Shown here: positions 1 to 40,434 of the stretch, in pieces
Numbering within the stretch: the first letter of the stretch is position 1
How the letters are laid out: each line of letters starts with the position of its first letter
Virus record (IMG/VR): IMGVR_UViG_3300045135_000446
Coordinates: 1 to 40,434 of that record
Length of the DNA stretch: 40,434 nucleotides
DNA from: a virus
Direction: 5' to 3' (one strand)
Translations under genes and position numbers: made by a program
Notes under the pieces: generated by a model
The model's database searches: none
Seen by the model: the letters and a program-made list of their open reading frames with translations, nothing else
What the model was told of the DNA's origin: nothing

Positions 1-3000
1 CGCTCCACTTGGCGCCCAAGGTCGAAAGCCTTCGTCTTGAGGGCATATATCGCATTCTCTTTATAGCCCGGAGTGCCTTTACGTCGCTGTAGCGACTTAG
101 CAAACGATGTCTCTGGTAGAGACTCGACGAACATACGCATAATCTCTGCCTGCACGTCTTGAGGTACTTTGTTTGCTTGTAGGGTCTGCAGCGTCTGACC
201 AACGAACGAACTCGGCGGTGCCTTAGAGTAGTTCGCATTGCTGACGTTGACGAATTTCTCGACGTTCTTGACCGAGGCATCCGCCTTCAGGTCTTCCATC
301 GCACGGTCGCGCTCTTGGATATTCTCAAAGGCTTCGACCGTAAATTCCCCATTGGCAACATAGGACAACCAATAGTTACCAGAACGTGTCAGTGGGAAAT
401 ATGGTTCGATAGTGCCAGTATCAAATAGGCGGGCGTAGACCTCGTTCTTCAACTTCTTGCGCGCAGCCTCATCGGAGATTGTCTCGTCGATCTTGCCATA
501 GATGACGTCCCGCATTTTCTCGTACTGTTTCTTGTACGTGTCGCGCATCTGGGCGTAGATTTTGTCTCCGCCTGTGGCCGACAGGGCCCGCCAGTCATTG
601 CGCATGGCCTTCCATGCCTTAGCTTTTTCTGGGTCGTTGGCGTACGCAGATAACGGCTTGGTCGGGTCTACCTGCTCGACGGTACTCTTATAGACGACGC
701 GGTTCAGGGCATCGACCTGATCCTTGTGCGCCTTAACCCAGTTCGACACAGACTTCAGGACGCCTTCGACTTCTTGGTCAGACTTGTTAATCGCACCGCG
801 CTGCTGCTCCATCATTCTGTGCAGGTCCATAGCACCAGTAATGCCATTGCGCTCGGCGACGTCTGCGACGGCCTGCGAAGGTAGTACGGACAGCCCACCA
901 CGCTTTGCCTTGTCTTTAGCAGGGCCCCGCAAGAACCCAACAAGCTGGTCTGAGTACTTCTGCGTGAACTCTTTTGTGGTCGGTTTAGCCTGCTTCTGCA
1001 CGTCACCAAGCATCTCAGCAACGCGCTTACCTGCAGCGCGGGGGGACAGCATGAAGAACTCTCCACCACCGATATTCTTCGGTGCGGGGGCGAGGATGTT
1101 GTCGATGATGCTGGTGGTCTGGTCCAACGCGGACTCGAGCGGCTTAACAGGTTTACCGATAAGCGACCGCAGGAAGTTGGAGATCGCGGCTTTGAACTTA
1201 GCGAAAGGAGTTAGGGGGTCACCCTCTACCTTCAACCCTGCTAGCATCCGTTGGAACTCGGGGTTCGAGAACGCTTCCGCCACAAACTCGTTCAGGTTAG
1301 TGAACCCATATGCAGTCGGTGCGTAGTCCTTCGTCTCGTCGAAGATTTTCTGCAGCTTGCGTGTGAGCGGGTGGTTCTTCTTTGCTAGTGTCGCAACGGT
1401 TGCGGCGTGAGTCATCTCGTGCAGCAAGGTGTGCGCGTTCATGCCCCCATTCGGAATGTATTCTACCCCGTCGTAGTACGTGGTGTCTGATAACCGGATA
1501 GTGTTGGTATCAAGAGTAAACCGGCCAGCAAAGCTAGCGTCCTTACCAATCTCAATTTTTGTATCGCCAGCCACTTTGGCTAGTTTCTCCGCCACTGCAC
1601 GGACTTCGGGATCAGGGGTGTTCGCCGCGAGTGCACGCAGGGCACCCTGCAGGTTGTTAGCTTTTATGAGGTTCACCACCACACTCGATAGCGGTGCAGA
1701 CGAGGCTTCGGCAGTCATGTTGTACATGCCACCTTTGTAGATCATGGACCGTAGCATCGGGTCGTTCTCGTCGATGCCTAACTTCTCCATGAGTGCTTGG
1801 AGTGCCTTCTCATCTGCATCGGTATTGATGTCGAACCCGCCGTCTAGCAGCTTCTCGATCTCACGGCGTTTGGCAACTAGGTCTGTGGATTGGAACGCTG
1901 CGACGTTTGTATTCAGCTTCTTGGCGTCGCGGATTGCAGTGGCGATCCACTTCTTGGTTTGTCCAGACATGTTCTCAGCCGCCCAGTCTAGGGTGGCTTG
2001 CGCTGCGTTCTTACCACGTGCGGGCAGGTACGCCTTGGTGTCTGGCCCAAAGAAAGCGACCTCCGGTGCAGTCATGTCTTCCGCTTTACGGAAGTTCGGC
2101 GCTTCTGACACCACGTCATCCACCGCGTCCTGTAAGCCGAGGATCGGGTCTTCATACGCACCGAGATATTTCTTAATTGCGCCAACTGTGTTCTTAAGTT
2201 CTTTGCTCGACTTTGTGTTGACAAGTGTCAACACCGCCTCTTTGTCTGCCACGCTCATTGGGTCAGACGCAGGCTCCATGGACATAGACTTCACAAACCG
2301 TTTGTGATCCGTGCTGTTGTTTGCGTCGTAGGCATCCATCAGCTTGGCTTCTACCGAGGCCTTTGTCGCACCAGTACGTGCCGCCGCAGACTTCTTGGGG
2401 GTAGCAGGCTGCAATGCCTTAGTCGCCTTGCGCTTCTCCAATGTAGGCATAACGGGGCGGCGAGTGCCCACCCCTAGTGTACGTTGCTCACCGCTTTTTG
2501 GTGTTGTAGGAGATACAGCGCTCGCGATACGCTCTCCCAATCCTCGTGGCTTAGGTGTTGCAGGTGGTCGGGCACCTCCACCAGTACCTCTGCCCCCTCC
2601 GGGGCCTGCCATGCTGCGTCCACCACGGCGAACGCCTGCTCTATCTCCTCGCTCGACAGGTGCTGAATCGACATCTGTATCCCCCTGTGTGGTATCTGGG
2701 AAAAGCTCAAGTTGTTGCGGGGCGTCCTGCTGCGCAGCAGGTGTCGGAGTAGCTCCGGCTGCCGCAGGTGCCTGTTGCGGAGCCGCTCTACCTGCACGGC
2801 GAGGTGCGAAGAGGTCAGGTTGTTCCGCTGGTACCCCTTCAAGAGCCCGGCTAATACCCAGCTCTGCAGTTTGAGAAGTACGTGGTTGAGCCGCGAAAGA
2901 AGTAAGAATTTGGCGCGTTGCAGGGTCATTTAGGTCACTCCCACGTAGGCGTTGTCGCACAGGCGATCGTGGCGCAATGCCCATCTCGTCAAGCATAGCG

Positions 3001-4958
3001 TCGGTGACAGTGTTTGGTTGCGCTGTAGGCGCTTGTTCCTGCGCGGGGGCTTGCTGAACCCGGCGCCGAATGCCCGGCATGCCGAGCTGTTCTGGCTCAC
3101 GCTGGTCTGTTTGTTCTGGGATACGCGCTTCCATCTCGGCGAGCTGCGTAGCTTCTGGAGGCATCTGCACCGGCTCGGCCACAGTCTGCTCTGGCGGTGC
3201 GGGGCGCTCGGCACGCTGTACGTTTACCGCACGTTGAATTGATTGTAGCTCGGCTTCGGTGGGCTTGGCACGGTCGCCTTTATATCCTGCCTTGGCCAAC
3301 GCATCTTCGTACATACGAGACACGCGGTTGTAATTGCGGCTTGGAGTTTTCTCCACCACATCTTGCAGTATCTGTCGCCGATTCTGTTCGGTGGCTTGCT
3401 GCCGCTGCGTGTCTTGCTGCCCAGTGATGGTCTCTATGTCGGACTCAGCACGGACAGCGGATTCTTCTGCGTCAATAGCGGCGAGTTGGTCGGCGATATC
3501 TGCATCTTCTTGCGCTTCACGTTGGCGCTGGTCCGCTAGATCGACGAGGTCACCCATAGCAGCGGGCTGCTCGGGGACATCTACTTCCGCATCTTCTGGT
3601 ACGTCCATGTACTGATCTGGGCGGCGTAGCTCTTCAGGGCCAAGCCGATTACGCTCTTGTTCTTGCTGCAGTGCAAACAAGTCAGGCTGCTCAAACCCAG
3701 CTTCGTCACCACGTCCGGCAGCGCGGAGTGCCTCACGCTCTCGGGCAGCAGCCTGCGCACGCTGTTCTTCTTCGGGGATCGTGGCTTGCTCAAGCTCGCG
3801 AATCATATCCCGCTGTTCAGGCTCTGGCGCACGTTCTTGGCGTTGGTCAAATAGGCTTAACTGACGCTCATCAGGGCGCTCTGGGCGCTCTGGTTCCATA
3901 CCCAAGTCTTCGTTGGGGAACATTTCACGTTGGTCACCCATAACGCGTACAGGTTGCTGGCCGAGGTCGGCCTCTGGGAACAACTCACCCTGCGCAGGGG
4001 CTTCCGATGCAGTATCTCCACCACGAGCGCGGCGGCCGGCGAACGTATCGACTAAGAGTTGGATTGCAGCACCTGCGCCGCCTCCGATAGCGCCAGCCTC
4101 ACCGGCACCTTCAAGGATAGCCTGTTCAGCGTTGTAGCCACGCTCGTTGAGGTTTTGCATGATGTTGGCCGCAGCTTCTTGCGCGGCTTCCGCTCCACCG
4201 GTCGCAGCTGCGTTTGCGATACGCTCCCCAACTACCGCTGTGGCTCTTTCCCCAATATCCCCAATCAGCCGATTGATTATCGGAGAGACGACGTCTGCGG
4301 TCCCCCCAAGAATACGCCCAACAGGCAAGGCTTCAGTAGAGCCGATTACGGCACCGATCTGTGCCGCGCGGTTACGTTCTTCTGGTGTGGCCCCATATTC
4401 GCGAGCACGTTCGCTTGCTTCCCCAGCACCCGCACCTACACCGACAGCACCAGCACCGAGAAGACCTGCGATACCTGCACCAGCAGCACCTACACCCGCC
4501 GCAGTGGCACCATAAGCAGCGCCAGCACCTACACCTACAGCACCCGCGATAGAGCCAAACGCTTGGCCGACCTTATAGGTAAGGTCTTCCTCGTCACCCA
4601 TGCTTGGAGTCAACGTATTGGCAATGCCTTGGATGCGCTCCCGTGCAGCGAGTTCTTCCTCCTCGTCAAGCATCGTAGCAGCGCCGAGTGCAGCGCTTTC
4701 GCCGAGCCCTACAACCCCAGACGCAAAGCCCCCAGCGAGATCGCCGAAGAAGCCAGACTCGGGGTCCTGCATGGTGACTAACTCACGTTCGCGCGCTTCT
4801 GCTAAACGCTCGCTAGACGTCTTACGCCCGGTCGACACTGTTCGCCCTGCGTTTCGCTGTTGTGTAGCAGCTTGCGCAAGTTGTTCGCGGGTGGCGTTCT
4901 CCGGTGCATCCACTTGCATAGTGGTGCCGTCTCGGAGTGTGAGTGTATACGTGGCCAT
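1..4958 (-). CDS. Giant virion-associated protein with metalloprotease motif (3' end outside window)
   Basis: At least 1652 codons are open from ATG at 4958 to the window edge, so the C-terminus is missing. Residues 1-40 form a small domain (starts MATYTLTLRDG) of a type I recall at the N-terminus of large phage proteins. Residues 90-310 are Ala/Gly-rich, probably helical and membrane-active. Residues 320-760 look disordered, Gln/Glu/Pro-rich, with repeated QxxLF peptides. A zinc metalloprotease motif HEMTH lies at residues 1180-1184 with helix-like flanks. Length, composition and position last in the structural cluster suggest an internal (ejection) virion protein; the protease role is inferred from HExxH alone. 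A polyprotein-type protein expressed in the host is the alternative. It starts 9 bases after the preceding gene. Confidence 0.75.
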   Translation of the reverse strand, partial: MATYTLTLRDGTTMQVDAPENATREQLAQAATQQRNAGRTVSTGRKTSSERLAEARERELVTMQDPESGFFGDLAGGFASGVVGLGESAALGAATMLDEEEELAARERIQGIANTLTPSMGDEEDLTYKVGQAFGSIAGAVGVGAGAAYGATAAGVGAAGAGIAGLLGAGAVGVGAGAGEASERAREYGATPEERNRAAQIGAVIGSTEALPVGRILGGTADVVSPIINRLIGDIGERATAVVGERIANAAATGGAEAAQEAAANIMQNLNERGYNAEQAILEGAGEAGAIGGGAGAAIQLLVDTFAGRRARGGDTASEAPAQGELFPEADLGQQPVRVMGDQREMFPNEDLGMEPERPERPDERQLSLFDQRQERAPEPEQRDMIRELEQATIPEEEQRAQAAAREREALRAAGRGDEAGFEQPDLFALQQEQERNRLGPEELRRPDQYMDVPEDAEVDVPEQPAAMGDLVDLADQRQREAQEDADIADQLAAIDAEESAVRAESDIETITGQQDTQRQQATEQNRRQILQDVVEKTPSRNYNRVSRMYEDALAKAGYKGDRAKPTEAELQSIQRAVNVQRAERPAPPEQTVAEPVQMPPEATQLAEMEARIPEQTDQREPEQLGMPGIRRRVQQAPAQEQAPTAQPNTVTDAMLDEMGIAPRSPVRQRLRGSDLNDPATRQILTSFAAQPRTSQTAELGISRALEGVPAEQPDLFAPRRAGRAAPQQAPAAAGATPTPAAQQDAPQQLELFPDTTQGDTDVDSAPVERGDRAGVRRGGRSMAGPGGGRGTGGGARPPATPKPRGLGERIASAVSPTTPKSGEQRTLGVGTRRPVMPTLEKRKATKALQPATPKKSAAARTGATKASVEAKLMDAYDANNSTDHKRFVKSMSMEPASDPMSVADKEAVLTLVNTKSSKELKNTVGAIKKYLGAYEDPILGLQDAVDDVVSEAPNFRKAEDMTAPEVAFFGPDTKAYLPARGKNAAQATLDWAAENMSGQTKKWIATAIRDAKKLNTNVAAFQSTDLVAKRREIEKLLDGGFDINTDADEKALQALMEKLGIDENDPMLRSMIYKGGMYNMTAEASSAPLSSVVVNLIKANNLQGALRALAANTPDPEVRAVAEKLAKVAGDTKIEIGKDASFAGRFTLDTNTIRLSDTTYYDGVEYIPNGGMNAHTLLHEMTHAATVATLAKKNHPLTRKLQKIFDETKDYAPTAYGFTNLNEFVAEAFSNPEFQRMLAGLKVEGDPLTPFAKFKAAISNFLRSLIGKPVKPLESALDQTTSIIDNILAPAPKNIGGGEFFMLSPRAAGKRVAEMLGDVQKQAKPTTKEFTQKYSDQLVGFLRGPAKDKAKRGGLSVLPSQAVADVAERNGITGAMDLHRMMEQQRGAINKSDQEVEGVLKSVSNWVKAHKDQVDALNRVVYKSTVEQVDPTKPLSAYANDPEKAKAWKAMRNDWRALSATGGDKIYAQMRDTYKKQYEKMRDVIYGKIDETISDEAARKKLKNEVYARLFDTGTIEPYFPLTRSGNYWLSYVANGEFTVEAFENIQERDRAMEDLKADASVKNVEKFVNVSNANYSKAPPSSFVGQTLQTLQANKVPQDVQAEIMRMFVESLPETSFAKSLQRRKGTPGYKENAIYALKTKAFDLGRQVE

Positions 4959-4967
4959 GAGGTACCC

Positions 4968-6830
4968 TTACTGGATGTCAATGATATCTTCAGGAGACAC
5001 CATCTCGGTGTCAACACTGAAGCCCGCACCTTGTGCAATAGCCTTAGCTAGGTCAGACTCAAGGTCTAGCAACGAAACACCATCTTCTTCCTCCTGCTCC
5101 ATAACCATGTTTGCTCTGGCCACCATAGCGGCGTATCGTGCGTCCCGGCGCTCCGCAAGGTCTCTAGCTAGCTCTGTATCACCGTCGTCCAGGGCTTGGT
5201 TTGCGTCTACCATAAGTGCATTATATTCCGGGTCCGCATTTAACTGACTCTCTACAAGGGCCGCGCGCGTTTCGTGTATCTTACTTAACGCCTGGAGTGC
5301 GTTATCGGACCGCATGTTATCCGCGGTCACAGCATCCGCCGCCTGCAAGCGCGCTTCCTTCATTAAGTCTAGTTCGTAGGTGCGGTCGTCTTGCATGCGG
5401 TCATAGTCACGCTGCGCTGCTTCTCGCAGGCCACGCACCTGCTCCAACTTCATCTGGGATATGGCGCTGTACACGGTGCGCTGGTTTTGCATCGTCTGCG
5501 CGTACATCTCGCGGCCCAGCTGCATGCCGGTCTCCGCGGCGGACATATCAAGCTGCATACCCTCTTGGGCCAACTTAAATTGGTCCATAAGCCGACCACG
5601 TGCCTGCGCGTTCTGCCGGTCCCGGGTACGTAGTGAAGCCGCGGCTCCCGAGGCCATAGTCGAGCCTGCTGTAGTACCACGTGCGTTGATTAAGAACGAG
5701 ATAAGTTGGTCCCGTTTTTCCTGTTTAGGGTCGTACCGCTCAGCGTCGAACTCCTCGAGCTTCTGCTGCATAGCGTCATACTCTGCGGCGTTCTCGTTCC
5801 GGCGGGTATACGCATCTGCGGTGGCGAACCCCTGCTGCATAGCGCTGTTGGCGCTGCCGCCACCAATACCACCCATGTTAGCCGCTGCATCGCTAGCTGC
5901 GGCGACGGGATCAACAGCCGGTGAAGGTGCCGCATCAACAGTCGGTGAAGGTGCCGCATCAACAGTCGGTGAAGGTGCCGCGGCTTCGGTCGGCGCGTTG
6001 TTAGGGCGAGTCGCCGGGCCTAAACTTGCGATCCCACCAGCGGGGGCGTTGTTAGGGCGCGTGAGGGGGCCGGCACCAAGGCCCGCCAAGTCAGCTCCCA
6101 TGGGTGCGTTTTGAGTTCTTTTAGGGGCGATCTGAGGGTTCGTCGCTGACATAACGTCAAGTGCGCTTGTCTCTGACCCTACTGGGATATTCCCCCTAAC
6201 TCCAGGCATACGTGCGCTCGAGGCGCGCCCTACAGGAGTAACAAAATCGCGCTGTTCTTCTGCTCTCGGCTGCTGTTGGCGTAGCTGGGAGATCAAACTC
6301 TGCTTTTGACCTTCGTTCAGATCGCTACGGCGGCGCACAATGTCAATCTGTTCTTGTAGGGACAGGTCCTCAGAGAGACCACCCATACCCCCTACGGCCC
6401 CGCCGGGGGCAAAAGCAACTAGCCCACCGGATGCCATTTTCGGCATGCCTTGTGGGGCACCTTGCGGTGCAGGCTGTGGGGCGGGTGGACGCTGTCCGGC
6501 TAACGCGCCGAGGCCACCCTTGGCGACCTGCTGCATGTTCTTCTGCTGTTCGGCCTGACGCTGCTGTAGAATACCCTGTGTCTGCTGCATCATCTCCTGT
6601 TTTGTCATACCGAGGAGTTCAGCTTCACGCTGCTGCTTGATCGTCTCAGGCTGTTGGGCCATCTGCATCTGCATGTCGCGTGCAGCGGCTTCTTTCTCAG
6701 ACTTGAGTTTTTGCAGGGCGAGGAGGTCCACCAGCTGCTGGTTCTGTGCATAGCGTTGTTGTAGCGCCTGTGGGTTACCACGGTACGCGTCTACCTTGCT
6801 CTGAATTTCTTGGTCGATGCCGTTTGCCAT
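4968..6830 (-). CDS. Gln/Met-rich coiled-coil virion protein candidate, 620 aa
   Basis: No enzymatic domain is recognised. Residues 1-105 are a Gln/Met-rich helical region (start MANGIDQEIQ). Then come a Pro/Gly/Ala linker with two GG motifs (AKGGLGA at 103-109, MASGGLV at 132-138), an Ala/Pro-rich low-complexity stretch around residues 270-310 containing a short tandem repeat (APSPTVDA and variants), and a charged helical C-terminal half (about 340-600) typical of coiled coil. It lies between other large or unusual virion-type genes, 11 bases after the upstream stop. I infer a structural or internal virion protein, partly by position. The start has an AAGGG sequence upstream. Confidence 0.6.
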   Translation of the reverse strand: MANGIDQEIQSKVDAYRGNPQALQQRYAQNQQLVDLLALQKLKSEKEAAARDMQMQMAQQPETIKQQREAELLGMTKQEMMQQTQGILQQRQAEQQKNMQQVAKGGLGALAGQRPPAPQPAPQGAPQGMPKMASGGLVAFAPGGAVGGMGGLSEDLSLQEQIDIVRRRSDLNEGQKQSLISQLRQQQPRAEEQRDFVTPVGRASSARMPGVRGNIPVGSETSALDVMSATNPQIAPKRTQNAPMGADLAGLGAGPLTRPNNAPAGGIASLGPATRPNNAPTEAAAPSPTVDAAPSPTVDAAPSPAVDPVAAASDAAANMGGIGGGSANSAMQQGFATADAYTRRNENAAEYDAMQQKLEEFDAERYDPKQEKRDQLISFLINARGTTAGSTMASGAAASLRTRDRQNAQARGRLMDQFKLAQEGMQLDMSAAETGMQLGREMYAQTMQNQRTVYSAISQMKLEQVRGLREAAQRDYDRMQDDRTYELDLMKEARLQAADAVTADNMRSDNALQALSKIHETRAALVESQLNADPEYNALMVDANQALDDGDTELARDLAERRDARYAAMVARANMVMEQEEEDGVSLLDLESDLAKAIAQGAGFSVDTEMVSPEDIIDIQ

Positions 6831-6841
6831 GTGAGTAACCC

Positions 6842-7705
6842 TTAGCTGGTAGATGTGTCGCTAGACGTAGCGCCTGACAACAGATCATATAATTTCTGGA
6901 TGCCCCCAGTAGTCTGCATGACGTTTGAAAGTTCGCTAGGTTGCATGTACGAGTAAGACTGCGCTGCGATCGGGAGACCTTGCAGGAGCGACTGCATGTA
7001 CTGCACCTGCTTGTAGGGGAAGTCCCGCTCTTCCTCAAACTGCAGGCGATCTGCGTCGATACCGGCCTGTTCGATATCGCGCTGAATACCGCCAAGTTCA
7101 GCCTGTTTCGTCAGTGCAGCAAGCCCATAGGTATTGGCGGCGGTCTGTGCCTCCAGCTCGCGGCCTTGCTCAGTGTTAAACTGCTGCATGGCCTTATCGT
7201 AGGCGGTGGCGTAGCCCGTACCAGTGATGCCCGCGAGATTGGTGAGCAGGTTGCGGTTGAGCTCCGACTCCATGATGGCCTGACGAGACCCCCCATACGC
7301 ACCAGCACGAGTAAGCCGCCCGGCGTCGGCAACGCGTTGGATTTCGGCCTGCCGACGGGCTTCATCAATCTGCGGCTGGAGTGCTGCATTTAGGTAGGGG
7401 TTCATATACTGCTGCGCGGCTTCAGCGGTAAACTGCTGCGGGGTGAATGCACCCATCTGATCCGTGGGGATAGTCAGCCCCCCGATACCACCAAAAGCTG
7501 CCGATTCTGCAGCGCTGGGTCCTGCGGTAAGTGGGCCGGTATATGCTTGGTAGGATTGGTCAGCCATACCCCAGCCACGTCCGAGCATATCAGTGACATA
7601 AGGCCCCGCCCAGTTAGACAGGGAGGACTCAGTGCCGGTGTGCTGCCCGAGTAGCGGGTCTGTGGTATTAGCCGTATCGGTGGTTGTTGTGTTGTCAGTA
7701 GCCAT
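6842..7705 (-). CDS. Conserved phage protein, 287 aa, probable virion component
   Basis: Function is not known. The N-terminus (MATDNTTTTDTANTTD) is Thr/Asp-rich and probably disordered. Residues 25-60 contain the NWAGPYVTDMLGRGW segment that I recall from many marine phage genomes, followed by a Gly/Ala region and a Gln-rich helical centre (about 85-220). No transmembrane segment or catalytic motif is visible. The ATG at 7705 follows a GAGGTGA ribosome-binding sequence and lies 8 bases from the upstream stop, so it belongs to the same transcript as its neighbours. A role in tail or internal virion assembly is inferred only from context. Confidence 0.6.
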   Translation of the reverse strand: MATDNTTTTDTANTTDPLLGQHTGTESSLSNWAGPYVTDMLGRGWGMADQSYQAYTGPLTAGPSAAESAAFGGIGGLTIPTDQMGAFTPQQFTAEAAQQYMNPYLNAALQPQIDEARRQAEIQRVADAGRLTRAGAYGGSRQAIMESELNRNLLTNLAGITGTGYATAYDKAMQQFNTEQGRELEAQTAANTYGLAALTKQAELGGIQRDIEQAGIDADRLQFEEERDFPYKQVQYMQSLLQGLPIAAQSYSYMQPSELSNVMQTTGGIQKLYDLLSGATSSDTSTS

Positions 7706-7713
7706 GGCTCACC

Positions 7714-8541
7714 TCACTTGGGCATAACGGAAGCAGGGTTGATCTGCTTACCTTGTTGCGTTGTACCAGTGCGTTCCTGCCGAGCACGGTCCATCATATT
7801 GTATAGCTGTTTTGCACCTGCCTCTGAATTGCCGTTGCCAAGGTGGCTCACGACATCTGCAGGGATTACAAATTCACCATCACTGAGGGCTGCTGGTTGG
7901 TTCCCGTCGATCTGCGCAGGGACTTCATCGGCCATACCGTCAGTCGGACCACCAAGATAATAGCCGTTTTTCTTTTCTTCTGGCGTACTCATCGGGCTAC
8001 GAGGGCCGTACAGCCCAGCGAGCCCACCAGCAGCGTATTTCGGCTTAAACCCTGCAAGCCCTTCTACAGGGCGGGGTACCGGCGCGTCCTCGATTACCCG
8101 TGCAGGTGCACGAGAGAGGATAGGCGCCATGCTGGCCTGAGTTTGCTGCTGTGACTGTTGTGGCTGTGGGGCTGGAGGGCGCGTCTGGCGGGCAGGATTA
8201 CTAGCATTTAACGCTGCGAGACCTTGTGCCTGCTCCTCTAGTGCAGGGATCGCACTTGCTTCCCCTTTGGGCGTGAATACGCGGTCAGACATATACCGTT
8301 GCCCACTGCTCCCTGGACGCCGGTTTGGGTCGTAGGTGTTAGCTACTTCGGCACGCTCCATTGTGTAGCGTGGGATACCCCCTTGGTACCCCACTGGTGG
8401 GGCTGAGGCGTTTGCAAAATCAGATTTGCTTAGGGCGTAGCTGCCCCCAAGAGATACTAGGCCACGAAACCAGTCAACCTCACCATCTTGGCCAGTGAAA
8501 GCGTCCCCAATTCCGTCTATAGTTTCTGATAACCAGCTCAT
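7714..8541 (-). CDS. Conserved phage protein with GEFVIPADVVSHLGNG motif, 275 aa
   Basis: The C-terminal third (about residues 195-275) has the sequence pattern GGPTDGMADEVPA, then DGEFVIPADVVSHLGNG (221-237), then a helix around AGAKQLYNMMDR. This region is highly conserved in many phage genomes as I recall them, but its role is not established. The middle (100-160) is Gln/Pro/Ala linker, and a YAAGGLA peptide lies at 169-175. Start and upstream stop overlap as ATGA (8538-8541), which implies translational coupling to the 2071-aa gene. A virion accessory or chaperone role for the giant proteins is plausible but unproven. Confidence 0.6.
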   Translation of the reverse strand: MSWLSETIDGIGDAFTGQDGEVDWFRGLVSLGGSYALSKSDFANASAPPVGYQGGIPRYTMERAEVANTYDPNRRPGSSGQRYMSDRVFTPKGEASAIPALEEQAQGLAALNASNPARQTRPPAPQPQQSQQQTQASMAPILSRAPARVIEDAPVPRPVEGLAGFKPKYAAGGLAGLYGPRSPMSTPEEKKNGYYLGGPTDGMADEVPAQIDGNQPAALSDGEFVIPADVVSHLGNGNSEAGAKQLYNMMDRARQERTGTTQQGKQINPASVMPK

Positions 8542-11500
8542 TTTGTCTCTCCGATAATGCGTAACAACTTATCAGTTGTATCCTCTACCTGTCCACCCTC
8601 TGCGTAGGGGCTAGGGAATAGTGAGGCCTGTGATGGCGTAGCAAATACGCTCTGCCAGTCGTAAATGTAGTTAATCCGCATTGGATCAGGTGTATCTACG
8701 TCGACACGCTGCCCGTACAGGTCTGCCTGCTGAGACACATAATCTCCGAAGGCCTTGCGGCGCGCAGTTTCAGCCTGTGTTTCAGCCTGTGTCTGTAGCT
8801 GAGTTTGCAGTTGCGTAGCAAGCTGGGTCTGAGTTTGGGTTTGTTGGTCAATAAGCGCCTGCGTCTCGGCCTCGGCGGCGAGCTGTGCGTCGAGGTTCGC
8901 TTGGTTCTGCGCGTAAAGCCCCGTCGCCGGGCCAAACATCGAGCCGGGTGCAAAGGTAACGTCAGTGCCTGCGAGCGCTTGCTCCAATAGGGCGAAGTCG
9001 TCTTGGTTGATTATACCGTCACCGGTCACGTCGTATTGACGCTGTGCTCTAGTAAGGTCTGTGATGACTTCTTGCTGCGCGATAAGATCGGCAACAAAGT
9101 CGATGTCCACCTGCGTTACGTCACGCGCAGGCTTACCGATCAGGGATGCAATGAAGTCCAGATCAGCTTGGTTAGTTTCTGCAACCCCCGTAAGCTGATC
9201 CTGTAGTGACTGTGCAGTCTCGCCCATCTGCGCAAGCAGGGTGGTTTCAGTGACGCCGAGTTCGGTGGCAAGCTCGCTGAGTGCTGTCTGGAGCGCTTCG
9301 TCGCGGGCGATACCCGAATCCTCTAGCTCCTGCACTTTGGAGAGGAGGGTCTCTTCGACGTTACCGATCGTGGTCTCCAACCCACCGATTTGATCCAGCA
9401 ACGACTGTTCAGTCTCGCCGATCTGGTCCAGTAGGCTTTCTTCGGTGACACCAAGCTCCGTAGCGAGCTCGTCCAAGGCAGTCTGGAGTGCCGTATCGCG
9501 AGCAATACCGGAGTCTTCCAGCTCCTGCACACGGTCCAGAACCCTAGTTTCTACGTCACCAAGTTGGCCTTCAAGGCCGGTCTGGATTTCAGCAAGCTGG
9601 TCCAGCAACGACTGTTCAGTCTCGCCGATCTGGTCCAGTAGGCTTTCTTCAGTGACACCAAGCTCCGTAGCGAGCTCGTCCAAGGCAGTCTGGAGTGCCG
9701 TATCGCGAGCAATACCGGAGTCTTCTAGCTCCTGCACACGGTCCAGAACCCTAGTTTCTACGTCACCAAGCTGGCCTTCAAGGCCGGTCTGGACTTCAGC
9801 AAGCTGGTCCAGCAACGACTGTTCAGTCTCGCCGATCTGGTCCAGTAGGCTTTCTTCGGTGACACCAAGCTCCGTAGCGAGCTCGTCCAAGGCAGTCTGG
9901 AGTGCCGTATCGCGAGCAATACCGGAGTCTTCCAGCTCCTGCACACGGTCCAGAACCCTAGTTTCTACGTCACCAAGTTGGCCTTCAAGGCCGGTCTGGA
10001 TTTCAGCAAGCTGGTCCAGCAACGACTGTTCAGTCTCGCCGATCTGGTCCAGTAGGCTTTCTTCAGTGACACCAAGCTCCGTAGCGAGCTCGTCCAAGGC
10101 AGTCTGGAGTGCCGTATCGCGAGCAATACCGGAGTCTTCTAGCTCCTGCACACGGTCCAGAACCCTAGTTTCTACGTCACCAAGCTGGCCTTCAAGGCCG
10201 GTCTGGACTTCAGCAAGCTGGTCCAGCAACGACTGTTCAGTCTCGCCGATCTGCTGGAGCAAGTCGTCACGCGTGGTGTTGAGGTTCTGTGCTACCTCGT
10301 CGATTGCGGCGTTGAGCGCCTCGTCGCGCGCCATGCCCGCGTCTTCGTTAGCAGCAATCTGGTCGAGGAGTGCCGTCTCTACGTCACCGAGCTGGGTTCC
10401 AAGGTCTTCTACGGCGGTTTCGACACCGGAGATGCGGTCGTTGAGAGACTGCTCAGTTTCACCAATGCGGGTGAAGATATCTTCACGTGCCACACCAAAC
10501 TCAGTAGCAAGCTCGTCGACTGCAGTCTGGATAGCTTGATCGCGGGTCATACCCGCTTCTTCGTTGGCCGCGATCTGGTCAAGAAGCCGCTGCTCGGAGT
10601 TAGCGATGTTGTCCCGTAGGACGCCCATCTCTTCGTCAATAGTGTATCCGAGGGCCTCGAACTCAGCCATTGTGTCTTCGCGGACGCTAGCTATTTCAGC
10701 CGCAATTTCGTCGGTCGAAAACCCCCCGTTTTCAAGGGCTTCCCGGAACTCAACCAACTGCTGTTGCAGTGCATTAAAGCGCGCGGTTGGCAGGTTTTCT
10801 TCTGCGCGGCCCGCGAGGTCTGCCTCGTCATACTGCCCCACAAGTGCGTCAATATCAGCCGCGGTGGGGATCGTGAGCCCCAGCGCTTCATATGCAGCGC
10901 GGACTTCATCCGCATCAACCATGCGTGGGTCTACGTATGTATCCAGCTCCGACTGCACTTCTGTTTCGGCTTGTTGCCGCACGAACTGCGCAACTTCCTC
11001 GTCGGTCGGAGTGTATCCGATATCTGCAAAGTACTGCCGAGCTTCCTCTTCCGTGACTTGGTTTACGTCAACAAACTGGGACAGTTCATTGAGGATATCG
11101 CTCTCGGGGCCCTCACGCATGAACTGCTGAAGTTGCTCTGGGGTGGGGTCGAACCCTTGCTCCGCGAACGCATCGCGCGCTTCTTGCTCGTTGACCGCCT
11201 GCGGGTCGTATTTCTGTTGAATCGAGTACAGCGCCGCCTGCGTAGCTTCGGGGTCACCAGTCTGTGTGACCATATCCTGTGCCTGCTCGTCGGTGAGCGT
11301 GACACCCTCTGCAGCTGCAGCTGCTTTTACCTCTTCAATATCGACGTAGCGCTGATCGACATACGTGTTCACGTATGTGGTGACGTCTTGTCCTGCGGAG
11401 TTCAACACACCATTCAGCACGTCGGCGTTGGTAACCTTGAAGTCAGGGTTCGCAGAAAATGCACGGGAAATATCCCCGTTGCTGTGGTATTGGTCGCTGA

Positions 11501-14500
11501 CGGTGCTGAGTATGTTGTTCTGCACAACTTCGTCGTCCAGACCTAAGTCTTTGAGGGCGGCTTTCGCGGCCTCTGGGTCCGACCCGCCGTTTGATATAGC
11601 GTTGCGCACTGTTGTGTTAGTCCGAACAAGCGCGTCGGCGACTGTGTGTCCTGTATAGATGCCACCTGCGGTGCCCGCACCGGCGATTGCGCCGAGCGTA
11701 GACGCCTGAAGAACCGCCCCTAGTACATCGCGCTCTGGGTCGATCTGGGTCAGCACCGTCTCGGTAAGCAGCGTGGGGAGCCCCTCTTCGATGGACTCTT
11801 GGACGCCTTCTTTCCAAGTTACGTTGCCGCCCTCGACTACTTTCTCTTTGACCCAGTCAAACGCCTGAGCGGTTGTGCCCGTAGCTTCCCGACCAAGAAT
11901 AGACTTCTCAAAGGCGTTACCGCCAATGCCCATACTGGCAAGGGTCGTAGCGGCACCGACCATGCCGGCAGAAATGGCGACGTCTCGGGCGTAAGATTCC
12001 GCTTCCGTTTCAGACATACCAGTCCGCACTGCGGTCGCGAAGGCTTCATCATATGCGGAGCCTGCTGCACCCCCGAAGGATTCGGCCAAGTCCAGTGTAG
12101 CTGCGGTACCCAGCGCAGCACGGCGAGCCATAGTCTGCGCCGCTTGCTCCCCCGCGGTAGCGAGGAGTCGCTTAGTGATGTTGCCGGTACCCCCGCTGGC
12201 GAGGAGGATTGGAATCTCTTGTAGTAGTTCCTTGCCGATTATCTCCGCGGTGAACTGCAGAGGGGCTTCCTTAAACCCACCCCAAACTGCCGCTACTTTG
12301 CCCCAGCCTTCGCCCTGCGCCATTATTGCGTTCATGTCAGCTACGGCTGCGTTCCACTCGTCAGTCTTAACGTCTCCCCCAAGGGCGATCATATCCCGCG
12401 CAGTCTTACCCATTGGGGTGCTCGCAGGGTTAATGTTCACGAGGAGGAGCATATTGTTAAACGTATCGAGGAGCTCGCCCCCTGCTTCGAGAGCGATACC
12501 TGCTGTGTTCATAACCGCGGGAGTGTCTTTCGCGGCACCCACAACATTGCGTGCAAATTCGGACACCGCCTGGCCAACTTGGGTGTCGATCAACGCGCCG
12601 GCAGCTTCGCTAAGCCCTCCGACCACTTGGATGAACGCGCTAGGGTTTTCGTCCTTGAGATCAATGATGCTAGGGGCAGTGATTTCTAGTCGTAGTGGGC
12701 CCGGCAGGATTTCGTTGTTAAGGGCATTTACGGTCACCATACCGTCGAGCGAGGCGTCGTACTCGTCCCGGACGATCATATTATGTTCAGGTGACCAATA
12801 CGGGACACTCATCGATATTCGGCCCCATTCGAGGAGCCCTTCCGGTGTGACTAGGCGTACCGCAGTCCCATCTGCGATATCTTCGTCGGTTACGCCTTCT
12901 TGGCGCCCTATGTTCTCGACAACGTCCCGTATGTCAGGTGCGCGTGTTAGTGCCCTGACATCTTCTTGTGTGAGGTACTCACCCTCCAGCCCACGAGGGA
13001 TACCTGCACGTTCCAGAGCGGCGTTGATTTCTGGAGTAATAGTAGTCTGACCCGCCACATACCCTTGGGCAGCGGCGCGGTCTGCCATGGATTGGTTAGT
13101 AAGCAGCTCGTCCGCCAAGTCCCTAGTCGGTGCGTTTCTTAGCGCCTGTAGGGTCGGATACTCGGTGTCGATCGCAGACATAAACGCTGCGCGTTCGACT
13201 TGGTTCATGTCCGTTAGGGACAGGCCAGCTTGTTTCAATGTCAGGTTTATGACCGATTGCCGCTGCGCCTCGTAGCGCTCGTCATATGCTGCTGCGTTAG
13301 TCGGCAGGCCTTGGTCCTTACCTTCGGCAAGCCAGTGCGCGTACGCATCTTCGCCAGCGTCGAGCCCTGCGATCTCCCGGTACTCCGCCTCGTTAAAGCT
13401 CGGGTCCATGAACTTGACGAACGTACGATCTAGTTCTTCGTAGACCGGCTTTAGCTCTTCGTTTAGTCGGTCTGAGGACACGGATAAGTCTGCGACAAAG
13501 TCGTTATACACTTCAGTTTCAGCATCGAACTCAGCTTCGTACTGCGCTGCGAGCTGCTCGTACTGGTCAAGTTTAGGCTGCAGGACGTCTTCGTACCGTG
13601 GGCGCCAGGTTTCCACATAGTCATTGAAGTCGGCAACCGCGGTTTCCAACGCTGCGGCATTGGCTTGACTCTCGTTTGCTTGGAAGTTTTGCAGCGCGCG
13701 CTCATATGCCGTCTCTAGCCGCGTCTGTTCGGCAAACCCATCCTGAACCTCTGTTAGCGTAGCGTTATAGGTATCTACCGCACTACGATGCTGTGCCACC
13801 TTGGCATCTAGCTTTTCCGCTTGTGCTTGGGCGCGCTGGTAGTCACCCGTAATTTTGTCCATCGTGTTGTTAATGGCATCGCCGACTTTTGAGTTGTCGA
13901 CAAACTCTTTGAACTCTTGCTGTCCGTACTCGTTGAGGGAGGAGAGGATGGCTTCAGGTACATCGCCACCGCCGAACGCCGCAGCGGCGGTACGTTGGAT
14001 GCCAAGCGTAAGCGCACTGATTTGCTTATCGTTAAGGTCAGTGTTGTCCCCTAAGAACCCGCCGACAGTGTCGGTTACTGTCTTGGTGCTGAGCACAGCG
14101 TTCCAAAGCAGTTCAGGGGTTACCTCTTGACCGCTGAGGGCGGCGCCTAGTCCAGAAGTGATTACGTTTTTAGCTGCATCGGGTAGCTTGGAAAAAGCAC
14201 CTTCCGTCTCGGTCTCGATCCACCCCATTGCAGCACTAAGACCCGCATTGAGCCCGCCGGATACAAAAGCCTGTAGTGGGTCTTGCCCCATAACAAGTGC
14301 TACGGAAGCCTTACCAGCACCGGACCCAATAATTTGAGAGGCTAGTTCTGAACCACCTGCATCGGCAACAGCCTGCCCGGCTACCTCACCGACAGTACTA
14401 CCAATTTTGCCGCCAACATATGAAATAGCCGCGGATTTCAGGGCGTCTCCAAAGTCACCGCCGTTTGCAAGTGTCCCCGCAGCATCAATAAGTGGTATAG

Positions 14501-14753
14501 CCCAAGCCTGCCCAGTCATCGTAGCAGCGGCCTTCAACACGAATTGCCCTACGTCTGACTTTAGTACGTCCACCACAACGTCGCCGACAGGTTTCACGAT
14601 CTCTTCGTATACCCAGTCCGCTGCGCCAGTCTTATGCGACAGAACCGCTGCGCCTACGCCGACGACTGCGGCGGTGGCAATACTGGCGCCGGCGGTTATC
14701 GCCACTGCGCTCGCGCCTGCGCCGACTGCTAGAGCTACTACTGCGGGGGGCAT
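8538..14753 (-). CDS. 2071-aa giant protein with coiled-coil repeats, candidate internal virion protein
   Basis: Residues 1-40 and several later stretches are Ala/Val/Gly hydrophobic helices. Residues 310-430 are charged coiled coil. Residues about 890-1035 form an Ala/Gly helical module resembling one in the protein ending the window. Residues 1131-1310 hold four repeats of about 47 aa (YVDxR followed by an acidic helix). Residues 1380-1850 are coiled-coil repeats, including four near-identical 69-aa copies at 1501-1787. An EF-hand or dockerin-like loop starts at D1908 (DVTGDGIINQDD), and the C-terminus carries YAEGGQV. No peptidase or transglycosylase motif was recognised. Size, membrane-active composition and neighbours fit an ejection protein like the large T7 core proteins in role, not sequence. 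A fibre or tape-measure-like protein is the alternative. Confidence 0.7.
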   Translation of the reverse strand: MPPAVVALAVGAGASAVAITAGASIATAAVVGVGAAVLSHKTGAADWVYEEIVKPVGDVVVDVLKSDVGQFVLKAAATMTGQAWAIPLIDAAGTLANGGDFGDALKSAAISYVGGKIGSTVGEVAGQAVADAGGSELASQIIGSGAGKASVALVMGQDPLQAFVSGGLNAGLSAAMGWIETETEGAFSKLPDAAKNVITSGLGAALSGQEVTPELLWNAVLSTKTVTDTVGGFLGDNTDLNDKQISALTLGIQRTAAAAFGGGDVPEAILSSLNEYGQQEFKEFVDNSKVGDAINNTMDKITGDYQRAQAQAEKLDAKVAQHRSAVDTYNATLTEVQDGFAEQTRLETAYERALQNFQANESQANAAALETAVADFNDYVETWRPRYEDVLQPKLDQYEQLAAQYEAEFDAETEVYNDFVADLSVSSDRLNEELKPVYEELDRTFVKFMDPSFNEAEYREIAGLDAGEDAYAHWLAEGKDQGLPTNAAAYDERYEAQRQSVINLTLKQAGLSLTDMNQVERAAFMSAIDTEYPTLQALRNAPTRDLADELLTNQSMADRAAAQGYVAGQTTITPEINAALERAGIPRGLEGEYLTQEDVRALTRAPDIRDVVENIGRQEGVTDEDIADGTAVRLVTPEGLLEWGRISMSVPYWSPEHNMIVRDEYDASLDGMVTVNALNNEILPGPLRLEITAPSIIDLKDENPSAFIQVVGGLSEAAGALIDTQVGQAVSEFARNVVGAAKDTPAVMNTAGIALEAGGELLDTFNNMLLLVNINPASTPMGKTARDMIALGGDVKTDEWNAAVADMNAIMAQGEGWGKVAAVWGGFKEAPLQFTAEIIGKELLQEIPILLASGGTGNITKRLLATAGEQAAQTMARRAALGTAATLDLAESFGGAAGSAYDEAFATAVRTGMSETEAESYARDVAISAGMVGAATTLASMGIGGNAFEKSILGREATGTTAQAFDWVKEKVVEGGNVTWKEGVQESIEEGLPTLLTETVLTQIDPERDVLGAVLQASTLGAIAGAGTAGGIYTGHTVADALVRTNTTVRNAISNGGSDPEAAKAALKDLGLDDEVVQNNILSTVSDQYHSNGDISRAFSANPDFKVTNADVLNGVLNSAGQDVTTYVNTYVDQRYVDIEEVKAAAAAEGVTLTDEQAQDMVTQTGDPEATQAALYSIQQKYDPQAVNEQEARDAFAEQGFDPTPEQLQQFMREGPESDILNELSQFVDVNQVTEEEARQYFADIGYTPTDEEVAQFVRQQAETEVQSELDTYVDPRMVDADEVRAAYEALGLTIPTAADIDALVGQYDEADLAGRAEENLPTARFNALQQQLVEFREALENGGFSTDEIAAEIASVREDTMAEFEALGYTIDEEMGVLRDNIANSEQRLLDQIAANEEAGMTRDQAIQTAVDELATEFGVAREDIFTRIGETEQSLNDRISGVETAVEDLGTQLGDVETALLDQIAANEDAGMARDEALNAAIDEVAQNLNTTRDDLLQQIGETEQSLLDQLAEVQTGLEGQLGDVETRVLDRVQELEDSGIARDTALQTALDELATELGVTEESLLDQIGETEQSLLDQLAEIQTGLEGQLGDVETRVLDRVQELEDSGIARDTALQTALDELATELGVTEESLLDQIGETEQSLLDQLAEVQTGLEGQLGDVETRVLDRVQELEDSGIARDTALQTALDELATELGVTEESLLDQIGETEQSLLDQLAEIQTGLEGQLGDVETRVLDRVQELEDSGIARDTALQTALDELATELGVTEESLLDQIGETEQSLLDQIGGLETTIGNVEETLLSKVQELEDSGIARDEALQTALSELATELGVTETTLLAQMGETAQSLQDQLTGVAETNQADLDFIASLIGKPARDVTQVDIDFVADLIAQQEVITDLTRAQRQYDVTGDGIINQDDFALLEQALAGTDVTFAPGSMFGPATGLYAQNQANLDAQLAAEAETQALIDQQTQTQTQLATQLQTQLQTQAETQAETARRKAFGDYVSQQADLYGQRVDVDTPDPMRINYIYDWQSVFATPSQASLFPSPYAEGGQVEDTTDKLLRIIGETK
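9394..10253 (-). repeat. In-frame tandem repeat: 207-bp unit nested in an exact 414-bp duplication
   Basis: The segment CCAAGCTCCG recurs at 9451, 9658, 9865 and 10072, exactly 207 bp (69 codons) apart. Variants alternate A-B-A-B: copies 1 and 3 share one set of differences (for example TCTTCCAGC), copies 2 and 4 another (TCTTCTAGC). Bases 9394-9839 and 9808-10253 match without a difference by eye, so the last event was a 414-bp duplication of a two-unit block. Diverged relatives of the unit continue on both sides. Confidence 0.95.
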
Positions 14754-15230
14754 TTATGATCTCCAAAAATCGGTTAGTGGGGTATCCCCAAGAACGACGT
14801 ACGCTCGGTAGCCGCCACCCTCTAGTTGTACCACATCTATCTCAGTATCGGTACTTCTCGTTTTCTCATACCACAACTTAAACGCTGTCACGTACTCGGG
14901 CGCAACAAACTCCGTCCGATAGTATTTAACGCCTTTGTTCTGCAAGTAGGCTAAGTATTTTAGCCCGTTGCGCACAAAGTTTTTCCCTGTGTCCAGGTTA
15001 AATGCGCGCCCAAACATAACGTTTTTATGCTTACCCTTACCAGTGTGCCCGACAAATACCGTATTCCCGATCTGCACCTGGTCCGTGTTCGGAAGAGACA
15101 GCTCTTCTGCTACCGAGGCGATCACATTTGCGACCGGATACTCTCCATCATCCAGGTCTTTCACGTAGGTCATTATGATCTCGGGTGCCGTCAACGGGGT
15201 AGTTTTGCTGTCAGCTACGGTAATTTTCAT
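14754..15230 (-). CDS. Conserved phage protein of unknown function, 158 aa
   Basis: A soluble mixed alpha/beta protein (start MKITVADSKTTPLT). The central part has a GNTVFVGHTGKGKHKNVMFG strand-turn region, followed by a Lys/Tyr-rich helical section (KYLAYLQNKGVKYYRTEF) and a strand-rich C-terminus. The layout loosely recalls small acetyltransferase-like proteins that sit before internal core proteins in T7-like phages, but I see no acyl-CoA-binding motif and do not assign that function. The stop TAA directly abuts the ATG of the 2071-aa gene, so the two are likely co-expressed and may cooperate. Confidence 0.6.
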   Translation of the reverse strand: MKITVADSKTTPLTAPEIIMTYVKDLDDGEYPVANVIASVAEELSLPNTDQVQIGNTVFVGHTGKGKHKNVMFGRAFNLDTGKNFVRNGLKYLAYLQNKGVKYYRTEFVAPEYVTAFKLWYEKTRSTDTEIDVVQLEGGGYRAYVVLGDTPLTDFWRS

Positions 15231-15242
15231 CTCTAGTGTCCC

Positions 15243-15860
15243 TTACAAGTTGCTGACAAAGCTGACCGCGACAATGGCCGACGGTACGCCTGGGTGTGGT
15301 GGGGTGGCCGCTTCAGTATATAAAGCAGCTGTCGTATCGTCTACGGCCCACATCATCTCTATGTAGTCGTCAGCTAGCATGTCGATAGAGAAGTTCCAGT
15401 AGAGTGCACGGGTGTCGCTGCCTTTTATCGTCTGCACCTGCCCCCCGTAGGGTACATCGGCCCCACTCTTGTTGATCCAAGTCCATACTGTAACGTCTGA
15501 GGAGTTGGTGTGGTCCACCTGCATGGTGACTTGGAAGTTGTACATGCCCGCAGCGGATACAGTTATTCGTGTGTCGTTTACGACGCTGGTCCCATTACCG
15601 ATGTACGTATTCTCAAACTCTACAGGGTAGCCCGTGCTAGTCGCTGCCGCAGTCTGGTCGACGGTGCTATAGAACAGCCCTCGCGGCATGTAGAGAAACT
15701 TACCGCCGTCATCGGTGCTGAGGAGATCGTCTAGCGTGCTGGTCAGCCGGCGGAAAAACAGGCGCAAGACGTTATTGAATTGGTCTACGTACCGTAGCTG
15801 GTACGCCCCGGGGGCCTGCGGCAGTGCGGGTGGCTGCGGGCGCTCAATACGGTTAGCCAC
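15243..15860 (-). CDS. Jelly-roll (C1q-like) virion protein, 205 aa, GTG start
   Basis: The C-terminal 130 residues alternate short beta strands with aromatic positions (for example AAGMYNFQVTMQ, ALYWNFSIDMLADDYIEMMW) in the pattern of C1q/TNF-like jelly-roll heads used by phages as trimeric fibre tips or decorations. Residues 1-60 are Pro-rich followed by a helix. The chosen start is GTG at 15860: GGGAGG lies 5 bases upstream and the codon overlaps the upstream stop as TAGTG. A longer GTG start at 15911 is possible but would overlap the preceding gene by 52 bases and has no better ribosome site. The fold assignment is by pattern, not search. Confidence 0.65.
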   Translation of the reverse strand: MANRIERPQPPALPQAPGAYQLRYVDQFNNVLRLFFRRLTSTLDDLLSTDDGGKFLYMPRGLFYSTVDQTAAATSTGYPVEFENTYIGNGTSVVNDTRITVSAAGMYNFQVTMQVDHTNSSDVTVWTWINKSGADVPYGGQVQTIKGSDTRALYWNFSIDMLADDYIEMMWAVDDTTAALYTEAATPPHPGVPSAIVAVSFVSNL

Positions 15861-17716
15861 TATCGCCTCCCATCTGGGCGCAGGTCGATCCTCGGAGAAC
15901 CCAACTGCCACTGCACCCCAAGAGCGTCAGACTCAAGTTTCAATACGAGTTGTCGCCCGCGAACTCGGATATTGAGCTGTTCTGTAAATGCCTCGACTGG
16001 CACGACTGCAGAGCGTGTGATCGCACCTGAGCTGTTGCCTCCGACAGACTTGGGGACATTATACCCTGAGCCAGAGTTGTTCATAGGCGTCATAGTCAAC
16101 GTAGCTGCTGGTGTAGCCGCCGTAGACCCCTCAAACGTGATGTCTGGTAAGACGCGCCATATGAACGAGAACCGGTCCCCATCTTCAATGTCGAACTGCG
16201 TTGAGGTGACGTAGGCTTCGATAGGCTGGTTAACACCATCCACATCTGCATCCACTCCCACCTCTTGGTTGACGAGGTTATTCTCGTACGTCGCAGCGAG
16301 GGGGTTTTCCCGAAGCCCGGTGTCTAACCACGCGCTGCGTGCCATAGTACCGTAATACCACGTGTTTTCGAGGTAGTTATAGACGACATACCGATCGACC
16401 GCAGTGACGCCCGCCGAGCAGTAGAACCACCAAACCTCATGGTATGACTCGTTTGTGCCGCCAAACACTTGCCCGTATTGTTTGGTGTTGAAGTCGCTGA
16501 ACACAAACCGGCGTACGTCACATGGGAGTGGCATGCTGCGACCGTCGTACCTGTAGAACTTATCACGCCCCATCCAATAAGCTACGCCATTGGCGTACGC
16601 TACGGCGTTTTGTGAGGCGATGGATATATTGTCCCCTACGAGCTGCGCGCCCCACCCCTCAGTACCGCCAAGGTACTGCAGGGAATACAGGGATGAGTCT
16701 GTCCATACGAGGATTTCTTGGCGTGACTGCACTGCAGTGACAATTTCGGTGCCCTTAGATAGGGGCAATCCGCCCGCTTGGTTCGTAGCGGATGGCGTCC
16801 ACTGAGCCGGGTTTTCTTGGTCTGACCAGCGGATAAGCATCGGGTCTTGAGTACTACTACCAAGGTCGTTGCACCCGAAGGCGAACACAAACCGGCTGAT
16901 GTCGGACACGAGCACGAAGTTCTGTACCGTGGGCACGTTAGACGCCCCAGATAGTGCCCCTAGTGACACCGCGCGGGTACTCACACCGTTTGTAGCATCC
17001 CAGTAGTAGATGCCGCCGCCCCGGGGGCCGAAGATGAGGTCTTCCGCAAAGTTAGCCTGACTCCACAGCCGCAATGGGTTTTCGTCAGATTCTCCAACTC
17101 CCCACGGACCGTAGCCCCAGCTGCCCGCGCTCCAACCACTGAGCGGGATAGAAAACTCCGCGCCTGTGTTGATCTGATACGCAGCGTCAAACGTACCACC
17201 CCCACCGGTAACTGTAGATGTGGCTGCAACACCGACGTCGATCGTGTAGGTGTTCGCGCTGACGACAGTGAGCTGGTGTTCCGCGTTAATCGCAGTATCT
17301 GGTATACCCCCAACAGCTGCGGCGCCGCTGATCGTGACGAAATCTCCAGTATCGAAGCCTCCGGCGACGTCGATGATCTGAATCACCGAGGAGCCAAGCG
17401 TGGTATTTATCGTGTCTGTAAGGGACTCCGTGGCTCGAATCGGCGTGATATCGTTATACACGCCGCCACCCTCGATGTAGAACTTGAGGTTCGTGCCTAC
17501 ACCGATATAGTCTACCCCCGCCAGCGTGATCCACTTCATAAGGGATCGGCAAACCCCCTCGTACGTGGAGGCCGAGATACGCCGCCACCCGCCAATCTTC
17601 TCGGGAAAACCTTGCCTAAACCGCACTTTATCGCAGTCATACCAGCCGCCCTCGTTGGTGTAGTCAGTGCGTTCGCGGTTAATACCGGGCTTGAATACGA
17701 GCTTCTTCAGGGGCAT
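15860..17716 (-). CDS. Probable tail nozzle / DNA stabilisation protein, 618 aa
   Basis: Starts MPLKKLVFKPGINRE and continues with the YTNEGGWYDCDKVRF segment that I recall at the start of a widespread podovirus structural family. The body (100-480) is beta-rich with propeller-like repeats, such as RWSDQENPAQWTP and ILVWTDSSLYSLQY, and the C-terminal 130 residues look like a beta sandwich. Proteins with this layout (P22 gp10, T7 gp12) form the lower part of the short tail, below the adaptor ring. It is the only large beta-propeller candidate here, which supports a nozzle role. Its ATG overlaps the outer-spanin stop by 10 bases, and its TAG overlaps the next GTG. Confidence 0.6.
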   Translation of the reverse strand: MPLKKLVFKPGINRERTDYTNEGGWYDCDKVRFRQGFPEKIGGWRRISASTYEGVCRSLMKWITLAGVDYIGVGTNLKFYIEGGGVYNDITPIRATESLTDTINTTLGSSVIQIIDVAGGFDTGDFVTISGAAAVGGIPDTAINAEHQLTVVSANTYTIDVGVAATSTVTGGGGTFDAAYQINTGAEFSIPLSGWSAGSWGYGPWGVGESDENPLRLWSQANFAEDLIFGPRGGGIYYWDATNGVSTRAVSLGALSGASNVPTVQNFVLVSDISRFVFAFGCNDLGSSTQDPMLIRWSDQENPAQWTPSATNQAGGLPLSKGTEIVTAVQSRQEILVWTDSSLYSLQYLGGTEGWGAQLVGDNISIASQNAVAYANGVAYWMGRDKFYRYDGRSMPLPCDVRRFVFSDFNTKQYGQVFGGTNESYHEVWWFYCSAGVTAVDRYVVYNYLENTWYYGTMARSAWLDTGLRENPLAATYENNLVNQEVGVDADVDGVNQPIEAYVTSTQFDIEDGDRFSFIWRVLPDITFEGSTAATPAATLTMTPMNNSGSGYNVPKSVGGNSSGAITRSAVVPVEAFTEQLNIRVRGRQLVLKLESDALGVQWQLGSPRIDLRPDGRR

Positions 17717-17913
17717 AGGCGGTCATACTTCTCGTTAGCCGTTACAATGCTCTGCAGCAATTCGCGGTCATTAGTTAGTAGCCATTCTACAACATGCGCA
17801 TCCACAAATAAATGGGGTTCTGTCAGATCGCAGTATGAGTCATTTAGGAGGGTTGCGCACCCACTTAGCAGCACGATCAGAAAGGCCGCTGTCGTCAAGA
17901 ACTTCAATTTCAT
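17707..17913 (-). CDS. Outer-membrane spanin subunit (Rz1-like lipoprotein)
   Basis: 68 residues. Residues 1-19 are a lipoprotein signal peptide (MKLKFL, then a hydrophobic core) ending in lipobox LSGC with lipidated Cys19; the mature part is about 50 residues. The start is fixed by AAGGAG seven bases upstream. It overlaps the 3' end of the inner-spanin gene by 74 bases in another frame, the classical Rz/Rz1 arrangement. The product would be anchored in the outer membrane, bind the inner spanin across the periplasm and promote membrane fusion at the end of lysis. It is less Pro-rich than lambda Rz1, so assignment rests on lipobox, size and overlap. Confidence 0.8.
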   Translation of the reverse strand: MKLKFLTTAAFLIVLLSGCATLLNDSYCDLTEPHLFVDAHVVEWLLTNDRELLQSIVTANEKYDRLCP

Positions 17914-18082
17914 CTTCGATCTCCTTGGCGGTTAGCAAATCCTCTAAACGCTTGTCCGTAATTTCGTGCTCAAGGTCGTCGCGCCCATCGGCTCTGCCAC
18001 GATAGTAAACCGTCACAACAGCCAGCATGGCTGCACCGATCAGCGCAGCGTAAACCTTGAGCTTCCCCAGTAGAAACATCAT
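17840..18082 (-). CDS. Inner-membrane spanin subunit (Rz-like)
   Basis: 80 residues: a short positively charged N-terminus, one transmembrane helix (about 8-27), the basic YYRGRADGR, and a charged helix (35-60) suited to a periplasmic coiled coil. The N-in topology and downstream overlapping lipoprotein gene identify an Rz-type i-spanin, although it is shorter than lambda Rz (153 aa). Its ATG overlaps the amidase stop (ATGATG with TGA inside), so the amidase, i-spanin and o-spanin are translationally linked. Two consecutive ATG codons (18082, 18079) are possible starts. Confidence 0.8.
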   Translation of the reverse strand: MMFLLGKLKVYAALIGAAMLAVVTVYYRGRADGRDDLEHEITDKRLEDLLTAKEIEDEIEVLDDSGLSDRAAKWVRNPPK

Positions 18083-18735
18083 CGGTCACCCATGTTCCAT
18101 TTGTTTAAGCGCTCTAGGTCAATCACCCCCAGCGCCACCATTGCCACCACTGCCAGTGCGCCCATGATTGCTAAGTTCTGCCACGGCAACCCACCGACAA
18201 CACCAACAAGGGGCGTAGCGGCAGACGCCACCTTCGCAACAGAAGAAGCTTGGATTGTCTTGCTCTGCGCAATCTTGGCTCGCTCTGGGCGCTTTTCGGT
18301 CTCCGCGCTGTTCAGCCATTTCTGCACCTGAAAGCATGGACACATTTTGGGTGACAGCTCGTTATGCCCACGAATAGTCTTGATGGCTGGATACTCCATG
18401 CGGAGTTGAGCAATGAGCCGCCGCAACGCACGATCTTGCTCTGGTGTGAAGTTCTCTGCGAACTTGTCATCCTGATCACCTCCGTGTCCACCAAACAACG
18501 AGATGCCGATTGAGTGGGCGTTGTGTCCCTTAGCGTGAGCGCCAGCCTTCTCGACTGGACGAGCCTCGGCAACGGTCCCATCACGGTCGATCAGGTAGTG
18601 ATACCCGCATTGGCTAAAGCCGCGATCCAAGTGCCACTTCGTGACCTCTTTGACCTTAGCGGCTGTGCTGTTGTCGCTCATCCACTCATGCCGCGTAGCC
18701 GTGCAGTGAACAATAATCTCGTCAATCTTTCTCAT
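18079..18735 (-). CDS. Endolysin: T7-type N-acetylmuramoyl-L-alanine amidase with C-terminal membrane segment
   Basis: 218 residues from ATG 18735, which shares one base with the upstream TGA; a GTG at 18825 would extend into the neighbour and is unlikely. Zinc ligands H10, H124 and C132, catalytic-type Lys130 and the GYHYLIDRDG segment (Tyr45/Tyr47) match T7 lysozyme gp3.5 in order; the H-x5-K-x-C spacing is identical to H122/K128/C130 of T7. The family cuts the amide bond between N-acetylmuramic acid and L-Ala in peptidoglycan. Unlike T7 lysozyme (151 aa), it continues with a Lys/Gln/Ser linker (145-170) and a hydrophobic segment at about 188-206 ending NKWNMGDR, so it may be membrane-tethered. 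Confidence 0.9.
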   Translation of the reverse strand: MRKIDEIIVHCTATRHEWMSDNSTAAKVKEVTKWHLDRGFSQCGYHYLIDRDGTVAEARPVEKAGAHAKGHNAHSIGISLFGGHGGDQDDKFAENFTPEQDRALRRLIAQLRMEYPAIKTIRGHNELSPKMCPCFQVQKWLNSAETEKRPERAKIAQSKTIQASSVAKVASAATPLVGVVGGLPWQNLAIMGALAVVAMVALGVIDLERLNKWNMGDR

Positions 18736-19211
18736 CACCAGCGCCCTTGCTTCTTTCCGATAAAATAAATGACCAAGCCGAATAGACCAAGGCTTGATAC
18801 CACAACCATAATGCCAAGCACCCACTCAGTAATAGCCTGCCTGATCTCCGCCTTGCGATACATTGTTGCTTGGCGGTCCTTGCGAACCTGCGCTTCAATG
18901 AGGAGAAGCTCCTCCCAAGCCGCCTGCCCGTAGCTGAACTGGATGAATTGCTTGATTTCCGCACGCATAGCCTCCGCTTGCTTCTTCTTAGCGAAGATGT
19001 CCATCGCATTGTCGCCATCTCCGCCCAGCAGAACCGCATACCACGGCTGATGCTCGCTGCGCTTGTGCGCAAAGTTCAGATCAGAAATAGCACCCGCAAA
19101 TTTGGCTAGGTCAGATGAAATGCCGCCTATATCTTTGCCAAGTTGGATGCCCTTCTTGATGGCAGCAACCGCAGTCTGCGCCGTGGCAAAAGCTGTAAAC
19201 GGATCAATCAT
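18735..19211 (-). CDS. Membrane protein of the lysis cassette, 158 aa, function unknown
   Basis: Residues 1-45 form an Ala/Gly/Ile helix (start MIDPFTAFATAQTAV) that could be amphipathic, 70-125 are a charged helix, and 131-151 are a strong transmembrane segment followed by the basic tail GKKQGRW. I recall this family next to amidase genes in marine phages, but no function is established. Position between the XhlA-like gene and the amidase suggests a holin, pinholin or endolysin partner. Both ends overlap neighbours by a few bases (ATGA upstream, TGATG downstream). Confidence 0.65.
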   Translation of the reverse strand: MIDPFTAFATAQTAVAAIKKGIQLGKDIGGISSDLAKFAGAISDLNFAHKRSEHQPWYAVLLGGDGDNAMDIFAKKKQAEAMRAEIKQFIQFSYGQAAWEELLLIEAQVRKDRQATMYRKAEIRQAITEWVLGIMVVVSSLGLFGLVIYFIGKKQGRW

Positions 19212-19357
19212 GCGTCACCCATAATATCAGGGCATTCAGAGTATGGAGACACCCTGTATGACTGGCCGCAACTATAGTGACAGTGCTTGTACAATACACT
19301 ACCAAGCCCGCTTACAAAGATGTGGCCGTAGCCGACAAAGGCGAGCACACAGAGCAT
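19208..19357 (-). CDS. Small Cys-containing secreted or membrane peptide, 49 aa
   Basis: An ATG at 19357 overlaps the upstream TAA (TAATG), and the TGA at 19208-19210 overlaps the next ATG as ATGA, so this frame fills the gap between two genes exactly. The peptide starts MLCVLAFVGYGHIFVSGLGS, a hydrophobic segment of about 20 residues like a signal peptide or membrane anchor. The rest contains four Cys in a Tyr/Ser-rich tail (KHCHYSCG, SECPD) and ends MGDA. Function unknown; a holin-associated or antiholin-like peptide is a guess from position. Perfect coupling on both sides argues that it is real. Confidence 0.7.
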   Translation of the reverse strand: MLCVLAFVGYGHIFVSGLGSVLYKHCHYSCGQSYRVSPYSECPDIMGDA

Positions 19358-19635
19358 TAGCCGCCCGACCGCAGCTTGTAGAATATGAGGCCAACACCCG
19401 CTGTGGCTACAATCCAGAAGAGCCGCTCCGCAAAGCGCAGAGCTTGGCCGTTATTGCCGACTTTGCTCTCAACGATGTGAAGTCTGCGCCCCTGAGATGT
19501 CTGCTCGGCGTCAAGGCTGTCCATCCGCTTAAATAGCGTGATCATCCGCTCTTCCATGCGGGCCAGAGCGACGATGGCCTTGCCCACTTCGTCCAGCTTG
19601 TTCTCTATACGCTCTAAGCGGTGATCATCACTCAT
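19357..19635 (-). CDS. XhlA/holin-like membrane protein, 92 aa
   Basis: Residues 1-60 are a charged amphipathic coiled coil (LERIENKLDEVGK and so on), 61-71 a short polar stretch, and 72-86 a hydrophobic segment (FWIVATAGVGLIFY) ending in a short basic tail. This layout is that of the haemolysin XhlA/phage holin-associated family, whose members localise to the inner membrane and assist holin-endolysin release. First gene of the lysis cassette, 5 bases after the fibre stop. Its TAA overlaps the next ATG. It could be the only holin, since no canonical two- or three-helix holin is seen nearby. Confidence 0.7.
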   Translation of the reverse strand: MSDDHRLERIENKLDEVGKAIVALARMEERMITLFKRMDSLDAEQTSQGRRLHIVESKVGNNGQALRFAERLFWIVATAGVGLIFYKLRSGG

Positions 19636-19640
19636 GGTCG

Positions 19641-21038
19641 TTACCCGTTAGATACTTCAGTCGTATATACAGAACATACCCAACGTATCGTAGTCGCGAG
19701 TGCACCAGTCACGGTGAGTGATACCGCCCCGTTAACGATGTCTGCGGTTACCCCTACTAGCCACCCAGAGGCGCCAGAATCAGCAGATATATCTGTGATC
19801 GTCGCCGACCCTACTAGCGATGTCGCGGAGGGTAGCGTGCCACGCTTAAACAGCGCCTTAATCTCCCACATCCGGGTATCGGCTACTGCTGGGTTTGTAT
19901 CTACCGCACACAGGCATGCCTGCACTGCATACACGCTGTTAGCGCCTAGGTTTATGGAGTTGTACGCGTTTGCAGAGCCCGACCCATCCGTAGTCAATCG
20001 TGTGGCGGTGTCGTTTGTGGTCTCCACACGTAACACCTGCCGCGATGCTTGGGCTGTGCCGTCTGCGGTGCTGAAGGCACCGGACGCCATGACGTCCTGC
20101 CCCACGCGCGTTGCGGCCGCTCGGTACCCGCCGGAAATAATTGAGTAGTCTGCGTTCGTGGCAATGGTGTTCTCGCGCCCCCCGTTAATACCGGAATACT
20201 GCGACTGTACGGTGTTGTCTCGCCCGCCACCCACTGCGCTGTAGGGTGCTGTGGCCGTAATGTTGTTGGCGCTGCCCCCCGCAATAGCGGCAGAAATCCC
20301 ACTGTTTTGGTTAGATATGCCGCCGGCGATGACAGCGTTTGTGGCCCCAGAGGCCACCGCGTTATCCGTGCCCCCGCTAAGTGTGGAGTAGGCGCCACCT
20401 GCTACATCAGTAGCAGATGCACGTGAGGTTTGGAGGTCGACAGCATTTGCCCCCCGCTTATTGCCTCCAGCAGCAGTATTGTCGGGTACCGCAGCAAGTA
20501 GGCTGCCCGTACCCTTCTGCACAACCGCCGTGTCGATATTGGTCTCGGACCCAGTGGCCCGCATGGCAACCACAGGAGTTGTGGTGTTTGGGGCGGCTGT
20601 GGCTTTCACCTCGTCGAAGTAAAACAACCCGGGCGCCGCGTACACCACATCAGTACCGTCGGCATAAAGGATATATGTTTCACCGTTTGGGATTGTGGCG
20701 CCAGAACCCCCGCTAATTTCTACTTCAATATCTTGCCCGCCCGCGGTGCCGTTTTTAACGATGTACATTTTCTGCACAGCAGGCACGACAAGTTTACGTG
20801 TGGCGGTTAGTGATACGGAGGCCGTTACATCAAAGTACAAGTTTCGGAATGGCTGCGCGGCGTTGCTATCTACGTAGGATAAGGTCTTGTCAGCATCGGA
20901 GCCAAAGTCGACTACGCCGTACCCCCCAACCGCTTGCTCAATAGCCTCGAGGTTCTGGTTGGTGGTAGCGCCCCAGACGCTAGTCTGCTCACCGTCGCCG
21001 ATCAGCTCAATTTTTAATTCAGAAAAAGTGCTGGCCAT
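19641..21038 (-). CDS. Tail fibre-like protein with YadA-type repeats, 465 aa
   Basis: Starts MASTFSELKIELIGDGEQ, an N-terminal segment typical of fibres that attach to a virion. Residues 1-140 are a beta-rich attachment region. Residues 185-310 contain short repeats of the YadA/trimeric beta-roll type (GGTDNAVASGATNAVIAGG and similar, about 14 residues). The last 150 residues form a beta-rich tip domain resembling that of the 690-aa fibre (both have an LRV/LRS strand, a central W-containing strand and end IR(W/F)V...EVS). Expected to be a trimer binding the host surface. Ends 5 bases before the lysis cassette. Confidence 0.75.
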   Translation of the reverse strand: MASTFSELKIELIGDGEQTSVWGATTNQNLEAIEQAVGGYGVVDFGSDADKTLSYVDSNAAQPFRNLYFDVTASVSLTATRKLVVPAVQKMYIVKNGTAGGQDIEVEISGGSGATIPNGETYILYADGTDVVYAAPGLFYFDEVKATAAPNTTTPVVAMRATGSETNIDTAVVQKGTGSLLAAVPDNTAAGGNKRGANAVDLQTSRASATDVAGGAYSTLSGGTDNAVASGATNAVIAGGISNQNSGISAAIAGGSANNITATAPYSAVGGGRDNTVQSQYSGINGGRENTIATNADYSIISGGYRAAATRVGQDVMASGAFSTADGTAQASRQVLRVETTNDTATRLTTDGSGSANAYNSINLGANSVYAVQACLCAVDTNPAVADTRMWEIKALFKRGTLPSATSLVGSATITDISADSGASGWLVGVTADIVNGAVSLTVTGALATTIRWVCSVYTTEVSNG

Positions 21039-21046
21039 GATGATCC

Positions 21047-21820
21047 CTACGTCGGTATTTGTACCCAGAAGGGTACCTGCGAGTCGTCTATTTCGTCCCA
21101 GATGTTGATTTTACCCACCAACCCCGTGCCCTGCACGCCGGTAACTCTTACGATCTGATTGTACACATAAGTGACGTCTCCAACAAGCCCGTCAGCCTCA
21201 ACGCCGGTCGGGTCGACACGTACCCCCTGCCCCTCGACGAACGTAACGTCCCCTAGGGCCCCAGTGGCGGCTACGCCGCTAGGTAGCACCGTGGCTGCGG
21301 CAATAACCGCGGCTTGTCCAACGATCGTATTGGCCGCTGCTCCAGTTAGAACCATGGAGGCGCTACCAGATACAGACACATCTCCGGTGATACCAGTTGT
21401 GCTTACACCTGATACCGCGGCAGTGACCCCTGTGCCCTCTACAACTGCTACAACACCAACTTCACCAGTAGCGGTGTTGCCCGTAACAGTGACAGTAACT
21501 TGGATAGACACCGTGGCGTCGCCGAGTTCCGCGGTGCCAGCTACCCCATTCGGGAATACGTTTGCATCGGCAAGCTGCGAAGTAGTGCCTAGCAACGCAG
21601 TGGCCGCCACACCAGTAGTGGGTATCGTAACCCCAGTGCCTTCGGTAACAGTTATGGTGCCCAGCGCCGTAGTTCCAACGACGCCGGTGGCTCCTACCCC
21701 CGCAGAGGCGTTTACAGTTACGACTCCCACGAGCCCCTGTCCCGCAACACCAGTAAGCTCGACTCCAAAATCTGGAAGCGAGGCAAGAGGCGCAGAAGCA
21801 AGTGGGGCAAAGCCAAGCAT
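21047..21820 (-). CDS. Val/Gly/Thr repeat protein, probable virion structural protein, 257 aa
   Basis: After a short leader with LASAPLASL, almost the whole protein is built of about 21-residue repeats of the type v.v.G.gV...tGV.atg.lG.v. There is no Cys and very few charges until the C-terminal IWDEIDDSQVPFWVQIPT, which has a different character and may be a capping or binding segment. The periodic alternation of Val/Thr with Gly suggests a beta-solenoid or extended beta fibre. Repeat proteins like this are common in phage structural clusters, but I cannot name a function. Located among the fibre genes, so fibre or decoration is likely. Confidence 0.6.
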   Translation of the reverse strand: MLGFAPLASAPLASLPDFGVELTGVAGQGLVGVVTVNASAGVGATGVVGTTALGTITVTEGTGVTIPTTGVAATALLGTTSQLADANVFPNGVAGTAELGDATVSIQVTVTVTGNTATGEVGVVAVVEGTGVTAAVSGVSTTGITGDVSVSGSASMVLTGAAANTIVGQAAVIAAATVLPSGVAATGALGDVTFVEGQGVRVDPTGVEADGLVGDVTYVYNQIVRVTGVQGTGLVGKINIWDEIDDSQVPFWVQIPT

Positions 21821-21827
21821 TGTTTAT

Positions 21828-22073
21828 TTACTCCGTGAGAGTAGTATTACCAGCAGTAATCGCGTCATTAAGAGGCGTCATGTCCTCATTTGTCCAAAAC
21901 GTTGCGTTTACCATGCCTTCTAGGTGCGACACGTTGCGCTGTAGCACCGTCTCGTCATCCGCATAAGCATCGGGGTCTGCAATAACCGCGTTAATCAAGT
22001 TCACACTATCCATGCAAGCGGAGTAGTGTTGTGCGATTTCTTCCGCCGTAGGCGTGTATACGTCATCGGTCAT
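21828..22073 (-). CDS. Small acidic helical phage protein, 81 aa
   Basis: Acidic and probably all-helical (MTDDVYTPTAEEIAQHYSAC, then a second helix around DDETVLQRNVSHLEGM and a third near TPLNDAITAG). No membrane segment or motif. The ATG overlaps the upstream TAA (TAATG at 22071-22075), so it is coupled to the 74-aa gene. It sits between two fibre-type genes together with that gene; the pair could assist fibre assembly, but this is only positional. Confidence 0.55.
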   Translation of the reverse strand: MTDDVYTPTAEEIAQHYSACMDSVNLINAVIADPDAYADDETVLQRNVSHLEGMVNATFWTNEDMTPLNDAITAGNTTLTE

Positions 22074-22297
22074 TATTCTGCCTCCTCTTCAGGCTTTGGG
22101 TTTTCAAGCGCATCTACAAGACGCTGCGCAATAGCCTCACGGCCCATCATAAGTTGGTCCATGTTAAACTGGGTGTTCCCAATTTTGCGGTCCAAATCTT
22201 GCACATGGTTGAGCAAAATCTTTTGCTCATCTGTCATAGCGTCAACGTCATATTCTTTTTCGTTGACTGTAATGACGTTTGTTTTTTTCTCGGTCAT
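22073..22297 (-). CDS. Small conserved helical phage protein, 74 aa
   Basis: An N-terminal beta hairpin (NVITVNEKEYDVDAMTDEQK) followed by a long helix (ILLNHVQDLDRKIGNTQFNM onward) and an acidic tail. The pattern resembles small phage proteins I recall as a conserved uncharacterised family near tail fibre genes (DUF6447-like; not verified). AT-richer than most of the window, like the fibre gene just before it, from whose stop it is separated by a single base; the two may have been acquired together. The start has AGGAGA upstream. Confidence 0.55.
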   Translation of the reverse strand: MTEKKTNVITVNEKEYDVDAMTDEQKILLNHVQDLDRKIGNTQFNMDQLMMGREAIAQRLVDALENPKPEEEAE

Positions 22298-22298
22298 A

Positions 22299-24305
22299 TT
22301 AGTCTCCTGTGTTTAATTGAGCTTCTAGCTCGGTTACTTTAGCAGACAACTCTTGGATTGCCTTAACTAAAACTGGTACTAGCTTGCCGTAAGCAGCTTC
22401 AAGTTTCTCTGGGTTATCATCAAAGACAAGGCCCGGAATTGTGACACCTGTGTCTTCTTGAGTTTGTTGTAAGTCTTGCGCAATAAAGCCTGTGTCAGGT
22501 ATACCAACTTTACCACCATCACGCATGTTCCATGTAAATGAAACTGGATCAAGACGTTCAACAAAGTCTAACCCTGCCTGTAGTGGTGCCACATCTGTTT
22601 TATCACGAGCATCTGAAATAGCCGTAATAGATGTAACCTGACAGCGGAGTGTAGCAATAGAAGAGTTACCAAGAGTAATCTCGTTATTTGCGGTGTTAGA
22701 AGATGCATTTGCAGAATAGCCAAGCAGACTGTTATTAGTTCCTGTAACAGCTTGTCCTGTTTGATAACCAACAAAAGTGTTGTTTGACCCTGTACAAATG
22801 CTACCAGACTCATAGCCAATTAACGTTTGACCATTCGCACCTGTAGAACTTCTACCTGCATAATAACCCATATAAACGTTTTGTGAGCCGCCAACTTTTA
22901 AACCCCCTGCAAAGGCACCTACTGCTGTGTTTTTGTTATCTGTAGCAGCGGCTAAAACATTATAACCGACAGCCGTACTGTCATTGTCATTTGTGATTGC
23001 CCCAAGGCTATAGCTACCAATAGCTACATTACGGATACCTGTGGTTATATTTTCACCCGCCGTAAAGCCAATAGCAACGTTATTAGCGGCAGACGTAGCA
23101 TCAGCTAAAGCTGTGTCCCCTATCGCAATGTTATTGTCACCTGTTAAAGCAGCACCAAGTCTACCTGCTGTGTCTTGACCGATACCAACGTTGTTAGAGC
23201 CTGTAGTAACAGTTTGACCTGCTCTGTTGCCAATGAAAACATTGTACTCACCTGTAGTGTAAGTATATCCAGCGTACTGGCCAAGAGCTATGTTGTAGGC
23301 TCCTGTACTGGTTCCCCCAGAATTACCCATTAATGCTTCATAACCCATAGCTATGTTATAGCTGCCATTAATATATCTACCAGCAGAGTAACCAACAGCA
23401 ATAACAGATGCCCCTGTAGTGGCTTGATCCCGTGCGTAAGCACCAATAGATACGCCATTGTTTGCAGTTGTTGTTATTAGGTTTGAACCTGCGGTATAAC
23501 CCATAGCAACGTTGTACGAGGCTGTGGTAGCGTCATATAATGTACGATAACCAAGAGAAACGTTATAAGAGCCTGTAGTTGCGTTCCAACCTGCACGAGT
23601 ACCCATAAGTACATTTTCTGTACCTGTAGTAATGTCGTAGCCCGTTTCCTTACCTATGCCAATATTATTATTACCCGTGGTGAGACCATTCTGCCCATAC
23701 AAAGCAGAGGTACCTATGGCTATTGTATCGCTACCACCATTATAATAGCCTGTTTGGTTGCCAAGAAATATGTTATTTTGTTGTGTGGTTGTTCCGTATC
23801 CTGCGTAGTACCCAGCGGAGAGGTTATAAGTACCTGTTGTGATTTTACCGCCTGCAAGATAACCCAAACCAACATTTTGGATACCAGAAGTAATTTGATA
23901 AAGAGCAAACCCTCCAACAGCCACATTGCTCCCCGTAGCAGTTACGGTATTAAAGCCCATAGCATTACGTCCAATCGCAATTTGATCGGAAGATGTTGTT
24001 GCTAAATCAAGAGCAGCATTACCAATGGCTACGTTATTGGAGCCTGTAGTGAGGTTCGTACCTGCCTGATAACCTCCGAGGAAGTTTGACGAACCCGTGG
24101 TAATATTAAGACCTGCTTGATAGCCAAGTCCTGTGTTATAAGTACCTGTAGGTGTAGAGCCAAGAGCACTCGTACCTAAAGCTGTGCTGTAAGGAGAGGC
24201 ACTGTCCGTGATACCTGTGAGACCACCAGCAGCAGCCCCATCAATCGTCAGGGAACCACTGGTAGCTGAAATGTCATTCGTCTGATGATTGATAGTGATT
24301 GCCAT
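22299..24305 (-). CDS. Tail fibre/spike with YadA-like repeats and S74 self-cleaving chaperone, 668 aa
   Basis: Start ATG 24305 overlaps the upstream TAA; a GTG at 24359 would run into the neighbour. Residues 45-540 consist of more than twenty repeats of the kind GYQAGxxxTTGSNNVAIG, the head pattern of trimeric autotransporter adhesins. The C-terminus is a peptidase S74 intramolecular chaperone: cleavage-site-like ISDARDK with Ser564-Asp565, then DPVSFTWNM, a GFIAQDLQ segment and a C-terminal coiled coil. Such domains fold the trimer and then cut themselves off at the Ser. About 105 residues would be released. Its base composition is much more AT-rich than the flanking late genes, suggesting transfer. 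Confidence 0.9.
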   Translation of the reverse strand: MAITINHQTNDISATSGSLTIDGAAAGGLTGITDSASPYSTALGTSALGSTPTGTYNTGLGYQAGLNITTGSSNFLGGYQAGTNLTTGSNNVAIGNAALDLATTSSDQIAIGRNAMGFNTVTATGSNVAVGGFALYQITSGIQNVGLGYLAGGKITTGTYNLSAGYYAGYGTTTQQNNIFLGNQTGYYNGGSDTIAIGTSALYGQNGLTTGNNNIGIGKETGYDITTGTENVLMGTRAGWNATTGSYNVSLGYRTLYDATTASYNVAMGYTAGSNLITTTANNGVSIGAYARDQATTGASVIAVGYSAGRYINGSYNIAMGYEALMGNSGGTSTGAYNIALGQYAGYTYTTGEYNVFIGNRAGQTVTTGSNNVGIGQDTAGRLGAALTGDNNIAIGDTALADATSAANNVAIGFTAGENITTGIRNVAIGSYSLGAITNDNDSTAVGYNVLAAATDNKNTAVGAFAGGLKVGGSQNVYMGYYAGRSSTGANGQTLIGYESGSICTGSNNTFVGYQTGQAVTGTNNSLLGYSANASSNTANNEITLGNSSIATLRCQVTSITAISDARDKTDVAPLQAGLDFVERLDPVSFTWNMRDGGKVGIPDTGFIAQDLQQTQEDTGVTIPGLVFDDNPEKLEAAYGKLVPVLVKAIQELSAKVTELEAQLNTGD

Positions 24306-24604
24306 TATACCGCAACGCTCCCGTTCATGTCGTCCTGTGTCATTACCCAAGTGTAGCACTTGTCGAGGAATGTGGCGCCAGCAGATGCTTCTACGTCAGC
24401 CAAGTCAGCGTGGTAACGACGGAAGTCTACCTCACGAGTGTCATCGTCAGGTGTAGCTGTAGCATAGCCAGACACGTCAATCATCACAGTGAACTTGGGT
24501 CCGCCCTCACGCATACGGGATACCGCAGCAGTGACGATACGGAAGTAAGCACCAGCAAAGGGTGTGCCATATTGGCTGTTAGTCAGGTCGAGTTGAATAG
24601 CCAT
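24305..24604 (-). CDS. Small conserved phage protein next to fibre genes, 99 aa
   Basis: Soluble protein (start MAIQLDLTNSQYGTPF) with strands in the first half and a helix (DLADVEASAGATFLDKCYTW) near the end. AAGGAGG lies just upstream of its ATG, one of the best ribosome sites of the window, so it may be made in quantity. TAATG overlap couples it to the S74 fibre. I recall homologues beside fibres in other marine phages, without known function. Attachment or assembly of the fibre is a positional guess. Confidence 0.6.
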   Translation of the reverse strand: MAIQLDLTNSQYGTPFAGAYFRIVTAAVSRMREGGPKFTVMIDVSGYATATPDDDTREVDFRRYHADLADVEASAGATFLDKCYTWVMTQDDMNGSVAV

Positions 24605-24615
24605 CGTGGCCTCCT

Positions 24616-25233
24616 TTATGCAGCTACAAGGGACAGATCAGCCGTCCACTCGTCAAACTGTTGCTTCGTGTTTCCGCCATATCCATAAGTAACATGAAAC
24701 TGCTTATGATGCGATTGGCAGAGCGTTACGCCATTGTCAGGATCAAAGCGTAATTCTTTGTTGGCTGTAAAGCCCTCAAGGTGGTGGGCGTGAAGGTCGT
24801 GGTCGTTAATACCACAGACTACGCATTGATAGCCGTCACGCTGAAAAACCTGATTACGCCACTGCGTGTATTCTAAGCGCCCACGCCACGCTCGTGAAGT
24901 GTCCTCAAAACTGTCTGCCGCACGTCTGCGTTTGCAGTAGCACTTGAAGCAGATATCAGCACTTCTGTTTGCCTTATCACCACCGCAATCAGAGCAAGGG
25001 GGAGGGCCACCTTTCCACATTCCATTGTTTGCACCAGAATTGTCTGCCCCAAGCATTGGGTTATTCAACACAACGTGTTTTGGCCTGATCTCAATACCAA
25101 ACTCAAGTACAGCTTTCCTTGCTGAATAGAAAGAACAAACAACCTCATCGCATATTTGACGGAACGACATAGGGCGCTGATACATCTCAGCAATCAGCTT
25201 GCGCTTTTCGTATGTCAGAGCGGGGCGTCCCAT
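24616..25233 (-). CDS. HNH homing endonuclease-like protein, 205 aa
   Basis: Residues 8-45 look like a helix-turn-helix (YEKRKLIAEMYQ, FRQICDEV). Two Cys pairs follow (CSDC 80-83, CFKC 95-98), then NNGMWKGG at 69-76 as in NUMOD3-type DNA-binding segments. The HNH nuclease core has Cys137/Cys140, the HAHH block (148-151), Asn167 and a C172-x2-HH-x3-H segment, giving a complete zinc-stabilised beta-beta-alpha metal site. This suggests a free-standing homing endonuclease lodged in the fibre region. The start shares one base with the fibre stop (TGATG), a tight coupling that is unusual for a recent insertion. Confidence 0.85.
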   Translation of the reverse strand: MGRPALTYEKRKLIAEMYQRPMSFRQICDEVVCSFYSARKAVLEFGIEIRPKHVVLNNPMLGADNSGANNGMWKGGPPPCSDCGGDKANRSADICFKCYCKRRRAADSFEDTSRAWRGRLEYTQWRNQVFQRDGYQCVVCGINDHDLHAHHLEGFTANKELRFDPDNGVTLCQSHHKQFHVTYGYGGNTKQQFDEWTADLSLVAA

Positions 25234-27305
25234 CAGTACGAGACCTCGCTCGTGGAAATTGTAGCCACAAACCGAATGTTTGTTGACGCTGCGCCAGTAG
25301 CCTCAATCTTGAGACCACCGTTCGTAGTGTCGGCGGAAAGGGCAAGACCCCATGATGGAGTGTTGTCCAAGACAGTTGTAGCTGAGTTGACTAGCACAGT
25401 CGTGCCTGCCGAACCTTCCCTGCGGATCAAACCCTCAACCTTCCATGCTGCACATGCAGTGCCTTGAGAGGCTTGCTGACGGGCTACGATGGTGCCGTGG
25501 AAGGCGTAGGCAGAGTTGTTGGGGAGGATGATTTGGTCTGTTGTGCCAGCGGCACTGTTGTTTGTCGTCAGGGCTTCTGGTGTTGCGTCCGTGGTGTCAG
25601 ATCGAAGAACAAAAGTTCCTGCTTGGGCGTCACCAGAAACAGAAAACATACCTGACGCAAAAGCCATTTTTCCTTCTTTATCACTATTTGCGTCATGCCC
25701 AAAAGCCACTGAGTTTCGTTCTGTGGCTTGCGCTTGGTCTCCTATAGCCACCGAAAACAAACCAGAAGCAACAGTCACATCGCCAATGGCCAAGGAGCGG
25801 GTGCTGCTACTTTTTGCAAACCGCCCAATAGCCACCGAGTTCGCCCCACTAGCGCCATAGGAACTGGTGTTGTTGGCTATAGCTGCTGCGAAGGAGTCTG
25901 TGCCAGAGGCGTAGGAGCCGCCAAGAGCAATGGCACCGCTGCCCGTCCCTGCGACAGCACCAGCCGCAGATGAATTAGCACCCGCCGCAAAGCTGTAACC
26001 ACCGCTTGCAGTTGCACCATATCCAATAGCAATAGCGCCAGAGCCGCTTGCATTTGCAGCCGTTGAGCTATTGGCGTTGTCATAAGAAAAACCACGGGGG
26101 AAGTCACTTTCTGTGACCAACCAGTTCGTGCCATCAGACACAATCTTTACGGTTTGTCCACGTTTAACAAGAAACGTAGACGCACCTTCAATCGTTTCCG
26201 TTCCATCTGGATCAATAGTCAACCCGCCAGTTGTCTTGTTTGAACGAATATAGGCATACCAGCCAGAGCCAAGAGTGGCTGCGGAAGTTAAGGTAGCAGT
26301 AACTGCGCCCGTGCCAGTAAACTCAATAATCTTACCTAGATCGCCAGAAACGAGAGTATAAGCAGCGGATTTGCTGTCGATTGTTATTGCTTCTGGTCCC
26401 CCAGAAGCATCTGCAAATGTAACAGCACCAGAGCCGTCAGTCGTCAGAACCTGACCAGTAGTCCCGTCTGTAGTTGGCAGGGTGTAGGTGCCACTGATCT
26501 GAACCGTGTCAGTTGTGCCACCAAGTGCAATCAGGTTGGCCGTAGTGGAGAGAGCCGTGTCACCGATAGCAATGCTGTTGGCTTGAGTAGCCCGTGCAAG
26601 CTGGCCGATAGCGATGCTGTTAGCACCAGTAGCGCCATAGCTTGAGGTGTTGTTGGCGATGGCGGCGGCGAAGGAGTTGCTGCCTGATGCGTAGGAGCCG
26701 CCTATTGCGGTGGCTGCGGTGTTTGACCCAGAAGTGACTGAGCCAGCAATAGAACTATTAAGCCCAATGGCAGTAGATAGCCCCGAACCAGCAGTAACAC
26801 CACGGCCTAGTGCGATGGCAGAGCCTTGAGATGCCGAAGCACCATAGCCAATCGCCAAAGTCCGAAAACCTACACCTGTAGATGCCCCCGCCCCAATAGC
26901 TACACTTTCAGCAGCAGCAACGCTTGCCCCACTCCCAATAGCCACAGCATTAGTGCCAGTCGCACTAGGCGCAGTAGGGCTGGACGGGTTCTCAGCATAC
27001 AGTTCAAGCGAAGGAATATCCTCCGCAGCAGCCGACACATACACCACAGCACTACCTGACAAGTTTAGCAAAGAGCCTGTAGAACTCTCGTCAAGTGTAC
27101 GTGTGAGGGTCGTTCCAGACGCTGTGTAGGTGCCTGAGCCGATCTCCCAAGCATTCCCATCTTCAATGACATAACGAACTACATCCCCGTCAGCCACGCC
27201 AGCCGCAGCAAATGTTTGGTAGCCACTCTCAGCAGAACCAAGAGTGATTGTGCCTGTGCCCGTAGTGGACGTGGCTACTTTGGCTCTGTTTACGAGAGTG
27301 ACCAT
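25233..27305 (-). CDS. Tail fibre-like protein with YadA-type repeats, 690 aa
   Basis: Residues 1-95 are a beta-rich attachment domain ([19 protein letters not shown], later [16 protein letters not shown]). Two blocks of AIGxGA-type YadA-like repeats (about 115-260 and 410-545) are separated by a beta region around 300-395 ([19 protein letters not shown], later [18 protein letters not shown]). The C-terminal 140 residues form a tip domain resembling that of the 465-aa fibre. A 33-residue stretch starting GGSYASG occurs twice, at residues 202 and 462. Probably a trimeric receptor-binding or intermediate fibre. The start follows AAGGAGCTAAACC, a strong ribosome site. Confidence 0.8.
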
Positions 27306-27316
27306 GGTTTAGCTCC

Positions 27317-27736
27317 TTACGCGATGCGGAGGATAGCGTTAGAGGCATCTGCAACAGGGAACTGGATGATGAAGTCCCCATCTGTAGACGTCTTATCAGA
27401 CCCAAAGTCCAAAACCGCGATCGCCCGGTCAGCTTTGGATGAGTTATACAGCATTGCCCCGCGCGCGGTGATCGTGGAAGATACCCACGTCGTATTGTCA
27501 AAATCGACAATAGCTGTAGTGCCATCCGAGGTAATAGATGCCCCCGTCAGCGTGTTGCCCCCAGCGGTGTACCCAGTCCCAGATACTTCGTTTGTGGTGC
27601 TATATGCAGTTGTAGCGGCATTGAGAGTAGCCGCGCTGGTGAACAACGCGATTTTGATCACGTCAGTGTCGAGGTCGTGCACGCCGCCAAGAAGCTCAGT
27701 CTTGAAACTTGTGCACATCGCTTGTGTGATAGCCAT
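27317..27736 (-). CDS. Conserved phage structural-type protein, 139 aa
   Basis: Starts MAITQAMCTSFKTELLGG and continues with an alternating Thr/Ala/Ser beta-rich sequence (IKIALFTSAATLNAATTAY, later VSGTGYTAGGNTLTG). I recall this family as very common in marine phage genomes upstream of fibre genes, of unknown function. AAGGAG is placed ideally before the ATG, suggesting high expression as expected for a virion component. No membrane or enzymatic motifs. A tail-associated or fibre-attachment protein is the likeliest role. Confidence 0.65.
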   Translation of the reverse strand: MAITQAMCTSFKTELLGGVHDLDTDVIKIALFTSAATLNAATTAYSTTNEVSGTGYTAGGNTLTGASITSDGTTAIVDFDNTTWVSSTITARGAMLYNSSKADRAIAVLDFGSDKTSTDGDFIIQFPVADASNAILRIA

Positions 27737-27747
27737 GTTATATCTCC

Positions 27748-28377
27748 TTAGCTCACGGCAGTTCTAACTTCGCCAGAACGATATGTGTCCTGGCGCATCT
27801 TACCGTCTCCAAGGTTTTTAAGCAGCCCGATCGAAAGCACGTACAGTTGGTTATACATGTTTACGACGTCCTGCTCACCTTTGAGGAAGCGGATAGCTTC
27901 GACCAACGCACCGTTCAGGAGCGCTGAGTCAAATTCGTCCCCGAGCCAAGTTGTACCAGCGGTAACAATCGACTCTGGGTAGTACCCGTAGTGTAACTCT
28001 ACGGAATAGTCTGCGTCTGGGGTGGGCCCAAGTATAAACGTGTTCCCATCAAAAAACGCGTAGTGTTTTGGCGTTCCAACTCCGCCCGGGGCTGGATACG
28101 CCTCCCGGATGAAGTTGACGTCTTTGTTCAAGAGGAACAAATAATTACCGTCCCCATCTACGACGGCCATGCTGTACGAGTACAGGAAGTCTTCAGGCAT
28201 TTGCAGGTACTTGTTCCCGGAGGTAGCCGAACCGGTTACGTTCTTGCGTAGCTCTGGAATTTGCACTGAGTTGTAGATTTTCTGCTCTGTCTGCTGAACA
28301 AACATAGCCAGCTGGTCGTCGGTGAACGACGTCTCAGTGATGTCCTGTATGTTCTGCGTGAGCTCAGCGTAATCCAT
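27748..28377 (-). CDS. Head-tail adaptor protein (SU10-adaptor-like), 209 aa
   Basis: N-terminal helices (MDYAELTQNIQDITETSFTD, later FVQQTEQKIYNSVQIPEL), then the highly characteristic strand region YLQMPEDFLYSYSMAVVDG, NKDVNFIREAYP and TPKHYAFFDGNTFILGPTP, ending with helices and RQDTYRSGEVR. This is the pattern of a podovirus adaptor family, similar to the ring below the portal in phage SU10, as I recall it. Around a dozen copies would connect portal and nozzle. Three bases separate it from the upstream small gene. Confidence 0.7.
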   Translation of the reverse strand: MDYAELTQNIQDITETSFTDDQLAMFVQQTEQKIYNSVQIPELRKNVTGSATSGNKYLQMPEDFLYSYSMAVVDGDGNYLFLLNKDVNFIREAYPAPGGVGTPKHYAFFDGNTFILGPTPDADYSVELHYGYYPESIVTAGTTWLGDEFDSALLNGALVEAIRFLKGEQDVVNMYNQLYVLSIGLLKNLGDGKMRQDTYRSGEVRTAVS

Positions 28378-28380
28378 AAC

Positions 28381-28530
28381 TTATGCCATTGGCCCCCGAG
28401 CATAGAGCCCCTTCGTGGCTGCACCGGTGCCGCGCACCTTGGTACCCATCTTAGAAGGCTTCTTTGCTTTCTTAGTCTGGTTCTTAACTTTACCACCAGA
28501 CTTCATCTTCTTCGTACTACAGTTTGCCAT
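28381..28530 (-). CDS. Lys-rich small phage protein, 49 aa
   Basis: ATG at 28530 follows TAGGAGTAACACGAC. The 49-codon frame fills the gap between the adaptor and the zinc-ribbon gene. The peptide is very basic: MANCSTKKMKSGGKVKNQTK, then KAKKPSKMGTKVRG and a GLYARGPMA tail. It contains MKSGGKV (9-15) and a KVRGTG element that reappears as KVRGAG in the 100-aa protein at 29539-29841. Small Lys/Gly-rich proteins of this kind are frequent in phage structural clusters, with unknown role, perhaps DNA-binding or packaged. Confidence 0.7.
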   Translation of the reverse strand: MANCSTKKMKSGGKVKNQTKKAKKPSKMGTKVRGTGAATKGLYARGPMA

Positions 28531-28542
28531 GTCGTGTTACTC

Positions 28543-28854
28543 CTAAGAAGTTATTACAGTGACCTGCCCAATAAATCCAGTACCAACTATTGGGAACACT
28601 GGCAGGATAAGCGCGCGGCTCTGTGCATATTCGGCGCTATCTGGGCGAGGGTTACGCAGTGCTTGGGGGTCATTCACCGGGAAGTCCCCGAGTTTCAGCT
28701 GCGGGTGATCCGGGTCCCAACATTCAGGGCACGATAACACGTTTGTTTTGCGCCCCTTCACGTGAGTAGTGCGCAGCCTGCGTAGTGGGTAACGAAACCC
28801 GCACACGTCGCATATGCCTGCGGCTTTTTGGCTGGAGGCAAAGCGTGTAGTCAT
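28543..28854 (-). CDS. Zinc-ribbon phage protein, 103 aa
   Basis: Two Cys pairs, CDVC (15-18) and CPEC (42-45), with basic residues between them (RYPLRRLRTTHVKGRK) form a rubredoxin-type zinc ribbon. After it comes HPQLKLGDFPVNDPQALRN, a segment I recall as conserved in this family, then a hydrophobic C-terminus (ILPVFPIVGTGFIGQVTVIT). Its ATG overlaps the TGA of the connector gene upstream (ATGA). Located among connector genes. It could be a structural minor protein or a nucleic acid-binding accessory; no direct evidence for either. Confidence 0.65.
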   Translation of the reverse strand: MTTRFASSQKAAGICDVCGFRYPLRRLRTTHVKGRKTNVLSCPECWDPDHPQLKLGDFPVNDPQALRNPRPDSAEYAQSRALILPVFPIVGTGFIGQVTVITS

Positions 28855-29528
28855 CGCATAATCCTCGGCACAAAACGAACCGGAGCTTTCTCGCGATCCT
28901 CTTCCGCAGCCAGGCGGAATTGCTCTTCGTAGTCCTGTTTGAGTAGCGGGATACGTTCCGCCAACTCAGGCACCTTCATGGCGATGTAGTACGCCAGTCC
29001 TGCTACAAGGCAGGGGAGAAACCGGAAGTTCATATCCGCAGTCTGCGCACCAGCGCCTGCGTCTTCAACTCGGCGCATTCGCCAGTATACGAGCGTATAT
29101 GCGTCACTCTCAGGGATTGGCCACACGTTGATGCGCGGGTTATCCCGCAGTCGTTCAATCCACACTTGGATCGGGCGCCCGGTGTTCGTCTTGTTCGGTA
29201 TCGAGGAGTACGTGCTGACGCTGATGCGGGACATAGTCAGGTCCTGCTGTGTTGTACCACTTCCTGTACGGACTACCTGCTCAAGTAAGTCAATAGTGTC
29301 CGCCGGCAAGTCGTACTGGCCAACGCCCGCTGTCAAACTTATTGAGCCCTCGTCGATCGTCCACATGTTGATGCCACGGTTTTGCCACTCAATGGTCATC
29401 AGGTTCATGGACCGCCGCGCAGTGCGCAAGTCGTAGCCAGACCGCATCTCACGGCCCGCACGTTCCCATGCTTCCTCGGCAATCTCCGTGAAGTCCATGT
29501 TAAACGCTGTGGTGCCTGATGTGGTCAT
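28851..29528 (-). CDS. Probable head-tail connector protein, 225 aa
   Basis: Helical N-terminus with AEEAWERAGREMRSGYDLRT and LMTIEWQNRGINMWTI, then a beta domain (SLTAGVGQYDLPADTIDLLE, INVWPIPESDAYTLVYW) and a C-terminal helical part (LAYYIAMKVPELAERIPLL). The four-helix bundle plus beta-sandwich organisation is that of P22 gp4/T7 gp11-type adaptors that ring the portal. Two genes of this general type occur here (the other is 27748-28377), consistent with two stacked rings. No catalytic motif. Confidence 0.6.
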   Translation of the reverse strand: MTTSGTTAFNMDFTEIAEEAWERAGREMRSGYDLRTARRSMNLMTIEWQNRGINMWTIDEGSISLTAGVGQYDLPADTIDLLEQVVRTGSGTTQQDLTMSRISVSTYSSIPNKTNTGRPIQVWIERLRDNPRINVWPIPESDAYTLVYWRMRRVEDAGAGAQTADMNFRFLPCLVAGLAYYIAMKVPELAERIPLLKQDYEEQFRLAAEEDREKAPVRFVPRIMR

Positions 29529-29538
29529 GCCTTACCTC

Positions 29539-29841
29539 TTAGCACATTTTGCAGGGGCGGACGCCCTTACGGGCCATACCCGCACCGCGAACCTTACCGC
29601 CTTTTTTCATGCCTTGTGGGGGCATGTCTTGGGCTTCTCGCATTGATGCCCGGTTACCGCGACCTACTGCAGTATCAGGGGACATCATATCCTCGAGCTC
29701 TTTCGGGCGTTTTTTCGGGCGTGCTGAACGACGTGGTGCGTTCGAGCTACCTCCGTCCATGAGGTCTTCGGGACGCATCTTAGGGCGCATAGACTTCTCG
29801 GGTGCGCCGCTCATCTGCTTCTTCATATTCGATCTCATCAT
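29539..29841 (-). CDS. Met/Lys/Arg-rich small phage protein, 100 aa
   Basis: Highly basic, Met-rich and Pro-rich without predicted fold (RPKMRPEDLMDGG, ARPKKRPKELEDMM). The C-terminus contains MKKGGKV (78-84), KVRGAG and KGVRPCKMC. Two adjacent ATG codons (29841, 29838) can both serve as start. Function unknown. The C-terminal element echoes the 49-aa protein at 28381-28530, so the two may share a binding partner, for example DNA or a head protein. Likely real: no overlap with other genes and in operon spacing (10 bases to the next stop). Confidence 0.6.
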   Translation of the reverse strand: MMRSNMKKQMSGAPEKSMRPKMRPEDLMDGGSSNAPRRSARPKKRPKELEDMMSPDTAVGRGNRASMREAQDMPPQGMKKGGKVRGAGMARKGVRPCKMC

Positions 29842-29860
29842 AGGTCTATCCTATCTCAGG

Positions 29861-30151
29861 TTAGCAGTTCCATGCCCGCAGGCTCTTGTTGATACGGCTG
29901 TCCGGATCGTTTGCGGTCTTGGAGCTAGTGTTCTTTTTCTTCATACCCTTCATTCGGGCACAAAACGATTTCCGGCGATTGCCATCCTTGGTACCGGCTT
30001 TGGCGTTCGGGGCGGGGGCTTTCAGGTTCATGCCCTGCTTTTTAGCAGACGCACGTCCCTTAGCATTGAGTCCCCCATCCGGGTCCTTACCTTCTTTGCG
30101 TTGCCAAGCGGGGGACTTAACCGACCCGCCTTTTTTATAGTAGCACCGCAT
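29861..30151 (-). CDS. Basic phage protein with GGLNAKGR motif (DUF6321-like), 96 aa
   Basis: Contains YKKGGSV (5-11), then SPAWQRKEGKDPDGGLNAKG followed by SFCARMKGMKKKNTSSKTA and SRINKSLRAW. As far as I remember this is the pattern of an uncharacterised domain family (DUF6321) found in phages and their relatives; not verified. Strongly basic, so nucleic acid binding is plausible. Located between connector genes and the capsid gene. Start ATG 30151 has AGAGGTG upstream. Confidence 0.65.
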   Translation of the reverse strand: MRCYYKKGGSVKSPAWQRKEGKDPDGGLNAKGRASAKKQGMNLKAPAPNAKAGTKDGNRRKSFCARMKGMKKKNTSSKTANDPDSRINKSLRAWNC

Positions 30152-30160
30152 TCTGCACCT

Positions 30161-30436
30161 CTAGCCGTAGAAGAACGTAACCGACGTGACGTTTGTCAGG
30201 TCGAGGTATACGTCAGTCTCGAATAGAATACCGTTTCCTGGGATAACGATATCGTAGGCATCCGCAACAGCCGGTGTAGCGACTGTCAAAAGGGCGGTTC
30301 CAGAGGCCCCACCGTCTTTCAGCACGATGCTACCTGCCGTGGCCGTGGCTACATACGTGATGTGGCGAATGCGCTGGCGGCCGTTATATACCGTACCATC
30401 CTCGGTAAGGGTGACACTACGTACGTCCGTACTCAT
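30161..30436 (-). CDS. Small beta-rich phage protein, 91 aa
   Basis: An all-beta pattern: SVTLTEDGTVYNGRQRIRHI, then VATATAGSIVLKDGG and YDIVIPGNGILFETDVYLDL. No known motif. Its ATG overlaps the TGA of the 35-aa gene upstream (ATGA at 30433-30436). Small beta sandwich proteins just downstream of the capsid gene can be head decoration or head-fibre bases, but this is inference from position only. Confidence 0.55.
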   Translation of the reverse strand: MSTDVRSVTLTEDGTVYNGRQRIRHITYVATATAGSIVLKDGGASGTALLTVATPAVADAYDIVIPGNGILFETDVYLDLTNVTSVTFFYG

Positions 30437-30540
30437 GTGTCCGTCCCCTTCTTAGTAGGTTTTTTGGTCGGTTTCGCAGGAGCGGATACGCGTCGCGCTA
30501 GCTCCTCAGCACTTGCTGGTTTGCGAGGGATCAAGCTCAT
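30433..30540 (-). CDS. Micro-protein, 35 aa, basic C-terminus
   Basis: ATG at 30540 with GGGAGG seven bases upstream, ending in TGA that overlaps the next ATG. The peptide begins MSLIPRKPASAEELARRVSA and ends in KPTKKPTKKGTDT, a Lys/Pro/Thr tail with a tandem KPTKK. The N-terminal helix plus basic tail could bind DNA or capsid. Function unknown. The strong ribosome site and stop-start coupling make it a likely gene in spite of its size. Confidence 0.65.
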   Translation of the reverse strand: MSLIPRKPASAEELARRVSAPAKPTKKPTKKGTDT

Positions 30541-30551
30541 ATCAGCCTCCC

Positions 30552-30797
30552 TTACGCAGCAGCGATCGTTGCGCCAGTGTCAGAACGTTTCCAATCAGTA
30601 CCGTCAGAGAACGCAAGGATCGGGGAGCCTGCGGCGCCATCAGAAACGTAAATCAGAGAGCCAGCAATGCTTGCAGCGGAAGGTGCCGTAGCAACTGTGT
30701 ATGTTGGAACTTGGACCAGACCTACTACGTCACCTGTAACGTCGCCTGTGAATCCGTTCGTGGACACTACTGGTCCCGAAAAAGTCGTTGTACCCAT
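30552..30797 (-). CDS. Small phage structural-type protein (head fibre/decoration-like), 81 aa
   Basis: Starts MGTTTFSGPVVSTNGF, later YTVATAPSAASIAGSLIYVS and DGAAGSPILAFSDGTDWKRS with the ending GATIAAA. The combination of a strand pair and SDGTxWKR is characteristic of short head-fibre or decoration-type segments in phages, as I recall them. AGGAGA precedes the ATG. First gene downstream of the terminator behind the capsid gene, so expression depends on readthrough or an internal promoter in the 128-base gap. Confidence 0.6.
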   Translation of the reverse strand: MGTTTFSGPVVSTNGFTGDVTGDVVGLVQVPTYTVATAPSAASIAGSLIYVSDGAAGSPILAFSDGTDWKRSDTGATIAAA

Positions 30798-30822
30798 GAG
30801 TATCTCCTGTCGGGGTAAGTGT

Positions 30823-30841
30823 CAGCCACACCACGTGGCTG
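30823..30841 (-). promoter_or_regulatory. Inverted repeat in the leader of the 81-aa gene
   Basis: CAGCCAC and GTGGCTG form a perfect 7-bp stem around a 5-base loop, 26 bases before the ATG at 30797. It has no U-tract, so it is not a terminator. It could stabilise the processed 5' end or be an operator. Observed structure; function unknown. Confidence 0.4.
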
Positions 30842-30870
30842 TCAGGGATGGTAACAAATTACACTATAAC

Positions 30871-30904
30871 AAAACAAAAAGAAAGGGGGAACCGAAGTTC
30901 CCCC
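30871..30904 (-). terminator. Rho-independent terminator after the major capsid gene
   Basis: On the minus strand GGGGGAAC-TTCG-GTTCCCCC makes a perfect 8-bp stem (30885-30892 with 30897-30904) closed by a stable UUCG tetraloop, followed by TTTCTTTTTGTTTT. It lies 22 bases behind the capsid stop, in the direction of transcription. It would end or attenuate the head transcript and set the ratio of capsid to downstream tail proteins. Confidence 0.93.
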
Positions 30905-30925
30905 TCCCAGAGCAGTGCCCCGCGC

Positions 30926-31831
30926 TTACGCGCCGGGTGAGCCGTAGATACCCAGTGGGTCAGACACGCCGAACGAATAACGCTCACGAGCTTTGTAGCG
31001 GCTGTTGCCAGTATCAAAGTCAGCGTCCATCGACGTCGCCATTGGCGCACGTGTGAAGTGCTTCAGGCCGTTTGGCACATCTGTCATCAGGAACCATGCG
31101 TTGGTGTCCGTCAGATAGTGGTTGATGGCGTAGCCTTCTGGGATCGAACCGTTCGTCTTGAGCGCGTTCAGGTCGTTGTCGGCTGTACCGACGCGGCCTT
31201 CAGTCTCGAGAAGACGAGTAGCAACGAACTGCAACGCAGGCGGAATAATCAGCTTGCGGGGCTGGGCTGCAATAAGCAGACCACGTTCGTCTGTCCACTG
31301 GCTGATAGCAATAACGGCGGCTTCAAGTGAAGTCTCGTTAAGGTCAGCAGCGACGGTTGGGCGGTTCGAGTTAGCACCACCGGAAACGAGCGGGTGGTCC
31401 GTCGCACACAACGTCTTACCGTCGCCGTATGTGGCGCCTGAGAATGCGTTGTTGAGGATGGATGCCGCTTTAACCTGCTTGGTGTACGCCATAGCGCGAG
31501 CCAGTGCTTTGGTATAACGAGCCGACAAAGAGTCGTACAAGTTATCTTCGATCGCTTCTTCAGTGATCGAAAAGCCCATCGCAACAGTTTCGTGCGTGTA
31601 GCGAGCGGTCCACGCTTCTTGAGCATTGTCATACTCAATAGCGGCACCTTCACCTTTAACAGGCGCTGCAGAGAAACCCGACAGCTTCGTTTCCTCTTCA
31701 AATGACCGGTCCGAAGACTCAGTTTCGAAGATTTGGGTGTGTTCTTCACCGTACTTGGCGTACTCCATACCGAACAGAGCGTTCAGTCCTGGTAGGAGTT
31801 CTTTAAGTAGCTGGGCGCGTGAAATAGCCAT
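30926..31831 (-). CDS. Major capsid protein (Mu gpT-like), 301 aa
   Basis: Contains the pattern of the Mu gpT-type HK97-fold family: a helical N-terminus (MAISRAQLLKELLPGLNALF), an acidic loop (ESSDRSFEEETKLSGF) corresponding to the E-loop region, APVKGEGAAIEYDNAQE, TVAMGFSITEEAIEDNLYD, a long spine helix (SARYTKALARAMAYTKQVKA), the ATDHPLVSGGANSN segment and a PRKLIIPPALQF region. Assembles the head from hexamers and pentamers. An AGGAGG site precedes the ATG, and the only strong terminator of the window follows the stop, both consistent with very high expression. Located after scaffold and accessory genes. Confidence 0.88.
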   Translation of the reverse strand: MAISRAQLLKELLPGLNALFGMEYAKYGEEHTQIFETESSDRSFEEETKLSGFSAAPVKGEGAAIEYDNAQEAWTARYTHETVAMGFSITEEAIEDNLYDSLSARYTKALARAMAYTKQVKAASILNNAFSGATYGDGKTLCATDHPLVSGGANSNRPTVAADLNETSLEAAVIAISQWTDERGLLIAAQPRKLIIPPALQFVATRLLETEGRVGTADNDLNALKTNGSIPEGYAINHYLTDTNAWFLMTDVPNGLKHFTRAPMATSMDADFDTGNSRYKARERYSFGVSDPLGIYGSPGA

Positions 31832-31843
31832 GAGTCAGCCTCC

Positions 31844-32440
31844 TTATACGCCAGTCGTGTTGCTATACTGGTGACCTGCGTTCCATTTAACGTAGGCCTC
31901 AGTGTAACCACCCGAGCTGTTTTTTGTTTCTTCTACAAGTCCGACGATGCGGAATGGCAGAGTGTTTGTAGTTGCAGACGTGTCAGAGATTGCACCGCGG
32001 GAGTTGCCCGAAGCTGAATCACCTGTGTTGTCTACACCCGCGACGTTTGCACCGATATCTGTCAGGGCGAGGTCACCGATAGTTGTACCCGAAGATACGA
32101 CGGCTGCCTTGAACAGGAGGTCGGTTGCGTCTGCAACGTATGCGACGATGTCGCTCGCTACGACGCCTGCAGGGAACGACTGGCTGTACAGTTCGTAGCC
32201 CAGGTTCGGGTCTGTATATCTACAGCCCATGAAAACTCCGACAGGAGTCATCGCAGCATCGAACGCATCGCGTTCAACAGTGCCACCGGTGACAATCTTC
32301 ACGGCATCGCCGAAGAAAATCGAAGTGTTGTAGCCACTCGCGATTTTCATCTGGCGGTATACACCACCAACGAAGGGCGTGCCGCTCAACAGTTTCACCG
32401 GAACCAGACCGTAAGGTCCGCTAACAGTAGGATAAGCCAT
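31844..32440 (-). CDS. Probable capsid accessory/cement protein, 198 aa
   Basis: Beta-rich protein that starts MAYPTVSGPYGLVPVKLLSG and continues with GGVYRQMKIASGYNTSIFFG, a pattern I recall as commonly found directly upstream of gpT-like capsid genes. The middle (AYVADATDLLFKAAVVSSG) and the C-terminal NAGHQYSNTT are also typical. It probably decorates or cements the capsid. Preceded by AGGAGCTAAAG, the same leader element as two other genes in the window. No enzymatic motifs. Confidence 0.65.
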   Translation of the reverse strand: MAYPTVSGPYGLVPVKLLSGTPFVGGVYRQMKIASGYNTSIFFGDAVKIVTGGTVERDAFDAAMTPVGVFMGCRYTDPNLGYELYSQSFPAGVVASDIVAYVADATDLLFKAAVVSSGTTIGDLALTDIGANVAGVDNTGDSASGNSRGAISDTSATTNTLPFRIVGLVEETKNSSGGYTEAYVKWNAGHQYSNTTGV

Positions 32441-32452
32441 CTTTAGCTCCTA

Positions 32453-32902
32453 TTAAGTTCCGTTACCAAATGTGACCTTCGTCTTACGCTCGTTGAAGAG
32501 CGGCATACGAGGGTCGTTCTCACGCATGAAGTTGTTATCTACCGAGTTCATCTGGGCTTTGGTTTGCGCGCTGTAGTAGTCATTGCGCTCCTCCACCAAC
32601 TCCTTCGGTGCCTTACACAGCATCAGACCACCAATCACCACATTATCGGCAAACCGTTCGTTCTCAACGGTAACCATGGTAATTTCGGGGTGATCCGCAG
32701 CCTTTACGGGCTCCCAACCTTCACGCATTTTCGAAGAAACGTTCGTGGCGTCGGTCTGACCCTGGGTGCTTACGCGGACCCAGTGATAGTCGTAACCTGC
32801 TTCGGGGTTTGGCGATGGAAGAACTTCCGGGCGCTGCCAAGTCCGTTTGCGGGTGGTTTTTTCGCGGGTATCAAGCTCGCGATCTATACGATTCTCAGCC
32901 AT
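32453..32902 (-). CDS. Conserved phage head-module protein, 149 aa
   Basis: Basic N-terminus (ELDTREKTTRKRTWQRP), then YDYHWVRVSTQGQTDATNVS and a helix-rich centre with KAPKELVEERNDYYSAQTKA, ending in a basic beta segment (ERKTKVTFGNG). No known domain recognised. It overlaps the scaffold stop by 8 bases and precedes the capsid accessory gene, so it belongs to head assembly; it may be a second scaffold-type or portal-capsid accessory protein. The initiation region has GAGGAAACAAA. Confidence 0.6.
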   Translation of the reverse strand: MAENRIDRELDTREKTTRKRTWQRPEVLPSPNPEAGYDYHWVRVSTQGQTDATNVSSKMREGWEPVKAADHPEITMVTVENERFADNVVIGGLMLCKAPKELVEERNDYYSAQTKAQMNSVDNNFMRENDPRMPLFNERKTKVTFGNGT

Positions 32903-33938
32903 TTTGTTTCCTCATGTCTAGTGCAACCTGTTTGGCGTATTGTTCAGCGGTAAGTCCCAACCTCTTCGCGATTTGGACCTGCGTTTTGGTCAGTGTCACC
33001 TTACGCGGCGCAGTGCTGCGCGTTGCGGGTGCCACGACCGAGGCCTTTCGCTTCGGTTCCGGAGTTTCCGGTGTGGTGTCCTCGAACTGGTCGGGGAACA
33101 CTGTTCGCATACGGGCGTCAATGCGCTCGTAGTAGTCATCGCTTTGAGGGCTTACGCCCTCTTTGACGAGTTTGTTATGCAACCCCAGCGCAAAACTCGT
33201 CATCTCGTCGTCGGTCTGGAACCATGAATTTCGGTTTTTCCAATCCATGGCCCGCTGATCGACCTGTGGAGCCGGGGCGGTTTCTGTCTTAACTTGTACA
33301 GGTGTTTCTTTCGCCTGTAAAGTTGGGACTTTGATATTGCTTACTCTTTCGAGCTTAGACGTAGCAGCCATTAGCTTTTCTTGCGCTTCGAGCACAGCGT
33401 CTGCGTCCCCGGAGTCATAGGCTGTTTTGTACGACGTCTTAGCAGCTTCAACGTCCGCCTTGGCGCTACGCTTTGCTTGCTCGATAAGTGCCGCTTGGCT
33501 CTTCGTGCCTGACGTCTTGAGCTTCTGGTTTTCTTCGACCAGCTGCTGAGCAAACCGCTCCAACTCCTCGCGCGCACGCAGGGCTTCTTCTTTGGCACGA
33601 CGTTCGTCGTGGTAGCCTTTGGAGAAGTGCTTGATGCGTTTGCGAACTTTATCAGAGTACTCTTCGAGCTCTTCGTCAGTCACTTCCTCTGGCGGGTCAG
33701 ATGGCTTACGCCCCCGGTCAGCCTTTGGCGTGTCGTCTACGACGTCAATCTCAAGATCATCGTCGGTCTTTGCTGGCTCTTTGGCCTTTGGTGCCGGAGT
33801 TTCGTCCTCCACCTCGACTGGTACTTCAGCCTTTTCGCCCTTTTTCATAGGCTCCGCAGAGGACGGCTCGATGTCAATCTCTACGGTGTCCTTATCTCCC
33901 TCATCGGGAAATTCGAACTCTACTTTTTGAAACGCCAT
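32895..33938 (-). CDS. Scaffolding protein, 347 aa
   Basis: Very acidic, disordered first third (res 1-110, many Glu/Asp/Pro/Lys), a long charged coiled coil (about 95-200, DKVRKRIKHFSKGYHDERRA onward), a Pro/Thr/Val linker, then MDWKNRNSWFQTDDEMTSFA, a pattern recurring in phage scaffolds, and a basic C-terminal helical segment (LTKTQVQIAKRLGLTAEQY) suited to capsid binding. It is gene order (portal, scaffold, capsid) and this composition that identify it. It would direct capsid assembly and leave the head before packaging. No protease domain is visible. Confidence 0.82.
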   Translation of the reverse strand: MAFQKVEFEFPDEGDKDTVEIDIEPSSAEPMKKGEKAEVPVEVEDETPAPKAKEPAKTDDDLEIDVVDDTPKADRGRKPSDPPEEVTDEELEEYSDKVRKRIKHFSKGYHDERRAKEEALRAREELERFAQQLVEENQKLKTSGTKSQAALIEQAKRSAKADVEAAKTSYKTAYDSGDADAVLEAQEKLMAATSKLERVSNIKVPTLQAKETPVQVKTETAPAPQVDQRAMDWKNRNSWFQTDDEMTSFALGLHNKLVKEGVSPQSDDYYERIDARMRTVFPDQFEDTTPETPEPKRKASVVAPATRSTAPRKVTLTKTQVQIAKRLGLTAEQYAKQVALDMRKQNG

Positions 33939-33950
33939 GTGGTGCTCTCC

Positions 33951-34328
33951 TTATGCCCGCTGGATGCCACGAGGGTCAGCAACCACTGCCTCGATGGAAT
34001 CGTCGTTCATCAGACGATATTCGATATCGCCCATCTTGAAGCGCGTGCCGGAGTTCATGCGAAACATGACGTAATCTCCAGGCTTACACCACGGGCCGTC
34101 AGGGTAACGCGACTCATCATTGTATGCGTCAGCCCCCATATCCACCACCATACCAATAATAGACATGATGTGGTCACGCCCACGCTCTGCGTCGGTCTTC
34201 AAAATATTTGTGCCTTCGTAGGTCTCAGCGACCTGTGGAAGTGCAATCAGTAGGCGGTAGCCAACAGGTTTGGGCAGTTGCTGCTCAAATTCATGTTCTT
34301 CACTGATTTTAACTGCTGCTTCAGTCAT
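33951..34328 (-). CDS. Phage GroES-like co-chaperonin, 125 aa
   Basis: From MTEAAVK to GIQRA. PVGYRLLIALPQ (21-32) corresponds to the first strand of the GroES barrel, VAETYEGTNILKTD (33-46) to the mobile loop with its hydrophobic tripeptide, GMVVDMG (59-65) to GEVLAVG, and KPGDYVMFRMNSGTRFKMGD (82-101) with EYRLMNDDSIEAV (103-115) to the barrel C-terminus. The mobile loop of the family binds GroEL. Cf. T4 gp31 (111 aa), which replaces GroES for capsid folding. The insert between GMVVDMG and KPGD is longer than in bacterial GroES. Three successive ATG (34334, 34331, 34328) can initiate; 34328 is chosen for spacing to AGGG. Confidence 0.85.
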   Translation of the reverse strand: MTEAAVKISEEHEFEQQLPKPVGYRLLIALPQVAETYEGTNILKTDAERGRDHIMSIIGMVVDMGADAYNDESRYPDGPWCKPGDYVMFRMNSGTRFKMGDIEYRLMNDDSIEAVVADPRGIQRA

Positions 34329-34518
34329 CATCATTATCCCTATAGTTACGCGAGAGGTCTTCAATGTAAGATTTGCTGGCTTCGAGACCCCGAATTAAGC
34401 CAACAACTTCCCTGTACGCGGCGTAGTCCTTTGGACCCCCACCGTTCAGGTATTCTTGTGCAGACGAGATTTGCTCGTCGATGTTATCAGTCAGCACGTC
34501 AAAGACGGTTTTTGCCAT
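34321..34518 (-). CDS. Small acidic helical phage protein, 65 aa
   Basis: Two helices (MAKTVFDVLTDNIDEQISSA, later YAAYREVVGLIRGLEASKSY) and an acidic tail NDDD. No named family recognised. It lies between the portal stop (2 bases away) and the GroES-like gene, overlapping the latter by 8 bases. Possibly an accessory of portal or scaffold assembly. No membrane or metal-binding motif. Confidence 0.6.
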   Translation of the reverse strand: MAKTVFDVLTDNIDEQISSAQEYLNGGGPKDYAAYREVVGLIRGLEASKSYIEDLSRNYRDNDDD

Positions 34519-34520
34519 GG

Positions 34521-37001
34521 TTACTTATTCTCCCCTTTTGGCTTGTTTTGCTGCATCAGTTTCGCCACCTCTAGCTGCGTCTTATCGCGCGCAGCTTTAC
34601 TGGCTTGGCTCATCTGAACCCCACGCACTTCGGCGTCGATGGCGAGCTCGGTCTTGTCGACCTTGATCTCCTCTGCCTTGAGCATCGCATCAGTAGCTGC
34701 TTTGGCCTGTTCCAACTGTAGCTGTTGAGACTTGAGCTGTGCATCCACCTGATCTTTCGCAGCTTTCCGCTGCACCTCAGCTTCTTTGACCTTGAGCTCA
34801 GCCTGCTGAAGCTGGAACATTGGGTCTTGCGCTTGCTTCTGAGCCTGCTGCTGAGCCTGTTGCTGCTGGTGCGCTTGGGTAAGCTGCTTACCGGCGTCGG
34901 CAACCAGACGTGACAGCTGGACCTCTACCTCTTCTGGCAGAGCCTCGTTTGGTGCAGGTAGTGGCGCCCCGAGTTTGTCCTCAATCTGCTGACGGTACTG
35001 GAACCCAAGGTGCTCGGCGATGTGCGCCTGCAGCGAGGCCATGATCTGCTTCGCTTGTGGGTTTTGGCCAATCATCTGTGCGATCATCGGGTCCTGCAAG
35101 AACGCCATGTGGGCGGCAATATGCGCTTGGTGATCCTGATAGATGAACGCCTTCATTGGCTTGCCGATGAGTGCAGCCATGTTCTCGCTGATAGGATCAA
35201 CGGGCTTCGCATCGTCGCGAGTCGGAACAATCTTATCTGCGTTCTTGATGCCCAGCACTTCCATCATCTCGCGATGTAGGACTGGCAGATCGTAAATCTG
35301 CGGCGCTTGCTGCGACATCTGGAGCACAGCTTGGTACTGCACAACGCGCTGCGCCATGGTCGAGCTGTTCGGATCACTGACCGGGATGACGTCTACCAAC
35401 ATATAGTCAGTCTTACGTGCACTGACTTCCCCGCGTGCGGGCTGGTACGCGTACTCCTCTGGCGCGTGCTCTGCGATGATAGCCTTGAGCATCTTAAACT
35501 CTTGCTTCATCGCGTAGTGTACGCGCGCCTGTACGGCGGCCATCGGCTTCAGCGTACGCTCCAACAAGGCAAGCGTTGTGCCTACCGGTGCGTTTGCGGA
35601 CATATCAGAGATGTTCAGGTCGCTGATAGCCCCAAGACGCCGGCCTTCCTGCGTGATGCGGTCCAGTAGCTGCAGGAGCGTCTGTGAGGGCTCCTTATAA
35701 GGTAGTGGCATGATGTTGTCCCGGATCGACCCGGAAGGCACGTCTACGTCCTTAAATTCGCCTGGCTCGATAGGAGCGTCGTCACCCTTGATGCGCAATC
35801 CACGGGTTTTCAGGCCGCCTGGCAAGTTAGACAGCGTACCTGCGTCCACCAGCTGGCGGATAAGCGACGTCCCTGCGCGTGAGTAGCCCCCGATAATGTG
35901 GATCAGGCCAAGGCCGTAGAACCCAAACCCCGGGACGTACGGGTAGTGCACGAAGAATTGGTTCTTCAGGAACAGATCATCGTCTTCTTCGTAGTTGCGG
36001 CGCACCGACAGCACCTCACCCGATCCACGCTCGATCGTAACCACGTAGGCCTTCGGTAGGTCGTCCTCGTCGTCTACACCTGGAATGGTCATCTCAACGT
36101 GACACTCGTAGAGTGCGTAGCGGTTGTCGTCCGTGAGGTTGTACCCGCCCTCTTCAGCTTTTTTCTCTTCAATATCAGAGTGATAGGGTACCGGGTCGTC
36201 CAACGGGATATCACGATAGAACCCAGCTGATTGCAGCTTGAGCATCTCGTTCTTCGTCTTGCGCATCACGTGCGTCACGCGCTCGGCTGTCTCGATGTGG
36301 CTTGCGCCGTAAGGCACAATAACGTCTTCTGCTGGGATGTAGAGCGACACCTGACGCCCGATGTTGGGGTCGAAGTACACTTTCTTGAACGCAGAGCCTG
36401 CGAGGCCCAACGAGTATAGCATGCGCTCGTGCTCGGACCGATATTCGATCATATTCTCGGTGATTTCGTAGTTCATGTCCGCTCGGACACGTTCTGCGGC
36501 CTCGATCTTCTCTTTTGTCTCGTCACCAAGGATTTTTACCTTGACGGGCCCCGCGGCGGGGAACGTCTCGGACATGGTCTCAGCCTGGAATCGGATCGCA
36601 GACTCCGCCAAAATCGTAGAATAGACCCCACAGGCGCCTTCCCACGGGTCTGTGCGCTCTTCATACTTGAATCCCAGCACGTCGAGGCCCTGCACATAGG
36701 CGTCTACCCAATCTTTCCGACTGTCAATATCGGCCTCAATCAGCCCCACGAGATCGTTTGAGAGCTCTCGCAGGTCGCCCTCCTCGATAAACTCCGCCAA
36801 GTTTGCGTCAAAATCGGCCAGATCAGCGGTTTCGGCGTCGGGGATCAGGGTGATCTCCATGCTACCATCGTCAAATACGACCGCTTCGGGGTCAATAATC
36901 TCGATCTCCAGCTCAGATTCGGGGTTCTCACCCTCCATCTGGTCCTCCAGCTCGTCGTCTAGGCCCATTGGGGCGCCGTATAGTCCTTTTTCGATGTCCA
37001 T
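34521..37001 (-). CDS. Portal protein (P22-like), 826 aa
   Basis: The N-terminus is acidic; residues 70-125 (DLVGLIEADIDSRKDWVDAY, later TDPWEGACGVYSTILAESA) show the conserved start of the P22-type portal family, continuing with SEHERMLYSLGLAGSAFKKV and VSLYIPAEDVIVPYGAS. The centre (470-540) carries helices near RRLGAISDLNISDMSANAPV, comparable to the stem region. The C-terminal 130 residues are a Gln-rich charged coiled coil, likely the barrel that projects into the head. A dodecameric ring for DNA entry and tail attachment. Longer than P22 gp1 (725 aa). Stop lies 2 bases before the next ATG. Confidence 0.88.
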   Translation of the reverse strand: MDIEKGLYGAPMGLDDELEDQMEGENPESELEIEIIDPEAVVFDDGSMEITLIPDAETADLADFDANLAEFIEEGDLRELSNDLVGLIEADIDSRKDWVDAYVQGLDVLGFKYEERTDPWEGACGVYSTILAESAIRFQAETMSETFPAAGPVKVKILGDETKEKIEAAERVRADMNYEITENMIEYRSEHERMLYSLGLAGSAFKKVYFDPNIGRQVSLYIPAEDVIVPYGASHIETAERVTHVMRKTKNEMLKLQSAGFYRDIPLDDPVPYHSDIEEKKAEEGGYNLTDDNRYALYECHVEMTIPGVDDEDDLPKAYVVTIERGSGEVLSVRRNYEEDDDLFLKNQFFVHYPYVPGFGFYGLGLIHIIGGYSRAGTSLIRQLVDAGTLSNLPGGLKTRGLRIKGDDAPIEPGEFKDVDVPSGSIRDNIMPLPYKEPSQTLLQLLDRITQEGRRLGAISDLNISDMSANAPVGTTLALLERTLKPMAAVQARVHYAMKQEFKMLKAIIAEHAPEEYAYQPARGEVSARKTDYMLVDVIPVSDPNSSTMAQRVVQYQAVLQMSQQAPQIYDLPVLHREMMEVLGIKNADKIVPTRDDAKPVDPISENMAALIGKPMKAFIYQDHQAHIAAHMAFLQDPMIAQMIGQNPQAKQIMASLQAHIAEHLGFQYRQQIEDKLGAPLPAPNEALPEEVEVQLSRLVADAGKQLTQAHQQQQAQQQAQKQAQDPMFQLQQAELKVKEAEVQRKAAKDQVDAQLKSQQLQLEQAKAATDAMLKAEEIKVDKTELAIDAEVRGVQMSQASKAARDKTQLEVAKLMQQNKPKGENK

Positions 37002-37011
37002 GTCTTATCCC

Positions 37012-38562
37012 TCAGTAAAAGCCGCCCCGGCGTTGTTTGAAATATCGTTGTTCTTCGGGTTCGTCGGTGGGCAGGCGGATAAACCCCCCGTTACGAAACC
37101 GCATGAGAGCCATGACTGTGGAGTCTACCAAGTCATCGTGCGACATGAACGGAAATCCAGCGATCTCCTCCACGACTTCTTCGGCCCAGCGCGTCTGCGG
37201 GACCCAGCACATACCTGTTGCGACGATATCTGCGACACTGTTGAGGCGGGCCAGCTTATCTCCGGACCCACGGTGCGGCGTGTACTCTTGCACGGGTAGC
37301 CCCATACGGCGCATCTCCTGATAAAGCGCAGTGCCAGCGCTCTTCTTCTCCACGATAAACGAGTCTGGTTGCCACTCCTCGTACTCTTCCATCGCGAGCT
37401 TTTTGAGCTCAGGAAACTCCATACGCTGTTTTATGCTATTTAACAATATCACATTGTACTCAGAGTTCTCCTCGTTGAGGAACACACCCCAAGTTGTCAG
37501 CGCAGTAAAGTCAGCCCTGTTGTGCTTCTCTGCCGCGGCGTCCAACGACATGATTATGTACTCGCAGGAGGGCGGCTCATCATGTGGCCACTCGTTCCAC
37601 CACTCACGCTTGATGAGCGCGGCTTCTTCGGTTGTGGGCTGCTGCTGGTACTGCGAGCTCCACTGGAATAGTGGCATCGACGCCTTGGTACGCTCCAGCG
37701 CTGTAAGGTCGAAAAACTCTGGCCATAAGGGCTTCTGAGTGATCTTGCCCGTCTTCTTGTCTTTTGTGTCGATAATCGCCGGAAACTCAACGACCTCGTA
37801 CTGGTCCGACTTGTCGTTCTTCGCCATGTCACGTGTTACACGGCCTGTTAGGTCATCGAGGTGCCAGCGGGTTTGGACAATCGCCACGCGGCCCCCGGGC
37901 ATCAGGCGGGTCCGGGCACCGAACGTGAACCATTCATAAGCCCTCTCGAACACCTCAAAGTTACCGTTCAGCACATCCTGCTCCGAGTGGGGGTCGTCGA
38001 TCAAGAGCAAGTCAGCACCCCGGCCCGCAATGGAGCTACCGATGCCGCAGGCGAAATACTCGCCTTTCATGTTGGTGTTCCACCGGCCGGCCGACTTGGA
38101 GTCAACAGACAGCGTCACTGTCGGAAACACGTCTTTATACGCATCTGTGGAGATCAGGTTCCGGACCTTACGCCCAAAATCGACGGCTAGGTCTGTGGTG
38201 TGGGACACCATCATAACTTTCTTATCCGGGTTCCGCCCCAGGAACCATGCCGGGTAGAAGATAGATACAAGCTGCGACTTGCCATGTCGTGGTGGCATGT
38301 TCACACAAATACGGTCTTTGTCGCCCCGCTCGATCGCCATGAGCATATTCGCCAGAATTCGGTGGTGTCGCCCCACAAGGTAGTTGGGGTCCATCTTCTT
38401 ACAAAACGCCAGCAGGTCATCATGCGCGGATTGGTTCGCCCGGCGGGTCGCAAGCTCGTCGACCATCTTGTCGATCTCGGCAACCTCTTCCGGAGTGAAC
38501 GCATCCAGATTCTCGAGCATGTGCTCGATCTCTTCCTCAGTGAAGTCCAACACCTTAGTCAT
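37012..38562 (-). CDS. Terminase large subunit, 516 aa
   Basis: ATPase: Walker A MPPRHGKS (89-96), Walker B LLLIDD (185-190), and VQTRW (229-233) as coupling motif. Nuclease (RNase H-like): SLDAAAEKHNRADFTALTTW (339-358) with Asp341 and Asp351, IVEKKSAGTAL (403-413) with Glu405, and HDDLVDSTVMAL (475-486) with Asp477/Asp480, so all active-site acids are in place. Packages DNA through the portal and cuts concatemers. ATG at 38562 overlaps the TerS-like stop by 8 bases; a TTG at 38574 is the alternative upstream start. Gene order TerS-TerL-portal confirms. Confidence 0.95.
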   Translation of the reverse strand: MTKVLDFTEEEIEHMLENLDAFTPEEVAEIDKMVDELATRRANQSAHDDLLAFCKKMDPNYLVGRHHRILANMLMAIERGDKDRICVNMPPRHGKSQLVSIFYPAWFLGRNPDKKVMMVSHTTDLAVDFGRKVRNLISTDAYKDVFPTVTLSVDSKSAGRWNTNMKGEYFACGIGSSIAGRGADLLLIDDPHSEQDVLNGNFEVFERAYEWFTFGARTRLMPGGRVAIVQTRWHLDDLTGRVTRDMAKNDKSDQYEVVEFPAIIDTKDKKTGKITQKPLWPEFFDLTALERTKASMPLFQWSSQYQQQPTTEEAALIKREWWNEWPHDEPPSCEYIIMSLDAAAEKHNRADFTALTTWGVFLNEENSEYNVILLNSIKQRMEFPELKKLAMEEYEEWQPDSFIVEKKSAGTALYQEMRRMGLPVQEYTPHRGSGDKLARLNSVADIVATGMCWVPQTRWAEEVVEEIAGFPFMSHDDLVDSTVMALMRFRNGGFIRLPTDEPEEQRYFKQRRGGFY

Positions 38563-39193
38563 CGTCGAACCCAAGCTCTCGATCTACGTCGATCGCACTC
38601 CCGTCGACCACGACTGCGTCCTCTACGTCTTCCGGCTGGCTCAGCCGCTGCAGCTTCTGGCGCAGCTTCGCTTTCAGATCGTCAGTGGTCTGATGAGTGA
38701 TCGTAACTTCGGACTTTTCTGTGAAGAGCCCAACGTCTGACAACTTACCAAGCAGCTCCAGCGCCTTGATACGCACTCTGGGGTCCGGATTCTCTGTCTC
38801 CAGGATGAGCTTGTTGGTCACAAGGTGCCGCACGGTGACCGCGGAATCCACCACGTGGCGTCCAAACTCCGTCAGAATCTTGTTCGTCTCCAAGATCGCA
38901 GCTGGGGTCATCGTAGCTACACGCTTTGGTGTGACAACTTTAGAGGCCTGATCGGGGTTTTCGGCGTATGCAACGGACAGCTGAGCGGCGACTTCGTCGT
39001 CCTCGCGGGTCTTTGCAGTCTTGAGGCCATGCTCTGACAGCAACTCAACAGTCCGTGCGCATGCAGCGGCACGTTCTTTTAGGTCTATTTTGGGGGCCCT
39101 ATTTGTAAGTGGCACCCCGGAGTCCAGTGTGAGTTCTAATGTCATGTCATGTCGCAGGCTGTTGGCCGATACCACAACTGTAGTTGTTCTCAT
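38555..39193 (-). CDS. Probable terminase small subunit, 212 aa
   Basis: First gene of the leftward transcript. Contains helical segments DLKERAAACARTVELLSEHG, PAAILETNKILTEFGRHVVD and AVTVRHLVTNKLILETENPD, followed by RVRIKALELLGKLSDVGLFT, a motif I recall from small terminase subunits of marine podoviruses, then a helical DDLKAKLRQKLQRL and an acidic tail. No typical N-terminal helix-turn-helix is obvious. Function follows mainly from its place before TerL with 8-base overlap. Neither the ATG at 39193 nor the alternative ATG at 39145 has a good ribosome site. Confidence 0.7.
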   Translation of the reverse strand: MRTTTVVVSANSLRHDMTLELTLDSGVPLTNRAPKIDLKERAAACARTVELLSEHGLKTAKTREDDEVAAQLSVAYAENPDQASKVVTPKRVATMTPAAILETNKILTEFGRHVVDSAVTVRHLVTNKLILETENPDPRVRIKALELLGKLSDVGLFTEKSEVTITHQTTDDLKAKLRQKLQRLSQPEDVEDAVVVDGSAIDVDRELGFDDD

Positions 39194-39320
39194 ATGATTT
39201 CGCAAGACTCAGTAGCGTAGCGAAATTTTTTGCACTGGGGGACTTATTTTTTGGGTGGGGGGTGTTCCGCGTAGCGCGCCGAGTCCGCCGGGTGGCTAGA
39301 TAGCGTAACCTCTTGTTTTT

Positions 39321-39326
39321 ACTATA
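39321..39326 (-). promoter_or_regulatory. Possible -10 element for the late operon
   Basis: On the minus strand TATAGT lies in an A/T tract (ATTTTTTATAGTAAAAAC) 128 bases before the TerS-like ATG. Seventeen bases upstream there is only AAAACA, a poor -35. The same TTATAGT sequence lies downstream of the capsid terminator (30863-30869), so it may be a phage-specific element. Weak evidence. Confidence 0.25.
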
Positions 39327-39462
39327 AAAAATTTTTGATATCGTGTTTTTGGCGCTGTGGGGGGCGGTTTGTTTGTCTGGATTAGTAATACATAGGAAGT
39401 AGACGGAGTCCCAAAACTATTTCGGGGGGTGGGGGCGGGGTATGCCTTGCCTATCGGCGTTT

Positions 39463-39483
39463 TGTTAGTGACGCCCACTAACA
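39463..39483. promoter_or_regulatory. Perfect inverted repeat, operator candidate
   Basis: TGTTAGTG and CACTAACA are exact reverse complements, separated by ACGCC. Arm length and spacing suit a dimeric repressor site. A further half site (GTGTTAG) is found at 39557-39563. There is no T-tract, so a terminator is unlikely. The regulator, if any, is not in this window. Confidence 0.45.
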
Positions 39484-39509
39484 CGCGAACAAGCGTTGCG
39501 CTACGCTGT

Positions 39510-39552
39510 CAGGCGTTGGCGTTGGGCGTTATCCCTTGCCATGCCTTGCCAT
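39510..39552. repeat. Short direct repeats (iteron-like)
   Basis: GGCGTT occurs three times in close succession from 39511 (AGGCGTTGGCGTTGGGCGTTA). Directly behind, CCTTGCCAT occurs at 39534-39542 and 39544-39552, a 10-base period, and GCCTTGCC also near 39444. Tandem short repeats in a non-coding divergent region are typical for origins or clustered protein-binding sites, but the copy number is low and chance cannot be excluded. Confidence 0.4.
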
Positions 39553-39608
39553 AACGTGTTAGAACTTAGGTATCGGAACGGCCAAGGCCACCGATTATTT
39601 TAACCTTA

Positions 39609-39623
39609 TTAGCTAGGAGCTAA
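39609..39623 (+). promoter_or_regulatory. Ribosome-binding site within a small inverted repeat
   Basis: TTAGCT-AGG-AGCTAA is a perfect 6-bp inverted repeat that contains the AGGAG ribosome site of the gene at 39630. The element GGAGCTAAA (39616-39624) also precedes the genes starting at 32440 and 27305 on the other strand, so it may be simply a favoured leader. A stem with a three-base loop is weak, so hairpin regulation is only a possibility. Confidence 0.4.
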
Positions 39624-39629
39624 AACACT

Positions 39630-40142
39630 ATGACTACTTTCAACAAAGAAACCGCCGCGCTCATCACGTCCACCGTCGCAGCCGTCGAGGGCGCATCACG
39701 CAAGCTTGCGTCCACGGCCGATACGCTACACGCAAGCGGCGTTCCGTCCACTCACTTTGTTTCGCCCAAGTCCAAGTCGGGGGAATCGACTGCGACGCCT
39801 GAAGAGTTTGACGCGCTCAACGCCGCGATCGTTGCGGGCTTTACGGTCGCGGTGCAGAAACTCATGGCCGCGCCCACTAAGTCGCTGCAGGACGCGGACA
39901 AGGCGGAAAAGCGCTACTGGCAACAGCAGATCGGTGCGCGTCGTAACGACTTTAAGCGTGCCCTTGAAAAGCGCGAAGGCAAGGCGGACAACCGCGAGCC
40001 GCAGGCGCCCAAGTCAGCAGAGGACAAGATCCGCGCCCAGATTGAAACGATCGAAAAGATCGTGCAAGGCGCTGAGGCGCTGAGCTTCGACGCCGCCGAC
40101 TTCTTGAAAGATCTTCGCGCTTTGAACCGCAAGATCAAGTAA
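39630..40142 (+). CDS. Unknown rightward gene, 170 aa, helical Lys/Ala-rich protein
   Basis: I do not recognise this protein. It starts MTTFNKETAALITSTVAAVE, is rich in Ala, Lys, Glu and Thr, and appears to be helical throughout (RKLASTADTLHASG, later QKLMAAPTKSLQDADKAEKR and EDKIRAQIETIEKIVQGAEA). The basic stretch IGARRNDFKRALEKREGKAD might contact nucleic acid. No Cys, no membrane segment. First gene of the rightward transcript, next to the control region, so an early host-interaction or regulatory role is plausible but unproven. AGGAG lies 10 bases upstream. A GC-rich hairpin follows the stop. Confidence 0.75.
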   Translation: MTTFNKETAALITSTVAAVEGASRKLASTADTLHASGVPSTHFVSPKSKSGESTATPEEFDALNAAIVAGFTVAVQKLMAAPTKSLQDADKAEKRYWQQQIGARRNDFKRALEKREGKADNREPQAPKSAEDKIRAQIETIEKIVQGAEALSFDAADFLKDLRALNRKIK

Positions 40143-40149
40143 ACCAACC

Positions 40150-40171
40150 GCGCGGGCCGCAAGGCCCGCGC
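40150..40171 (+). terminator. GC-rich hairpin after the 170-aa gene, terminator-like
   Basis: GCGCGGGCC-GCAA-GGCCCGCGC is a perfect 9-bp stem with a GNRA tetraloop, 7 bases behind the stop at 40142. It is followed by TTCCCTC, not a proper U-tract, so termination may be partial; mRNA end protection is an alternative. It separates the two rightward genes and would lower expression of the second. Confidence 0.6.
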
Positions 40172-40207
40172 TTCCCTCACATCTCACATCTTAGGACAAC
40201 CAAAACT

Positions 40208-40434
40208 ATGACACTTGCAACCAACCTAATCGCCGCCCTAACCGCAACCTTCCGCGCCGATGCGCAAGACTTGCTAACAACCGTGAAAGACCTTTCCCGG
40301 GCGTTCGACGCTGCGGACGACGACGCTAACTTCCAAACTTGTGACGCTATCTATCGCGCGATCGATGCTATACGCCGCGACGTTCAAGATCGCATCGACC
40401 ACGAAACCGACCAGCTTGACCTTGACCCGACGTT
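40208..40434 (+). CDS. Unknown rightward gene (3' end outside window)
   Basis: Open from ATG at 40208 to the window edge, 75 codons and two bases. The sequence starts MTLATNLIAALTATFRADAQ and continues with helical segments DLLTTVKDLSRAFDAADDDA and DAIRRDVQDRIDHET. It is acidic and not recognised. The leader (AGGACAACCAAAACTATGAC) resembles that of the preceding gene (AGGAGCTAAAACACTATGAC). It is likely part of the same unit, behind a hairpin. Codon use (many GAC, GCC, CGC) is compatible with a real gene. Confidence 0.6.
   Translation, partial: MTLATNLIAALTATFRADAQDLLTTVKDLSRAFDAADDDANFQTCDAIYRAIDAIRRDVQDRIDHETDQLDLDPT

Follow-up and report, generated by a model that had tools for sequence, protein, structure and literature searches.

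A clade-specific array of putative sliding-clamp-binding peptides in the linker of a giant polyvalent phage protein

We found that the linker of a giant polyvalent protein (P0001) of a marine phage carries an array of six short peptides of the form Q..[LM]F, which is far beyond chance, is conserved at the protein level in a clade of environmental phages and resembles the motif by which bacterial proteins bind the sliding clamp (the DnaN beta clamp). The explanation to which we incline, with a confidence a little above the halfway mark, is that the array is a clade-specific set of peptides that would bind the clamp of the host from within an injected protein; packaging, ejection, DnaN binding and the consequence for the host are what we infer from the sequence. 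The stretch of DNA analysed (the window) is an entire virus record of 40,434 bases, the features of which are collected in Table 1.

Table 1. Features of the window that are discussed in the text
Feature	Residues	Position	Strand	Remarks
Giant polyvalent PLxRFG protein P0001	first 1652	1..4958	-	Open frame to the record end; LPD39, DarB-like and PLxRFG matches; C-terminus past the record
Motif 1, QGELF	323-327	3978..3992	-	Followed by PEADLG; QGELF, QGEMF or QEELF at the orthologous site in relatives
Motif 2, QREMF	343-347	3918..3932	-	Followed by PNEDLG; QREMF, QGEMF, QGELF or QRELF in relatives
Motif 3, QLSLF	366-370	3849..3863	-	Full clamp consensus; QLNLF, QLDLF, QMDLF, QGELF or QGDLF in relatives
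Motif 4, QPDLF	424-428	3675..3689	-	Flanked by two predicted helices, within the conserved block AFEQPDLFALQQEQERRRLG; some relatives read QPDLL
QLGMP	624-628	3075..3089	-	Degenerate relative of the motif, context Q..[LMF]PG[ILFM]; from sequence
Motif 5, QPDLF	713-717	2808..2822	-	Context EGVPxxQ[PL][DE]LF; QLELF at the orthologous site in L064
Motif 6, QLELF	749-753	2700..2714	-	From sequence
Zincin-like metallopeptidase domain	about 1143-1281	1116..1532	-	HEMTH at residue 1180 (1407-1421) and conserved Glu downstream
LPD39 domain	1347-1506	441..920	-	Pfam PF18858, 1.2e-14
Neighbours of the giant (620, 287, 275 and 2071 aa)		4968..14753	-	Virion module; 287-aa product like DNA ejection protein family (phrog_4287, 8.9e-5)
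2071-aa neighbour		8538-14753	-	Repeats at 9394-10253
HNH endonuclease gene		24616-25233	-	Between two tail genes
Tail protein		25233-27305	-	YadA-head repeats (Pfam 9.8e-28)
Capsid		30926-31831		Virion module
826-aa product		34521-37001		Cultured-phage matches annotated portal or head-to-tail connector
Terminase		37012-38574		Virion module

P0001 is encoded by one long frame that is truncated at the end of the record, and since its full-length relatives measure about 2,100-2,400 aa, the window holds roughly 70% of the giant. Its domains are arranged in the order disordered linker, lethal-factor-like zincin, LPD39 and PLxRFG domain. Against PHROG, P0001 matched phrog_10089 (DarB-like, 1.3e-11). 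The PLxRFG model NF032893 scored 63 bits (1.6e-17) on the window part, which is truncated by the record end, under the whole-protein cut-off of 100, and 374 bits (1.2e-111) on the complete relative L001, which is thereby a member of the PLxRFG family. Profile matches of the zincin were to the tetrameric ejection protein gp48 of phage PhiM1 (8vb2, E 0.0026) and to anthrax lethal factor (E 0.0026-0.011 across both), and a fold search with a model of the C-terminal part gave weak lethal-factor-like matches only (E 0.6). With an HExxH zincin, LPD39 and PLxRFG in one polypeptide, and ART-PolyVal in the relative L013, disparate domains are combined in a single protein, and P0001 belongs to the polyvalent giants as understood by Iyer et al. 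2017 (PMC5512222). The ADP-ribosyltransferase domain ART-PolyVal of L013 (8001-15110, residues 1097-1233, 2.3e-18) is inserted directly ahead of the zincin active site, and another ART-like stretch, judged by eye only, was seen in L020 and L032.

With the phage polyvalent proteins described earlier (DarB/DdrB, N4 vRNAP; PMC5512222) the giant shares its size, the zincin-like peptidase, LPD39, ART-PolyVal (in L013) and its location in the virion module; the main text of that description makes no mention of the clamp, linear motifs or disorder. Unlike P0001, the cultured DarB-like giants that were tested lack the array, and the PLxRFG giant of Klebsiella phage SopranoGao, which has the same C-terminal domain (NF032893), is without any Q..[LM]F. 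The similarity to gp48 of Pectobacterium phage PhiM1 (PMC11440229) comprises the HExxH region and a downstream YG..xEF glutamate region and is limited to about 150 residues.

An initial sequence-only reading had reported the six peptides, two of them fitting QLxLF, and had argued that five Q..LF in such a linker would hardly arise by chance. We confirm this observation, and the clamp interpretation attached to it is supported in part. All six were indeed present at those positions in the translation of P0001 (the two being QLSLF and QLELF), and no further Q..[LM]F was found across its 1652 aa. When linker residues 311-770 were shuffled 20,000 times, Q..LF occurred at most twice (observed 5) and Q..[LM]F 0, 1 or 2 times (observed 6); shuffling of the whole protein gave no more than 3 and 4 copies, respectively. 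The enrichment extended to relatives from viral contigs: in the linkers of 26 non-redundant giants (less than 80% identity in the C-terminal part) 65 copies of Q..[LM]F were counted, whereas local shuffles gave an expectation of 1.8 (maximum 6 in 150). The controls in the same giants were at or near chance, both for the reversed and re-spaced motifs (F[LM]..Q 3, Q.[LM]F 0, Q...[LM]F 4, Q....[LM]F 7 with 1.9 expected) and for other anchors (E..[LM]F 3, D..[LM]F 1, and 0 each with A, R or P). Chance in a Gln-rich sequence was ruled out by the shuffles together with the spacing and anchor controls.

The composition of the 65 copies was uneven, with P26, G17, L12 and R7 at position 2 (others single; aliphatic in about a fifth), E31, D30, N3 and S1 at position 3, and L54 and M11 at position 4. 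At orthologous sites positions 2 and 3 are exchanged, leaving Q, L/M and F unchanged, as is expected of a clamp-type motif. For instance, the third copy is QLSLF in the window, QLNLF in L006, L010, L012 and L013, QLDLF in L066 and L068, QMDLF in L052, QGELF in L001 and QGDLF in L081, and the fifth is either QPDLF or QLELF; QLELF was also found in EGTP contexts resembling that of the fifth copy (L051 and L072). The 31 copies of QPDLF that were counted are encoded by 21 distinct DNA sequences, indicating that the peptide is conserved at the protein level. Mean flank conservation was 0.27 for the 41 linker copies outside two conserved contexts. The expectation that homologues would retain the peptides in drifting linkers was thus borne out, as the middle residues, most flanks and the synonymous codons vary and the anchors are kept, and neither did scrambled sequences give similar counts nor did the homologues as a whole lack the peptides. 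The fourth copy belongs to a conserved block of about 40 residues (flank conservation 0.73), and this block between helices, together with QPDLL in some relatives, may have a structural role of its own. A second recurring motif of the linker, Q..[LMF]PG[ILFM] (QLGMPGI, QPALPGL, QPSLPGL, QPSFPGM), drifts as the LF peptides do and may be a further docking peptide.

The array appears to be a feature of one environmental clade, since ten large proteins of eight cultured phages (DarB-like or related giants) together contained 3 copies, where about 4.3 would be expected; with these ten proteins a general trait of polyvalent giants was ruled out. In the cultured virion-module relatives (Pelagibacter HTVC027P/HTVC023P, Roseobacter CRP-901, Caulobacter RW, 023Pt_psg01 and DSL-LC04) those proteins at the corresponding position that were examined have neither HExxH nor the array. 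A block-B query found no match in phages, a block-A query gave no confirmed match in viral contigs, probably owing to the filtering of low-complexity sequence, and no prophage homologue was confirmed in the genome contigs searched. Among plasmids, homologues in which might separate virion from host roles, there were only two weak matches, both in PLxRFG-domain proteins.

Of the clamp motif QL[S/D]LF, positions 1, 4 and 5 matter most and position 2 is variable in DnaE1 (PMC3919608); the canonical form is Q-aliphatic-x-[L/M]-[F/L], with QLDLF as the strongest peptide and mostly negative flanks (PMC11139829). All six copies in the window have Gln at 1, L/M at 4 and Phe at 5. Position 2, where an aliphatic residue and preferably Leu is expected, is Leu in QLSLF and QLELF and Pro, Gly or Arg in the other copies. 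The flanks (7+7 residues) are negative, with a mean charge of -2.7 versus -0.6 at other linker Gln, the window copy at 713 having +1. Disorder of the linker, as stated in the sequence-only reading, was predicted for five of the six copies, those at 323, 343, 366, 713 and 749 lying in coil with a pLDDT of about 30-38 in an AlphaFold2 model of residues 1-900 (shallow alignment of 12 sequences, mean pLDDT 53), and not for the copy at 424, which is placed between predicted helices 380-415 and 427-438 (pLDDT about 58).

The known clamp-binding motifs of DnaE/Pol III alpha (QADMF in E. coli), UmuC (QLNLF), PolC (QLSLF), MutS, Hda and transposases show the same Gln at 1, L/M at 4 and Phe at 5, and likewise an acidic or small position 3, exposure or disorder and acidic surroundings; QLSLF in the window and QLNLF in relatives are exact matches. 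The phage linker differs in having up to six copies where those proteins have one or two, in its frequent Glu at 3 and Pro or Gly at 2, and in belonging to a giant of the virion module. In 65 sampled Pseudomonadota loci the DnaE clamp motif was Q-x-x-[LMI]-F in 51, with D19, S14, A9, G6, N2 and M1 at position 3 and mostly S, V, A or G, never Pro, at position 2. None of these 51 has the Pro at 2 or the Glu at 3 that occur in 26 and 31 of the 65 phage copies; Glu is present at the equivalent of position 3 in the phage-display clamp binder LQLELDF (PMC11139829). The proposed match to the clamp consensus stands for L/M at 4, F at 5, the acidic residue, Asn or Ser at 3, the acidic flanks and the ideal QLDLF, QMDLF and QLNLF of relatives, with Pro at 2 and Glu at 3 as forms that have no counterpart in the DnaE sample.

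Delivery of the giant into the host is suggested by gene order, an ejection-like neighbour and the similarity to gp48. The virion module consists of terminase, the 826-aa product, capsid, SU10-type adaptors, tail genes, an amidase and four products (one of them ejection-like), followed by the giant; to judge by this order and by its domains, the giant probably travels in the virion and enters the host together with the DNA. In the 2071-aa neighbour there are about four coiled-coil-like repeats of 69 residues that are nearly identical to one another (207-bp period, 98% match). The HNH endonuclease gene between two tail genes is probably a homing-type mobile insertion, and the adjacent tail protein carries adhesin-type repeats in what is a phage fibre.

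The linker has been exchanged naturally between close relatives. Upstream of the linker the DNA identity of L081 and L077 is 92%, and downstream of it 93%. Compared in blocks of 100 residues, their giants agree at 90-100% apart from L081 residues about 293-879, which show 20-38% identity over the first 390 residues and recover via 72% and 89%. L081 has QGELF, QGELF, QGDLF and QPDLF, and L077 has no copy, only two QPDLL. Similarly, L013 has four copies and L016 none; here too the linker has been exchanged, with 84-99% identity from the zincin active site onward to the C-terminus. In both pairs the zincin, the C-terminus and the neighbouring virion genes persist, which shows that neither the conserved adjoining virion proteins nor the zincin have the array as an obligatory partner. 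In L077, L085, L086, L014, L021, L022, L056 and L059 the place of the LF array is taken by a small helical domain (like LGEMEDIVARTGISLPDLETVVSEE), and in none of the 54 tabulated proteins did this domain occur alongside the Q..[LM]F..DLG array. Judged from these comparisons, the linker acts like an exchangeable cassette.

These swaps bear on the alternative, already raised by the sequence-only reading, that the peptides are contacts for virion assembly or packaging, through which the giant would dock to the portal, the capsid or the other ejection proteins in the manner of a capsid-targeting sequence. Phage heads often make use of short docking peptides, the giant is located at the end of the virion gene module, and the 2071-aa neighbour has a QxxLF of its own (QASLF) in the conserved C-terminal context IFATPQQAxLFPSPYAEGGQV, which we kept apart from the array because its position 3 varies among relatives and its conserved context is different. 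Four copies in L081 against none in L077 at 92-93% DNA identity on both sides, the similar case of L013 and L016, and copy numbers of 0 to 6 in similarly built giants (6 of the 26 linkers have no copy) weaken this alternative, which we retain as an unlikely one.

Slightly less credible is that the peptides bind another host protein recognizing Q-x-[DE]-[LM]-F. This would suit the acidic position 3 and the frequent Pro or Gly at 2, a signature slightly unlike that of DnaE, and the confinement of the array to one phage clade. No further bacterial hub with such a signature is known to us, and the ideal clamp forms QLDLF, QLNLF, QMDLF and QLSLF recur at one orthologous site. The beta clamp is moreover the documented bacterial hub that reads QxxLF (PMC11139829, PMC3919608).

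It is improbable that the peptides are sites at which the metallopeptidase of the giant cuts the polyvalent protein into units. Autoprocessing has been proposed for polyvalent zincins (PMC5512222) and the copies lie in an exposed linker, but HExxH is retained in relatives without linker copies (L016, L019-L022, L077, L085 and L086), a cut site needs no Gln anchor at a fixed spacing three residues ahead of L/M-F, and several copies are only 20-23 residues apart, so that tiny pieces would be released. That the copies have no binding function and were spread by linker-cassette recombination and internal duplication, as the exchange of the linker as a block, the duplicated appearance of the QGELFPxxDLG and QREMFPxxDLG units and the unusual conservation of the copy-4 block could suggest, is very improbable, as synonymous codons vary widely with Q, L/M and F kept, middle residues differ at orthologous sites and copies occur in at least three unrelated contexts.

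According to the clamp-binding explanation, the array would consist of bacterial sliding-clamp-type short linear motifs (Q-x-[DENS]-[LM]-F) in a giant that enters the cell from the virion along with the DNA. Once in the host cytoplasm, the array could make several simultaneous contacts with the DnaN beta clamp, as each clamp ring has two identical peptide pockets, and occupy the pocket on which host Pol III and further clients depend; in this way the giant, with its peptidase, might be held at the host replisomes while the phage family-A polymerase starts. Counting against this explanation are the Pro at 2 and Glu at 3 that the DnaE sample lacks, the conserved helical block around the copy at 424, which may be a different element, the six relatives without a linker copy and the lack of enrichment in the giants of cultured phages from other hosts, the clamp being universal. 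A blocking role is plausible, since expression of the peptide MGPRQLDLF inhibits growth of E. coli (PMC11139829).

One may go further and, as a speculation that we consider unlikely, picture a virion-delivered multivalent clamp trap, in which the array cross-links or saturates host DnaN, brings the metallopeptidase to replisome proteins and stops host replication in the first minutes, the linker being an exchangeable targeting cassette (clamp array or small helical domain) that retargets a constant injected enzyme. The targets of most domains of injected polyvalent giants are unknown; a clamp array, if real, would name one host target, and would suggest that the linkers of these giants serve as exchangeable address labels. 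Phage proteins that inhibit host replication by targeting its clamp or clamp loader (staphylococcal phage DnaN binders, N4 gp8) are small and expressed early. The effect proposed here, occupation of the host clamp, would be the same by analogy, and the array differs in being virion-delivered and multivalent. To our knowledge, there is no earlier example of a phage that carries a multivalent beta-clamp ligand in its virion.

The replication genes of relatives point to the host clamp as the plausible target. No DnaN match was found in the records of eight relatives, all possibly incomplete and some fragments, and a clamp of the phage itself was set aside as target on this ground. A related record of 59.8 kb (G002) carries genes for a family-A DNA polymerase, a primase-helicase, a SNF2 helicase and an exonuclease, and a family-A polymerase was present in all ten relatives tested. 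None of ten full or partial family-A polymerases examined contains Q..[LM]F, and the phage polymerase was set aside as a fellow clamp user. The earlier suggestion that the giant recruits host replication to incoming DNA loses weight, because relatives bring a family-A polymerase of their own that lacks a clamp motif; occupying or exploiting the host clamp seems more likely than recruiting host Pol III to phage DNA. An alphaproteobacterial host is only plausible, since the cultured phages nearest by terminase and portal, with 30-46% identity, infect several hosts (Pelagibacter, Roseobacter, cyanobacteria, Caulobacter and a gammaproteobacterium). The family-A polymerase frame of one relative (L270 of G129) starts with an intein-like C-terminal end (GPRHRFVANGKLVHN/SDSI) after an out-of-frame stretch, possibly reflecting an intein or a split polymerase gene.
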